From: a virus
Reading direction: 5' to 3' (one strand)
DNA: 52,686 nucleotides
IMG/VR virus record: IMGVR_UViG_3300030333_003828
Span: 1-52,686 of that record
Part shown: positions 1 to 52,686 of the stretch, piece by piece
How the letters are laid out: every line of letters starts with the position of its first letter
How positions within the stretch are numbered: the stretch's first letter is position 1
Translations under genes and position numbers: made by a program
The notes under the pieces: generated by a model
Told to the model about the DNA's origin: nothing
The model's input: the letters and a program-made list of their open reading frames with translations, nothing else
Databases searched by the model: none

Positions 1-100
1 CATCAGCTTCTTTACCTTCTTTAGCTACTATAATTCCATTTACAAATACATAAAAGGGAGCTCTATTTGTTAAATTATTAGGATTACCCGCTTCCCAAGC
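1..100. repeat. Terminal direct repeat, left copy
   Basis: The first 100 bases are repeated at 52587-52686. Bases 1-98 match exactly, base 99 differs (g here, c at 52685) and base 100 matches. An open reading frame continues in frame from the left copy into the sequence preceding the right copy. The simplest reading is an assembly overlap of a circularly mapping phage genome of about 52,586 bp. A true short terminal repeat of the packaged DNA cannot be excluded from sequence alone. Confidence 0.93.
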
Positions 101-3100
101 ACCATTAGAAGTATGGTCTCCAATGTTTGTAGTTTGTGACTCTTCTCTATCATGGTCAAACGTAACAGCATAATGAATCCATTCATCTACAGGACCATTT
201 GGATATTGATTAATACCTACATTACCATCCATGTCAGTTTGAGTCCCATTCCATTCCCCATCAGTTCCAAATGAATGAGGATTGGCAACAGTTGAATTAT
301 TTAGGTTACCTAAAGCGAAATCAGTATATATAGATTCCGAAGCACTAGAGCCCCAAGTAACATATGTATAAAGTATATTGTTGTGATTTATTTGTACCCT
401 TAGTCCTTGTTTGGAAGTACTTTGAGAATCATCAAATACCCTAACACCTTGAGTAGAACTGAGAATATCAGTTGGGTTTGAAGTAAGTTTCATCCAAAAT
501 GCTAAAGAGAAATTGGTAACAGTGCTTGATGCATTTGGTACTGGAGCTTTAGGAACCCATACATAGGGGCCAGAATTACTACTTCCACGTACCCCACTAG
601 GCTCTTCTGGTAAATTTAATGCATTAGTATCCTTCTGCCTATTCATTATAAAACCTTGAGTATCTCTAGAAGCATCTACTCCTGCTGGAATTAGTATAGT
701 CTCAGAAACATTATTAACCGTTCCGTCATTACTATTCTTCAAATCTTTCCAAGTTGCCAGACCATTATTTCTCCAATATGCTTTTAGGTTTGAACTGGCA
801 AGAGAATGGGTTAAAGCATCTAATGCCTTACCATCATTATACAATTCACCAACTTGAGCTGTTGATAAACCTGTATCCCATAAAGATACTTCTGTTATAG
901 CCCCACCAAATGGTCTAGTCCCAGCATGAGAATTTCCTATTAAAAAGTCTCTTGATGCGTCAGTATTATAACTACTACCACCACTAGGGGTTTCATTTTC
1001 AGTTATAGCTACAGATTCTCCATTTACAAATATAGTAGGATTATTATCAGTGCTATCATCATTCCAATTAACTGCAATATGATTCCAAGCTCCTTGTTTT
1101 ATTTCTCTATTAGTACTATCCCAACGTCCATTACTAGCACCGTCAAAAGATGCATCAAGCCTTATAACATAATTATCGCTAGAAAGATTTTGTATACCTA
1201 CATACCATCCAGAATCAGGAGCTGTACCATGTCCCTTGTGTAAAATAATCATATTATTAGGACTAGATGAGCCAGTAGGATAAATCCAAGCTGATACAGT
1301 ACCACCTCCATTAAAAATATCATCTATAGTAGAATCTGAACCACAATTAATATCAAAATCAGTGCCAGAATCTGTTCCAGGAAACCAAGCTAATTGATTA
1401 TAAGATTGCAATGCTGGTTGAGGTATATCTAGTTGTTGGTCTGCTTCTGACCATCCATCAGCTGTGCCTACTTCTTTAATAGATATGTTGTCCACATAAA
1501 AAATATCATCATTGCAATTAGTTCCAGAACCACCTTGTATCCTAAAAGGAACATCAGCATCATCATCTACGAATTCTCCATTTAAAGTAACCCATTCCCC
1601 TGTAGTCGTAGTGGTTTCTAATGCAGTACCACTCCCCGAGCCATCCGTAGTATATAATGTAAGACTAGTCATTCCTTGACTGGCAGGCAAATACACATCA
1701 GCAGATACAGCATAGGTTCTCCCTGCAACTAATCCTAAGTCACTACCATCTGCATTACTAGCATCCCCATTAACAAATTTAATATTAGGAGTAGAAGAGA
1801 TTGAATCTGCAGTCACTTTAATTGATTTACTTCCCCCATTAGCTTGCTCATCACTCAATGCAATAGTAGCCACATCATGCGTCCCATTCCCATTGAGACC
1901 TAAACTATTAACAGTAGGAGCAGCGGATTCACAATCACTATTAGTTACTAATTCATCACCATAAAATACAGTAGTTGCATGATGTTTGTCGTTTACAGGA
2001 TAAATTGAAATATTATCATATATACCTTTAGTCCCTGTACCAGATGTAAAAAGTCTTATATTAGAACCTCCTGTTTCTTGAGATGTATAATAATAGCTTT
2101 TAGTTTCAAAATCAGTTGAACCAAATGAAAGAACATTTGTTGATGTTCCTATAACATCAGACAATAATCTAACATAAGCATATCCACTCCCTTCAATTTT
2201 ACAAGTTACAGTAAGCTTATATGTTACTCCAGATACATGTGTTATACCTTGTTGTACTAAATCATTTGCATCACCCCCAGTAACCCCTTGAGCATATCCA
2301 GTCACTCCAGTTTCTTTACTTAATACAGGAGGAGTGTCTGAACTAGATAATTCCCAGTCTTCAGCTATAGTATCACTTGTATGCCATGTTCCTTCCATGC
2401 TACCATTAGTAATAATATCTCCAGTTACTATTCCTGTATTAGCTCCATCCATTATAAAATGTTTACCATCATTAACTCCATCACTCCCTCTTTGTCCATC
2501 TTGCATAGGATACCAGAGTTTTAGATTAGACTCTGTAAGTGAAGTGCCACTATTATTTAATGCTAAAGATTCAGGATTAAGGTAGTCATATAATGCGTCA
2601 GAGGCTGACCATGCTCCTTGCCAAGCTTGTAGGTCAGACATTTTTCCAGCAAATATTCTCGGAGTAGCTTCGGTAGGGTCCCAAACACCTATATATCTAA
2701 ATGATAGGTCTGGGTCATTGCCAGATGTTCCTAAAGTTGCTGTTCCATCTGCAACTCCATTTAAATAAAATGTAAGAGTACCATCACCATCATAACTCCA
2801 TACAGCCCTATACCATGTTAATGGCTGTAAAGTAGTATTTGCATTTCTTCCTGTACTAGCTCCTTGGTCATATATATATAATTTCTCATCTCCAGTAACT
2901 CCTCCACTAATACCAATAGTACCAGATGAAATTCCATTATCTGCTCCTATAATATTTTGACGCGTTTCTCCAACAGCATCATAATTAATCCATGCAGCTA
3001 CTGTCCAAGCTTTCTCTGCAGTAGTAGATTGTTCGCTGGAATCTATAAATAAAGTATCTGCTCCTAAATCTAAATAATCACTAACACCATCAAACTCTAA

Positions 3101-3655
3101 TGCTCTGCCTGAATATATCTGTCCATGATTATTGTTGCCTATAGATTCTAGTTTATAAACAGATACTTCTGATACTGATATCACAGCATCTGTACTTGCA
3201 AGGATATGAAAGTTACCTTCACCCGTTGCTGGTGAAAAATCAAAAGTCCAAGACCCATCAGGACTATTTCCAGATGTACTATTAATAATATATCCAGTAG
3301 CATAAGAACCTGTATGAAGTCTTAATTCTCCAGATGTATAGTCAGAAACTACTATTTTAACTCTATATCTATCTGTTACAGGAAGAAAAGGACCAACACT
3401 TACGTCTTGTAACTTTCTTGTTTTGGTTGTTGTAACACTAGCCCAAACAGCTTTGCCGCCAGTTATTGAAAGACCTAAATCACTAACTGTCCAGTGGTCG
3501 CCTGCTCTAGTCCTATCATCAGCATCTGCTTCAGCTAAAGCTACATCAAAACTAGGGTCTTCAAGTAATTGTTCTCCTACTATCTGTTCTGACGTAGAAG
3601 TATCTACTGCTCTGTATTTAGTTGGTTTTAATATTTTTTGTATAGTAGCAGTCAT
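1..3655 (-). CDS. Giant multi-LamG/CBM-like virion protein, N-terminal 1218 codons (continues at 52378-52686)
   Basis: The frame starts with ATG at 3655, just after the LamG gene at 3655-4425 stops, and stays open to base 1. Joined across the terminal repeat it continues in frame to a TAA at 52380-52378, giving 1287 residues. It is likely a surface adhesin or head/tail fibre that binds glycans. Concanavalin-like LamG domains lie at roughly residues 184-360, 765-920 and 1000-1275. Each has the usual strands ending in a 'FYLNGVADG' or 'FVNGIIV' type hairpin and a 'YIDDLLFYSDTLTAKEV' type closing helix. Residues 400-750 hold two jelly-roll, CBM-like segments with 'YDNISIYPV' and 'YVDNISIKEV' endings. 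The position after the capsid genes suggests a virion component. The glycan target is unknown. Confidence 0.85.
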   Translation of the reverse strand, partial: MTATIQKILKPTKYRAVDTSTSEQIVGEQLLEDPSFDVALAEADADDRTRAGDHWTVSDLGLSITGGKAVWASVTTTKTRKLQDVSVGPFLPVTDRYRVKIVVSDYTSGELRLHTGSYATGYIINSTSGNSPDGSWTFDFSPATGEGNFHILASTDAVISVSEVSVYKLESIGNNNHGQIYSGRALEFDGVSDYLDLGADTLFIDSSEQSTTAEKAWTVAAWINYDAVGETRQNIIGADNGISSGTIGISGGVTGDEKLYIYDQGASTGRNANTTLQPLTWYRAVWSYDGDGTLTFYLNGVADGTATLGTSGNDPDLSFRYIGVWDPTEATPRIFAGKMSDLQAWQGAWSASDALYDYLNPESLALNNSGTSLTESNLKLWYPMQDGQRGSDGVNDGKHFIMDGANTGIVTGDIITNGSMEGTWHTSDTIAEDWELSSSDTPPVLSKETGVTGYAQGVTGGDANDLVQQGITHVSGVTYKLTVTCKIEGSGYAYVRLLSDVIGTSTNVLSFGSTDFETKSYYYTSQETGGSNIRLFTSGTGTKGIYDNISIYPVNDKHHATTVFYGDELVTNSDCESAAPTVNSLGLNGNGTHDVATIALSDEQANGGSKSIKVTADSISSTPNIKFVNGDASNADGSDLGLVAGRTYAVSADVYLPASQGMTSLTLYTTDGSGSGTALETTTTTGEWVTLNGEFVDDDADVPFRIQGGSGTNCNDDIFYVDNISIKEVGTADGWSEADQQLDIPQPALQSYNQLAWFPGTDSGTDFDINCGSDSTIDDIFNGGGTVSAWIYPTGSSSPNNMIILHKGHGTAPDSGWYVGIQNLSSDNYVIRLDASFDGASNGRWDSTNREIKQGAWNHIAVNWNDDSTDNNPTIFVNGESVAITENETPSGGSSYNTDASRDFLIGNSHAGTRPFGGAITEVSLWDTGLSTAQVGELYNDGKALDALTHSLASSNLKAYWRNNGLATWKDLKNSNDGTVNNVSETILIPAGVDASRDTQGFIMNRQKDTNALNLPEEPSGVRGSSNSGPYVWVPKAPVPNASSTVTNFSLAFWMKLTSNPTDILSSTQGVRVFDDSQSTSKQGLRVQINHNNILYTYVTWGSSASESIYTDFALGNLNNSTVANPHSFGTDGEWNGTQTDMDGNVGINQYPNGPVDEWIHYAVTFDHDREESQTTNIGDHTSNGAWEAGNPNNLTNRAPFYVFVNGIIVAKEGKEAD

Positions 3656-4425
3656 TATACTAGTGTCCCATTGTTTGAACCATGTGAATCGTTAGCATTT
3701 GTATCTAAATTCCACCATGATACTAAACTACCTTTTTCACTAGTTGATAAATCTGCATACTGTTTCCACATAATTGATTTGACTTCTGCTTGAGTTAATT
3801 CTCTAGAGTACAATGAAACATTAGAGGCATATCCTTTTAAAGCTGAATCAGTGCCATTTATTCCTACTGATTTTCCTATCGTAAAATTTGTAGTAGAATG
3901 ATTTGATTCAAAATTAACATCTGTATCTGTAGCTTGAAGGACTCCATTTATATAACCTTTCGAGGTTAACGAACCTGTCGTTCCACTTGACAATGTTACA
4001 TATATATGTGACCAACTGTCCTTATATCTTAAAGTAGTTAAAAAATCTGAATCTATACTTTTTATATCATCTACTCCATTAGTATTATCCCCAAATGACA
4101 TTTGTAAAGCATTATTATTAAGTCTTAAAAGAGCTCCCTCTACATGGTCTGTATCCCAACCTGCTTGACCTATCAAAGTTGCAAATTGGTCTCCTTGCGT
4201 TGAACTAATCCAAAACCATCCACCGAAACTAAGTCCTGAAGTACCTAAATTTATAGCACCACAATCAATATAATCATCAACAGTATTTCCTCCAAAATAT
4301 ACAGCACCATCACTTAGTGGCTGTACTGCTCCTGCAGGATACATATGTTTCATAACTAGGCTATCTGTAACGATGCCTGGAGTAACTATTTTTGACTTAG
4401 TTAGTTTAGTTCCTAAACCTAACAT
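3655..4425 (-). CDS. LamG-domain virion protein (256 aa)
   Basis: This is a single LamG/concanavalin A-like domain preceded by a short N-terminal segment (residues 1-38) that probably anchors it to the capsid or tail. Residues about 40-225 show the family pattern: 'DYIDCG', a 'LSFGGWFWI' strand, a 'WSHIYVTL' strand, 'GYINGVLQATDTD', and the closing 'SNVSLYSRELTQAEVKSI'. A tail rich in Trp, Asp and Asn follows ('GSLVSWWNLD'). It shares a base with the start of the giant LamG gene downstream and follows the 119-aa gene by one base, so the three are translated as one unit. The role is probably decoration or host-surface binding. The fold is confident, the partner is not. Confidence 0.8.
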   Translation of the reverse strand: MLGLGTKLTKSKIVTPGIVTDSLVMKHMYPAGAVQPLSDGAVYFGGNTVDDYIDCGAINLGTSGLSFGGWFWISSTQGDQFATLIGQAGWDTDHVEGALLRLNNNALQMSFGDNTNGVDDIKSIDSDFLTTLRYKDSWSHIYVTLSSGTTGSLTSKGYINGVLQATDTDVNFESNHSTTNFTIGKSVGINGTDSALKGYASNVSLYSRELTQAEVKSIMWKQYADLSTSEKGSLVSWWNLDTNANDSHGSNNGTLV

Positions 4426-4426
4426 G

Positions 4427-4786
4427 TTATCCTAAATATAAAAATGCTGAGCCACTATCTAAAGCAACTGTTTTCCATCTTCCATAAATTGTTAATCCAG
4501 CAGGTAATGTTGTACTTCCTATAGCATCATCATTTGTAGAAGGACCTGCCTGAGCTCTTGTACTCCAATTGGAATCTGCAGTAGTGCCTGCGCTATCTAA
4601 GACAGCATCTTCTACTATTTGTATAGCTACAACAACCATCCCATCAGGAGGAGTTATAGTATCTGTTGTTCCACTTGCAATAAAAGACACACCATTACCG
4701 CCCAAATCAACACCTTTGGCGGCTGGTCCAGTTTCATCTCTAGTCTGCACTGTTCCTGCATGTGTTATTGTTAAATTACTACTCAT
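4427..4786 (-). CDS. Small structural protein (119 aa)
   Basis: I do not recognise the family. The protein is beta-rich and low in charge, begins 'MSSNLTITHAGTVQTRDE', and has no membrane segment or signal peptide. Its composition (Thr, Ala, Gly, Val) and its place between the 154-aa capsid-proximal gene and the LamG genes suggest a head decoration or stabilising protein. A hairpin terminator at 4809-4835 separates it from the gene upstream, so it may be made in smaller amounts than the capsid. The ribosome site is GGAG seven bases before the ATG. Confidence 0.65.
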   Translation of the reverse strand: MSSNLTITHAGTVQTRDETGPAAKGVDLGGNGVSFIASGTTDTITPPDGMVVVAIQIVEDAVLDSAGTTADSNWSTRAQAGPSTNDDAIGSTTLPAGLTIYGRWKTVALDSGSAFLYLG

Positions 4787-4808
4787 TATTTCTCCATTTA
4801 AAAGTTAT

Positions 4809-4835
4809 GTTAAGGGGCCATAAAGACCCCTTAAC
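4809..4835 (-). terminator. Hairpin terminator or attenuator after the 154-aa gene
   Basis: A perfect 9-bp stem (GTTAAGGGG paired with CCCCTTAAC) has a 9-nt loop. On the minus strand it lies just past the stop of the 4849-5313 gene. It is followed by an A/T stretch with a short T run rather than a full U tract, so it is probably a partial terminator that trims transcription between the abundant capsid genes and the distal LamG genes, or an mRNA-stabilising end. Confidence 0.65.
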
Positions 4836-4848
4836 TATTATTACATCA

Positions 4849-5313
4849 CTATGATGGGTCAGAACCTATACCGCCTACAGTTAAAGTTTCGTCTTCATTT
4901 TGAAGTTGAGTAACTATAACTCTGGCATGATTACTACTCTCATTACCAGTAGAGGTGATAGCGATTTTAAAATATTGCCAAGGCAAATTCGTCAAATCAA
5001 CAGTACCACTAGTATAAGTATTAGCCCCTGCACTACCAGCCACTGAAGCTGCTACATCATCTGATACTTTAGCAAAAGTACCTCCAGATGTATTTGAAGC
5101 ATATAAGTCGACAACATTAGTATTAGCTGGGTCATCATCATACTCAACAGTTACCCCTATAATACCTCTTTTAAAGTCAACTCCTACTTCGAATTCATCA
5201 CTTTGTGCAGTTCCCGCGTTAGTAAGAGCTAAACCATTAGCATTTAAAGTAGTGCCTAGCGCTAGATTATAATATCTAACCATACCATTTACTTTATCTT
5301 TAGTCCAAGCCAT
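4849..5313 (-). CDS. Probable capsid decoration or accessory head protein (154 aa)
   Basis: This gene lies directly downstream of the major capsid gene with a 13-base gap. The protein is beta-rich, ending 'RVIVTQLQNEDETLTVGGIGSDPS'. It contains a central segment typical of phage beta-sandwich decoration proteins ('GVTVEYDDDPANTNVVDLYAS'-like strands, then 'LPWQYFKIAITSTGNESS'). It has no enzymatic motif. A strong AGGAGG ribosome site precedes the ATG and a terminator hairpin follows, both consistent with high-level production. The decoration role is inferred from position. A tail or neck component is the alternative. Confidence 0.6.
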   Translation of the reverse strand: MAWTKDKVNGMVRYYNLALGTTLNANGLALTNAGTAQSDEFEVGVDFKRGIIGVTVEYDDDPANTNVVDLYASNTSGGTFAKVSDDVAASVAGSAGANTYTSGTVDLTNLPWQYFKIAITSTGNESSNHARVIVTQLQNEDETLTVGGIGSDPS

Positions 5314-5326
5314 AATCTACCTCCTA

Positions 5327-6736
5327 TTAAGTGAATCTAAGTATTGCGTGAGTTTCAGGAAGACTAATCTCAAGACCAGCTTCAGTGATGATTTGGTCTT
5401 GTCGACCATCAACACCATTGTCTTGTACGTTAGTTTCAATAAAGGTATCTCGACTAATACCGTTACCCACTAGTGGTCTATAAGCTACATTCTTCATATC
5501 AATAGCTATACAATAATCTTCCCATATACCTCTTAATAGAGGTTCAGCAACAAAATGTAAATTACCGAAAATAGTATTTACAACTGTTACCTGATGCCCA
5601 AAAGCACCTTTGATAGATTGTATATCTAATCTATATTGAGATGAGCCTATAGAGTTATTCAAGAAAGAGCCATTACCTAATTTATTAAGATAAGTAATTA
5701 CTTTTCTTGAAGCAAGAACTAGCTTATTTCCAGAATTACCACTTTCAGGCGCGAAGAAATCTTCCATCGCATCTAAGAAAGCATCATAACCAGAAGAAGC
5801 ATAACTCATAGTATATATTTTACCATTTTGCTCTGTGTATGGAAGCATCCCCCAAGATTGTCTGGTTGGAGTTCCTGAAGTTTCGTTAGAAGCAGAACCT
5901 ATCCCAAACAACATTGCTTGTTCAATATCCATTTTATGCTCCATAAGTTTATCTTGCCAGATTCTTTGAAACTCATTTTTAATACCTCTATATTCAGTAG
6001 CAAGAGCTGTATTAGAAAAGATATTCATACCAGTTTTGAAGATTTGACAATATCCTTCTCTGTCCCATAATTTATCTTCCCAACCAGTAGGAGTATCAGT
6101 TCCTTCAGCCCATGATGTTCCAATTACTTGGCCTCTATCGCCATCAACATAGTGAATCTTACCATTTGAATTAGTAAAATCACCTGCTGCGTACGCAGCA
6201 CCTGTTGCTGCATTTACAATTGATAAAACATCAGCCTCTATAGGGGTACCATTACTAGCCTGTGCATCTACAGCTGTGATTTTTAATGTTACTCTCACAT
6301 CAGTATGTTCAGCATCAGAACCAGTAAAATCTGCTTCTGCCTCTACTACAATTACTTGTCCAACAAGTAAAAAGTTTGGAGCTGTATCAGTCCCAGTTAT
6401 TTTTCCATATTGGTCATATGCACAAGTTAAAGATAGTTCTGAACTATTTGCTGGAGCAAAATCAGATAATGCTGCTGTGCCACCTGCAGTTTTATCTAAT
6501 CCTGTTCTAACTGTAAAATTACGTCTTTGCCACTGATGTCTCTGTTCTAAAAACTTAAAAACAGGGTCATTAGTAACCTTTTTTGCTACTTTGTTAAGAT
6601 ACACGAAGAAAGGACTTTGCTGAGGAGCAAGTTCGGCAACCCTATCACCAAAATCAAACTTTCTACGAGTATCGTCAATAGAAACACCTTGGGCTGTCCC
6701 AGATGCCACATTACTAAACACTGTTGCGTTAGCCAT
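5327..6736 (-). CDS. Major capsid protein (469 aa)
   Basis: This forms the icosahedral head shell. The call rests on its position directly downstream of portal and scaffold, its length, and sequence features usual for HK97-fold coat proteins. The N-terminal arm is rich in Ala, Val and Ser. Next comes a 'QSPFFVYLNKVAKK' segment and a long central region with 'MLFGIGSASNET', 'SYDAFLDAMEDFF' and 'GNSGNKLVLASRKVITYLNKL'. The C-terminal domain has 'LLRGIWEDYCIAIDMKNVAYRPL' and ends 'GLEISLPETHAILRFT'. Residues about 90-200 probably form an inserted surface domain. No N-terminal protease is encoded nearby, and a separate scaffold gene precedes it, as in P22-type assembly. The ribosome site AGGAG lies inside a potential hairpin (see 6737-6796). 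Confidence 0.85.
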   Translation of the reverse strand: MANATVFSNVASGTAQGVSIDDTRRKFDFGDRVAELAPQQSPFFVYLNKVAKKVTNDPVFKFLEQRHQWQRRNFTVRTGLDKTAGGTAALSDFAPANSSELSLTCAYDQYGKITGTDTAPNFLLVGQVIVVEAEADFTGSDAEHTDVRVTLKITAVDAQASNGTPIEADVLSIVNAATGAAYAAGDFTNSNGKIHYVDGDRGQVIGTSWAEGTDTPTGWEDKLWDREGYCQIFKTGMNIFSNTALATEYRGIKNEFQRIWQDKLMEHKMDIEQAMLFGIGSASNETSGTPTRQSWGMLPYTEQNGKIYTMSYASSGYDAFLDAMEDFFAPESGNSGNKLVLASRKVITYLNKLGNGSFLNNSIGSSQYRLDIQSIKGAFGHQVTVVNTIFGNLHFVAEPLLRGIWEDYCIAIDMKNVAYRPLVGNGISRDTFIETNVQDNGVDGRQDQIITEAGLEISLPETHAILRFT

Positions 6737-6796
6737 GTCTATACTCTCCTAATTAACTCTCTCTCAGCTGTCGTGGGACCTTCGAGTAGAGTATGG
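6737..6796 (-). promoter_or_regulatory. Structured leader of the capsid gene
   Basis: These 60 bases separate scaffold and capsid genes in an otherwise gap-free operon. ATACTCT (6741-6747) and AGAGTAT (6788-6794) can form a 7-bp helix that includes part of the AGGAG ribosome site of the capsid gene. CGTGG/CCACG offers an internal competing stem. This could set capsid translation or protect the 5' end of a processed capsid mRNA. It is seen as pairing potential only, with no comparative support. Confidence 0.4.
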
Positions 6797-7744
6797 TTAC
6801 CACGGATTTTTTTTATTAAAATCCGATATCATATTATCCATAATCTTGTCAGAATCACTTCTTGCATCGTTTCCGCCACCCTGACCTGTCTGCACTCCCA
6901 TCGGAGATGGAATTTGCTGAGCTCTTTGAGTTTGTTGAAACTCAGGGCTCGGTCCAGCATTAGGATTTGGTTGGCCTTGGCCTTTCTGCAATCTGTATAA
7001 CTGTACAAGATTATCTAAATTTAATGAATTAGGGTCAGACATCTGTTGAATAAACTCTTGAGCTTCAGTTTGTTCAAAGCCATAATGACCTTGAAGATGA
7101 GAACTAACACTCTGCATTTGCTGTCTTTCTTGCGCATATGCTTGTTGTCTTTGAATCTCTTCTTGCCTCTGTTTCTCTTGAGCATCTAACTTTGATTGCA
7201 TCTGAGTTACAGTATACTCTTGTTTAAGAGTATTGTATTCAGACATATCATCACGCCATTCCTCATATTCATCTAAATACCTAGCACTTTCGCTATTAGG
7301 GTCAGCATACGCCTCTTCCCTATTAAAGGTTCTAGGTTTTTTGGGCTTACTTGGAGGTGCAGGAAATTCCTCTACAGGTTCTGCTGCCTTCGCAGGAGCT
7401 GTTTGCATTTGTTGCATCTGAGCTTGTAACATCTCATTCTGCTTCTGTAATTCTGATAATTGATTATTAGTCTGAGCTGCCTGACTTTGCCAGTACTCAA
7501 AACGTTTTTCATCATTTTTAGCAGAATACTCTTGTGCTTGCTCTTGTATAGGTGCAGGTTCAGGGGTCGCAGTTTCTACTGGAGCCTGTTCCTGTGTTTC
7601 TGTTGTTTCCTGGCTGCCAAAAAAAGCATCCTCAACTGACGTATTATTACTATTAGAGTCCTCAGTTGGCCATGGTCCTTCAAACGCCTGATTAGCGTCG
7701 TTAGGATTAGCACTTTGAGGAGTGTCTACCGTATTATCTGTCAT
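6797..7744 (-). CDS. Scaffolding protein (315 aa)
   Basis: This protein would guide procapsid assembly and then leave or be degraded. It is highly charged, rich in Gln and Glu, and has no globular domain signature. Residues 80-125 form a Gln-rich coiled coil ('QLSELQKQNEMLQAQMQQM'), and residues 150-230 a second long helix ('LDAQEKQRQEEIQRQQA'). The C-terminus carries the short basic and aromatic tail (ending 'MISDFNKKNPW') seen in many scaffolds that dock on the coat. It overlaps the portal gene by 4 bases (ATGA type) and precedes the capsid gene, the classical place for a scaffold. The sequence is too divergent to assign to a named family. Confidence 0.75.
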   Translation of the reverse strand: MTDNTVDTPQSANPNDANQAFEGPWPTEDSNSNNTSVEDAFFGSQETTETQEQAPVETATPEPAPIQEQAQEYSAKNDEKRFEYWQSQAAQTNNQLSELQKQNEMLQAQMQQMQTAPAKAAEPVEEFPAPPSKPKKPRTFNREEAYADPNSESARYLDEYEEWRDDMSEYNTLKQEYTVTQMQSKLDAQEKQRQEEIQRQQAYAQERQQMQSVSSHLQGHYGFEQTEAQEFIQQMSDPNSLNLDNLVQLYRLQKGQGQPNPNAGPSPEFQQTQRAQQIPSPMGVQTGQGGGNDARSDSDKIMDNMISDFNKKNPW

Positions 7745-9960
7745 TTCTTTTTACTCTCTTTCGACTTGCCCTTGCTGCCGCCTGAAGGGGTAGAAGTCTC
7801 TTTTTTTATTGAATCAGCGATATCACGCTTGATTACGGCCAAGTTGTCATCAAGTCGTTTTTCATAAACGTTGCCTGCAGCTTTTGCTTTATTGCTAACC
7901 TGGTCAAGCTCGTTTTTAAACTTCTCAACTTCAACTCTTTTTCTAAGGTTAACAGACTCTCTATCTCTTGTCTGAATATCACCTTTTAATTTTTTAATTT
8001 CTTCAGTAGCTTGTTGTAATTGTGCTTGAAGCTGACCAACTTCATCAGTTCTTTGAAGCACACCTTCCATGTCAAATACTTCTGTTTTCTTAAGAACTTC
8101 AACTCTATCAACAAGTCCTTTCTGATATGCATCCATATAAAATTCAAGTTCTGCATATCTATTAGAAGGTAATGTGCTACCTGATAGATAAATTACATCA
8201 TATTTTCCAATTGTAATATCATTAAATACACTAATTTCACCTGTTTTATCGTCAATGAGTCTTTTATTAATTACAAATTCACTCAAAGAATTGTTTGGCT
8301 GTATAACTCTAAACACCTTTTCTTGTGTATACAACTGTTGCATTAAAGGTAATGCAACTTCTGCAACCTTTGTCAAGCCAGCCTCTATATCAGCTAGTTT
8401 AGATTTAATTTTTCTTTGTCCAAATTCATCCAAGCTAATAGTAGCTTTATAAGTTTGGGGTGCAGCCTGAGAATTACCCATCATCATTTCATATAATCCA
8501 AGTTGATGGTCTATATCTTGCTTTGCTACTTGCTCTCCACTGTACAGTTCATTTGGTAGTGGAGAGGGTTGAACAGGCATTGGTGCTCCATCTGTTGGGT
8601 CATATGGAATTGCTACCCCAGGCTGAGCCCATTTTTGCTCAAACTCATTCATATCTACACTACCCTCGGGAACAAGTATCTTTGTATTAGTACTTGTTGT
8701 TGCATGAGCTACTATTAATGAACGCATTTTATTGATGTATTCTTGTAATCCCTTAATCATTCTAACATCAGACTGAGGATATGGAGTTCTAGTGTGCAAA
8801 CTCATAAAAGGAATTATTGGATAATCCTCAATAGGCAATTCCCTTGAGTATAAGTGTTTATCACCTATGATTACACACATATGCACTCTTTTAACCTGAG
8901 TAGTAACTACCTGTATAATTTTCCTCTCAACAAGTTCTGCATAATTAAGCTGCTCAACCTCCATAGGCTGAGGCATCATTGGAACTTCAGCATTTTCTTC
9001 GAGTCCCATGTCCATCATTTGCATTTTCATTTCAGCTTCATACTGAGCTCTTTGCTGTTCCATCTGAGACATAAGCTCTTTTGCTTTCTGTTCATCTGAA
9101 ATAACCTGGCCATTAATTATCCATGCTGGACTTGCAAGATAACCTTCAAATTCTTCCTCATTTAGTAGAAGTTCTTTCTTGCTAAATGTTTCGTAAATTC
9201 TAAATCTATCAACTACTGTCTTATAATACCTCTCATATCCTCTTAGATATTCAGTATTATTAGTTCTATCAATATCTTCTGGAAAATGAGTAGCAAAATC
9301 ATTAGACCTGCCTGTCTCTGGCCTATCATGGTCAAAATCAGCTGTATTATTATCTGCATTTCTTATAGCCTTTTCATACATAGGATATAATTGAGCAGCC
9401 TGGTCTCTAGTAAATAATCTAGATATTATTATATTTTCAGCATCATTAAAAAACTTATCCCTAGAATTAGGGTCAACATATACATCTAATGGGTCAACAT
9501 CATGAAAGCACACCTCTCCTTTACCCATATCCATCATAGGGTCCTGGTATACATGAATATAACCAAGTCCCATTACATAATAGTCATCAATCATTTGACG
9601 AACTACAGTTCTGCCATCAGATATATCATACATATATGCCAATAAAGAACTCATCACCTGAGCAACTTTATTGTCAGAATCTTCTCTAGGAGCCACCCTA
9701 AACGATGGTCTGTTTGCAGACATCATAGATTTAGCAGCTTCAACTGCTGGATGCACCCTATTAACAACAATAGGGGCTTGGCCCCTAGCTGTTAAAATAT
9801 CTTCTTGTTCTTGCGTCCATTGTCTACCAAGTCTAAATTCTTTATCCTCTTTTGCATGTTTAGCCCAGTTATCTCTTTTTGAACCGTATTTCTGCCAAAG
9901 GTCTAAAGTCTCATCGACTAAGGCTTTCCCTGAAAGTTTCTTTTTTGCGGTATATGCCAT
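7741..9960 (-). CDS. Portal protein (739 aa), P22-like
   Basis: This forms the dodecameric DNA gate at the capsid vertex and binds the terminase. Its length is close to the P22 portal (725 aa). The first half has the typical 'EDKEFRLGRQWTQEQEDIL' entry, 'QAPIVVNRVHPAVEAAKSMM', and the wing segment 'CFHDVDPLDVYVDPNSRDKF' with 'IIISRLFTRDQAAQLYP'. The stem and crown follow ('MIKGLQEYINKMRSLIVAHATTS'). The C-terminal 100 residues form a coiled coil ('LQAQLQQATEEIKKLKGD') like the P22 barrel, ending in a Lys/Ser-rich tail. It sits between the large terminase and scaffold genes, with a 15-base gap to terminase. Confidence 0.93.
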   Translation of the reverse strand: MAYTAKKKLSGKALVDETLDLWQKYGSKRDNWAKHAKEDKEFRLGRQWTQEQEDILTARGQAPIVVNRVHPAVEAAKSMMSANRPSFRVAPREDSDNKVAQVMSSLLAYMYDISDGRTVVRQMIDDYYVMGLGYIHVYQDPMMDMGKGEVCFHDVDPLDVYVDPNSRDKFFNDAENIIISRLFTRDQAAQLYPMYEKAIRNADNNTADFDHDRPETGRSNDFATHFPEDIDRTNNTEYLRGYERYYKTVVDRFRIYETFSKKELLLNEEEFEGYLASPAWIINGQVISDEQKAKELMSQMEQQRAQYEAEMKMQMMDMGLEENAEVPMMPQPMEVEQLNYAELVERKIIQVVTTQVKRVHMCVIIGDKHLYSRELPIEDYPIIPFMSLHTRTPYPQSDVRMIKGLQEYINKMRSLIVAHATTSTNTKILVPEGSVDMNEFEQKWAQPGVAIPYDPTDGAPMPVQPSPLPNELYSGEQVAKQDIDHQLGLYEMMMGNSQAAPQTYKATISLDEFGQRKIKSKLADIEAGLTKVAEVALPLMQQLYTQEKVFRVIQPNNSLSEFVINKRLIDDKTGEISVFNDITIGKYDVIYLSGSTLPSNRYAELEFYMDAYQKGLVDRVEVLKKTEVFDMEGVLQRTDEVGQLQAQLQQATEEIKKLKGDIQTRDRESVNLRKRVEVEKFKNELDQVSNKAKAAGNVYEKRLDDNLAVIKRDIADSIKKETSTPSGGSKGKSKESKKK

Positions 9961-9975
9961 CTTGCAATTTAACTC

Positions 9976-11472
9976 CTACATGGTCATCCAATCAAGGAAT
10001 TTCTTTTTCTTTTTAGTTTTTTTATTTTCTTCAGAATATTCCTTAATTCGACATGGTTTGCAGCCATCAAGCGCAGTCCATATAGCATCCATGACATCAT
10101 CATGCTTTCCTCTAGGATACGATAAGAATTCTTGTTGAGGCTTAATATCTTCTGGTCTAAAATAAAACTGATTCCTAGCAAACATCGGAACCATAGATAG
10201 TAATCTTTCTGATTTCCTAGTTCTCGGCTTAACTCCTTTTTCAATGCCAGGTATGTATAGACCCTTTTCTTTCATTAAATCTCTAACACCGACCCTCAGT
10301 GCTTCCTGATAGCCAGTAGTCTCAATCTTCATTCTACGAGGCTTGTATTTAACATAAGTATCTATTATTCTTTGTGGTTGCTCTGATGGAGATATCCTAT
10401 TTCTAAATATATCTATAACGTACTTATTGTTTTCATGGTCTACTCCTATAGTAGCTATAACAAAATAGTCAGCACGTACTGACAAAGATGACGCTGGGTC
10501 TACCCCAGTATAAACATCTACGGGTATAATCTTCTCTTCATCATCCACCTTTTTAACTAAACATCCCTGTCCATTACGTATTTCAAAATCATTATGATGT
10601 AAATGTATCCATTCTGGCTTAAAAGGAGCGTTATCAGGTGATTGAGCAATATTCATATACTCCTGGTAGAATCCATTTAAGTTACCGATACTAGCAAACT
10701 CTTCTTTTATCTGCAGTATCCTTTCATGTGGAAATCTTTCAGGCCAGAGGCTCTCTTCATCATCATCCCATATACTATACCATAATACATTCCAGGCTTT
10801 TGAGTTCTTTATCCAATATAAAAAGCAATCCTCAGATATAACAGTACCTATCATCACTACTTTACCATCGTCTGACAAAGAAGGTATTACCGCTTCAGTC
10901 ATCCATTTCTTATTCTTAGCCCTAGCTTCTGGCGTATACGCATTAAGTTCTGACTCAAAATCGTCTACAATAATAAGATTAGGACGAGTATCGCCCTCAA
11001 TAAAACCCCTAACTCTCTGTCCCGTACCCACAGCTATCATTCTAGTACCATTAGCTAGGATAATATCATTATTCGTCCACCTCTTTGCAGTTTCTGGCCC
11101 CATCTCTCCAAATAACTCTCTAAAAGTATCAGAATGAGATAGATGGTACTTTATTCTAGATAAAAAGTTTATAGACTGAGTTTGTGACTCTGATATAATA
11201 ACAATAAACAAATCCTCGCCACTTGGTTTAAACGCAGCCTTCCACAATGGATATATAAGAGACGTCGTCGTACTCTTGGCTGTGCCCCGAGGGGCCGCTA
11301 TTGCGACCCTTCGTTGCTCGTTATCTGCTAAGGATTTGTATATATCGAAGTGGAAAGGAGGTATCTCCTTTCGGAGGGCTGTTGGGAAGCAGTACCTTCC
11401 AAACAATGCCATGTTATGATATAACTTCTTTAACGCTTGCTGTTGAGCATAGCGTTCTTCGTAATCACTCAT
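9976..11472 (-). CDS. terL: Terminase large subunit (498 aa)
   Basis: This is the DNA-packaging motor ATPase and headful nuclease. The Walker A motif APRGTAKS is at residues 60-67, and Walker B is in 'PNLIIVDDFESE' at about residue 170. The coupling segment is 'VVMIGTVISED'. The RNase H-like nuclease domain begins with 'VYTGVDPASSLSVRADY' near residue 325 and closes with 'KHDDVMDAI' (D458, D459). The order is small terminase, large terminase, portal, with an 8-base overlap with the upstream gene. The 86-residue frame seen inside its 3' part is a shadow. Confidence 0.96.
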   Translation of the reverse strand: MSDYEERYAQQQALKKLYHNMALFGRYCFPTALRKEIPPFHFDIYKSLADNEQRRVAIAAPRGTAKSTTTSLIYPLWKAAFKPSGEDLFIVIISESQTQSINFLSRIKYHLSHSDTFRELFGEMGPETAKRWTNNDIILANGTRMIAVGTGQRVRGFIEGDTRPNLIIVDDFESELNAYTPEARAKNKKWMTEAVIPSLSDDGKVVMIGTVISEDCFLYWIKNSKAWNVLWYSIWDDDEESLWPERFPHERILQIKEEFASIGNLNGFYQEYMNIAQSPDNAPFKPEWIHLHHNDFEIRNGQGCLVKKVDDEEKIIPVDVYTGVDPASSLSVRADYFVIATIGVDHENNKYVIDIFRNRISPSEQPQRIIDTYVKYKPRRMKIETTGYQEALRVGVRDLMKEKGLYIPGIEKGVKPRTRKSERLLSMVPMFARNQFYFRPEDIKPQQEFLSYPRGKHDDVMDAIWTALDGCKPCRIKEYSEENKKTKKKKKFLDWMTM

Positions 11473-12223
11473 CTAATGGCTTAGTAGTAGTCCTAGAAGC
11501 CTCTATCTGAGACTCCTCTTTGACTATATCATCAATCATAGTAACAGATTTAGACTCTATTTTGTCTACAGTCTTCTCCATATGCTTCTCTTTCATACCA
11601 TGCATGTCCTGTAAATTCTCTACAGCACGTAGTATATTCGAAACATCCTTCTTTTCTTTGGCTATTTTAATACCTTCTTCAAGTAATTCAAGGGTGTAAC
11701 CCTCAGTTAAGCCATGTTCTTGTAGAAGTTTCTGTCTTTCTTCTCTTACCATCTTCTTAAAAACCTCCGTTTTCATTGTTCTTTTCCATTTTCGTCTCTG
11801 AGAACTAGTAACAGCTCCCAAAGCCCACTCAATGGCTAAGTCGTAATCAGGCTTCAATGCAAACATCTCAGCCAAATTCTTCATTTTGTCTTGTCCAGAC
11901 TGAACTTCTATATAACTCTTACCTGTAAAGGTTACATTAGTCTTTCGACCAGCAACCACAAGCTTCTTAGAAGCATACTTAGGATTGTAAAAGGTATAAC
12001 CCCAAGGAAAACGCATATATACACTAGTACGGCCATCTTCCGCAACATAACTCCTCTTTGTGATGACCTTTGCAACATAATCGTCATCAGAGACGGCATA
12101 ATCCCCTTCACTTGCTTCTTTCCAGTATTTATACGGGATTTTATCCTCATCTGCCTCATTTTTTCTGTATACAGTATATACGACCAGACCCTGGTCTCTA
12201 TGCTTAATCTCTATTTCATACAT
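11465..12223 (-). CDS. Probable terminase small subunit (252 aa)
   Basis: This is a candidate DNA-recognition subunit of terminase, assigned by overlap with terL (8 bases) and by its C-terminal half. That half has a basic helical region ('AVTSSQRRKWKRTMKTEVFKKM', about residues 138-160), then 'LLQEHGLTEGYTLELLEEGIKIAKEKKD' and a coiled coil, a layout seen in small terminases that recruit the large subunit. The N-terminal 110 residues are beta-rich with many aromatic residues and unlike a classical helix-turn-helix, so an alternative head-completion role remains possible. Confidence 0.6.
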   Translation of the reverse strand: MYEIEIKHRDQGLVVYTVYRKNEADEDKIPYKYWKEASEGDYAVSDDDYVAKVITKRSYVAEDGRTSVYMRFPWGYTFYNPKYASKKLVVAGRKTNVTFTGKSYIEVQSGQDKMKNLAEMFALKPDYDLAIEWALGAVTSSQRRKWKRTMKTEVFKKMVREERQKLLQEHGLTEGYTLELLEEGIKIAKEKKDVSNILRAVENLQDMHGMKEKHMEKTVDKIESKSVTMIDDIVKEESQIEASRTTTKPLDE

Positions 12224-12612
12224 TATCTTAGCTCAAAATGGGGGAAATCATCGAACCTATTGTCCTTTACTTCAAAGTCCTGGTCCCAATCTCCACCCCA
12301 ACGCAGATTAATACCCATTTGATTGGCTATACCTAAGACAAAACCTGCAAAAAGTGTCTGGCGCTCTCTATCAGCCCAATCAACAGGATAAGGAGTAACA
12401 TCAACAGCCCTACTGGGACTAGCATTATGACGACCGTTTGGATATTTAACCTTGGTCTTACCTTCATCAAATAGCTTATCTTGTCTCTCAGCACTCCTGT
12501 GTCCCTCCAATATACTACAATCTACGTGTTTAATAACTTCATTAAAGACCATTTGTAGGTCTTTCTCGCAAGTAGCGAGTCTTTCTCTTGACCTTCTTCC
12601 GAATTTAGGCAT
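12223..12612 (-). CDS. M15-family peptidoglycan peptidase, endolysin (129 aa)
   Basis: This zinc peptidase cuts peptide cross-links of the host cell wall for lysis. The family's metal ligands are visible: H62 and D71 in 'RHNASPSRAVDV', and H125 in 'FPHFEL', with D121/D122 as candidate catalytic acid. The conserved 'EGHRSAERQDKLFDEG' precedes them (R39). The length of 129 residues matches the compact single-domain phage endopeptidases of the T5 type. There is no signal peptide, so it would need a holin; candidates lie at 47047-47355 and 48469-48753. It shares one base with the upstream 35-aa gene's stop and abuts the terminase gene. Confidence 0.9.
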   Translation of the reverse strand: MPKFGRRSRERLATCEKDLQMVFNEVIKHVDCSILEGHRSAERQDKLFDEGKTKVKYPNGRHNASPSRAVDVTPYPVDWADRERQTLFAGFVLGIANQMGINLRWGGDWDQDFEVKDNRFDDFPHFELR

Positions 12613-12719
12613 TATACTCCTTTAGAATGCATTGGATTACCAATTGAAACAGTAAATACCGTAGCATACTTCTTTGGCTTCTTTTTCTTTTCTTTCTTCT
12701 TTTTCTTCTTTTTAGGCAT
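12612..12719 (-). CDS. Lysine-rich 35-aa peptide
   Basis: This is a short but credible gene. A GGAGGAT ribosome site sits 5 bases before the ATG at 12719, and its TAA overlaps the ATG of the endolysin gene (TAATG). Residues 3-17 contain 13 lysines in 15 positions, followed by 'YATVFTVSIGNPMHSKGV'. Such a basic tract could bind DNA or RNA, condense the packaged genome, or act on membranes. The coding strand there is an almost pure purine tract. No family is recognised. Confidence 0.65.
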   Translation of the reverse strand: MPKKKKKKKEKKKKPKKYATVFTVSIGNPMHSKGV

Positions 12720-12767
12720 ATTATCCTCCGTAAAAATCATCTACTGCGCTTATCCCATACTACCCTA

Positions 12768-13166
12768 TTAAAAATCCTCATACATTGAAGGCTTCCAATC
12801 CTCACCGCTTCTTCGTATGCCAGCTCTACTTACACGAGGAGAAAGTTCACCCCTACGCAAAAGAGCTTCCATTCGCCTTACTTGATTTAAAGTGCCAGAG
12901 GTTAAACCACCAGCCATTATACCACCAAGCTCATATGTTTCTAATGCCTCTAATTCTCTAGCGCTTCGTTTTAATTCTCTTAGTCCCTTCCTCTGTTGAA
13001 AGGTACCACCCTTTTTATAAGGGGATTTTGGTACTTTAATGTTTTTGTAAGCTGATTTAATGTCTTTATTTCTAAACCCAAGCTTCTGCGCCATACTAGT
13101 ACCACGGGCTACTCCATGCCTTTTAAATAAACCCATTATAACCTTTGCTACTGCACTAACTGCCAC
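12768..13166 (-). CDS. Basic protein of unknown function, first gene of the late block (132 aa)
   Basis: This is the first reading frame after the control region, so it opens the late operon. The ribosome site is AGGAGG seven bases before the ATG. The protein is strongly basic (many Lys/Arg) and mostly helical: 'KVIMGLFKRHGVARGTSMAQKLGF' at the N-terminus, 'RKGLRELKRSARELEALETYELGG' in the middle, and 'RAGIRRSGEDWKPSMYEDF' at the end. There is no recognisable domain, membrane segment or metal site. A DNA-binding or head-internal role would fit the charge, but this is only inference. Confidence 0.65.
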   Translation of the reverse strand: MAVSAVAKVIMGLFKRHGVARGTSMAQKLGFRNKDIKSAYKNIKVPKSPYKKGGTFQQRKGLRELKRSARELEALETYELGGIMAGGLTSGTLNQVRRMEALLRRGELSPRVSRAGIRRSGEDWKPSMYEDF

Positions 13167-13201
13167 TGCGACCTCCTTTTTTACGTCATAACTTAAGCAA
13201 A

Positions 13202-13270
13202 GTCAGACACATTTCCTATAGCTACTTATGTAGCTACTAATGTAGCCTCTTATGTGGCTAGCGGTCTGAC
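13202..13270 (-). ncRNA. Three-way-junction leader of the late operon
   Basis: The closing helix is GTCAGAC (13202-13208) with GTCTGAC (13264-13270). Inside are two hairpins: TAGCTAC-TTAT-GTAGCTA (13219-13236 region) and TAGCC/GGCTA (13244-13261 region). It lies 36 bases upstream of the first late start codon, so on the minus strand it would be a 5' leader RNA. It may affect translation or transcript processing. The hairpins also create the repeated 'atgtagc' words here, which could equally be protein binding sites. Confidence 0.45.
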
Positions 13271-13506
13271 CTTGAAATATTGAGTGAGGTTACTACTTGA
13301 TTTCGTACATGATGTACTACTGTAGTTACTATAGTAGGGGGAATTTATTGTAAATATAATGACAAATACAAGTGTTTTTGAAAAAAAATTCAAAAAAAAT
13401 ATTTTAGAATGCGTGCACCTGATATACCATTGATACCCCGTGCTTGATTTTACGCCCATAGGGGGTCGCTTTATGTTGAAACTACTTCCAGCTCCCCCAG
13501 CTATGG

Positions 13507-13600
13507 CACAATAGCTCAACCTAACGCACAAACTACTGTCGTACTACTTGATAGCTCTACTTTCTTTTGTGTTTGTGCTTATATTAGGTTGACTATTGTG
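13507..13600. repeat. Imperfect inverted repeat: divergent promoter/operator pair or long RNA stem
   Basis: The right arm (13571-13600) reads GTTTGTGC, five bases, TTAGGTTGA, CTATTGTG. The left arm (13507-13533), read on the minus strand, is GTTTGTGC, one base, TTAGGTTGA, one base, CTATTGTG. All 25 bases of the three blocks match, and only spacers differ. The arms face away from each other, one toward each operon, as expected for paired promoters or regulator sites. As RNA the same bases form a helix with two internal loops. Confidence 0.6.
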
Positions 13601-13616
13601 TTGTGTTTATTATCTT
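13589..13616 (+). promoter_or_regulatory. Possible sigma70-like early promoter
   Basis: TTGACT (13589-13594) and TATCTT (13611-13616) are separated by 16 bases, facing the early block about 105 bases before its first ATG. The -35 box lies inside the right arm of the inverted repeat. The -10 box is weak. No comparable -10 box accompanies the left arm, so another polymerase or an activator could use these elements. Confidence 0.35.
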
Positions 13617-13721
13617 TTACTACACATACATCCATAAACACAAGCCTTGCACTCAACCACTCTGGTATCAATTTGCCTCTTCTATTCTTGATAAATCAAT
13701 AATAACATAAGGAATAATGAA

Positions 13722-14057
13722 ATGAAGAAAGTATTACAATTATTAAAAGATTCTGGCTTGACACAAGCCGTTTATGATTTTGTAACTTCTAATGCTTCTT
13801 ATAGGATAGGAGAATCCTCAAAGAAGAACGGCTTGAATATCTTCGGAATAAAAGCTTTTAATATGGCTGACATCAATCAGAACTATCCTGATGTTAAACA
13901 ATTAGTAGATAGCCTAAAATCCGCAGATATTAATGTTTCATATCTTAGAGATGAGAAGAATGAAACATACAAGTCAGGCATCTTGTACATTTCAGCTGGT
14001 CAAACAGATGATGATGTAGCAGATATGCTTGGGATGCAAATTGATAGCAATTCATAA
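13722..14057 (+). CDS. First early gene, unknown function (111 aa)
   Basis: The start is supported by AAGGA nine bases before the ATG. The protein is soluble with mixed helix and strand, beginning 'MKKVLQLLKDSGLTQAVYDF' and ending 'GQTDDDVADMLGMQIDSNS'. I recognise no family. A strong rho-independent terminator follows 22 bases after the stop, so this gene forms its own transcription unit, as expected for an immediate-early host-takeover factor expressed from the adjacent promoter. That role is inferred from position only. Confidence 0.75.
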   Translation: MKKVLQLLKDSGLTQAVYDFVTSNASYRIGESSKKNGLNIFGIKAFNMADINQNYPDVKQLVDSLKSADINVSYLRDEKNETYKSGILYISAGQTDDDVADMLGMQIDSNS

Positions 14058-14079
14058 GAATAGCAATCAAATAGCATTA

Positions 14080-14108
14080 AAAGGGAACTTATGTTCCCTT
14101 TATTTTTT
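14080..14108 (+). terminator. Rho-independent terminator
   Basis: A perfect 9-bp stem AAAGGGAAC / GTTCCCTTT with a TTAT loop is followed, after one A, by six T. This is the clearest intrinsic terminator in the window. It ends the transcript of the 111-aa gene. Downstream early genes therefore need read-through, antitermination or another promoter. Confidence 0.92.
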
Positions 14109-14120
14109 AATGTTTAATTA

Positions 14121-14153
14121 GTGGTGGTTATGTAACAGTAGCCACCACATAAC
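14121..14153 (+). promoter_or_regulatory. Two mutually exclusive hairpins before the 110-aa gene
   Basis: GTGGTGG (14121-14127) can pair with CCACCAC (14142-14148), or GTTATGT (14127-14133) with ACATAAC (14147-14153). The two 7-bp stems overlap and cannot coexist. The ATGAGG ribosome site (14155-14160) follows directly, so the element could switch translation of the next gene. Pairing potential only. Confidence 0.35.
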
Positions 14154-14165
14154 TATGAGGTAATT

Positions 14166-14498
14166 ATGAATAGATTAGATGTTATTGTAAGTAGTATAGG
14201 AATATTTTTATTATCTATACTAACTCTTAATCATTGGTATCGTGGCTTATATTATGAGCCTTTGGCTCTCTTGTTGTTAATTGTTATAAGCCCGACTATA
14301 TATCATTTAATGCGACTATTTTCTTCGGCTTTTCTCAATAATAAAAAGTCAGAAACGCAAACTCTACCAACTTCATTTGATGAGTATAAAGAAGAATGGA
14401 CAGAATATGTTCATCACGATTTTTGTAATACTTGTGGTTATGCTATGCAAGGTTGCGTATGCAAAGCCGTAGTAAATGAACCGACTGATAGTCAATGA
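14166..14498 (+). CDS. Small membrane protein with C-terminal Cys cluster (110 aa)
   Basis: Two hydrophobic segments at about residues 5-22 and 33-53 should span the membrane. A charged tail then leads to a cysteine cluster, 'CNTCGYAMQGCVC' (about residues 87-99), which could bind zinc. The ATGAGG ribosome site is five bases before the ATG. It lies in a series of tiny early genes, several of them membrane or zinc-binding, typical of phage host-modifying regions. I recognise no family. Confidence 0.7.
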   Translation: MNRLDVIVSSIGIFLLSILTLNHWYRGLYYEPLALLLLIVISPTIYHLMRLFSSAFLNNKKSETQTLPTSFDEYKEEWTEYVHHDFCNTCGYAMQGCVCKAVVNEPTDSQ

Positions 14499-14521
14499 AA
14501 GGAGAAAAGGATGAAAGCGTA

Positions 14522-14635
14522 ATGTATGGTAAATGTTTCTATTGTGAAGAATATGGCGAGGGAATACTAATTATTCATTTAACATCGGAAGATGATGGAT
14601 ACGAAGTATTCTCTTGTCATAAATGTAATGATTAA
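14522..14635 (+). CDS. Zinc-finger-like mini-protein (37 aa)
   Basis: This small protein has two CxxC pairs, 'CFYC' near residue 5 and 'CHKC' near residue 32, a spacing that fits a single zinc ribbon. An AAGGA element lies about ten bases before the ATG, and a three-codon frame (ATGAAAGCGTAA) overlaps the start, perhaps as a leader. Its function is unknown. Host-factor binding is a reasonable guess for an early zinc ribbon of this size. Confidence 0.55.
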   Translation: MYGKCFYCEEYGEGILIIHLTSEDDGYEVFSCHKCND

Positions 14636-14656
14636 ACAATGAAAGTGAGGTATATA

Positions 14657-14800
14657 GTGAAGTATAAAGTAATAAATCTATTAAATGGTGCGGTAACTGT
14701 AATCATAGCAAAAAATCTTTACCAAGCATCCAGAAGAGGTAAACGATATTTTAGTGAGCCTAACAGGGATAAAATACCTGTTCAAATAGTGAGTAATTAA
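14657..14800 (+). CDS. Small basic protein, GTG start (47 aa)
   Basis: I chose the GTG at 14657 because GTGAGG lies seven bases upstream. An in-frame ATG at 14639 (53 aa) has no ribosome site. The sequence starts 'KYKVINLLNGAVTVIIAKNLYQASRRGKR', two strands and a basic helix. Its stop is one base before the next ATG. No family is recognised. Confidence 0.5.
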   Translation: MKYKVINLLNGAVTVIIAKNLYQASRRGKRYFSEPNRDKIPVQIVSN

Positions 14801-14801
14801 G

Positions 14802-14930
14802 ATGGATACATTATACGAAGTCTTATTTGCTCTTGATAGTATTATAACCATTATTTTGAAGATAATAGCAATTATAGCTTTAAATATATGGATTATTTAC
14901 TATAAAACTAGGTCTAAGACAGATGTTTAG
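14802..14930 (+). CDS. Single-span membrane mini-protein (42 aa)
   Basis: Residues about 8-32 are one long hydrophobic stretch rich in Ile ('IITIILKIIAIIALNIWIIYY') followed by a basic tail ('KTRSKTD'), so the C-terminus should be cytoplasmic. Its coding region follows the preceding stop by one base and overlaps the next gene by eight bases. Its function is unknown. Possibilities are superinfection exclusion or modulation of a host membrane protein. Confidence 0.55.
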   Translation: MDTLYEVLFALDSIITIILKIIAIIALNIWIIYYKTRSKTDV

Positions 14931-15057
14931 GTCTAGGAAGTATTGCCCATATAAAACAAGATACGAATTGTTGGAATGGGCTAATAAGAGGTATCCTGAA
15001 ACCTCATTTAGTAAATGGTCAAAGAAAAGACTATTTGCACTTTACTATAATAGTTAA
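14923..15057 (+). CDS. Small basic protein (44 aa)
   Basis: The gene begins inside the end of the 42-aa gene. The product is basic and aromatic: 'MFRSRKYCPYKTRYELLEWANKRYP' then 'SFSKWSKKRLFALYYNS'. The pattern of two short helices with Trp, Arg and Lys resembles small nucleic-acid-binding proteins, but I cannot assign a family. It is the last small gene before the structured RNA region that leads to the ubiquitin-like gene. Confidence 0.5.
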   Translation: MFRSRKYCPYKTRYELLEWANKRYPETSFSKWSKKRLFALYYNS

Positions 15058-15087
15058 TTCAGGTAGGCTACATAAAGCCATATATCC

Positions 15088-15144
15088 GCGGGCAAGTGTT
15101 ATTCCTCTATCATCCATTCGTATCTTGATAATGCATTTGTCCGC
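15088..15144 (+). ncRNA. Structured RNA unit A
   Basis: The closing helix is GCGGGCAA (15088-15095) with TTGTCCGC (15137-15144), 8 bp including one G-U. The inner hairpin is TATCA (15108-15112) with TGATA (15126-15130). It does not match tRNA geometry. Predicted from pairing only. Confidence 0.4.
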
Positions 15145-15154
15145 ACAATTTTAA

Positions 15155-15241
15155 ATGAGAGAGTTACGGCTAAAACCACCATTCGTTAAGAGGTTAATAA
15201 CAGTAATCTGATTAATCACCCTCAAGCGTGGTCTCTCTCAT
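15155..15241 (+). ncRNA. Structured RNA unit B
   Basis: A perfect 9-bp closing helix joins ATGAGAGAG (15155-15163) to CTCTCTCAT (15233-15241). Just inside, ACCAC (15175-15179 region) can pair with GTGGT (15228-15232 region). The 87-nt length and purine/pyrimidine acceptor-like stem recall a tRNA, but there is no T-loop sequence, D-arm or anticodon arm in register, so I do not call a tRNA. Confidence 0.42.
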
Positions 15242-15266
15242 AGTTTTAAACTATGTACCTCATAGA

Positions 15267-15345
15267 ATGTGGTAGATATTGACAGGCGAGTTTAGACAGC
15301 TTCCGCTAAAGGTTAAGCCAACTAACGAGGGTCAAGCTACCACAT
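15267..15345 (+). ncRNA. Structured RNA unit C
   Basis: A perfect 9-bp closing helix joins ATGTGGTAG (15267-15275) to CTACCACAT (15337-15345). Next is TTGAC (15279-15283) with GTCAA (15331-15335), then GGC/GCC and a TTTAG/CTAAA hairpin (about 15291-15310). Four nested or branched helices in 79 bases make this a good structured-RNA candidate. It ends 57 bases before the start codon of the ubiquitin-like gene. Confidence 0.48.
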
Positions 15346-15401
15346 AAATTTAAATGTTAACAGATAACAAGATAACGATAAAAAAAGGAGGGTTTGGTCA
15401 T

Positions 15402-15665
15402 ATGGCAAACTCAACAAGTAGTAAAAAGATAATGTATAATGATAATGGTGCTTGGGAAGAAAAGATAACTGAAGCAAAGACGGTAGGCGAGCTTAAAGTT
15501 GAGCTAAATATTCCTGATAATACTATTATTCAAATTACATCAGGAGTTGGAGATGATGCAACTGATGTAGCTTTAAGTAATAATACTGATTTATTACCAG
15601 ATGGTGGGGATAATCCAATGTATGTTGCTTGGCAAACAAATAATAAGACAGGCGGTAAAAAGTAA
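15402..15665 (+). CDS. Ubiquitin-like modifier protein with processable Gly-Gly-Lys-Lys tail (87 aa)
   Basis: This is the predicted modifier of the conjugation module. I chose the ATG at 15402 because a strong AAGGAGGG lies nine bases before it; an upstream ATG at 15354 would add 16 residues across that ribosome site. After a flexible Ser/Thr/Lys N-terminus, residues 18-80 show the beta-grasp order: strand 'WEEKITEA', 'TVGELKVELNIPDNT' leading into a helix-strand segment, 'ATDVALSNNTDLLP', and the last strand 'PMYVAWQTNN'. The C-terminus is TGGKK (G84, G85). Two residues past the di-glycine imply maturation by a protease such as the neighbouring JAMM protein. It is flanked on both sides by structured RNAs. 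The fold is inferred by eye and by context. Confidence 0.68.
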   Translation: MANSTSSKKIMYNDNGAWEEKITEAKTVGELKVELNIPDNTIIQITSGVGDDATDVALSNNTDLLPDGGDNPMYVAWQTNNKTGGKK

Positions 15666-15675
15666 AGTAAAATAA

Positions 15676-15821
15676 TTTAATGGGGGCAATAACTGGTCCT
15701 CAGTACGGTGATAGACTTTGAAGTCTGGACTACGATACTGGAAAATAAGCCCTATGTGAAGACAGGTGGTCTACACCGTAGACAGCAACATAGGCAAAGG
15801 AATATGTGAGTCCCCATTAAA
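15676..15821 (+). ncRNA. Structured RNA unit D between the modifier and the 541-aa gene
   Basis: A perfect 10-bp closing helix joins TTTAATGGGG (15676-15685) to CCCCATTAAA (15812-15821). Inside are two arms. One has CAGTA/TACTG (15701-15705, 15736-15740) capped by AGACT-TTGA-AGTCT (15713-15726). The other has CCTATGT/ACATAGG (15751-15757, 15788-15794) capped by GTCTAC-ACC-GTAGAC (15769-15783). All pairs are Watson-Crick. It fills the whole gap and ends 5 bases before the AAAGGA ribosome site of the next gene. It matches no riboswitch, ribozyme or group I core that I know. Confidence 0.58.
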
Positions 15822-15839
15822 ATGTAAAGGAAAAATAAG

Positions 15840-17465
15840 ATGAATTTAGAACTCGACTTAAAAGTAAAAGAAAATCCTTATTTGCAGTTTAGTAAGCCAC
15901 CATTTGAGAATAATACTATATACAATATGTATGATTATGAAATTGATAGTATGAATAACTTTTCATTACAGTCTATAGAAGATTTATTAGAAGAAATAGA
16001 TTTCAATGAATTTGTTAAGTATACTACGATGAAAGAAGTTATTGAGTTTAACAGTCAATTAGAACATATCAAAGACCATTACTCTTCATATTTCAATGAT
16101 TATGAATTAGAAGTTACTAAGGCATATAATTGGAAGCGAGGACTGTATGACGCTTTAAAACATTGGTATACTTTAAATGCTGACTTTCATAAAAGAAATA
16201 GTGGCGTAAGTACTTTCTTTAGAAGAATAGAATATAATAAATGGTCTTATAACAGGTTTAAAGATGCATTTATTAAACTAGACCTTCAAAGAATAAAAGC
16301 TAAGAAGTCTGTTGGACAAGTAGTAGATAATTTAGAAGAATTAATTGAGCGAAATCAGGAACAAATCGTTAAGATTAATGAAGAAACTGAAAAAGCTAAT
16401 AACTTCTCTCCATTATATACTATTAGTAATCACATAAAATGCAGAAGAGTCAACAATGAATCAGATTATACTAGGATGAGGTTAGTTACAGTAGTTATTG
16501 CTAAAGCAAAAACAATGTCTGTAATTGATAATAACAATAATGTATTGTACAAACTCCCTGTTCCTAAGTCATATTTATATTTTGACAGACCCTTTTATAA
16601 GGCGTTGAATTATAACTATAGAAATAGGTCTGATATTAGAACTTTTGCATCTTCTCCAGGTGGAAAACATCCATACATACAAATATATGGTAGATATCCT
16701 TATTACCAGCGAGGTATTACATCAAGAAGGAATGAATCTAGATTGCATGATATGAGTACTGGTACATGGAGCACATTGTGTTTATCAAACTTTGCTGATG
16801 ATATTTTAAATGCATTAAATAAAAATGATTATTTATCATTTGTTCATTCAATATCATCATGGAATGGTATATACAATAAAGATTACACTACTCCATACAA
16901 TTCACCAATGACATCTTTTTATATTACAGGTATTCCTAATAATGATGATGCTGAAAGCATCAGAAGATTATCTGGCTTTAAAACAAGAGATTGTTTTATA
17001 GATAATTTAAAAAGAAGACAAATCGTAGAGTCTGATAATCATATAAGAGAAATATATAACACTCGTGTAGAATTAAATATGTTCTTATATGGTAATGATG
17101 TTGCTCAAGAATGTGATGCTAAAAAGTGTCCATTTAGAGAGAGTTGTACTGGATATAAATCATTAACAGAAATAGATGATGATTACTATTTTAGAATAGA
17201 ATCTTTAGTTGGAGCTATGGAAGAAAGTAATTTAGCTACAACTAATATAGAGTCAAGCTCACATATTACTAGATTAACTAGAGTATACTATGATACAGTA
17301 TCTACTTTAATGAGATGGGAGCATGATGTTGATGATTTAATAGTTCAATATCTAGAAAACATAGAATACTGGGGTAAACCTAAACCATTAACTGCAGAAG
17401 AAAGAGCTAATTTATGGATGGCGAGCAATTCTGAACATCCTAGCTCTCAACCTGCTAACCAATAA
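15840..17465 (+). CDS. 541-aa protein of the modifier operon, possible E2-like conjugating enzyme
   Basis: I assign this tentatively as the conjugating component. The first 190 residues are helical with a coiled coil ('NLEELIERNQEQIVKINEETEKA'). Residues about 200-340 include strands, then 'GKHPYIQIYGRYPYY' (H277-P278) and, 36 residues later, 'WSTLCLSNFADDILNAL' (C314). It then runs into 'YLSFVHSISSWNGIYN' and 'TTPYNSP'. This order recalls the HPN flap, the active-site cysteine and the following helices of E2 enzymes, with an insertion between flap and cysteine. A second cysteine cluster (C425, C430, C436 in 'CDAKKCPFRESC') may bind metal or an iron-sulfur cluster. The C-terminal 90 residues are helical and end in a flexible Ser/Pro tail. 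The operon supports the role; the sequence alone does not prove it. Confidence 0.45.
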   Translation: MNLELDLKVKENPYLQFSKPPFENNTIYNMYDYEIDSMNNFSLQSIEDLLEEIDFNEFVKYTTMKEVIEFNSQLEHIKDHYSSYFNDYELEVTKAYNWKRGLYDALKHWYTLNADFHKRNSGVSTFFRRIEYNKWSYNRFKDAFIKLDLQRIKAKKSVGQVVDNLEELIERNQEQIVKINEETEKANNFSPLYTISNHIKCRRVNNESDYTRMRLVTVVIAKAKTMSVIDNNNNVLYKLPVPKSYLYFDRPFYKALNYNYRNRSDIRTFASSPGGKHPYIQIYGRYPYYQRGITSRRNESRLHDMSTGTWSTLCLSNFADDILNALNKNDYLSFVHSISSWNGIYNKDYTTPYNSPMTSFYITGIPNNDDAESIRRLSGFKTRDCFIDNLKRRQIVESDNHIREIYNTRVELNMFLYGNDVAQECDAKKCPFRESCTGYKSLTEIDDDYYFRIESLVGAMEESNLATTNIESSSHITRLTRVYYDTVSTLMRWEHDVDDLIVQYLENIEYWGKPKPLTAEERANLWMASNSEHPSSQPANQ

Positions 17466-17474
17466 GGAGTAAAT

Positions 17475-18419
17475 ATGGAATTTATTATTAGTCAGAAAGC
17501 ATGGGATACCATGCAACAGTACGCTGGGATAGCTCATTCAAAAGATGGTAATGAGATATCTGGCATGTTAATAGTAAAGAAAGCAAAGCATCCAGTCACA
17601 AATGACGATGTATTTGAATTATGCGAACCTTCAATACTAAAACAAGAAAATACAGGTACTAGTACGGAATTAGATGCTGATGCTCTACGTAAATATTATA
17701 TAGAGACAGTAAAAAAGCATGGTTCTGATATTAGATATTGTTGGTGGCATTCACATCATACAATGGATGCGTTCTGGAGTACAACAGATGAAAAAGAAAT
17801 TAAAGCATGGAAGAATAAGTCATGGTCTTCTGCTTTAGTTATTAATTTAAGAGGCGAATACCTCTTAAGAATATCTGTTTGGAATCCAATTGAATCACAT
17901 GAAGATGTTCCATTAGAAATAATAAGAGATATTGCTGAGCCAAGCAAGAAAATGCTTAAAGAATATGAAGAATTATGCTCTAAGAAAACTTATGTATCTC
18001 CTGTTGTTACTAATGGATATGGACGTACTAGGAACTGGCAACAAAAAACTTTGTTTACTGCACAAGTCAATCCACTAGAAGATACAACAAAGCTTGAATG
18101 GAACGCATCTGATAGTCCAGAGATGTATTCTGAATTATTAGATGCTGTAGATTCAGAGCTGGAAAGATTGCATTCGTCTTTAATTAAGGGTGAAAAGAAG
18201 TTTAATGAATATAAAAATGAAGTAAAAGCTTTGAATGCACACTTAAAGAAAAGAAATGCTAAGTTTTCTATTAAATCCATAACAAAAAGTAAGATAGATG
18301 ATATTATGTTTAATGTATCAAGAGATTATATTCAATTTGATGATGCGCAGACAGAAGCATTATATGACCAAGTTGATGGATTAGTAAACTATGGAGGATA
18401 TAACTATGGCTGGCATTAA
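17475..18419 (+). CDS. JAMM/JAB-domain metalloprotease, deubiquitinase-like (314 aa)
   Basis: This zinc isopeptidase is likely to mature the modifier's tail and/or remove it from targets. The complete JAMM signature is present: catalytic E27 in 'EISGML', then H92-S-H94, seven residues, S102, two residues, D105 ('HSHHTMDAFWSTTD'). Both zinc histidines, the Asp and the Ser are intact, so it should be active. The JAB domain covers about residues 1-150. Residues 150-220 form a linker region and 220-270 a coiled coil ('LDAVDSELERLHSSLIKGEKKF'). The C-terminus is rich in Gly and Tyr ('VNYGGYNYGWH'). An AAGGAG ribosome site precedes the ATG, and the end overlaps the E1-like start by 14 bases, indicating coupled translation. 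Confidence 0.93.
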   Translation: MEFIISQKAWDTMQQYAGIAHSKDGNEISGMLIVKKAKHPVTNDDVFELCEPSILKQENTGTSTELDADALRKYYIETVKKHGSDIRYCWWHSHHTMDAFWSTTDEKEIKAWKNKSWSSALVINLRGEYLLRISVWNPIESHEDVPLEIIRDIAEPSKKMLKEYEELCSKKTYVSPVVTNGYGRTRNWQQKTLFTAQVNPLEDTTKLEWNASDSPEMYSELLDAVDSELERLHSSLIKGEKKFNEYKNEVKALNAHLKKRNAKFSIKSITKSKIDDIMFNVSRDYIQFDDAQTEALYDQVDGLVNYGGYNYGWH

Positions 18420-19077
18420 CATGCGTAGTGAAGGTTTAGTAAACAATCTTCATGAATATACATTTCATATCTTAGGTTGCGGAGCTATTGGTAGCTCTGC
18501 AGCCACTCAATTAGCAAGAGCTGGAGCAGAAAAGTTCTTGCTATATGATATGGATGACGTAGCAACAGAAAATATCGGAGTATCACAGTATTCTGGCGAA
18601 CATATAGATATGAAGAAAGTAGAAGCTCTTAATGAAATTCTACTTGGGATTAACTATAAGTGTAATATTATGATGTATCCAGAATATTATAATATGTTTC
18701 GATATCAAGACAATAATGATATTGTAATTCTAGGCTTTGATTCTATGAAATCTAGAAAAGAAGCTGTAGAAGATATATGCAGTAATAAGCGTACCAAACC
18801 TTATTTACTCATAGATGGCAGAATGGGTGGCGAACATTATCAGCAATACGTATTTACAAATGTAACACTAGCTAATTATCTTAAAACGTGGTATTCTGAT
18901 GAGGATGGCGACCCAGAGCCATGCAATGTCAAGGCAACAACATATTGTTCTAATATGGCAGGTTCTTTCATTGTAAATGCTATCAGGAAAATAGTGACTA
19001 AAAGTCCTTATGAAAAGGAATTGACATTTAATTTTCCTAGCATGACACTACAAAAAAATACTTGCTTACCAGTATGA
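18406..19077 (+). CDS. ThiF/E1-like adenylyltransferase (223 aa)
   Basis: This would activate the modifier's C-terminal glycine with ATP. I chose ATG 18406 because TGGAGGA lies seven bases upstream; 18391 would start before that site. The Rossmann glycines are at G24-C-G26-A-I-G29. 'LLYDMDDV' (D48, D50/51) binds ribose and Mg, and N56, Q61 and K70/K71 match the usual N..RQ..K series. However, the arginine of the NxxRQ motif is absent ('ENIGVSQY'). Cysteine candidates for thioester formation are C173 ('EPCNV') and C181. No CxxC zinc pairs are present. At 223 residues it is a minimal single-domain E1 of the ThiF/MoeB class, shorter than MoeB. It lies last in the module, directly after JAMM. Confidence 0.9.
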   Translation: MAGINMRSEGLVNNLHEYTFHILGCGAIGSSAATQLARAGAEKFLLYDMDDVATENIGVSQYSGEHIDMKKVEALNEILLGINYKCNIMMYPEYYNMFRYQDNNDIVILGFDSMKSRKEAVEDICSNKRTKPYLLIDGRMGGEHYQQYVFTNVTLANYLKTWYSDEDGDPEPCNVKATTYCSNMAGSFIVNAIRKIVTKSPYEKELTFNFPSMTLQKNTCLPV

Positions 19078-19078
19078 C

Positions 19079-19130
19079 ATAACGTATATTGATAGTTCCC
19101 TAGCAACCTCTGTTAGGGAATTATCGTTAT
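19079..19130 (+). promoter_or_regulatory. Long hairpin between the E1-like and Sak4 genes
   Basis: ATAAC/GTTAT (19079-19083, 19126-19130), GATA/TATC and TTCCCTA/TAGGGAA (19096-19102, 19114-19120) stack into one extended hairpin filling the gap between the two genes. There is no T run after it, so an intrinsic terminator is unlikely. It may be an mRNA processing or stability element separating the modifier module from the replication genes. Confidence 0.45.
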
Positions 19131-19151
19131 CTAAAATGCAAAGGAAAAACA

Positions 19152-19826
19152 ATGAAACTAAAAAAAGAAAAGAGGAAAGCTGTGTCTATTAATCCTTCCA
19201 CTCTTTTACTATACGGAGCTCCAAAAGTAGGTAAAACTACTATGTTATCTCAGTTAGATGATTGTCTAATTATAGATACTGAGAAAGGTAGTCGTATGGT
19301 AGAAGGTTACATACAGGAAGTGAATAGTAGAGACGAGCTCATAGAAACTCTTATAGCAATAAAAGAAAGTAAAGATGTTAAGTATAAGTATATAGCTATA
19401 GACACTATAGATAAAGTAGCTGAATGGGCTGAAAGAAGAGTCTGTGAGGAAGAAGGTGTTAATTCTATAGCAGACTTAGCTTTTGGTAAAGGTTATGGAT
19501 TAGTAAGAGAAAAAGTAGCTAAAACTATATCTCACTTTAAAGAAGTAGCTGAACATCTTATCATTATTGGACATAGAAAAGTAGCTTATGCAGTTACAGA
19601 AGGCAATCCTATAGTTATACCAGAATCATTAGATTTAACTGGTAAACTAAAGAATGTTATCATGGCTGGATGTGATGCTATTGGTTATGTTTATCGTAAT
19701 GACAAAGAAGAGCTAATGGTATCATTTAAAGCAAATGATGCTATAGAGGCTGGTAGTAGATGTCCTCACTTAAAAGGTAAGGATGTTAAATTTCAATGGA
19801 ATAATATATATAAGGAGAAAAAGTAA
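19152..19826 (+). CDS. Sak4-type RecA-like recombination ATPase (224 aa)
   Basis: This is a P-loop ATPase of the AAA_24/Sak4 group, which promotes single-strand annealing together with a phage SSB. Walker A GAPKVGKTT is at residues 22-30, with 'CLIIDTEKGS' next and Walker B in 'YKYIAIDTIDK' (about residues 79-88). A RecA-type strand and sensor, 'LIIIGHRK', lies near residue 137. The length is usual for Sak4. The stop is followed directly by the ATG of the SSB-like gene, the standard pairing for this recombinase family, so the two probably act together in replication or repair. Confidence 0.88.
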   Translation: MKLKKEKRKAVSINPSTLLLYGAPKVGKTTMLSQLDDCLIIDTEKGSRMVEGYIQEVNSRDELIETLIAIKESKDVKYKYIAIDTIDKVAEWAERRVCEEEGVNSIADLAFGKGYGLVREKVAKTISHFKEVAEHLIIIGHRKVAYAVTEGNPIVIPESLDLTGKLKNVIMAGCDAIGYVYRNDKEELMVSFKANDAIEAGSRCPHLKGKDVKFQWNNIYKEKK

Positions 19827-20414
19827 ATGGCTATTTTTAGACCAGAAGAAAAGAAATCTTCAGGAAGTCCCTATTTGGGAGTTATTGAAGTAGGTATTAT
19901 TGGGTTTAGTAACAGAGCAAAAGAATTTGACTTTGCTGATATTTTTATAGAAGTTGAATTGTCTGTTAAAGGTAGTGAATATAGCAATAAAATGGCTATT
20001 CTGGGAAGTTTAGATAAAGATGCATCTGGCAATATTACAGGTGGGTCTGTCTTAAATAGAATGTATAAGTTATTTGATGCTATTGGTTGTAATGCAGGTT
20101 TAAATGTGCAGGGTGTATTTGAGGATGAGAATGGAAACACAATTGATGATATAGCTACATATTTAAACGAAAGATTCACGACTACAGGCGAACAATATTC
20201 AGCTTATTCATATAAGAAAAAGCCAAAGCCAGGTAAGAAGATATATACTGAGATTTATCCAAGGTTATATCCTAATACAGCAGAAGGTAAGGCTCAATGT
20301 CAGCAAGATACAGATTGGTTAAAGGGTAAAGGTGTTATTAAAGAAGCAGATGCGAGTGATATGCCTCAACAGAATGATACTCCTTTAGCAGCTAATGCAT
20401 TGAACAATCTGTGA
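19827..20414 (+). CDS. Single-stranded-DNA-binding-like protein (195 aa)
   Basis: This gene directly follows Sak4, and the pairing with a Sak4 ATPase is the main argument. The sequence is compatible with an OB fold: 'YLGVIEVGIIGFSNRAKEFDFADIFIEVEL' gives alternating strands, and a later beta segment ('YSAYSYKKKPKPGKKIYTEIYPRLYP') is followed by a disordered acidic-to-polar C-terminal tail (residues about 160-195). Unlike bacterial SSB it lacks the DDDIPF-type tip. It overlaps the primase-helicase start by 4 bases (ATGA-type). A single-strand-binding role is likely but not proven. Confidence 0.62.
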   Translation: MAIFRPEEKKSSGSPYLGVIEVGIIGFSNRAKEFDFADIFIEVELSVKGSEYSNKMAILGSLDKDASGNITGGSVLNRMYKLFDAIGCNAGLNVQGVFEDENGNTIDDIATYLNERFTTTGEQYSAYSYKKKPKPGKKIYTEIYPRLYPNTAEGKAQCQQDTDWLKGKGVIKEADASDMPQQNDTPLAANALNNL

Positions 20415-22180
20415 ACTACGTAGAGATAGCAGTGGGTTCCCCTAGGAGTAGGGGAACTCTGGTATTGAAGTCTGAACTTCACAAATATATACCACTTGAT
20501 GGTACGGCATTGTATCGTTCTGTTTATCTCTATGATAAGGATGCGAAAGAATACGCAGACTCAAAAGGTACTTTAAAAGGCTACCAGGGAGAACGAGGTA
20601 TTGACAATGTTTTAATTGATATAGACAGAAAAGATAATTCTGACGACTATACACTAGCTAAATTAAGAGAAACTCTTAATCATCTAGATATACTTGAAGT
20701 GCTTGACGAGAGCATTCAATGTTATTTTAGTGGCACAGGATATCATATCGTTATATCAAATAAAGTATTTAATTTTGTTCCTTCTGGTAGTTTACCTTAT
20801 CAAGTAAAAAGAACAATGTCGTCATTGTTCAATAATATTGATACAAGTATCTATATGAGAAGTGGAATATATAGAGTTGCACATACTAAGAATCAAAAAA
20901 CAGGACTCTATAAAATTCCAATAACATTGCGAGAATCAAAATCCTTATCATCAAAAGAAATACATAAATTAGCTACTGAACCCAGATTTGAATATCCATA
21001 TGAATTATTAGATGGAGATGGGGAGTTAGAAACAGCTGTTTGCACAGAAACGCCCAAAGTTGCCGAATTTACAAAGATTTCCGAGCCAACCAAGGTAGTA
21101 CCCTGTGTACAAACAATGTTGCGAAATGGCCCCATAGAGGGCTCTAGACACAATACTGCCCTTAGAATCATTAGTCACTTTAAAAGACATGGGATTCCAA
21201 GTGAGTATGCAAAAGTAGCTTTATTACATTGGAATAACAATACATTAAACGAGCAAAAAATGATTGAAAAAGTAGAATCCGTATACAATGGAAACTATAA
21301 TTACGGATGTCAAGATGTGCTTATGAAGAAGTATTGTCAGACAAAATGTAATTTCTTTAAAAACAAGGATTATCACATACATGTTAAAGATGCAGATGAA
21401 CTACAAAAAGAGTTTCAGGAAAGAATAGAAACTAATTTTGTAGGCAGAGCAATCCCATTGACAGAAATGTTTGGGTTAACAAACTATGATACTCAGATAT
21501 ATCCAGGAGAGTTAGTAACTATATTTGGGCCCACAGGCTCAAATAAGACTACTTTAGCTCAAAACTTAGCACTAGGAGTTGATTTTAAAAATGACAGAAT
21601 CAACAAGAAGTGGCAACTACCAACGCTGTTCCTATCTTTAGAGTTATCTGCCTGGTATATGCATAGAAGACATTTGCAAATCGTCTCTGGTTTATCCAAA
21701 GATGAAGTAAATGATAATTATAAAGAAATTTATAATGATTATGCAGACCAATTAAGGCATTTACAGATACAAACAGTTTCTCCAACTTTATCTTCTATAC
21801 AAAATAAGATAAAAGAATTAAATCCAGCTGTTGTTATAGTGGATTACATAGATTTAGTAGAGACACCTCAGAATATTAGAGGAGAATACGAACAAATAAA
21901 GTTTGTCTCTCATAGCTTATCTAGTTTAGCTGTAAATCTTGATGTAATAATAATTCAAATATCTCAAGTTAGTAGAGAGTATAGTAGAAATGAAGTACTT
22001 GATTTATATGCAGGTAAAGGCTCAGGAGCCATAGAAAATGCGTCACGTAAAGTGATTGGATTAAATGGACAAGCAAATAGTGACATAAAGCATATACATA
22101 TGTATAAAAATACAGATGGAGAATTATTCGATACAAAGGTTGAATGGCGAGAAAGCTTTAGATTAAGGAGAGTCGAATGA
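20411..22180 (+). CDS. Fused AEP-type primase and DnaB-like replicative helicase (589 aa)
   Basis: This would prime and unwind phage DNA. The N-terminal domain has archaeo-eukaryotic primase signatures: the metal pair D70/D72 in 'NVLIDIDRKD' and 'SGTGYHI' (S107, H112). A helical linker with three spaced cysteines follows ('CQDVLMKKYCQTKCNFF', about residues 298-315). The C-terminal RecA-type helicase has a Walker A GPTGSNKTT (373-381) in which the usual Gly before Lys is Asn378, Walker B 'VVIVDYIDLVE', and 'VIIIQISQVSRE' as motif H3. With no DNA polymerase in the genome, host polymerase must extend from it. It overlaps neighbours by 4 bases on both sides. Confidence 0.87.
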   Translation: MNYVEIAVGSPRSRGTLVLKSELHKYIPLDGTALYRSVYLYDKDAKEYADSKGTLKGYQGERGIDNVLIDIDRKDNSDDYTLAKLRETLNHLDILEVLDESIQCYFSGTGYHIVISNKVFNFVPSGSLPYQVKRTMSSLFNNIDTSIYMRSGIYRVAHTKNQKTGLYKIPITLRESKSLSSKEIHKLATEPRFEYPYELLDGDGELETAVCTETPKVAEFTKISEPTKVVPCVQTMLRNGPIEGSRHNTALRIISHFKRHGIPSEYAKVALLHWNNNTLNEQKMIEKVESVYNGNYNYGCQDVLMKKYCQTKCNFFKNKDYHIHVKDADELQKEFQERIETNFVGRAIPLTEMFGLTNYDTQIYPGELVTIFGPTGSNKTTLAQNLALGVDFKNDRINKKWQLPTLFLSLELSAWYMHRRHLQIVSGLSKDEVNDNYKEIYNDYADQLRHLQIQTVSPTLSSIQNKIKELNPAVVIVDYIDLVETPQNIRGEYEQIKFVSHSLSSLAVNLDVIIIQISQVSREYSRNEVLDLYAGKGSGAIENASRKVIGLNGQANSDIKHIHMYKNTDGELFDTKVEWRESFRLRRVE

Positions 22181-22380
22181 AAGGTTGGGTTTTAAGTATA
22201 ATAATAGAAGAGAATTTGTTTATGTTAGAATTTTTCAAAACATTTAGAGTGGGATTAGCTGCAATAAATGATTTATCTGGTAAAGCTATGTCAGTTATAA
22301 TTGGAATATGGAAAGCAGAAACAAATATTACCTTAGCTATAAGAAAAAAGCTAGAGTGGCACGATGTCGGTGAAGCGTAG
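22177..22380 (+). CDS. Small protein with hydrophobic N-terminal half (67 aa)
   Basis: The AGGAG ribosome site lies six bases before this ATG, which overlaps the helicase stop (ATGA). Two hydrophobic helices ('WVLSIIIEENLFMLEFFKTF' and 'GKAMSVIIGIWKAETNITLAI') suggest membrane association. It overlaps the HNH gene by 17 bases. I recognise no family. Confidence 0.5.
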   Translation: MKGWVLSIIIEENLFMLEFFKTFRVGLAAINDLSGKAMSVIIGIWKAETNITLAIRKKLEWHDVGEA

Positions 22381-22837
22381 AACCACTAAGCGTATGAAGT
22401 TTTGGGAAGACAAGTTCTTCCCAAAGCTTAAAAAACATCATGGAAATAGAGCGAAAGGGATATTTCATAGGCTTATGAAAAAATCATCGACTCTAAGAAC
22501 ATCATTAAAAAGGAGGAGTAGAGAGTATGAAGTGGTTTTTAATATCAGCCTTAAGGAAATTAGAAATCTTATATATTCCGAGTATGGAAGAAAATGCAAG
22601 TATTGCAAAGATATTCTTAAGATTAACAATATGGTATGTGACCATTGTATTCCTATTAGCCATGGCGGTGATTCTACTCCTAAAAATCTTCAAATGATAT
22701 GTTCAAGATGCAATACAAGAAAAGGTCCTTTGACAGACAAGGCTTATATTAAGTTATTAGCTTGGTTAAAAAGGCAGAATAAAAATACAAGAGACTATAT
22801 TTTAAGAAAATTAGCAAGAAGTGATGTATTTAAATAA
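22364..22837 (+). CDS. HNH endonuclease (157 aa)
   Basis: This HNH nuclease has structural zinc cysteines. The order is 'CKYC' (about residues 79-82), then 'CDHCIPISHGGDSTPKNL' with the catalytic His in 'DHCIP' and the HNH Asn in 'PKNLQ', then 'CSRC' (about residues 124-127). The first 60 residues are strongly basic and may contact DNA. It lies among replication genes, not inside an interrupted gene, so it may be a free-standing homing endonuclease or a nuclease acting in genome processing. It is not beside terminase, so a packaging role is less likely. Confidence 0.88.
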   Translation: MSVKRRTTKRMKFWEDKFFPKLKKHHGNRAKGIFHRLMKKSSTLRTSLKRRSREYEVVFNISLKEIRNLIYSEYGRKCKYCKDILKINNMVCDHCIPISHGGDSTPKNLQMICSRCNTRKGPLTDKAYIKLLAWLKRQNKNTRDYILRKLARSDVFK

Positions 22838-22846
22838 GGAGATACT

Positions 22847-23029
22847 ATGATAAGCAAAATATATGGACAAACTAAATACAAAAGTATGTTTCAGGCTGGT
22901 AAAGGAAAAGGAAGAAAAAGACCAAATTTAAGTAAAGCATATAAAGAGGCAATAGCAATGTCTAGATTAACACCTTCCATTAAGAGGGTTGTAACTTATA
23001 AAATTAAGAAAAAAATTAATGAGCAGTAG
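22847..23029 (+). CDS. Very basic small protein (60 aa)
   Basis: An AAGGAG ribosome site precedes the ATG, ten bases after the HNH stop. The protein is strongly basic ('GKGKGRKRPNLSKAYKEAIAMSRL' and 'IKRVVTYKIKKKINE'), so it probably binds nucleic acid. There are no cysteines or hydrophobic segments. Structured RNA E begins 5 bases after its stop. No family is recognised. Confidence 0.55.
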   Translation: MISKIYGQTKYKSMFQAGKGKGRKRPNLSKAYKEAIAMSRLTPSIKRVVTYKIKKKINEQ

Positions 23030-23033
23030 AGAG

Positions 23034-23254
23034 CCGAGTAGGTGTTATTTTACTTACAGTTTGTTTGCACCGAAATGCGTGAGCACGGACGAGGTTTTTC
23101 GGGTTTTCCTATTACCCACTTATTGGACCTATTTGACACTGCTCATTACTTTATAGGTAACAGACTATGGATATAGGATGTTATCTCGTCGAAAAGAGAA
23201 CGGGGTGGTCAAGGAGCTTAAAAGTTGCTTGGTGCAAAACCACCCCTGACTCGG
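23034..23254 (+). ncRNA. Structured RNA unit E (about 220 nt)
   Basis: The outer helix is CCGAGT (23034-23039) with ACTCGG (23249-23254). A GC-rich 8-bp hairpin pairs GGGGTGGT (23202-23209) with ACCACCCC (23239-23246). CCG..CGG with TGC-GTGA-GCA forms a hairpin near 23072-23091, and CCTAT/ATAGG pairs around 23128-23157. TTTGCACC (about 23066-23073) is complementary over 8 bases to GGTGCAAA (23231-23238) inside the GC hairpin's 3' loop, a possible pseudoknot. It ends 1 base before the AAGGAG of the next gene, so it may be an ncRNA or a regulatory leader. I recognise no known family. Confidence 0.52.
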
Positions 23255-23264
23255 AAGGAGATGT

Positions 23265-23363
23265 ATGGACTATCAGAGAATACTAGCATGGTGGAGCATT
23301 ATAATATTTGGTTTCATTTTTTGGTATGCAATATACCAAGCAATTAGAAACTTATTATTTTAA
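23265..23363 (+). CDS. Single-span membrane mini-protein (32 aa)
   Basis: The sequence 'DYQRILAWWSIIIFGFIFW' continues into 'YAIYQAIRNLLF'. Residues 7-25 are a clear transmembrane helix. The GGAAGGAG ribosome site (23253-23260) overlaps the 3' strand of RNA E's closing helix, so folding of that RNA could expose or hide it. An alternative ATG at 23261 gives a 28-aa frame with less membrane character. Function unknown. Confidence 0.5.
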   Translation: MDYQRILAWWSIIIFGFIFWYAIYQAIRNLLF

Positions 23364-23381
23364 TCTACTAAAGGGGAAGTT

Positions 23382-23516
23382 ATGAACTGCAAATTAACAA
23401 GATTAGATAAACTTAATATTAAATTTAAAAGGTATATATTAAAATGGAAAGTGAAGGATATTGCAGAAAGATTCAAAGTAAACGTAAGGACTGTTTATCG
23501 AGTCTTAAAAGATTAG
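23382..23516 (+). CDS. Helix-turn-helix protein, zero-frame product (44 aa); continues in -1 frame to 23620
   Basis: The start has AGGGG seven bases upstream. Residues 20-44 ('KWKVKDIAERFKVNVRTVYRVLKD') are a textbook helix-turn-helix. In zero frame it stops right after the recognition helix. Shifting back one base at CTTAAAAG (23504-23511) continues the helix as 'VLKRLELIRYQ' and adds 'YNLRYRNGKWIRRYNG', a typical wing, to give a 79-aa winged-helix protein ending at 23620. This suggests a programmed -1 frameshift, a decayed gene or an assembly indel. The -1 frame alone also has an ATG at 23444 (58 aa). It is likely a phage transcription regulator. Confidence 0.65.
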   Translation: MNCKLTRLDKLNIKFKRYILKWKVKDIAERFKVNVRTVYRVLKD

Positions 23517-23585
23517 AGTTAATAAGGTATCAAGAGGAATTATATAATCTACGATACCGAAACGGAAAATGGATAAGGAGATACA

Positions 23586-23810
23586 ATGGCAAGAAAAAGC
23601 AGAAAAGTCGTTCTAGCTAAATTTGACGAACGTGCAGAAGCAGGTCGAAAGATAGCTATAGCGAAAATAAAAGCAAAAGCGAAGAATGATGGCTTAACAT
23701 CATCAGAAAGAAGAATAAAAAAGATAAAGAAAGTAGCAAATGGATGCTGGTGGGTAGAACAATATCTATTAGCAAATATGAACTATAGAGTTCGTAGGTT
23801 TGAAGAATAA
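23586..23810 (+). CDS. Basic protein of unknown function (74 aa)
   Basis: An AAGGAG ribosome site precedes the ATG. The protein is rich in Lys, Arg and Ala with a long basic helix ('AGRKIAIAKIKAKAKNDGL') and a Trp/Tyr-containing C-terminal helix ('NGCWWVEQYLLANMNYRVRRF'). It overlaps the -1 frameshift product by 35 bases and the nuclease gene by 11. It probably binds nucleic acid or the neighbouring nuclease. No family is recognised. Confidence 0.6.
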   Translation: MARKSRKVVLAKFDERAEAGRKIAIAKIKAKAKNDGLTSSERRIKKIKKVANGCWWVEQYLLANMNYRVRRFEE

Positions 23811-24183
23811 AGATAGTAAATGGGATATTGACCTGGCCTTTGGCGAAAAGTACGAAGATTCTTTAGCAGAAATTCTACAAATAGGTACTATAGAAGTGAA
23901 AACAGAACGTGATAAGTGGAAAGAAACAGGAAACATATATGTAGAAATGGCTTGTCGTGGGGCCTTAAGTGGATTAGTTACTACTAAGGCTGACTGGTGG
24001 GCAACGATATTAACCTTTGGAGGAGTCATAGAGGGGGTAGTATTGTTGCCCACAAAACTCATGAAGAAGAGAGTAAAGAATCTGATAAAAAATAATGTAG
24101 CTAAATATCCTACAGCAGGTGGAGATGATAATGATAGTGTAGGTGCATTAGTTCCAATTAAGGAGTTGTTATATGAAGAATAA
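23800..24183 (+). CDS. PD-(D/E)XK-type small nuclease (127 aa), TTG start
   Basis: This probably acts as a structure-specific or resolvase-like nuclease in replication. The core 'FGEKYEDSLAEIL' supplies an acidic residue (E19/D20), followed by 'IEVKTERDKWKETGNIYVEM' (E32-x-K34, then T43-G-N and E49) and 'GALSGLVTTKADWWA'. This pattern recurs in phage nucleases of the PD-(D/E)XK superfamily. No ATG lies before the conserved core, so I accept the TTG at 23800, overlapping the upstream stop. It overlaps the next nuclease gene by 11 bases. Confidence 0.75.
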   Translation: MKNKDSKWDIDLAFGEKYEDSLAEILQIGTIEVKTERDKWKETGNIYVEMACRGALSGLVTTKADWWATILTFGGVIEGVVLLPTKLMKKRVKNLIKNNVAKYPTAGGDDNDSVGALVPIKELLYEE

Positions 24184-24907
24184 AATAGAGCTATATAAAG
24201 AAAGCTTAGATGTTAGAAGACATGAATCTGGAGAAAGATGGTATGCTCCAAGAGGTTCATATGACTGGAAACCTTCAGTAACAACAATAATATCTAATAC
24301 TATAAGTAAAGGCGAAGGCTTTGAAAGATGGCTAGGAAATCATCCAAGCTATGATATAGCCTGTCAAGAAAGAGATAAAGCTGCAGCAAGAGGCACAGAA
24401 GTGCATGAGATGGCAGAACAATATATGCTAGGAGAACAAGTAGAGACAGACAAAGAGGAAATATCAAAACACATGATGTCCTTTGAAAAATTCTGGCTTG
24501 AGAATGAAGTACAATTAATTGATACTGAGTTGTTCATGTGGCATAAAGACGTACCATGGGCTGGTACATGTGATATAATAGCCAAAATTAACGGTAAAAA
24601 CTGGATAATAGACATAAAGACTGGTAACTATTATAAATCGCATGAAATACAGCTAAATATGTACGCAGAACTGCTACGCAAGATAACAGATGAGCCTGTA
24701 GATATAATAGCAGGTTTATACACAAAGGGTAGATGGATTAAAGAACCTAATTATCAATTGAAGAAATTTAAATTCAATTTAGATATAGCAATAGAAACTA
24801 CAAATCTATGGAAGTTTCTAATGGGTGGTAATCCTAAGCCGAAAATAAAAGTTAAATTAAAAACTAAATTTGAAATGAGAGGTAAAAATGAATACGACCT
24901 ATTGTAA
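24173..24907 (+). CDS. RecB/Cas4-like PD-(D/E)XK exonuclease (244 aa)
   Basis: All motifs of the RecB-type nuclease are visible: H78 ('GTEVHEMAEQYML'), D134 ('AGTCDIIAKI'), D147 and K149 ('WIIDIKTGNYY'), and Q160...Y164 ('EIQLNMYAELL'). It lacks the four cysteines of the iron-sulfur Cas4/AddB type. Together with Sak4 and SSB it would form a phage recombination system in which the exonuclease makes single strands for annealing. An AAGGAG ribosome site lies 8 bases before the ATG. Confidence 0.88.
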   Translation: MKNKIELYKESLDVRRHESGERWYAPRGSYDWKPSVTTIISNTISKGEGFERWLGNHPSYDIACQERDKAAARGTEVHEMAEQYMLGEQVETDKEEISKHMMSFEKFWLENEVQLIDTELFMWHKDVPWAGTCDIIAKINGKNWIIDIKTGNYYKSHEIQLNMYAELLRKITDEPVDIIAGLYTKGRWIKEPNYQLKKFKFNLDIAIETTNLWKFLMGGNPKPKIKVKLKTKFEMRGKNEYDLL

Positions 24908-25142
24908 AGAAAAGATAGTAAGTCTTAAAAAGATTATAAAAGAAAAAGACGAAGAGATAAAACATCTTAAAAATGAACTATTTTTATGTGAAGAGTCTAA
25001 AAAGAAAGCTGGTATTATCTCTAAAGGCAATATGACAGCCACGCCTGTCCCAAAATTTAGCAAACCTGATATGAAAAAATTATTAAAAGGAAGAGCTAAA
25101 GCATTAGAAGCTTATGCTAAAAAACTAAATGAGGATAATTAG
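24888..25142 (+). CDS. Coiled-coil small protein (84 aa)
   Basis: It starts inside the last 20 bases of the exonuclease gene (GAGGTAAAA then ATG). Residues 8-40 form a charged coiled coil ('KIVSLKKIIKEKDEEIKHLK'), a flexible Thr/Pro middle follows, and the C-terminus is a Lys/Ala helix. No family is recognised. It may be a structural partner of the replication proteins. Confidence 0.6.
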   Translation: MNTTYCKEKIVSLKKIIKEKDEEIKHLKNELFLCEESKKKAGIISKGNMTATPVPKFSKPDMKKLLKGRAKALEAYAKKLNEDN

Positions 25143-25386
25143 GCTCGTAACTATGCATAGCTTTGACCCCTGTGGTATGTGCAAGGATGTGAAGAGAGGG
25201 AAACGCTGGGAATATAAATCAGATTCATTGGTTCCCAGCTACACTCCAAAAATACTATTTGTATGTGAAAAGTGTATATACAGGGAGAATTATGGAAGTA
25301 AGTTTTATAGAAAAGCTATGAAAAAGAAACTATTTGAAAAATTAAACTATAACTTTGGCGATGAAACGCCAAGACTGGAGAAATAA
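25129..25386 (+). CDS. Zinc-ribbon-like protein (85 aa)
   Basis: Two Cys pairs, 'CGMC' and 'CEKC' about 30 residues apart, should bind one zinc. The C-terminal third is basic and helical ('FYRKAMKKKLFEKLNY'). The start is uncertain: ATG 25129 overlaps the upstream gene and lacks a ribosome site, whereas ATG 25153 (77 aa, 'MHSFDPCGMC') leaves more space and keeps the whole ribbon. It shares a base with the next gene's ATG. Confidence 0.6.
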   Translation: MRIIRLVTMHSFDPCGMCKDVKRGKRWEYKSDSLVPSYTPKILFVCEKCIYRENYGSKFYRKAMKKKLFEKLNYNFGDETPRLEK

Positions 25387-25640
25387 TGGCTCAGAAAAAG
25401 AAGTATAAAGATATTGGTAAGAAAGATATTATCGGTGTTATCAATCAATTAATAAGAAAAATGGAAGCAATAGAAATGACATTAAATATTCTTATTTTAA
25501 AGTCAGATGAATATAAAAATGAGGGGGTTCCTACATTTCAAGAATTTACAGAAGAAAAGCTAAAGGAGGGAGCAAATGACGCACCAACAGATGAAAAAGC
25601 TGATGGAGCTGGAGATACTGCCAGCGATAACAAGGACTAG
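25386..25640 (+). CDS. Small helical protein with acidic tail (84 aa)
   Basis: It starts with ATG overlapping the upstream TAA (TAATG). Residues 1-45 are helical and basic at the start ('MAQKKKYKDIGKKDIIGVIN'), and residues 60-84 are an acidic disordered tail. Its last 65 bases overlap the next gene in another frame. No family is recognised. Confidence 0.55.
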   Translation: MAQKKKYKDIGKKDIIGVINQLIRKMEAIEMTLNILILKSDEYKNEGVPTFQEFTEEKLKEGANDAPTDEKADGAGDTASDNKD

Positions 25641-25881
25641 AGACGCAGGACAAAAGGAATATGCTCATGATGAAGATGATGTATTTGCAAATTTCAAAAG
25701 AGTTGCAAATGCATTAGATTCATCAAAAGAAAAGGTATTAATGGTGTATCTACTAAAGCACATAGATGGGATATCTGCCTATACTAAAGGACATAAATCA
25801 CAAAGAGAAGACGTAAGAGGAAGATTAACAGATGCTATAGTATATTTAATGTTATTGTGGGCTATGGTAATAGAGGAATGA
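25576..25881 (+). CDS. Helical protein resembling phage nucleotide-modification-associated domain 1 (101 aa)
   Basis: An AAAGGAGGG ribosome site supports this start even though it overlaps the upstream gene by 65 bases. The sequence 'DAGQKEYAHDEDDVFANFKRVANAL', 'MVYLLKHIDGISAYTKG' and 'RGRLTDAIVYLMLLWAMV' follows the helix order of the small phage domain often found near nucleotide metabolism genes: an F.R.A motif, an LLKH/K helix, then a D.I.Y helix. A nucleotide-related role is inferred from that resemblance, which I judge by eye. Confidence 0.55.
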   Translation: MTHQQMKKLMELEILPAITRTRDAGQKEYAHDEDDVFANFKRVANALDSSKEKVLMVYLLKHIDGISAYTKGHKSQREDVRGRLTDAIVYLMLLWAMVIEE

Positions 25882-26117
25882 AATATTATTTTATTCTTTT
25901 GGTAACATTTCATAGTATAGAAGAAATATATACTTGCAATAATCCAAATACCTTAGGAAATGAAAATATACATATGCTTTGTAATTGGAATGATGATGAT
26001 TTTATACAATACCCCGACGGGGAAAGACTCTTAAGACCGAAAAGAAAAAAAGATAACTTTATTAAAGCTTATTATAGGAAAAAGTATTGGATTAATAAAA
26101 TGAAGTACCAGGAGTAG
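25878..26117 (+). CDS. Last early gene, small protein of unknown function (79 aa)
   Basis: I chose the ATG at 25878, which overlaps the previous stop as ATGA; a GTG at 25857 would add seven residues. The N-terminus 'MKYYFILLVTFHSIEEIYTC' is hydrophobic and could be a membrane or export segment. The rest is polar and ends in a basic tail. Its last 26 bases overlap the end of the convergent 2861-aa gene on the other strand. Confidence 0.5.
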   Translation: MKYYFILLVTFHSIEEIYTCNNPNTLGNENIHMLCNWNDDDFIQYPDGERLLRPKRKKDNFIKAYYRKKYWINKMKYQE

Positions 26118-29100
26118 GAGCTGTATATCCCTCTTCCTTCCTTTTCTCTCTATCCTTTTTAGCCTTACTTAAACCAATCATTGGTAATCCAGTCCATTTA
26201 TCTATTACAGATAAAGGATTATCAATAAGGTTATTTTTAGAACCAAAATCTCTCGCTATCCTTCCAAATGGAAACATTGTATATATATAATAGTCAGATA
26301 CTCTTGACCAATCATCTTCTAGCATAGCTCTCATGGAAGCCATAGGCATTCTAGCGATAGGAGGTGTTATCATTTGCAATGGAGCTACAGCTGTAGGCCA
26401 TTGACCAAAGAAAGCTCTATTTCTTTCTTTTTCATCTCCAAATACCCAATCAGCTGTATCCTGGAACCAGTTCCAAGGAGCTGGCATTGCTGTTTCAAAT
26501 AAAGAATAAGCAAAAGCATTACCAAGAGAGAATACAAATAAGTCCATTTGCATCATTCTTGCAGCTCTTTCAGCTTCAGCTCCTCTAAATCCATACATTC
26601 TAGCTTGTCTTAATGCTTCTTTCCTAAATCTAACTGCATTCCATCCCCATAATTGAAATCTAGTCATAACTTTACCAAGAGCTGTTCTTGCAAACATTGG
26701 TCTATATGGAGCAGAATATAAAAACTGAGTTGCTGCTACACCTTTTTTTGCTAATTTAATTAAAATTGGATGGTCAAAGTCTTTAATAGCACCACCAAAT
26801 TTTCTATACCAATGTAAATAATGAGCCATAAAAGCATCTCTTCTCAAGGCTCTTTCAGGGACAGACATAAACTTAGCTGCAAATTCCATTACAGGTTTAG
26901 TAATTTCACTCTTTTTAGCCATATCAATGACAGACTTTTCACTAAGTTCAGGGTCAGCCCTTAACTTTCTAGCAACACCTTCAATAAATTCTTTATTTTT
27001 AGATGATTGATACTCACGCATCAATCCATATTCTTCCATCATTTGCTCTGGGAAAACACCGTGTTTTACAGCCATATTATCCCTACCCTGCTTAGTAGCA
27101 AATTCAGGGTTAATACTCTCCATATACTTGTTATTTCGGGCAGAACGCCATGTTTCAAAGCCAACAGACTGGATAGTATGCATAGTACCACCAAATATAT
27201 TAGCTACCATAGACTTTGGATGGGCCAATAGTGATGCTAACTCAAATTTAGCTTCAAGATTGCTCCAGTTCCTCATGTCTTCAGCAGTGAAACCTCTTAA
27301 TTCCTTTGGTAAGTCTTTATTTAAAACACCAATAGTTTCAGCAATCTTATTAACTCTGTCTCTAACTCTATTATCTGCCCACCAACCGTATGGAGTTGCT
27401 CTCATTTTCATTTTAGGGTCATTTAATATATGCTCAGGAACTATATCAGGATTCCCAATTGCACCTTGAACATATAATTTCATAAAAGTAGTCCAAGCTT
27501 CTTGCTGTTCTTTGGGAACTTTTCTTTTGTACATAGATTCACCAAATTTATCAATAGCATCTCTACTAAATACTTGAGCCATCTGCCTATAATATGAGTT
27601 AATAATAGATTTAGCATAAGCCATAGGCACTTGTCTATCTAGTGAATATCCTGGGATATGAGCTTCCCTTGACATAGTAGAGCCAGGCTTAGTGATATTA
27701 TTTATCCACCGTATTTTAGCTTCATTTTGCTCCTTTTTAGAGCCAATTTTAGCTTGAACCTCATCTAACCCTTTCCATCCTTCAATATCTTGAAAATTCC
27801 AATCTCCAGTAAGAGCATGATGTCTATATACTATCTTTTTAAGAACATCATTAGTTTCTTTTTCAGATAATTCAGAAGTTCTTAAATTTTTAGCATATTC
27901 TTTTAGACCTTTAAGTGCACTGCCTTTGTCAAAATGCATATGCATCCAATAATTCTCAAAAGGAATCCTACCAGTAGCAGAAGAAGGAGAGTTGTAAAGC
28001 AATTCCAATTCTTCTTGAGTTAAATCTTTATTTTTTCTGCCCATTTCAATCATCATAGAGCGAACAATTTTATTCATCCCATCAACACCAAATTTAGTTG
28101 GTATTGCATCTCCATGAGCAAAAGCTCTTTTCATATCATTAGAAAACTTTTCAATATCTATAATAGGATTTTGCTGCTTTTTATCGTAATAACCTGTTTT
28201 AAATTTCTTTGACAAGGGATGGTTAGGCTGTGTATTAATTAACATATAACCACTATTCTTTTTGCCGCTTGTAAAACCAGGAATACCCTCTATAATAGAT
28301 GTAGGAATAACAGCTACTTGTTCTTTTTTACCATCTATAGTCACTGTTTTAGTCATAGTCTGACCTCGAGCATCAAGTACAACATCACCACTTATATAAT
28401 CTTTAAACATTCTTTCAAAAAATTTAGTATAAGTATCATTAATTCGGTCAATTAATTGTTCTCCAGTAATTCTTTCTCTAACAGGTTGCCCTTCTTTTTC
28501 CACTGTAATATTATATATTTTATTTTTTAAACTTTTTTCATAATCATAAGCTTTAATAATATTATTGTATAAGTCTTTATAATGTTTGACTTCTGCAAAT
28601 TTCTTATTATTATCTTTAGATTTGTCAGACATTATCCTAGAAACTTCTCCAAGTTGTCTTTTTGCGACAGCAATTTCGTGCAGTCCTTTAGAATCTGAAA
28701 TTGTATCTAAAAATATTAAATCCTTTGCAAGTCTATGAACTTCTTCATCACCTTTACCAATAGCCGCATCATTAGTTAAAGACACTCCACTTTTAATCTT
28801 ATCCATGTACTGAGTTGGTGTAATAATTCTACCCATTTTGTTAATACCATCAGCAGTTAAAAACATTCCCTGTTCTTGCATTAAGACTATTTCATCCTTC
28901 ATTAATTCACGATTAATAGTCTCAGGAAACTGCATGTAATGTCTTTCTGATAATTTAGTAAATTCTCCTTTAGACAGACGTTGCCATAATGTCCCTCTCT
29001 TTACGTCATCTAGCCAATTTTTCAAAGCAAACCAATCTGCTTTATTTAGTATATTAATATCTTTACGCAATAGACTACGAACAATGCCACCAAATTCTTG

Positions 29101-32100
29101 CAATACTTTTTTGTTTTCTGTCTTTAAATGAGTTAATATATCATTAATATAACCCTTAGTCTCAGGGTCTAACTCTACTTTTTTAAACTCTTTTACACCT
29201 TCCCAGCCAGTACTTGTAGTGAATATACCTTCTACTTTTTCATTACCTTTCTCTGGGAATCCTTTTTCTATATTTTCTTGTTTCTGTGGTTCTTCAGTAA
29301 TTAATTTACCTTCTTTACGTATTTGCTCTGGAGCCCTCTGTTGAGATGTTTCGCTATAAATATTGAGCATTTCACCTAAAAATGCACTTCTAGACTCCTT
29401 AGGTATAGCAGCACTACCATAACCCAATCTTGAAGAATCTGTTCTAGCTGTTTCTTTGTATAAATCTTCTAATTCTTTCTGTTCTTTATCTGTAAGTTTT
29501 GTTTTTGCTTTTAATTGCTCTAGTCTCTTTAAGTTACCCCTATTTAAAGAGCCTAGCATTAAAGTATCAAATAATTGTTGTTCTAAGGCAGACTTGCCTC
29601 GCTTCCATTTTCTAATAGCGTTATCAATTTGAGCTTGGTCAGCATATTGAGTACCTTCAGTTTTCATCATCTTACGAATAAAAGATTTTTTAAATCGCTC
29701 TACATTAGTTGGGTCTGACTCATTCTTAGCATCTCTCATTAAGTAACTATTAATTTTTAAAGCTTGAACTTCAAAGTTTGTATCTCTAATGATTTTATTT
29801 ATAGCTGCATCAGATAGCTCGGGGTTAGCTTCTTTCATAGCATCAATAATACGAGAAACTCTAGTAACTGTTACAAGATTTTCAATATCTTTCATTACAA
29901 AGTCACCAGCCATTTCTTTTACTTGATTTAATGCTTCAATTCTGTCTTCTATTCGACTGTAATCTTTTTTCTTATCCCATTTAGTTCTTTTCCCACGCAT
30001 AGCACCACGAGTTTTTTCATATTCCATTGGAGTACCTTTAATAATATCATTAAAGATAGCTTCATTTTGTACAGCTCTATCAAATCCAGCAGGGCTTAAC
30101 AAGTCATGCTGGATTGATTTTAGTATATATTTCCCTGTAATAACTCTAAAAGTACTTCTTTGTAATGCCTGTTTAAGATAATCATACTTACCAATAGCTA
30201 AATCATATTGGTCAAATAACTCTTTAAAACGACCTTCAAATTGATTTGTTTTAGAATTATATCGTAAATCTACCTTTCTTAAAGCATTATCAGAATAATC
30301 TAATCCATGTAGCATTTTAGATATTTTAGGAGTAATAGTATTCAGCTGTTCGTCAGGCATTTCTGCCAATTCTTTAGTTAATTTTCTTCTTTCTTCCATA
30401 GACCATTGTCTGTCTTTGGTATAATCCTTACCATAAAAAGCAGAGTTAGCATCAGTTAAAGATTTAATAATACCATTATTCCTGATATAAGTCATTAGTC
30501 GCCCTGTTGGCACTCTCTTAGATGTTTCAATGTTAAAATGAGCATTAACTAGAGCTCGATACCAAAATTGATATCCTTTCATACCAGCATAATCCATTGG
30601 GTCAGAAGATAATCCAATCATTGCTCGAGAAAGTTTTCTAATGTAATCTTTTTGCTTAGCATTTGTCTTGGGCGTTATAGTAATGTCTATAGTATTACCA
30701 TATTTATCTTCTACAGAATATGTATCGCCACCTGTTTTAATCATCATATTGTAAGCAGCAGACAGTAAATTCTTTTGAGTAACAGCAGTACCTAATAAGC
30801 CTCTACCACCGACAGCAGCTTCTGACATCTGCATTCGTACATTAGGAGCATAAACAGCTTCTGGACTATCAATTAAATTCTTCTCTGCTGAAGAATATTT
30901 AGTAGTAAGTAAATCTATAGCCCATTGTGGTTTATTGCCCACTACCTTCCCTTGAGCATCATAATATTCTTCTTTATTGGCCTTAAACATATCCTTCCAT
31001 GACTTTTTAAAACCACCTTTTCCACCCATATAAAAATAGGCAGAATCTCCATCAAGGTCAGCACCGCCTAAAGCTTCCATCGCTCTAGAATGCATAAGTA
31101 TTCCATGTCCTTCTCTACCTGTAAACCCAGAGAACCTTAAAACCTGAGTACCAGATATAGAGTCCATAGGCACTCTCATTACGGCAGACCGAAATGTTTC
31201 TTCTAATTCTTCCTTTACTTCTTTGTTAGGCCTAGTAGAATTTTCGTTCTTTTCATACATCTCCCATAAATCACGTAACTTTTTACGACCAAAAGATTCT
31301 GTCTCTATAAACATATCTTCATAAGCTTTATCTAAAAAGAATAACTCATCATTTTTATCTAGCTCTTTTAATCTTTTATTTACCTTATCTAAGTCTTGCT
31401 TTAATCCTTCATCATAAGGTCTCATTCTTGCAGCACCAGAATTGACTATTTTAGGTTTTGTAGCTTGATTTAAAATATAACTAGACAATACTTTCTGTCT
31501 AAAAGAATTGATAAAGGGGTGAACATATATACCAGCTTCATTTTCTGGCTTATTCTTAGAAATAGCATCAGCTCTTGCGTCAGATATCATTCTATCAGCT
31601 AATGAATTATATTCTTCTAGCTCTTTATTTTGTGATTCATACTGCTTATCAGTTATATCTCCATTCTGATAATCCTCTTCTAAAGACCTTTTTTTATTTT
31701 TTAACATTTCCTGATAGGCTTTATTGATAAATAATTGATTGCCTGATTTATTAAGTGCAGATAGAATTTTAGATAAACCTATACTATTAAAATCTAAAGC
31801 ATCTAACTCTTTAATTAATTCCTTATTTGATGCTGTAGGAAGTTTTTCTAAATACTTTTCAAGTGCTTCATTTCCTTCTTTTGTACCTCTAAATCTTGGT
31901 TCAATGACAGAATCAAAAATATCTTCAACAACTTTTTGCATTCCAGTTCCATCTTTTAATTTAGGACTAAATGCTAAAGCTTCAACGAGGTTGGTAAGTA
32001 TTTGCTTTTTAATAGTCTGAGGCTTAATCATATCTGCCCCTTGCTTTACGCCATAGCTAAATCTAATATGCTCGGGATTTAATTCATATTCAGTGTAAAA

Positions 32101-34677
32101 TTCTCTAGTTCCTTTTTGCTTAACCCCAGATTCATACATATATATATGATGTCCATCAGCTCTCATTTGAGCACTTTGTGCTTTGCCTGCTGGGTGAAAC
32201 ATAAATTTACCTAATAATGCACCATGTTGATTGTGAGGAGATATAATAAATGATTTATTTTGTGTGATACCAGCAAATGTACCAGCATCTAAATTCATAC
32301 TCTCTAGAACATCATCTCTTACTATAAACGCACCATCTGTATCTTGAGGCATCTCAGAGCTTTTCATTTGTTTAGATATTTCTTTTTTAAACTGAGGGTC
32401 TTTTAATATCTGATATATAAAATTACCATCTTTTGATAAGTCATTTATCTTATTTTGATAAAATTCCTTTTCTCCTGGATATGAATCTGTCATCCATACT
32501 TGACTTCTTTTATTCCATGCAACAGCATTATTAATAAAATCTTTAGATAAAAGTTTTCTTACATTGGCAGGACTATAATCTAATCCATTAAGGGACAGAT
32601 TCCATAGTATATTAGACTTAAAAGCTCTATTAAAGTAATCTTTATCTATTCCTTTGAATTTGTTATTAAAATCTAATCTCAATTTATCTATTGTAGCTCT
32701 ATTCAGTCCTAATGTGAGTTCAGACATACTACGTCTGTCTGTTTCAGGGTGAAACTTAGTAAATACAGCATCATCTTTAGCTCCTTTACCTCCAAAATAA
32801 TAAAAATTTTCACCTTTCATAATTTTCATTACATTAGTCAGAGTTTGTCTATAATCTGCTTCTCCCCCAAATTCATTCTTATAAAATGGTTCTTTTCTTA
32901 CTTGACTTAAGTTTAACGCTCTATTATTACCATTCTTATCTTTAATTATTATTTCATCTAATATAGCAGTAGCACGCTCTCTATTCCCAGTAAGACCATA
33001 CAATACATCATCTATAATCTTATATGGTTCAAATCTTAACTTCTTATCACCTGCTAAATTTGAAGGATTATCTTTCCCAATAAACTTTAATCCAGTTCCA
33101 TCTTGATTAATTGTTATTATTTTAACAGGCTGGTCTTGATTTCTTCTAGAAACCCATTGCCTTGCATTTAATTGTAAATTTGATTCGTCTTTAGGATTAA
33201 TAGTAAAGTTATATTCATCCTTTAGCATTTTCTTTAAATCTTTTACAAAAGCTTCGGATTCATTCTGAGCGATTCCAGTCTCTTTTGTTAAAGTATTTTT
33301 AAGAAGGCCACCAATTATTTCTGACAATTCTTTAGTCTTAGAAACTAGCTCTGTTTCACTCGTAATATCTTTAAATATATCTAAACCTTCATTGAGGTTT
33401 CTTTTATTACGTATATGGTTTTTAATTATATTTAACGATTGACCTCCAAGCCTAGCTTGCTCTCCAGATACAGTATCAATCTCTAAATCACTTGTATTTA
33501 ATTCATTTAATTCTTCAAGCTCTTTAATGTCTAATTCTCGAAGCTTTTCAATAGACTTAGTGATTCTTTGACCTTCAGGAGATTCTGGCTTAATACCCAT
33601 TGCTTCTAAGTCCACACCACCCTTTAATGCAAACTCTAGTATAGCAGCTTCATTTTGAGCTCTAACACCCAATTCTTTATTGAACATTTCTTTTACTACT
33701 GTTTTTACTTCGGGAGGTAGTTTTTCATATTTGGGATGCATAGATGGGTCATAAAATCTTTCTAAAGCTTCATTCCCATCTTTTTTCATATCTTTATTAA
33801 ATTCTTCTCTGAATTTACCAGCTTTAGCAATAGTCCATGGCTTTTCCTGTCCTCCAAACCATGCACCCATAACATATTCATATACTTGCTCAGGAGTAGT
33901 CGCTCCTCTCATAGTAGCAGGCAGACCCATAAATAAAGAACCTGCAAGGCTTCTAGCTACTTTAGTTCCAGCTTCACTTCCTGTATTGATAAAGTTACCT
34001 ATACCTCTAAATACTGCACCAGCCTGTGCTCCACCAATAAAAGCAGACATCATTTCATCTATTCCACCTTGCCATGCAGAAACAGCAGATGCTGCTCCTA
34101 GATGAAAAGCACCTTCAGCAATATGTCTAGCTTGATTACCTAGCAAGAAATTTGTAGCCGTTTGAGTAGCCCCGAACTTACCTTTCTGACCCTTATCTAA
34201 GAAAGGACGTATATTCTTTTTCGCAAAATCAGTAGCTTTTTTAGCTGCAAACATAGGAACAGATTTATCATTAAGTTTTCGAGCCATTTGAGCAGCAGCA
34301 AGAAGTGAATTGGTTTGTGCACTAGCTCCAGCTAAACCAACTTTAGCCGCAGCTTTTCCAGCAGCTCCTAATGGAGCTCCAATAATACCAGGAGCAAATC
34401 CTGCTAAATGCCCTAAATTCCTAAATATAGCCTCATATTCATTGTCAGGGGTATCTCCTACATGAAGCGTGGTAAAACCTTCTATAAAACCAGCTCCTAG
34501 GTCGGTTAAAGCGTCAGATAAACTAAAGTCTCCCGCATAAAAGGGGATGTTGTGATATTCAGCATGTTGCTGTAAGGATTGTTTAAATGATTCGGGATAC
34601 GCTTTTGGATTCTTTTTGTAAGAATCTATTACTGTTCTTAGAGTATCAGCATCCCATTTTGGTTGGAATTCAGCCAT
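26092..34677 (-). CDS. Giant virion protein (2861 aa) with RNA-polymerase-like DLDGD motif
   Basis: This is the last gene of the late block, following three internal-virion-type genes, where podoviruses place DNA-ejection proteins. Residues 1207-1211 are DLDGD within 'EALGGADLDGDSAYFYMGG', preceded by 'RVPMDSISGTQVLRFSGFTG'. Two-barrel RNA polymerases, including crAss-like phage virion polymerases and the phage YonO group, carry the metal-binding DxDGD in such a setting. Possible first-barrel lysines are K832 ('HPAGKAQS') and K878 ('SYGVKQGAD'). The N-terminal 230 residues have hydrophobic Gly/Ala helices, and the C-terminal 300 residues have a membrane-active-looking segment ('FLYSAPYRPMFARTALGKV', about residue 2640). 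I infer a virion RNA polymerase fused to ejection domains. No other RNA polymerase is encoded. Confidence 0.72.
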   Translation of the reverse strand: MAEFQPKWDADTLRTVIDSYKKNPKAYPESFKQSLQQHAEYHNIPFYAGDFSLSDALTDLGAGFIEGFTTLHVGDTPDNEYEAIFRNLGHLAGFAPGIIGAPLGAAGKAAAKVGLAGASAQTNSLLAAAQMARKLNDKSVPMFAAKKATDFAKKNIRPFLDKGQKGKFGATQTATNFLLGNQARHIAEGAFHLGAASAVSAWQGGIDEMMSAFIGGAQAGAVFRGIGNFINTGSEAGTKVARSLAGSLFMGLPATMRGATTPEQVYEYVMGAWFGGQEKPWTIAKAGKFREEFNKDMKKDGNEALERFYDPSMHPKYEKLPPEVKTVVKEMFNKELGVRAQNEAAILEFALKGGVDLEAMGIKPESPEGQRITKSIEKLRELDIKELEELNELNTSDLEIDTVSGEQARLGGQSLNIIKNHIRNKRNLNEGLDIFKDITSETELVSKTKELSEIIGGLLKNTLTKETGIAQNESEAFVKDLKKMLKDEYNFTINPKDESNLQLNARQWVSRRNQDQPVKIITINQDGTGLKFIGKDNPSNLAGDKKLRFEPYKIIDDVLYGLTGNRERATAILDEIIIKDKNGNNRALNLSQVRKEPFYKNEFGGEADYRQTLTNVMKIMKGENFYYFGGKGAKDDAVFTKFHPETDRRSMSELTLGLNRATIDKLRLDFNNKFKGIDKDYFNRAFKSNILWNLSLNGLDYSPANVRKLLSKDFINNAVAWNKRSQVWMTDSYPGEKEFYQNKINDLSKDGNFIYQILKDPQFKKEISKQMKSSEMPQDTDGAFIVRDDVLESMNLDAGTFAGITQNKSFIISPHNQHGALLGKFMFHPAGKAQSAQMRADGHHIYMYESGVKQKGTREFYTEYELNPEHIRFSYGVKQGADMIKPQTIKKQILTNLVEALAFSPKLKDGTGMQKVVEDIFDSVIEPRFRGTKEGNEALEKYLEKLPTASNKELIKELDALDFNSIGLSKILSALNKSGNQLFINKAYQEMLKNKKRSLEEDYQNGDITDKQYESQNKELEEYNSLADRMISDARADAISKNKPENEAGIYVHPFINSFRQKVLSSYILNQATKPKIVNSGAARMRPYDEGLKQDLDKVNKRLKELDKNDELFFLDKAYEDMFIETESFGRKKLRDLWEMYEKNENSTRPNKEVKEELEETFRSAVMRVPMDSISGTQVLRFSGFTGREGHGILMHSRAMEALGGADLDGDSAYFYMGGKGGFKKSWKDMFKANKEEYYDAQGKVVGNKPQWAIDLLTTKYSSAEKNLIDSPEAVYAPNVRMQMSEAAVGGRGLLGTAVTQKNLLSAAYNMMIKTGGDTYSVEDKYGNTIDITITPKTNAKQKDYIRKLSRAMIGLSSDPMDYAGMKGYQFWYRALVNAHFNIETSKRVPTGRLMTYIRNNGIIKSLTDANSAFYGKDYTKDRQWSMEERRKLTKELAEMPDEQLNTITPKISKMLHGLDYSDNALRKVDLRYNSKTNQFEGRFKELFDQYDLAIGKYDYLKQALQRSTFRVITGKYILKSIQHDLLSPAGFDRAVQNEAIFNDIIKGTPMEYEKTRGAMRGKRTKWDKKKDYSRIEDRIEALNQVKEMAGDFVMKDIENLVTVTRVSRIIDAMKEANPELSDAAINKIIRDTNFEVQALKINSYLMRDAKNESDPTNVERFKKSFIRKMMKTEGTQYADQAQIDNAIRKWKRGKSALEQQLFDTLMLGSLNRGNLKRLEQLKAKTKLTDKEQKELEDLYKETARTDSSRLGYGSAAIPKESRSAFLGEMLNIYSETSQQRAPEQIRKEGKLITEEPQKQENIEKGFPEKGNEKVEGIFTTSTGWEGVKEFKKVELDPETKGYINDILTHLKTENKKVLQEFGGIVRSLLRKDINILNKADWFALKNWLDDVKRGTLWQRLSKGEFTKLSERHYMQFPETINRELMKDEIVLMQEQGMFLTADGINKMGRIITPTQYMDKIKSGVSLTNDAAIGKGDEEVHRLAKDLIFLDTISDSKGLHEIAVAKRQLGEVSRIMSDKSKDNNKKFAEVKHYKDLYNNIIKAYDYEKSLKNKIYNITVEKEGQPVRERITGEQLIDRINDTYTKFFERMFKDYISGDVVLDARGQTMTKTVTIDGKKEQVAVIPTSIIEGIPGFTSGKKNSGYMLINTQPNHPLSKKFKTGYYDKKQQNPIIDIEKFSNDMKRAFAHGDAIPTKFGVDGMNKIVRSMMIEMGRKNKDLTQEELELLYNSPSSATGRIPFENYWMHMHFDKGSALKGLKEYAKNLRTSELSEKETNDVLKKIVYRHHALTGDWNFQDIEGWKGLDEVQAKIGSKKEQNEAKIRWINNITKPGSTMSREAHIPGYSLDRQVPMAYAKSIINSYYRQMAQVFSRDAIDKFGESMYKRKVPKEQQEAWTTFMKLYVQGAIGNPDIVPEHILNDPKMKMRATPYGWWADNRVRDRVNKIAETIGVLNKDLPKELRGFTAEDMRNWSNLEAKFELASLLAHPKSMVANIFGGTMHTIQSVGFETWRSARNNKYMESINPEFATKQGRDNMAVKHGVFPEQMMEEYGLMREYQSSKNKEFIEGVARKLRADPELSEKSVIDMAKKSEITKPVMEFAAKFMSVPERALRRDAFMAHYLHWYRKFGGAIKDFDHPILIKLAKKGVAATQFLYSAPYRPMFARTALGKVMTRFQLWGWNAVRFRKEALRQARMYGFRGAEAERAARMMQMDLFVFSLGNAFAYSLFETAMPAPWNWFQDTADWVFGDEKERNRAFFGQWPTAVAPLQMITPPIARMPMASMRAMLEDDWSRVSDYYIYTMFPFGRIARDFGSKNNLIDNPLSVIDKWTGLPMIGLSKAKKDREKRKEEGYTAPTPGTSFY

Positions 34678-34686
34678 TTTATTTTA

Positions 34687-35598
34687 TTATTCATCACCAG
34701 TGTATTGTCTATATAAATCATAAGCAGGACCTGCTGCAAGCAATGGAGCAAGCCAACCTCCCCTTAATGATAGTCCTAGCATTCCTAAGTTACCTAAAGT
34801 TCTTGCATAAGGCCTAGCTTCTTCACCAGCAATGTATTCCCCTGCATTTTCAGCTTGAGACAATGCAGTATATCCTAAAATTCCCAAAGGAGATGTAGCC
34901 TTAATTTTTCCTTTTCCAAAACCTTTAGTCATTTTTTCCCATCTTGATTTAGGTTTTTCTGGCTTAGGAACTACGTCCTTAGCAGGTATTGGCAATGTAG
35001 TACCTTTAGGAGCTTTTGCCTTCTCATATGCTGCCTTATCTTTTTTATATTCCTTCATATCTTCTGCATCTGGCCTAGACAAGTATTGATATAGTCCAAC
35101 ACCACCAGCTAAAGCTGCACCTGGTATCATTTGTTTGAATGAGCTTGCTTCATCTCCTCCAAATTTTTCTATTAATGATTTTTTACTTTTTGGTAAAAAT
35201 CTCTCACCCATAGCAGCCATCATAATACCTTCTTCAGTACCAGAATTTTTACCTTCTGTTACTAAATCTAAAAGACTTTGATAGAGTTCGGGGTCATTCT
35301 TCACTTGGTTTTGTATTTTCTTGTCAGACATGCCTCCAAGAGATAGTTGCCCTAATCGGTTTAATTGCTTTTGATACCTACCTGACTTAACTTGAGCATA
35401 AGCAGATTCAAATCTCTGTAAGTCCTCAGGAGCCATTCTACCGCCCTTAAGTCTAGAAAATTCATTCCATAGTTGAGTTTTGCTTGGCATGGGGACAGAT
35501 AAATCATCTGTCATTGCAAATTGCAATAGATTATTAAAGAATCTTTCATCTCTAGCTTGTCTTACATTACCAATACTTTGAGCTAAATCAAATGCCAT
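34687..35598 (-). CDS. Probable internal virion/ejection protein (303 aa)
   Basis: The N-terminal half is helical with charged segments ('EFSRLKGGRMAPEDLQRFESA'). Residues about 150-165 and 265-290 are hydrophobic Gly/Ala-rich stretches ('AALAGGVGLYQYL' and 'LGMLGLSLRGGWLAPLLAA'), and a Lys/Pro-rich linker joins them. That layout fits a T7 gp15/gp14-like ejection protein that enters the host envelope. It precedes the giant gene by 9 bases and shares a base with the upstream stop. Assignment is by context and composition. Confidence 0.55.
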   Translation of the reverse strand: MAFDLAQSIGNVRQARDERFFNNLLQFAMTDDLSVPMPSKTQLWNEFSRLKGGRMAPEDLQRFESAYAQVKSGRYQKQLNRLGQLSLGGMSDKKIQNQVKNDPELYQSLLDLVTEGKNSGTEEGIMMAAMGERFLPKSKKSLIEKFGGDEASSFKQMIPGAALAGGVGLYQYLSRPDAEDMKEYKKDKAAYEKAKAPKGTTLPIPAKDVVPKPEKPKSRWEKMTKGFGKGKIKATSPLGILGYTALSQAENAGEYIAGEEARPYARTLGNLGMLGLSLRGGWLAPLLAAGPAYDLYRQYTGDE

Positions 35599-36356
35599 TA
35601 ATAACCTCCACCTTCTCTTGTTGGAGCTCCAAATATAGATTGTTTTACTTGAGTTCTAGATGGTAACATTCCATATAACCAAGAAGCTGCATCCATTGCT
35701 TTTCCACCTAGATAATCAGCTCCTCTTGCAGTATCTTTAATTACTCCACCCTCAGTTCCTGGAATCCAGTAATCTGCCGCCTCAGAAAAACTAGGAATAC
35801 TTCCTAATACATTCGAACCAGTTTCTTGTAAATTTTGACCTAATGTTTGTTGTGGCATAGTATTATAAAACCTTAAAAGATTTTGTAATTTTTCGTCCTC
35901 TGTTACAGTAGGTACAAAAGGGTCTGGCTGAATAGAAGGGTCCATGCTGCTTCCAATTTTATATTGCTCATCAAGCTCCCTATCATAATGCTCCTGAGAC
36001 ATAGTATCATATCCTGCATCAATAGAAGGGTCAATAGATTCGCCTGACCGAGCATCTGCAACACCATATTCATCTAAATCTTGCAAAGCAGTCATATCTT
36101 CTTCAGTAGAACCAGCTCTTTTGCCACCATATTTTATTTTGCTAATTAGATTTTTAATAGGATTGACAATTTTACCTCTAGCTGCCTCTCCCTTAGCTCT
36201 GGCTTCTTCAGGGGTTCCTTTAGCTCCAAGTCTACCTGCAAGTGCAGTTCCCAATAGACCCAATGCTGTACCTCTATTTTTAGCAGCTTGCATTTGAGCT
36301 TCAGCCGCAGCTAATTGCGCCCATTGATTATTAGACATATCAAATCTTAAAGCCAT
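35598..36356 (-). CDS. Probable internal virion protein (252 aa)
   Basis: The N-terminus is an Ala-rich helix ('WAQLAAAEAQMQAAKNRGTALGLLGTALAGRL') typical of phage core proteins. A long polar, acidic middle (about residues 90-170) is probably disordered, and the C-terminus has amphipathic helices. It shares single-base overlaps with both neighbours. I cannot assign a family; position among ejection proteins suggests a core or pilot role. Confidence 0.5.
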   Translation of the reverse strand: MALRFDMSNNQWAQLAAAEAQMQAAKNRGTALGLLGTALAGRLGAKGTPEEARAKGEAARGKIVNPIKNLISKIKYGGKRAGSTEEDMTALQDLDEYGVADARSGESIDPSIDAGYDTMSQEHYDRELDEQYKIGSSMDPSIQPDPFVPTVTEDEKLQNLLRFYNTMPQQTLGQNLQETGSNVLGSIPSFSEAADYWIPGTEGGVIKDTARGADYLGGKAMDAASWLYGMLPSRTQVKQSIFGAPTREGGGY

Positions 36357-37054
36357 TATTGATTACCCCCCATGAATCCACCAAGCCATTGTCCAGTATT
36401 ATCCATAAATTGACCACCTTGCTCAGTACCCAACCAATCTGATACTTGATTGCCTAAGCCACTCCAGAAAGAACCTTGGTTAGCTTGTTGCATATTTTGC
36501 TGATTCATCATTGCTTGATTTTGAGCTATAGCAGATTGTGCTATATTTTCTGATATACCCAGCTGACCTTGGAAAGCTCTTCCTAATAATCCTTGTCCCA
36601 TCTGTCTATTACGGTCCATCTGAGCAGCATATTGGTCTCTTAGACTAGATGCTAAATTTCCTTGTCCAATTCTTCGTTGTGCCTGTAAAATTCCAGAATC
36701 AAGGCCAGACGCTGCAGCCTGTCTTTTATTCATTAAATTTTGAAGAGCCATTTGATTCATTCCCTGCTGTTCCATTCTAGCTCTTTGTTGAACATTAAAT
36801 TGACTATCAGGGTCCATATAAGATTGAGCTTGAGTTTGCATCTGGCTAATCATATCTTGTGCAGGCTTCATATATTCAGCTATTTGCTCTGGAGTAATGG
36901 GATTATATTTAGGTGCTTTTCTTCTTCCTCCACCAAATATAGTATTTATAGCTTTACCAGCCAAAGCTCCAGCTACCTGTCCCCAGAACTGCTTATCATT
37001 GCCAGAAGGACCTGATTGAGTCCAACCATTTATATCGTTTAGTAATTTATTCAT
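36356..37054 (-). CDS. T7 gp14-like internal virion protein (232 aa)
   Basis: This is a likely DNA-ejection channel component. The sequence is Gln/Met/Ala-rich with a hydrophobic Gly/Ala segment near residue 25 ('FWGQVAGALAGKAINTIFGGG'), long amphipathic helices ('MNQMALQNLMNKRQAAASG'), and a C-terminal 'FWSGLGNQVSDWL'/'WLGGFMGG'. This composition is characteristic of gp14-type pilot proteins. It follows a 77-base gap after the 688-aa fibre, and AAAGGAAAG is its ribosome site. Confidence 0.65.
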   Translation of the reverse strand: MNKLLNDINGWTQSGPSGNDKQFWGQVAGALAGKAINTIFGGGRRKAPKYNPITPEQIAEYMKPAQDMISQMQTQAQSYMDPDSQFNVQQRARMEQQGMNQMALQNLMNKRQAAASGLDSGILQAQRRIGQGNLASSLRDQYAAQMDRNRQMGQGLLGRAFQGQLGISENIAQSAIAQNQAMMNQQNMQQANQGSFWSGLGNQVSDWLGTEQGGQFMDNTGQWLGGFMGGNQ

Positions 37055-37131
37055 AATTCTTTCCTTTTACAGAGAATATATCATTATAATATAACAACTT
37101 ATTTATTATTAAACCAACCATTTTATTAAAA

Positions 37132-39198
37132 TTACGAGCCATCATCTATAGTTTCAGGTAATGCTGTTGCCTTTACAATAAATGGTGGATAAGATACACC
37201 ATGAGAACTTCTATATCCATAAGCAAGATAAGCAGTTTTAGTACTTCCTGCCGTTGAAAATCCTATGTAAAATGTATTGCTCGAGCCGACAGATGCTAAT
37301 TCACTGGCACTTAATACCCATTTCACTGTAAGTATATCATCATCTGCCTCATCATCACTTAAGTACACACCAGCAAAATCATACTCAAATTGTCCGCCTA
37401 TAGAATTGTATGTACTACTATCACTAAGGCCAACATCTAAATTTGTGTCAGTAGATGTAACATTAATAAAACAACTTAATTCTATTTCTACATTTTCACT
37501 TGGCGGTGTTTTAAATGTTATTCTATGCACTGCATCTTCTACCGTCATTGAGTCTTGTATTTCAAATGTATCTGTCCCATCAGTAGGTTGCAAGTAGGTA
37601 TATCCCAATATCATACCTGCATAAGCACTGTTAGCTGCACTAAATTCGGTTCCACTCTTTTGAGCTATAAATTTTCCAGTTTCTGAATTTAAAGTAATAT
37701 CGCCATCGGCATTTAATGTAAAATCAGCACTATCTGAATCAGCATCAACAGTCGTTATTGTTGTAGCGCCAGCAGCCATTGTTGCAATTGTACAATAATC
37801 AGATGCATTAGCGGAGCTATGTATTTTAATATCTTCTCTACCAGTTGCTCCATCTGGGGTTGTAATAGCTAATCCCACATGGTCATCTGCCCCACTTACA
37901 TTTAATTCAATGCCTGTTGCAGTATGAGTTCCTGTAGTGGCTCCTACTACATCAATATCCATTCCTTTAACGCTAGAAGTACCCAAACTAGCAGAATTTA
38001 TATCTAAGTCAATACCTATATCATTATGAGCATTAGTGCCTGAAGAAGCGACCGTTCTGTCAAAATCAACTTGCAATCCTGTAGCATTTTCTGCGGCATC
38101 TCCAGAAGTATTTTTATCTATTGTTAATGCTCCTGCCATTGTATCATCAGCATCATTAGTAACATAATTTGTAGGCTGAGAATAATTACTTGCATGTATT
38201 GTCCCTGCACTTGATGCTGTCCAATCTATATGCTCATTAGCTACAAAGTTATTTAAACTATCATGGTCTATTTCGCCAGGAACTGCTGCAACTGTTATGG
38301 TAGTACCACTATTAGTAACTCCTGCACCATTTGCCCCTAATATAGAGAAATCAGCAGAACCTCCAGTATCTGTAGCAGCAGAGCCACCACCAGAGTCAGT
38401 AGTGATAGTTACTCCAGTAATATCTCCTGCAATGTCAGATGTCAAAGCAATAGTTCCACTTGCATCGGGACATTTTAAAGTTCTAGTCTGCCCATCAGTG
38501 ACTAAGCTTAAGTCAAAATCCATTCCTTTGCCAGTAGTAGAACTATTATAAAAAGCGAGATTATTATCTGCCATTTTTAATTTTAAACCTCCTGGCCCAG
38601 TATCTATGACACCAGAATCGTTCATCATAACTGTATGATAGGTAGCACTTCCATCATGAACGGTTAAGAATTTATTACCATGAGTAGAGTCAGAACCTTT
38701 TCCAATTTCATTAGTGGCAGATGCAACAGCAGAAACTTTAACTTTTTTAGCATGAACTATAGCATCAGAGGTATCAGTTGAATTTCTTACCTTTAATGTG
38801 CTTCCTTCATTTTTTAGGATAATTTTCTTTCTATTTGGTGATTGTAATAATACATTGCCTCTAGAGTTGTATTTTAACGCTTCTTTATTAGCAATGTGTC
38901 TTGAATTGCTTTGAGTACCTTCATTAGGTCTTAAGCCACGCTTATCAGCAGAAACCAAACAAGAATTAATATCTACCTGCCATCCTATATTTGTATACAT
39001 AGCTATAGATGTAGAGCCATCAGGATTATTTACATATGTAGTAGTTCCTATTGTTGGTGTTGATGTGGTAGAAGCAATATCCGTAACCTCAATAGGTTGT
39101 AATTCTTCTATCTTGTCGTATACATCATTTAGTGCATTATTTACTTCTGGAATGCTTACGGATTTTCTAGTTACCCTTTTATTGCGCTTAATAGCCAT
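37132..39198 (-). CDS. Tail fibre-like protein (688 aa)
   Basis: The N-terminus is basic, followed by a short coiled segment ('PEVNNALNDVYDKIEEL') likely to attach the fibre. The shaft (about residues 100-500) is Gly/Thr/Asp/Ser-rich beta with repeats such as 'ADNNLAFYNSSTTGKGMDFDL', 'DASGTIALTSDIAGDITGVTI' and several 'GLQVDFDRT'/'GIDLDINSA'/'GMDIDVVGA' units. The C-terminal 180 residues look like a compact jelly-roll head ('TPPSENVEIELSCFINV' to 'GVSYPPFIVKATALP'). It shares a base with the nozzle gene. Receptor binding is the likely role. Confidence 0.72.
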   Translation of the reverse strand: MAIKRNKRVTRKSVSIPEVNNALNDVYDKIEELQPIEVTDIASTTSTPTIGTTTYVNNPDGSTSIAMYTNIGWQVDINSCLVSADKRGLRPNEGTQSNSRHIANKEALKYNSRGNVLLQSPNRKKIILKNEGSTLKVRNSTDTSDAIVHAKKVKVSAVASATNEIGKGSDSTHGNKFLTVHDGSATYHTVMMNDSGVIDTGPGGLKLKMADNNLAFYNSSTTGKGMDFDLSLVTDGQTRTLKCPDASGTIALTSDIAGDITGVTITTDSGGGSAATDTGGSADFSILGANGAGVTNSGTTITVAAVPGEIDHDSLNNFVANEHIDWTASSAGTIHASNYSQPTNYVTNDADDTMAGALTIDKNTSGDAAENATGLQVDFDRTVASSGTNAHNDIGIDLDINSASLGTSSVKGMDIDVVGATTGTHTATGIELNVSGADDHVGLAITTPDGATGREDIKIHSSANASDYCTIATMAAGATTITTVDADSDSADFTLNADGDITLNSETGKFIAQKSGTEFSAANSAYAGMILGYTYLQPTDGTDTFEIQDSMTVEDAVHRITFKTPPSENVEIELSCFINVTSTDTNLDVGLSDSSTYNSIGGQFEYDFAGVYLSDDEADDDILTVKWVLSASELASVGSSNTFYIGFSTAGSTKTAYLAYGYRSSHGVSYPPFIVKATALPETIDDGS

Positions 39199-42100
39199 TA
39201 TTTGGGACTTTTATCTTTATACGTAACCCCTATTGAGTCTACATGTCCTTGCTGATTAAATAGCCTTATACTAAGTTTTCTGCCTTTTGTCCCACCAGCA
39301 AACTTGAATTTGGGAGAAACTACATATACAGAACTTCCTTGTGAGTGACTAGCTTTAGTGGTATTCATTTGAGCTCTTTTTACAGTAATAATAGTATGAT
39401 TAGTATCATTTTGTTCACCACTTACATACTCTAAACCAGTAACTAACATTATTTCATCATCTATTTTAATCAAATGACCTTTTCTAATAAAAGTTTGAAG
39501 CGTAGCTGAATTTCCAACAAAAGCAGTGACGCCCTCATTAGGTCTTTTTAAATTAATATTCAATTTAACTTTGATTTGTGTCGCTTCTGACAATACTGAT
39601 GTAGTTGTTATAGTATCACCTAAATCACTAATAGCATAAAACTTATTGTATACAGTTAAACTTATTGGTTTATCATCAACATATGCTTGGATAGAATTAA
39701 GTAAATTCGAATAAGCATTAAATTCATTAACATCCTTAAGATTATAATTATAGACAGATGGTGTTCCCGTAAAGGATAATGTCTTAAACACCTTATCTTG
39801 AGAAGAAGTTCCAATAATAATATCTTTACTTATCCATTCCCATGTCTCTCTGTTATATCCACTATATTGCTTAGTAATAGATGAAGTATAATCATATAAA
39901 TAACTGCCATCACTCACTAACAATTTAGACTCTTTTGATGGAGCTGCTGATTGTATGTGAGGAGCTTTCCATAAATCCCAACGCTTATGCTTTAAACTAT
40001 AAGCATATACTCTGCCTTGCGTTGACTCATCTGACAAACTAATAATAAATGCTTGTTTTTTACCTAGATAATGAATTGAAGGTCTTTTCCTTGAGTTAAT
40101 CGTTTCCTCTAATAACTCTTTAAATCCTTGTTGTAATCTAATATTTCCTTGAGTGCTTTCTTCTGTTGACTCTTGATGCTTTGATTTATTGTCAGATGCA
40201 TATAGTATTGGGTCACCAATAGGTCTAGGCATATTACCATCATGGAGATATATATTATTTTTATCAAAAAAGCATAATCCAAATTCAGTCTTAACAAAAC
40301 AATCTTTATTTAGTATGCTGACACCCTCAAATTCATCTTCAATTACCATTGTATGTGGATTTATTTTATATAGACTATTAAATCCCCATGCATACAATCT
40401 AGAGTTAAAACTTGCTAATGCAATTGGTTCTTCTGGCATAATCAAATAATCTTCTGCCCAATTAAATGCAAAATAGTTAAAAGGTTGAGACCTAAATATA
40501 TAATTTCTAACATCACCTAAATCTCTATTCCAAGCTTTAGCAACATACATATATCCTTGATGCACCTCACCAATACCATAGTTTAATGTAGTATTTGGCA
40601 ATGATTGAGGTAGTCCTGTAGTTGCTTCATATGTACCCATAGTATTATTGTAATCATATAAATCATATTTAAATGAGCCTGTACTACTATCCCACCACCA
40701 ACCTTTATTACTGAAATCAATCTGACCTAATAAATAGTAATCATCTATCTCCCTTCCATCTTTTCTCCTGTATACAGAGAGAGCTGTTACTCTTTTGTTG
40801 AAACCTTCAGCTACTTCAGGTTGTATACTAATATTTAACTTAATATATTCATACGGGTCAGCCCCATCAGCAACTGTAATTTCTTTTGGTATTGGCTCTC
40901 CAATATGCAATGGGGATTCGTACTGACCATCATATACCAAAGCAAATTTATAATAATAAGTACCATCATCAAATGGCCCTGTATCTACTTGATTCCCTAA
41001 AGAAAATTCTATAAATGCTTTTGTTCGTGATATAATAGTTGAATCTGAAGATGAAGTAATAATAGCTCCGCTATCAGTTGAATTATCGAAGGCACCTCCA
41101 TTTTCAAATCCATATTTGACAGAGCCACTACCTGCATCTGAATATACATCAGTAGAATAATAATTATCTTCATACCCCCAAAACTCATAAGCCCCATCAA
41201 TACTTCTAGTGTGTATATAAAAATCTAAAAGCAATCCATTTTGCTCCACTTGAGAAGTATTCATAAATTGAGGAGTCAGTCTATCATTAGGCATAACACT
41301 AACATTAGCATCGTGAGCAGTAACTGGTAAGAATTGTAATGCTGATGCTCTTAATCCAAGCGTTTGATTAGCATAAAAATCATTATTATCAAATAATTCA
41401 TAGTCAGATACGGTACTTGTTATTATAAATGATTCTAAAGCATGGGTATTAGTAGAAATCCTAGAATACAATGTATTAGCAACTCCATTTATATCAGTCT
41501 CAGCCATACTTCCTGGTAATCCTATATCATAAATTGGCATTAATGCTCTATGCCTAGGAGTTGCACCATCTGCAAAATTTTGCTCTATCTCTGTGTAGCT
41601 ACCATCATTAGCATTATATTGAGGACCAGCAATATTTGTAACAAATTTGTGATTAATGGTATCAAAATTATTTGATACAATTAACAATCCACCCTTGTAT
41701 GTATATGCTGAAGAAGGACTATCAGGCAATGCCTCTCTAAAGGTTACTCCGCACATGTATGCAGAAGTAAAATCATTTTCAACTCCATCAACTCCAGGGC
41801 ATCCTAATGTACTTCTCAATATAAAAGGAGCTGAATTATTTATTCTAACTATCTCATAATTACCATCATAAATATTAATTTTATGAAAAGTACAAACAGA
41901 ATCTGCTCTTCCTGAATTAACTTCTTCACGAGCAACTACAGACTCTAGAGCATGACTACTGCCAGCCAATCTCTTAGCTGGACCAAACCTTCCATTTTTC
42001 ATTGGTGCATGCTCTTCAGGCTTATAAGGGGTTGTCTCAACAGGGTTAAAGCCCGACACAGTATTCATACTATTATCCATTATAGAAGTAATAGAAAAAT

Positions 42101-45100
42101 TATTCCAACAGGCTGTATGTTTTTGATTGTTTCCTGCGCCATTATTAGTATTATCATATTGCCAGAAAGCATCATTAATAAGTCTTTGTGTATCATTCTC
42201 CAGAGCATCTGCACCTAATCGAAAATTACCATTTTGAGCATCTGAATAAGATATTCCATTTGTCCATTTTCTATTTATATAAACATAATTTCCAACACCA
42301 GCATTAAATAGATATGGTGGATGATAGCCATCCCAACCTTTATCAGTATCGTCTCCTTTAGGATGAACAGTATATGCAACTCCGTCTTCATCAGTTAAAC
42401 CTTCCACGGAATGAGCACTTGGAAATGCTGCACCTCCATTTACACTACTATAACATCCCACTTCAAGATGGTAGTTTTGAGTGTTGTCTGCAAGCTCTTG
42501 ACTTAATTGGCTAGTGCCTCCCCAGTCAGAGCATTTTATCCACTGTGATTTTACTTTATTTCTAGGATTATGAATTTCATTTCCACCAAAATTAGGAGTA
42601 AATTTTTGACCTCCGGTACCAGCCCAAAAATAACCATCAATTTTCTTTGTTGGGTCTGTATACTTTCCAGCTAATGCACCTCCATTTGCCACTTCACCAT
42701 CATCTTCGGTCTGTGCATAATTTACAAATCCAGTGTGTCCCGACCAATCATCTACACTCATCATAACATAATCGTTATCATATTTTTGTAGAGTATCTGG
42801 AGTTTCATTACTTCCAACTGTATTAAAATATTTATACGCCTCAGGGTATAGGGATGTATTGGCATTTAAACCTATAGAATCTTGAGACCATAAGCTAGCA
42901 TCAAAATCTCCATTCTCCAAAAGATAGTGCTCATTCCAAAAAGCATCTCCAACCCTAGCATAGCCTAATGTCCCAACAAAAGTACCTGAAATATTACTAA
43001 TAAATGACACTGCATGCTTAACTCTATTGAAACTATTACTAGATGTAGTATCAGAATCAATACCTGCATATCTCTTACCAGCATAAAATAATCCTGCATT
43101 GTATGTGGAACTATATTGAACTTGAGGATGCAAACTTCCTGCTACTGGTTTTGTTTTTCTAGTATCATAAAAGGCCCATCCTATATTATCCCCAAAGGGT
43201 TTCCACCTATTCTCATATGGTATCTTATCCTCTTCATGTCCTGATAAATTGCCAAGACCGCATATAGACCGCCGTAGAGACCCTTCTAGACTAGTACCAC
43301 CCTCTTGAATTGCATCTATAGGGCTAACCCATTCACCGCCATTAGGAGTCCAATGCCCTGTCTTATCATATATTCCAAAGAATGCATGCCTGCATCCCAT
43401 TCTGGGGTAACCCTGATGTGAATTATCTAAATCAAATCCATCTAAAGAGCCATTAGGCTCTGTATCAATTTCCCACTGAGTAACATCAGCTAAAATTTCA
43501 CCAGGTTCTGGAACTCCACCTATATTATAAGGATATCCTAACCAGTCCCCACCTAAAGAATTTCTTGGCTGTATCCCTCGTCCCATTCCCCATCCAAGTT
43601 CATCTAAAGCAACCTCCCCTGAAATAGGGCTGCCATCAGGGAAATTAGGAAATCTACTAGTCATTATAAAGGCAGAATCACCTGGATACCATATCCTAGG
43701 ATATATAACATACTCATCATCAGTACCTGCAGGGCCACTTTCAAAGGACCAATCGCCTGTATGCAATCCTTCTCCTTGTATTCCTGCAAAATCATTATAA
43801 ACAAGTTGTCTTTTGGTTGCCTGATTGTATCTAGCTTGAGCAAATGCTGGTGTCCTATCTGCCATTACTAAATTTTTATATGATGATGATTCTAATACAT
43901 TAGCATTATATGTAAATAAATCCCAATCCTTAAATGAATCATTGTCAGATATTTTTCGATACATCAACCAAACTTTACCATTCCACCACATTCCAGTCTC
44001 GCCTGCTTGAAATGCTGGGGCATCAGCAGAATCAATAATGCTCGACTCTGCCTCTGTTCTATATACAGTGTGCGGTTGATTATTAAAATTGGCTGATGAT
44101 GTATTTAAATTCATAAATTTGATTTTATCACCAGTACTTAATCTTGGTTGTCTTTGATGCTTTATTGCTCTAGCATTATGATTATTATACCAACTAGTCA
44201 TATCTTGAACCTGGTTTCTTATTTCACCATAATCAAAAGTTTCACAAATACCAACAATAATGGCATCCTTGGGATATCTATCCCATCCTGCAAATTTTGG
44301 ATTATAAACATAAGCTGTTTCTTGCCAGTTCCCATCAACAGTGCCAGATTCCCCCGAAGGTGTTTTATCAACTACTGTACCAGTATTTAACAAATCACAC
44401 ATTGTCATTCTAATCATTCCATCTTCATCTTCAGCCTGCAATTGCCTTGGAATCTTACTAAAATCAAGAGAAATAGCTTCAAATTTTGCATTGTCAGATA
44501 AGTTATCAAAATCAATAAGGTTTATTCTATATAATACTGTACTATTGTTTCCAGCACTCATCCAAAAAACATTATGTCTATAATATATTTTTAAATGTCC
44601 ATTATTGTAAAATAACTCTCCATCTGATTCCCATGGATTTCCACTTTCACCTGCAAGGCCTATATCATTATGAAACAGGGGAGTTCTGCAATACGCCAAT
44701 GCATTTATTTTTCGACTGGTAGGCCAAGTATTAATTGAGTTCATTTTAAATGTTTCAATTCTTTTTCCAGTATTAGTTAAATTATAATCAGCTCCACTTT
44801 CATCCTTCACGTCAACTGAGGTAGTTCCATCAAACGCTGTATCATTAGAATAGTTACCCGTACTTGTTAAACTAATTCTATATATATTCATTTCATTTTT
44901 CTTTATAGCGTATGCAAAGGCAGGCGTTCCACCATAATGTTGACTAATTTTACCTATGTAGTTTAAAATTGGAACAGTTCTATTTTTTACATATCCGCAA
45001 AACATAAATAGGTCAGACTCATTTGATGCGTGACCTACTACAGCAGAAGCAGTAGCATCATAATTATACTTTTTCCATTTAACCATAGCACCATCACTAA

Positions 45101-46838
45101 AATCTGTAGTATGACTGCATTTAAATACTTGCCCTACTTTTATTCCAGCAATATTAGAACCAGAGCCCGTTTTAACAGCGGCTGCTAATGTTCTACTGGA
45201 AGGGTCTGTCTCTAGAACAAAATCATAATCAAGGCGAATGGCATCAGCAAAGCTATCATCCTTAGATATAACTCCCTCTGTAGCATTTGAAGCTAAAAAT
45301 CCATGTATCTCTGGCGTTATATAATGTGAGTAATTTGTTGCTAAATCTAATGTATCAAGTGGTTTTAATTCAGCGTCATAAATATTAAATTCTTCTATAG
45401 AGTCTCCAGCCAATGGATTTAATTTATTTTTTAATCCTACCTTTGAAACTCCAAAGTCCATTCCTCCTAAGCCTATTAATACTTTATCATCAATTGCCTC
45501 TAAGTGATATTCGTGTTTCTTACCTAAAACTGATTTTAATATAGTTTGATTTCCAGGACGCCCATGTATATCTTGAACCATACTAACAAAAGACGGTACT
45601 CCTTCTTTATTTTCTTTTATTCCAACTAAATTAATTTGAGTTTCGTCAGATGTGCTTTCAGCTACTACAAATGAATGTATATCAACATCAATTGGAGAAT
45701 TTGGGCCAACACTAACATTATCCTCAAAAGTCCATTTAGCACTACCGTCTACTCTTTTAAATGGTCTATCTAATACTGGGTGACCCATCGATGATACTCT
45801 TGTCTTAAATTGAAACTGCTCTACGTCCCCTTTTTGAAAGCTAATTAATAAAGATTCTCCGCTTATAGTTGTTTCGCTAATTATATTGTCAAACTCACTC
45901 CTATCTAGCAAGCCTTTCATCCCAGTCAACAACTGAGTACGTAAATTGGCAGATGTATCAACAGATAAATCAACAGACTGTTCATAACCACTATTTAAAG
46001 CTCCCGAAAGAGATGAGGAGCCAAATATAGAATTTGGAGGGATTGGAGGATTGAAATGATTTTCAGTATTTTTAATATAGCAAAATCCACCCATTCTACC
46101 ATAAACTTTTGATTGAAATCCAAAATTAAAACTTGTAAAAGGATTTAAAACTTTAGTCTCTGCATAAAGATATGCGTTCGCTCCACTTGATGCTACACCA
46201 AAAGTAGTATTATTGTCAAAAAATGTATCAGGATGCGTATCAAATTTCAGCCTCATTACAGTAGAAGAAGGTTGAGATTCCCACATCAATCCTTGTATAT
46301 AATGCTGGTATCCAGAATCATCAAAGAATATATAGCCAACCTTGCTTCTTCTATCACTCATAAAAAGAAGCAGTGCTTTATCGTGAGAATTACTTAAATC
46401 AATATCAATATACCTAGCGTCAACAAAAGTATTAGTAGTTGTGACGCCATCTGATTTTAATAGCTGATGCAATTTAAGGTACATATCATATTCATGAAAT
46501 ACAACATCAGAAAGCGGGGATTGATATTGGGTTAATACTGTTTTAGTGTTACTGGCACTAGTACCATAATTTTGATATGAAGTTCTGTTAGTATCATTAA
46601 AAGATAATTCAATACTTACTATATAAGGATTAACCTCATCGCCTCCAATATTTTTTACAACTTGGAATCCATCAACAGTTAGAATTTCAGTTTTATCAAT
46701 ACCTTGAAGCCTACCTATAGACTCAGATGGCTCTACATTCAATGAATAGGATGCTGATTCTGGATTTGTATCTGTTCCAGATACAGTACTATTAATACCT
46801 TGACTAAACTTATTTATTTCTAATACTTTTTTAGGCAT
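39198..46838 (-). CDS. Giant tail nozzle/tubular-type protein (2546 aa)
   Basis: The N-terminus 'INKFSQGINSTVSGTDTNPESASYSLNVEP' is the entry signature of podoviral tubular B/nozzle proteins. The C-terminal 600 residues contain their propeller-like marks: 'GEVHQGYMYVAKAWN', 'EEPIALASFNSRLYAWG', 'LYKINPHTMVIEDEFEG', and 'LCFFDKNNIYLHDG'. Typical members have 600-900 residues, so about 1500 residues are inserted in the middle. That part is rich in Asn, Gly, Tyr and Trp and carries no recognised motif. It may form a decorated tail knob or carry receptor binding. No slippery site or internal stop breaks the frame. Confidence 0.75.
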   Translation of the reverse strand: MPKKVLEINKFSQGINSTVSGTDTNPESASYSLNVEPSESIGRLQGIDKTEILTVDGFQVVKNIGGDEVNPYIVSIELSFNDTNRTSYQNYGTSASNTKTVLTQYQSPLSDVVFHEYDMYLKLHQLLKSDGVTTTNTFVDARYIDIDLSNSHDKALLLFMSDRRSKVGYIFFDDSGYQHYIQGLMWESQPSSTVMRLKFDTHPDTFFDNNTTFGVASSGANAYLYAETKVLNPFTSFNFGFQSKVYGRMGGFCYIKNTENHFNPPIPPNSIFGSSSLSGALNSGYEQSVDLSVDTSANLRTQLLTGMKGLLDRSEFDNIISETTISGESLLISFQKGDVEQFQFKTRVSSMGHPVLDRPFKRVDGSAKWTFEDNVSVGPNSPIDVDIHSFVVAESTSDETQINLVGIKENKEGVPSFVSMVQDIHGRPGNQTILKSVLGKKHEYHLEAIDDKVLIGLGGMDFGVSKVGLKNKLNPLAGDSIEEFNIYDAELKPLDTLDLATNYSHYITPEIHGFLASNATEGVISKDDSFADAIRLDYDFVLETDPSSRTLAAAVKTGSGSNIAGIKVGQVFKCSHTTDFSDGAMVKWKKYNYDATASAVVGHASNESDLFMFCGYVKNRTVPILNYIGKISQHYGGTPAFAYAIKKNEMNIYRISLTSTGNYSNDTAFDGTTSVDVKDESGADYNLTNTGKRIETFKMNSINTWPTSRKINALAYCRTPLFHNDIGLAGESGNPWESDGELFYNNGHLKIYYRHNVFWMSAGNNSTVLYRINLIDFDNLSDNAKFEAISLDFSKIPRQLQAEDEDGMIRMTMCDLLNTGTVVDKTPSGESGTVDGNWQETAYVYNPKFAGWDRYPKDAIIVGICETFDYGEIRNQVQDMTSWYNNHNARAIKHQRQPRLSTGDKIKFMNLNTSSANFNNQPHTVYRTEAESSIIDSADAPAFQAGETGMWWNGKVWLMYRKISDNDSFKDWDLFTYNANVLESSSYKNLVMADRTPAFAQARYNQATKRQLVYNDFAGIQGEGLHTGDWSFESGPAGTDDEYVIYPRIWYPGDSAFIMTSRFPNFPDGSPISGEVALDELGWGMGRGIQPRNSLGGDWLGYPYNIGGVPEPGEILADVTQWEIDTEPNGSLDGFDLDNSHQGYPRMGCRHAFFGIYDKTGHWTPNGGEWVSPIDAIQEGGTSLEGSLRRSICGLGNLSGHEEDKIPYENRWKPFGDNIGWAFYDTRKTKPVAGSLHPQVQYSSTYNAGLFYAGKRYAGIDSDTTSSNSFNRVKHAVSFISNISGTFVGTLGYARVGDAFWNEHYLLENGDFDASLWSQDSIGLNANTSLYPEAYKYFNTVGSNETPDTLQKYDNDYVMMSVDDWSGHTGFVNYAQTEDDGEVANGGALAGKYTDPTKKIDGYFWAGTGGQKFTPNFGGNEIHNPRNKVKSQWIKCSDWGGTSQLSQELADNTQNYHLEVGCYSSVNGGAAFPSAHSVEGLTDEDGVAYTVHPKGDDTDKGWDGYHPPYLFNAGVGNYVYINRKWTNGISYSDAQNGNFRLGADALENDTQRLINDAFWQYDNTNNGAGNNQKHTACWNNFSITSIMDNSMNTVSGFNPVETTPYKPEEHAPMKNGRFGPAKRLAGSSHALESVVAREEVNSGRADSVCTFHKINIYDGNYEIVRINNSAPFILRSTLGCPGVDGVENDFTSAYMCGVTFREALPDSPSSAYTYKGGLLIVSNNFDTINHKFVTNIAGPQYNANDGSYTEIEQNFADGATPRHRALMPIYDIGLPGSMAETDINGVANTLYSRISTNTHALESFIITSTVSDYELFDNNDFYANQTLGLRASALQFLPVTAHDANVSVMPNDRLTPQFMNTSQVEQNGLLLDFYIHTRSIDGAYEFWGYEDNYYSTDVYSDAGSGSVKYGFENGGAFDNSTDSGAIITSSSDSTIISRTKAFIEFSLGNQVDTGPFDDGTYYYKFALVYDGQYESPLHIGEPIPKEITVADGADPYEYIKLNISIQPEVAEGFNKRVTALSVYRRKDGREIDDYYLLGQIDFSNKGWWWDSSTGSFKYDLYDYNNTMGTYEATTGLPQSLPNTTLNYGIGEVHQGYMYVAKAWNRDLGDVRNYIFRSQPFNYFAFNWAEDYLIMPEEPIALASFNSRLYAWGFNSLYKINPHTMVIEDEFEGVSILNKDCFVKTEFGLCFFDKNNIYLHDGNMPRPIGDPILYASDNKSKHQESTEESTQGNIRLQQGFKELLEETINSRKRPSIHYLGKKQAFIISLSDESTQGRVYAYSLKHKRWDLWKAPHIQSAAPSKESKLLVSDGSYLYDYTSSITKQYSGYNRETWEWISKDIIIGTSSQDKVFKTLSFTGTPSVYNYNLKDVNEFNAYSNLLNSIQAYVDDKPISLTVYNKFYAISDLGDTITTTSVLSEATQIKVKLNINLKRPNEGVTAFVGNSATLQTFIRKGHLIKIDDEIMLVTGLEYVSGEQNDTNHTIITVKRAQMNTTKASHSQGSSVYVVSPKFKFAGGTKGRKLSIRLFNQQGHVDSIGVTYKDKSPK

Positions 46839-47047
46839 TACTTATCATACCATTTTTTTTGAATAGGAGGTGCAAATGTGCCACGCAAGTTCTTTTTAAT
46901 CTTCTCGATTGCTTCTGTATTTTTTTTAACTTGCTTATCCGTTTCATTATCTTCAAAAACATATTTATATACCTTTTCTAGCTTATCTAATTTAAACTGT
47001 TTTACTAATAATTTTAAAGCTAATTTTACTACTTTATCTGCCAACAT
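46838..47047 (-). CDS. Small basic protein (69 aa)
   Basis: This is a helical Lys-rich protein ('VVKLALKLLVKQFKLDKLEKVYKYVF' and 'KNTEAIEKIKKNLRG') with single-base overlaps to both neighbours. It may be an amphipathic, membrane-associated partner of the adjacent holin-like protein or a tail assembly factor. No family is recognised. Confidence 0.55.
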   Translation of the reverse strand: MLADKVVKLALKLLVKQFKLDKLEKVYKYVFEDNETDKQVKKNTEAIEKIKKNLRGTFAPPIQKKWYDK

Positions 47048-47355
47048 TAATACTCGTAATCTCCCCTGCGTTTTTTAACAAATTTCTCTTTAAGCCCATT
47101 TCCGCTTAAACTAGCCAATATTTCTACGATAGCGTGGTAACTAGCCTTAATGTCTTTTTGATTCAATTGCATCTGTTTTTGGGCGTCTATGAGCTTAATA
47201 AGAATTCCCTCTAATCTCGTAAACGATTCTCTCAACTCAGTTTGCAATTCATTTTGAATCCAAGTATTTTGAGCTTTTACATACCAACCCAATGCAACTA
47301 CCATTGCAACTGGTAGTCCAAATCTCTCTAAAACTTCAAATATACCCATTTCCAT
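47047..47355 (-). CDS. Single-span membrane protein, holin/spanin-like candidate (102 aa)
   Basis: One hydrophobic segment at residues about 11-26 ('FGLPVAMVVALGWYV') is followed by a long coiled coil ('NELQTELRESFTRLEGILIKLIDAQKQMQ') and a basic C-terminus. N-terminal membrane span plus coiled coil and basic tail is the layout of BhlA/UviB-type holin-like proteins. The endolysin gene is far away in the same late block. A tail-associated role is the alternative. Confidence 0.55.
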   Translation of the reverse strand: MEMGIFEVLERFGLPVAMVVALGWYVKAQNTWIQNELQTELRESFTRLEGILIKLIDAQKQMQLNQKDIKASYHAIVEILASLSGNGLKEKFVKKRRGDYEY

Positions 47356-48140
47356 TACTTCTTCTTACCTTTTATTAGCTCTCCCCATAGGGATGCGCTT
47401 CCGTTTATTATTTGGACGACGTGTACGGTAAAATGACCACGGGCGAAAAAATCTACTACGCCAAAAGCGTGGGCCCATTTATGTTGTCTACCTCCTAACC
47501 ATTTATTCTTTTTATCTGACATATCTTTAAGGCAACCTAAAGACCAAGCAGACTTTGGACCATCCATATGAGTCACAGAATCTTGCTGTAAACTATGATG
47601 ATGTCCATACATTATATTGCATCCTAACTTTCTTAAATGATTAGATGTATGATATTGACCACTAAAATGATGGCCATGATAAAAGAACATTTTACCTATT
47701 TTAAGGTACTCTCCTGGCCTATGATAGGTATACCCCCTACTGTCAGCTTTTATTGCCTTTTTGAACCCATATTGGCTCAAATAAGGGTATTCCATAACAA
47801 AATGGTCTAACCATTCATCATGATTACCAGCAGTTATATGCCTTTTTTTACACCCTGCTTTATCCAAAGAACTATCTATTCTATCAAGAAACAAATTAAC
47901 AGCATCCACCTCTTTCTCTAGATTAGGCAGAATATACTCTAGTGGTGGTTTCTTTTTTCTTTTCCATTGCCAATGAGATACACTACCCCATTCTCCTAAG
48001 TCTCCAAGGTCTATATATATATCAGGCTTAATTATTTCGATTGCCTGTAATACTACGCTTGTAGCTGCGACATCATGGAGAGGTACATGCTTGTCTGGTG
48101 TGACAATAGCACGTTTTACTACACCTTTATCTTTACTCAT
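47355..48140 (-). CDS. Calcineurin-like metallophosphoesterase (261 aa)
   Basis: The family's metal ligands are all visible: D16-x-H18 ('TPDKHVP'), G46-D47 ('DLGDLGEW'), G105-N-H-D108 ('AGNHDEW'), then 'YHGHHF' near residue 155 and 'YGHHHS' near 178. It should hydrolyse phosphodiesters or phosphomonoesters with two metals. It lies inside the late morphogenesis block between membrane-protein genes, not with replication genes, so it may act late, on nucleic acid or cell-envelope phosphate groups, or be carried in the virion. Substrate unknown. Confidence 0.9.
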   Translation of the reverse strand: MSKDKGVVKRAIVTPDKHVPLHDVAATSVVLQAIEIIKPDIYIDLGDLGEWGSVSHWQWKRKKKPPLEYILPNLEKEVDAVNLFLDRIDSSLDKAGCKKRHITAGNHDEWLDHFVMEYPYLSQYGFKKAIKADSRGYTYHRPGEYLKIGKMFFYHGHHFSGQYHTSNHLRKLGCNIMYGHHHSLQQDSVTHMDGPKSAWSLGCLKDMSDKKNKWLGGRQHKWAHAFGVVDFFARGHFTVHVVQIINGSASLWGELIKGKKK

Positions 48141-48148
48141 TTATTCTC

Positions 48149-48469
48149 CTACGAGAACTCTGAACGCTCCATAAATCCCCAATCATCTGGATTTGTATAA
48201 GTTTCTTTTACTGCATCAAGCATTTTCTCTGTTCTCTTTATACTAAACCTTCTTAAAAGGTTTCCACATTCAAGACAGCCCCATATAATGGGGCCGTCAT
48301 AAGCTCCTAAGATTTCAATGCCTCTAACAGAGTGGCTATTACACTCGGGGCATTCCTTAGGTCTATTTCTAAAAGCATTATACTTATCGTTAATGCCTAT
48401 GTCCGATAAAATGTTGCCTGAATGACCTTCAATCAAATCTTCAAAGACAATCATTTTATTTCTTAGCAT
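48149..48469 (-). CDS. Zinc-ribbon protein (106 aa)
   Basis: Two Cys pairs about 32 residues apart ('CPECNSHSV' and 'CLECGNLL') form a clear zinc ribbon in the middle of the protein. The N-terminus ('KMIVFEDLIEGHSGNILSDIG') and C-terminus are mixed helix and polar. Zinc ribbons with 'GCLECGNLLRRFS' are common in phage packaging-associated small proteins, but I cannot name a function. It shares a base with the upstream gene. Confidence 0.65.
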   Translation of the reverse strand: MLRNKMIVFEDLIEGHSGNILSDIGINDKYNAFRNRPKECPECNSHSVRGIEILGAYDGPIIWGCLECGNLLRRFSIKRTEKMLDAVKETYTNPDDWGFMERSEFS

Positions 48470-48753
48470 TACTTATCTGACCTTAGACCATTTATAAATC
48501 CTCTTACTGCACCACCAACAACATTATCCACTAGGTCAATAAGCCAAGGTTCTATAGTTTTATTCCAAACACCTTTTGTTACTTTCCATTTAGACAGACC
48601 CAAAGTCATTGCGCTACCTAAACTCTCAAAAGCTGTTTCTACTATTGAACATATATGCTCGTTCGGAACTTTCTTCAAAACCCATAGAACTATTCCAGCA
48701 GTACCTCCACCAGCTAATAGTCCTAAGTTTCCTGTAATTAAAGATAAATCCAT
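48469..48753 (-). CDS. Small membrane protein, holin-like (94 aa)
   Basis: The N-terminus 'LITGNLGLLAGGGTAGIVLWVL' is hydrophobic and could span the membrane; a second, amphipathic Gly/Val region lies near the C-terminus ('VDNVVGGAVRGFINGL'). Size and composition fit a holin or a membrane-active virion protein. The ribosome site AGAGGAG precedes the start. No family is recognised. Confidence 0.5.
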   Translation of the reverse strand: MDLSLITGNLGLLAGGGTAGIVLWVLKKVPNEHICSIVETAFESLGSAMTLGLSKWKVTKGVWNKTIEPWLIDLVDNVVGGAVRGFINGLRSDK

Positions 48754-48782
48754 GATTTCTCCTCTTTAGTTACTATAATTTA

Positions 48783-50198
48783 CTAAACTGTTCCCCATAA
48801 TTCAATGAGAAACTTACCACCAGTATATTCAGTATCAGTAGCATTTTCCCCAGTAATAAAATATAAATAATTATCTGCTGTTACCACTGTTCCAAATGCT
48901 TTAGTCATCCCTGCAGTCCATGCCTCTCCATTTGTTATCAATGCAGTAGATGAAGACAAGCTACCTGCTTCTGCATGAGTTGACTCATTATCAAAATGCA
49001 AATCAATATCATCAATGCTGGAATGTCCAGTTGGAGCTTCGATGCAAGTCATTCTTCCACCAACTATAGCTCCGCATACTGCAGTAGTTACTTGTCCTAA
49101 ATGACAATTTGCTGTTCCGCCGTCCTTACCAATTACTTTAGCATCTCCATTAGCTCTCAAGGTAGCAATATCAATATAAATACTAGTCTTAATCATATTG
49201 CCGTATCTTTCAACCCAGCTATTGTAAGTTTCTCCAGTAGCTGCTGTAATACCTGTTCCAGCTGTTAATCCAGTATTTCCACTACATAATACCTTACCAG
49301 TAAATGTAGTAGGTTGAGAAACTGCAATTGTATCAGTAATAAAAGCCATATAAGTCGAACCTCCAGAATCCTTGATTTCTAATCCATCTGAATCTGGAAA
49401 GATAATATCTCTAGCACCGCTAAATGTTACATTGCCCGATAGAGACAATGCCCCTGATAATGTTACAGCTCCACCTGATGCAACTGAAATTGATGTTGTT
49501 CCTGAAGTAGAAGACAGACCTGTTGTTCTTATCTGCCCAGGACATGATACATAAGAGCTACTAGCTGTTGCATGAGGTACAATTTCTAACATTGAGACAT
49601 AAGTCCCTGCTGAAGCTATATCATTACCTATTATCAGTCTTTGATTAGACTGGTTAACTAATAATTCCCATTCATCTCCAGCGTCATCTCCCTCATCACC
49701 CTTAAGTTTTAAACTTGCATTGCCACCTTCAGCACCTACGATATTTGCATCGCCACCATTTACAGTTAAATCACCTGTAATAGTAACATTATCTGATGTA
49801 TCTAATGTTATTGCTGTTCCACCGTCAGAGGCATATAATACATTATTTCCAAGCTTCACTCCTGCCGCAGCAGTAAGTAAAGCATCTGTCGTAATAGCAT
49901 TGGTAATATTTCCACCTGATATTGTTAAATCACCTGCTATTGTAAGATTTTCACTAGTATCTAAGGTTAATGTTGTTGTTCCTTCAGAATTATAAATAAT
50001 ATTATTATCTAATTCAATTCCAGCAGTAGCAGTAATTTTACCTGTAAATGTTAATGCTGTTGTTAATGTAGTCAGTTTAACATCTGCATCTGTCGATGAA
50101 TCTGTATAATATATATCACCAACGCCACTGCTAGTTTTATCTGTAAAGACTAAACTTTTATATGTTGTGGCAATTGGGTTTGCTGTTAATGTTCCCAT
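48783..50198 (-). CDS. Repeat-containing tail fibre protein (471 aa)
   Basis: The shaft consists of related units of roughly 45-50 residues: 'LDNNIIYNSEGTTTLTLDTS', then 'ENLTIAGDLTISGGNIT', recur as 'LGNNVLYASDGGTAITLDTS' and 'DNVTITGDLTVNGGD', and a degenerate third copy follows. Residues from about 330 form a distinct C-terminal domain ('WVERYGNMIKTSIYIDI' through 'GGKFLIELWGTV') that is probably the trimer head. Beta-helical or beta-roll fibre architecture is inferred. It probably recognises the host surface together with the LamG proteins. Confidence 0.72.
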   Translation of the reverse strand: MGTLTANPIATTYKSLVFTDKTSSGVGDIYYTDSSTDADVKLTTLTTALTFTGKITATAGIELDNNIIYNSEGTTTLTLDTSENLTIAGDLTISGGNITNAITTDALLTAAAGVKLGNNVLYASDGGTAITLDTSDNVTITGDLTVNGGDANIVGAEGGNASLKLKGDEGDDAGDEWELLVNQSNQRLIIGNDIASAGTYVSMLEIVPHATASSSYVSCPGQIRTTGLSSTSGTTSISVASGGAVTLSGALSLSGNVTFSGARDIIFPDSDGLEIKDSGGSTYMAFITDTIAVSQPTTFTGKVLCSGNTGLTAGTGITAATGETYNSWVERYGNMIKTSIYIDIATLRANGDAKVIGKDGGTANCHLGQVTTAVCGAIVGGRMTCIEAPTGHSSIDDIDLHFDNESTHAEAGSLSSSTALITNGEAWTAGMTKAFGTVVTADNYLYFITGENATDTEYTGGKFLIELWGTV

Positions 50199-50206
50199 AC
50201 TAACTC

Positions 50207-50488
50207 CTAAGTTGTCTCGCTATGTTTATTTCTATGCCACACAGCAACCTGTGATGTACTAAATTTTACTGAAGACATATCAGAATCATTAAATTTATCT
50301 GCTGTCTCAGTAAATACACTAAAATCAAAATCTCCTGGTAGCTCTTTTTTCTTAGTATTAGGCAGATGACTTATACTCACTTCAGAATACCTTGTATTCT
50401 GTAATGTCGAAGAAGCAGCACCTTTTTTCTTGCCATATACTTTAGTTCTACCTTTAATATGAGTTCTTGTAAAAGTACTAGTAGGCAT
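50207..50488 (-). CDS. Small structural protein (93 aa)
   Basis: This gene lies between a neck-type gene and the 471-aa fibre, with a one-base overlap upstream. The protein is basic at the N-terminus ('RTHIKGRTKVYGKKKGAASSTLQ') and polar elsewhere, with a beta-prone C-terminal half ending 'STSQVAVWHRNKHSETT'. It has no recognised domain. It may be a head-tail joining or fibre-attachment protein, judged only from its place. Confidence 0.5.
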   Translation of the reverse strand: MPTSTFTRTHIKGRTKVYGKKKGAASSTLQNTRYSEVSISHLPNTKKKELPGDFDFSVFTETADKFNDSDMSSVKFSTSQVAVWHRNKHSETT

Positions 50489-50904
50489 TAAAACTCCACG
50501 GGTGAAACAATGCCAGTAGTAGTATAATTACTCCTAGAAAACTTCTTAGCTTCTTTTACATTTTTCTCATACTCATTATCAAAATATTGAGCCACATCTA
50601 ATTGTAGAGAAGGTGGTCTTTTGTAACCCATTGCAATTACTTTATTCACTAAAGCTTCGTGAAATTGAACAGGTATATCGCCTAAGGGACCTATTGTCGA
50701 ACTAGCATAGTCAGAATCTTTTATAAGGCTACCAGTAGTAAAATAATCAGCTCTGCATATAGCATGTATTACCAATGGCTTGGCTTCAGATATAGTAATA
50801 TATTCAGTCGTAACGCCATCTACAGTTGTAGTATTTGTCCCCTTCTCAACTAAAGCCAACCTATCATTACTAACATAATAAAATCTTTCTGGATTAGTAG
50901 CCAT
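50488..50904 (-). CDS. Probable head-tail adaptor protein (138 aa)
   Basis: The C-terminal half has the pattern of podoviral connector proteins: 'DIPVQFHEALVNKVIAMGYKRP', then 'YFDNEYEKNVKEAKKFS', two helices that in such proteins pack under the portal. The N-terminal half is beta ('ERFYYVSNDRLALVEKGTN'). It follows the 98-aa adaptor-like gene with a one-base overlap. The family is inferred from layout. Confidence 0.6.
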   Translation of the reverse strand: MATNPERFYYVSNDRLALVEKGTNTTTVDGVTTEYITISEAKPLVIHAICRADYFTTGSLIKDSDYASSTIGPLGDIPVQFHEALVNKVIAMGYKRPPSLQLDVAQYFDNEYEKNVKEAKKFSRSNYTTTGIVSPVEF

Positions 50905-51200
50905 TACAATTCCTCCTCTGTAGTATCATCAATAGGAGGTTTCCCAATTAATCTCGATATCCTTACATTGTTTAAATATACTTCTCTAATTCTTAAAACT
51001 TCCTCAGGGATAGTATAGTATCTTTTATCTGCTGTAGTACTATCAGCAGAAGCATCTGACCCTAAAGAATATGAATCTTTTAATATTTCAGTTTTTGCAC
51101 AAAAATCGTCAGACGCTCTATTTAGAAGTACTCTAATTTCATTTTCTGTCATATCTGGATGATGCTGTTGAACCATCTCTATCATTTCAAGCAGTTTCAT
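50904..51200 (-). CDS. Probable head-tail adaptor protein (98 aa)
   Basis: The protein begins with helices ('KLLEMIEMVQQHHPDMTENEIRVLLNRASDDFC') and then has a strand region, 'RYYTIPEEVLRIREVYLNNVRI', which is the common 'I-P-x-x-hhxhxxVyhnn' segment of phage adaptor/connector proteins. It overlaps the 231-aa gene by 14 bases and shares a base with the next. A gatekeeper at the base of the portal is likely. Confidence 0.65.
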   Translation of the reverse strand: MKLLEMIEMVQQHHPDMTENEIRVLLNRASDDFCAKTEILKDSYSLGSDASADSTTADKRYYTIPEEVLRIREVYLNNVRISRLIGKPPIDDTTEEEL

Positions 51201-51882
51201 TTTCTACCCCCATTGCTTTGTAAGGAAGTGCTAATCGTTGCATTTCATCTTGATAAGCTTTATCTAATACTCCTAATTGTGATTGAAGTATTTGAACCAA
51301 TTCAGCATCTTCATCGTCTTGAGCTGCTTCGCTTATCCTTGCATTTAATAATGCAATACTAGATTTTATACAGGATAAATGCATTGCACTTTCTGGAAAC
51401 CCTCTGCCAGAAGTTCCCTCAGCTATATCTTCAAAAGTAGTTAAAGTAGATATATCTTGACTAAAATACTCAAAGAAATAAACAATATAAATAGAAGAAC
51501 TTACCCTATTTGCAACATCAATATAATTTGTATTAGGATGAATTGTATATACTGGATTCCTTGTTCCTCCAGCATAGAAAATACTCCTAGTATCTTCTGC
51601 CTTTAAAAACTCATCAAAAGTTACTTCTCTAACAGTCCTTGTATCAGTACTTCCTTCACTTTGAGAAGTAACAATTAATATCTTCTTATCATGAGCTCTA
51701 TAACTTGCAGTTAAAGTATCGTTTTCTAAGAAACGACTTAACCATAATTCAGAGTCAGCAGGTATTAAATCTGCAATATAATTGAAGCTATCTCGTATAA
51801 TATCTTCGTAAGAAGTTACGACAGAAGCACTCATATCGCTTCCAATTAAGTCTTGTATTCTACTTGCTATCGTCGCTGCCAT
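51187..51882 (-). CDS. Probable neck/tail adaptor protein (231 aa)
   Basis: The N-terminal helices ('ASRIQDLIGSDMSASVVTS' and 'DIIRDSFNYIADLIP'), the beta middle ('KKILIVTSQSEGSTD' and 'PVYTIHPNTNYIDVANRVSS'), and the C-terminal helical hairpin ('SAMHLSCIKSSIALLNARIS' then 'AELVQILQSQLGVLDKAYQ') match the general plan of podoviral tubular A/adaptor proteins. Its gene overlaps the small coiled-coil gene upstream by 23 bases. Sequence identity to known families is not apparent by eye. Confidence 0.55.
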   Translation of the reverse strand: MAATIASRIQDLIGSDMSASVVTSYEDIIRDSFNYIADLIPADSELWLSRFLENDTLTASYRAHDKKILIVTSQSEGSTDTRTVREVTFDEFLKAEDTRSIFYAGGTRNPVYTIHPNTNYIDVANRVSSSIYIVYFFEYFSQDISTLTTFEDIAEGTSGRGFPESAMHLSCIKSSIALLNARISEAAQDDEDAELVQILQSQLGVLDKAYQDEMQRLALPYKAMGVENETA

Positions 51883-52024
51883 CTTCTACTTCTTCTTCAT
51901 TATTTATTTGGTCTAGCACTTCTATTGCACCAAGAAGTTTTAATCTAAGTTGAGTTAATCTATCTAACTCCATAGTAACCTTTTTCAAATCTTCTTTTAA
52001 TGTTTCTAACTTTTCTTCTACCAT
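51860..52024 (-). CDS. Small coiled-coil protein (54 aa)
   Basis: This is a short gene with an AGGAG-like ribosome site ending the upstream gene and an ATG at 52024, the base after that gene's stop. The product is one acidic coiled coil ('EEKLETLKEDLKKVTMELDRL', then 'QLRLKLLGAIEVLDQ') with an acidic tail. It overlaps the 231-aa gene by 23 bases. It may be an assembly chaperone for the adaptor proteins. Confidence 0.6.
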   Translation of the reverse strand: MVEEKLETLKEDLKKVTMELDRLTQLRLKLLGAIEVLDQINNEEEVEDGSDDSK

Positions 52025-52378
52025 TTATTCTCCTGTGAATGTTGAACTTCCTACTAAAGTCTGCGCTTCAGACCTGGTTAATATACTAAACTCTGGGTAA
52101 CTTTTACTAGCACCAAGTGCCATTAATTCTGACAGAACCCCTTCCTTCATAGACCACTCACCCTTGATAATACAATATGCTTTATCATGTGAATAAGCAG
52201 GAACTCCTACCTTACCTGCAAATATTATATCATGCCATGTAGGAGCTGATTTATATGTTACCTCTCCAGTATCTTCATCTACTGATTCCACTATTGGATA
52301 TAGTGCTTTAATTTTAGTCCCAACAGCACTATCGTATGCACTGCTAGGTATACAAAAATACATTTCATAATGTGCCAT
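52025..52378 (-). CDS. Unknown virion or assembly protein (117 aa)
   Basis: The ribosome site AAAAGGAG sits before an ATG that overlaps the TAA of the giant LamG gene (TAATG). The sequence is mixed alpha and beta: 'HYEMYFCIPSSAYDSAVGTKIKALYPIVE', a strand pair around 'TWHDIIFAGKVGVPAYSHDKAYCIIKG', and a final helix. I recognise no family. Its place between fibre-like LamG proteins and the neck genes suggests a morphogenesis role. Confidence 0.6.
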   Translation of the reverse strand: MAHYEMYFCIPSSAYDSAVGTKIKALYPIVESVDEDTGEVTYKSAPTWHDIIFAGKVGVPAYSHDKAYCIIKGEWSMKEGVLSELMALGASKSYPEFSILTRSEAQTLVGSSTFTGE

Positions 52379-52686
52379 TATCTATGACTCCTTTTACCTG
52401 CGTTATAAATTCTTAAAACTTCCTTTGCTGTTAATGTATCGCTATAAAATAATAAATCATCTATATATCCTGGGAATGTTGCTCCACTAGTACCAACTCC
52501 AGTTCCAGCTGTATTCATATCATTTCCAATCATCATTGGATTATTGCCTGCTTGCATTGCTCGAGAAGCAGCAGTTGCTTTATTATCATCAGCTTCTTTA
52601 CCTTCTTTAGCTACTATAATTCCATTTACAAATACATAAAAGGGAGCTCTATTTGTTAAATTATTAGGATTACCCGCTTCCCAACC
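52378..52686 (-). CDS. C-terminal end of the giant LamG protein (residues 1186-1287)
   Basis: This is the same frame as the gene at 1-3655, joined through the terminal repeat. It encodes the last strands of the third LamG domain ('YVFVNGIIVAKEGKEADD', 'NPMMIGNDMNTAG') and the usual closing segment 'YIDDLLFYSDTLTAKEVLRI', ending 'YNAGKRSHR'. The TAA at 52380-52378 overlaps the next ATG. The repeat mismatch would change residue 1186 from Ala to Gly. Confidence 0.9.
   Translation of the reverse strand, partial: GWEAGNPNNLTNRAPFYVFVNGIIVAKEGKEADDNKATAASRAMQAGNNPMMIGNDMNTAGTGVGTSGATFPGYIDDLLFYSDTLTAKEVLRIYNAGKRSHR
52587..52686. repeat. Terminal direct repeat, right copy
   Basis: This is the copy of bases 1-100, with one difference at 52685. 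See the left copy. It allows the two ends to be joined into a circle of about 52,586 bp. Confidence 0.93.

Follow-up and report, generated by a model that had tools for sequence, protein, structure and literature searches.

Four consecutive genes of a marine-type tailed phage, IMG/VR record IMGVR_UViG_3300030333_003828, probably constitute a phage-encoded, self-contained system of ubiquitin-like (Ubl) protein conjugation, comprised of a modifier, an E2-like protein of 541 aa, a JAMM protease and an E1-like activating enzyme. The whole record of 52,686 nucleotides (52.7 kb) was analysed and is referred to as the window. Reversible Ubl conjugation during early infection is the most likely function of the cassette. 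The four genes are real, their order and context are constant, and the C-terminus of the modifier and the catalytic residues are conserved; from these we infer the reactions of the cassette, the identity of its E2 and its targets. The original prediction of such a module is supported more strongly than the sequence of the window alone had allowed. The features are the following.

15402..15665, +, ubiquitin-like modifier, 87-aa precursor ending NNKTGG-KK (ORF, homologues, ThiS in relatives, AF2 model)
15651..15656, +, Gly84-Gly85, where the mature modifier is predicted to end and to be conjugated (the same in all 55 aligned modifiers)
15657-15662, +, Lys-Lys tail following Gly84-Gly85, predicted to be removed
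15840..17465, +, probable E2-like conjugating protein, 541 aa (66-row alignment, AF2 model)
16668..16676, +, HPY motif, residues 277-279, putative counterpart of the E2 HPN (66-row alignment)
16779..16781, +, Cys314 in [VLI]-C-[LF]-[DGS], the predicted catalytic residue of the probable E2 (66 of 66 rows)
16992-16994, +, C385, upstream of the Cys cluster (49 of 66 rows)
17115..17147, +, Cys cluster C425/C430/C436, possible zinc site (52, 65 and 56 of 66 rows, respectively)
17475..18419, +, JAMM/MPN+ metalloprotease, 314 aa, predicted to act in Ubl processing and deconjugation (Prok-JAB, profile, motif)
17553..17555, +, JAMM catalytic Glu27 (invariant in the family alignment)
17748..17789, +, JAMM metal-site motif H92-S-H94-x7-S102-x2-D105 (invariant in the family alignment)
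18391..19077, +, E1-like activating enzyme, ThiF/UBA5-like (Pfam ThiF, PDB profile)
18922..18924, +, Cys178 (numbered from 18391), predicted E1 thioester cysteine in an EPC motif (conservation)
19152..22180, +, replication/recombination block, context outside the cassette (PHROG)
19152-19826, +, Sak4-like ATPase (PHROG Sak4, 3.8e-33)
19827-20414, +, unassigned gene between the Sak4-like ATPase and the helicase/primase
20411-22180, +, DnaB-like helicase/primase (PHROG DnaB, 2.7e-31)

A constant four-gene set at the head of replication genes

The record is assigned to a tailed phage because it encodes a terminase large subunit, a portal, a major head protein and an endolysin; its terminase is less than 30% identical to the closest annotated phage records among the matches listed. 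Two giant late genes (26092-34677 and 39198-46838 (-)), coding for 2861 and 2546 aa, have no Pfam match. Downstream of the cassette lie the Sak4-like ATPase, the DnaB-like helicase/primase and, listed after the latter, a gene for an HNH nuclease.

An initial scan of IMG/VR with the E1 yielded 34 loci, and broader scans using profiles of the E1 and of JAMM gave at least 458 and at least 315 matching stretches, respectively, of which the best 80 of each were retained; with duplicates removed, the pooled scans give at least 107 distinct IMG/VR loci. The order Ubl–541-aa protein–JAMM–E1 is constant across them, and the cassette is not a product of chance, since the set was found again, its order unchanged, in at least 107 distinct loci. 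The predicted run of four consecutive genes is thereby confirmed, all four ORFs lying on the plus strand. A replicative helicase is encoded within 7 kb past the E1 in all 56 loci having enough downstream sequence, and Sak4 lies downstream of the E1 in 38 of these. The original prediction had suggested tagging of host or virion proteins, or the countering or imitation of a host system; because the cassette always heads replication genes, an early, replication-stage role is suggested instead.

Among the nearer relatives, identity amounts to 75-81% for the E1, about 48% for JAMM and about 33% for the 541-aa protein, and the supposed E2 is therefore the fastest-changing member; its gene (15840-17465) diverges much faster than the adjoining E1, as if facing varying substrates or hosts. 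All four genes are under purifying selection, with dN/dS below 1 in close pairs (E1, 0.01-0.18; JAMM, 0.14-0.26; Ubl, 0.09-0.18; 541-aa protein, 0.13-0.57).

Among genome (MAG) contigs, a recognisable cassette occurs in one only (L157), the four other matches being partial ThiF, and a scan of IMG/VR found no relatives of its E1. No close plasmid relatives of the cassette were found. When 50,697 annotated phage records were searched by tblastn, the modifier, the 541-aa protein and JAMM gave no match and the E1 alone reached crAss-like and Flavobacterium phages. In the freely accessible literature, subscription papers lying outside the search, no account was found of a phage that encodes a Ubl-E1-E2-JAMM set.

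The four proteins and their predicted active sites

The modifier, the ATG of which (15402) is preceded by the Shine-Dalgarno-like AGGAGG, terminates in a motif typical of its family. K[TVK]GG stands at or near the C-terminus in 70 of 70 distinct modifiers, and although the search itself demanded KxGG, such a gene is encoded at the same place in 69 of the 69 loci with sufficient upstream sequence; the 15 loci that have an E2-like gene without a modifier all end no more than 436 bases before the E2-like gene starts. Of the 5,030 ORFs in the cassette loci that code for 50-130 aa, 81 have KxGG no more than 18 aa from the C-terminus, and most of these are the modifiers themselves. Lys82, Gly84 and Gly85 are invariant in the 55 aligned modifiers. 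Thirty-eight of the distinct modifiers stop exactly at Gly-Gly, 30 bear tails of 1-18 aa and two continue into a further domain. The latter (L021:2614-3297 and L025:2210-2875) carry about 118 aa past KTGG, weakly DUF7303-like (E=0.009, below the cut-off), and resemble ubiquitin-fusion precursors. Searched alone against Pfam, NCBIfam, PADLOC and PHROGs, the modifier of the window has no match, and it is not among the seven of 55 relatives that match Pfam ThiS (best 8e-5). Its AF2 model (pLDDT 70) presents the elements b-b-a-b-b-b, the order of a beta-grasp, and the best Foldseek matches are nearly all ubiquitin-like folds, at E>0.03 and none at E<=0.001. The call of a modifier, originally made from its C-terminal residues and its neighbours, is strengthened by the 70 homologues, the ThiS matches and the beta-grasp order of the model.

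The JAMM protein, which has a C-terminal extension, matches Pfam Prok-JAB at E=6e-4, below Pfam's own cut-off. Its metal site is complete (E27, H92, H94, S102 and D105), HxHx7Sx2D is present in 103 of 103 distinct ORFs of the family, and the best solved match to the family profile is an archaeal Rpn11-like protein (6fjv; 2.8e-6), all of which bears out the protease assignment. In addition to its predicted trimming of precursors, the enzyme probably also deconjugates, since its metal site is retained without exception although more than half of the modifiers already end at Gly-Gly.

The identification of the fourth protein as an E1-like enzyme likewise holds, with Pfam ThiF matching at E=4.4e-20 (72.3 bits against a cut-off of 28.1) and GxGxxG[SA] occurring in 102 of 102 E1 ORFs. 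The E1 profile finds UBA5 as its best match in the PDB (6.7e-18), then MccB (4e-15), ThiF (5e-13) and MoeB (1e-11), with PaaA also among the matches. The EPC motif is present in 98 of 102 marine E1 ORFs, and its Cys178 is invariant in the E1s of marine, crAss-like and Flavobacterium phages; the columns kept into the latter two groups include Arg12, the GxGxxG loop, Asp53, Asp55, Asn61, Lys76, Asp117 and Cys178. In UBA5, Cys250 sits in the crossover loop (PMC12355090), and Cys178, read by eye and not from a scored alignment, appears to resemble it in position. The overlap of 14 bases with JAMM that had been described holds if the E1 starts at ATG 18406; from ATG 18391 the overlap is 29 bases. 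The start at 18406 appears more likely, and many relatives begin at or near its site.

The 541-aa protein is a probable E2, judged by its HPY...Cys motif and its context. Cys314 is the sole invariant column among 66 aligned relatives, and the HPY motif lies upstream of it (His in 47 of 66, otherwise Phe or Tyr; Pro in 63; Tyr or Phe in all 66), the pattern HPY...C being present in 91 of 91 distinct ORFs of the family. This resembles HPN...G-x-[IV]-C-L-[DS], the pattern of E2 enzymes, with [HF]-P-[YF]-[IL] followed by Cys and the Asn replaced by Tyr or Phe. The protein bears an extra N-terminal helical region and a C-terminal Cys-rich region, in which C425, C430 and C436, together with C385 upstream, would form a possible zinc site. 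The AF2 model (mean pLDDT 81) runs from a long helix (165-189) through a strand meander (193-251) and the HPY loop to Cys314 and a pair of helices, an element order compatible with an E2 core.

Pfam searches with the 66 E2-like sequences matched no E2 family, a PDB sequence search with the family retrieved no E2, HHalign against yeast UBC4/UBC9 gave E=0.02 over 19 columns only, and Foldseek of the model against the PDB found no significant fold match. The E2 call is kept at probable because no E2 fold was confirmed by Pfam, HHalign or Foldseek-PDB; the "possible E2-like segment" first proposed is supported by the invariant cysteine behind HPY (66 of 66) and by the setting. Foldseek against viral models recovered relatives at 1e-18 and, at 1.9e-4, a protein of 420 aa, equal in length to the Flavobacterium phage Fpv2 gene in the same cassette slot. 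Among the checks put forward with the original prediction, structural comparison gave the 87-aa protein a beta-grasp element order with fold matches below significance and left the 541-aa protein with no significant PDB fold, and HMM searches returned ThiF, a Prok-JAB match below its cut-off and ThiS in modifier relatives, with no match for either the modifier of the window or the 541-aa protein in Pfam, NCBIfam, PADLOC or PHROGs.

Proposed mechanism and competing explanations

Sets with comparable parts are known from cellular organisms. BilABCD, an ISG15-like anti-phage system of bacteria, likewise has its Ubl, E2, JAB/JAMM and E1 as separate components, four in all, and its gene order, which we take to be Ubl-E2-JAMM-E1, is that of the phage cassette. 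The phage genes reside among replication genes whereas BilABCD occupies a bacterial defence island, and they encode a single-domain Ubl and an E2-like protein of about 540 aa that matches no described E2 family. No Bil, CBASS or Bub model in NCBIfam or PADLOC fits the cassette proteins above its cut-off, the PADLOC matches being to the E1 part only. UBA5, the best solved match of the phage E1 profile, belongs to the eukaryotic UFM1 pathway; both are minimal E1s, and the Cys of the phage enzyme, like that of UBA5, would lie in the crossover loop. UFM1 and UFC1 bind a C-terminal extension of UBA5, UFM1 ends in Val-Gly, and the UFM1 proteases are cysteine proteases, unlike the JAMM enzyme of the phage. 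The E1-E2 of 6A-MBL/CBASS type II differs in that the phage E1 is a separate gene, which scores 36.8 bits with NF058523 against a cut-off of 320.

Bacterial Ubl-E1-E2-JAB sets have been described (PMC1779556), as have Bub and Bil (PMC13373217). Bub operons similarly hold Ubl, E1, E2 and protease parts, and the phage E1 profile matches BubCD (9ea4/9ea5) at 1e-8, as it does many E1s; Bub proteins, however, include fusions (BubCD) and CapK/CapW/CapH regulators (PMC13373217), and neither such fusions nor regulator genes were recognised at the phage cassette. The class 6d/PRTRC plasmid cassette of Iyer 2006 also brings together Ub-like, JAB, E1-like and E2-like genes (PMC1779556), but its E2-like protein has no upstream His, which most phage 541-aa relatives keep, and the phage proteins score far below the PRTRC models (PRTRC_ThiF, 24.1 bits against 144.75; PRTRC_A, 12.8 against 101.8). 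A phage-encoded Ub-like domain with a JAB is known from the lambdoid tail cassette (TAPI Ubl and TAPK JAB/NlpC; PMC1779556), although there it belongs to virion tail assembly and has no E1 or E2, whereas the genes described here are early and include an E1 and an E2-like protein. The E1/E2/RING/Rpn11-like operon of the archaeal C. subterraneum (PMC5654768), the source of 6fjv, has a canonical E2 and a RING E3, neither of which is recognised in the phage. By analogy, the phage cassette most likely works like Bil and Bub, with no Bil or Bub model above its cut-off.

The proposed pathway would begin, for modifiers made with a tail, with JAMM cutting the precursor back to Gly-Gly. A homodimer of the E1 would adenylate this end with ATP and then hold the modifier as a thioester on Cys178, from which it would be handed to Cys314 of the 541-aa protein. 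The latter would link the modifier to lysines of target proteins, its Cys-rich C-terminal region perhaps selecting the substrate, and JAMM would undo the linkage. No E3 was identified for the cassette. Since the genes would be expressed together with those for replication, the targets are proposed to be phage replication and recombination proteins or host proteins of that stage. Tagging of replication-stage proteins is tentatively favoured over a purely anti-defence use.

Sulfur transfer offers an unlikely alternative, in which a ThiS/MoaD/CysO-like modifier would be converted by the E1 to a thiocarboxylate and JAMM would free the product, in the manner of CysO/Mec+ or QbsE-type systems, the 541-aa protein being a sulfurtransferase or cofactor enzyme. 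ThiS-ThiF-JAMM sets do occur in sulfur metabolism (PMC1779556) and some modifiers match ThiS, but the genes profiled around the cassette included no recognisable rhodanese, cysteine synthase, PAPS reductase or thiouridylase, two modifiers carry a fused further domain, and the 541-aa family has its HPY...C motif with an invariant Cys. The E1 also scores with NCBIfam ThiF (4e-21) but misses every ThiF equivalog cut-off (75.5 against 159 bits for NF006395; 25.9 against 376 for TIGR02355), and it is closest to UBA5, with an invariant crossover-type Cys. Activation without conjugation, whereby the E1 would adenylate the modifier for MccB- or PaaA-like chemistry or for modification of the modifier only, is very improbable: the constant partners of the E1 are a JAMM protease and a predicted beta-grasp protein, and UBA5 outscores the MccB and PaaA matches from which the idea draws its support.

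A cassette acting mainly as a decoy or antagonist of host Ubl immunity (Bil or type II CBASS), in which JAMM would remove host tags from phage proteins, would accord with the gene order shared with BilABCD as we take it to be, and bacteria do turn Ubl conjugation on phages (PMC10097602; PMC13373217). This too is rather unlikely, as a pure antagonist would need JAMM alone, yet the phages retain all four genes and every catalytic residue, and the Bil, CBASS and Bub models stay below their cut-offs. A JAMM-only antagonist is rejected on the ground that none of the four active sites has been lost.

Relatives in crAss-like and Flavobacterium phages

Related cassettes in crAss-like phages and in the Flavobacterium phage Fpv2 are comprised of a Ubl-like protein, an HSH...C-x-G protein, a JAMM protein and ThiF, and all four parts are present in 43 of 47 crAss-like loci, where the cassette lies between the genes for primase and uracil-DNA glycosylase. 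Their Ubl-like domain ends K-x-SG or KSGG and is followed by a C-terminal extension. Residues conserved in the crAss-like proteins include E47, H109, H111, S119 and D122 of JAMM, as well as the E2-like and E1 cysteines. The marine and crAss-like JAMM families are homologous (HHalign 98%, E=2.6e-13), the modifiers match by profile at E=9e-4, and the E2-like proteins align by profile at the Cys motif only, with no significant HHalign match; sequence comparison thus points to a common origin clearly for the E1 and JAMM and weakly for the modifier. About 42 of the 47 crAss-like loci have an extra conserved gene right after the E1 (for example, L036:6666-7310 and L038:6051-6854), absent from the marine cassette. 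In GenBank, the E1 genes of crAss-like and Fpv phages carry the name thiamine biosynthesis protein ThiF, a label that probably misleads.

It is possible, if somewhat short of probable, that a whole Ubl conjugation and deconjugation system belongs to the early, replication-linked genes of large groups of tailed phages, both marine phages and crAss-like gut phages, with a new class of E2-like protein, that reversible tagging of replication or host proteins runs the infection, and that phages are perhaps a reservoir of cellular Ubl cassettes. Bacterial Ubl conjugation is now known mainly as an anti-phage weapon, and bacterial viruses would, if this is true, use protein tagging in their own life cycle, a complete set having been kept in more than 100 marine loci and also by crAss-like gut phages whose hosts can be cultured. 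The record of ubiquitin-system origins would then gain a divergent E2-like family and a minimal UBA5-like E1. The cultured Bacteroides phages PhiCrAssBcn make the cassette directly testable by proteomics.

In two unrelated phages the JAMM gene is broken at the HxH motif: on the MAG contig (L157:3979-5584) by an ORF that is possibly a homing endonuclease, and in Fpv2 (L037:3668-5960) by a reverse-strand ORF. The interruptions are probable introns or inteins; Rfam gave no match on the interrupted genes. Gaps or odd ends beside the same catalytic motifs are seen in the crAss-like loci L165, L177 and L184 (JAMM), L186 (E2-like) and L170 (Ubl), suggesting further insertions at conserved sites.
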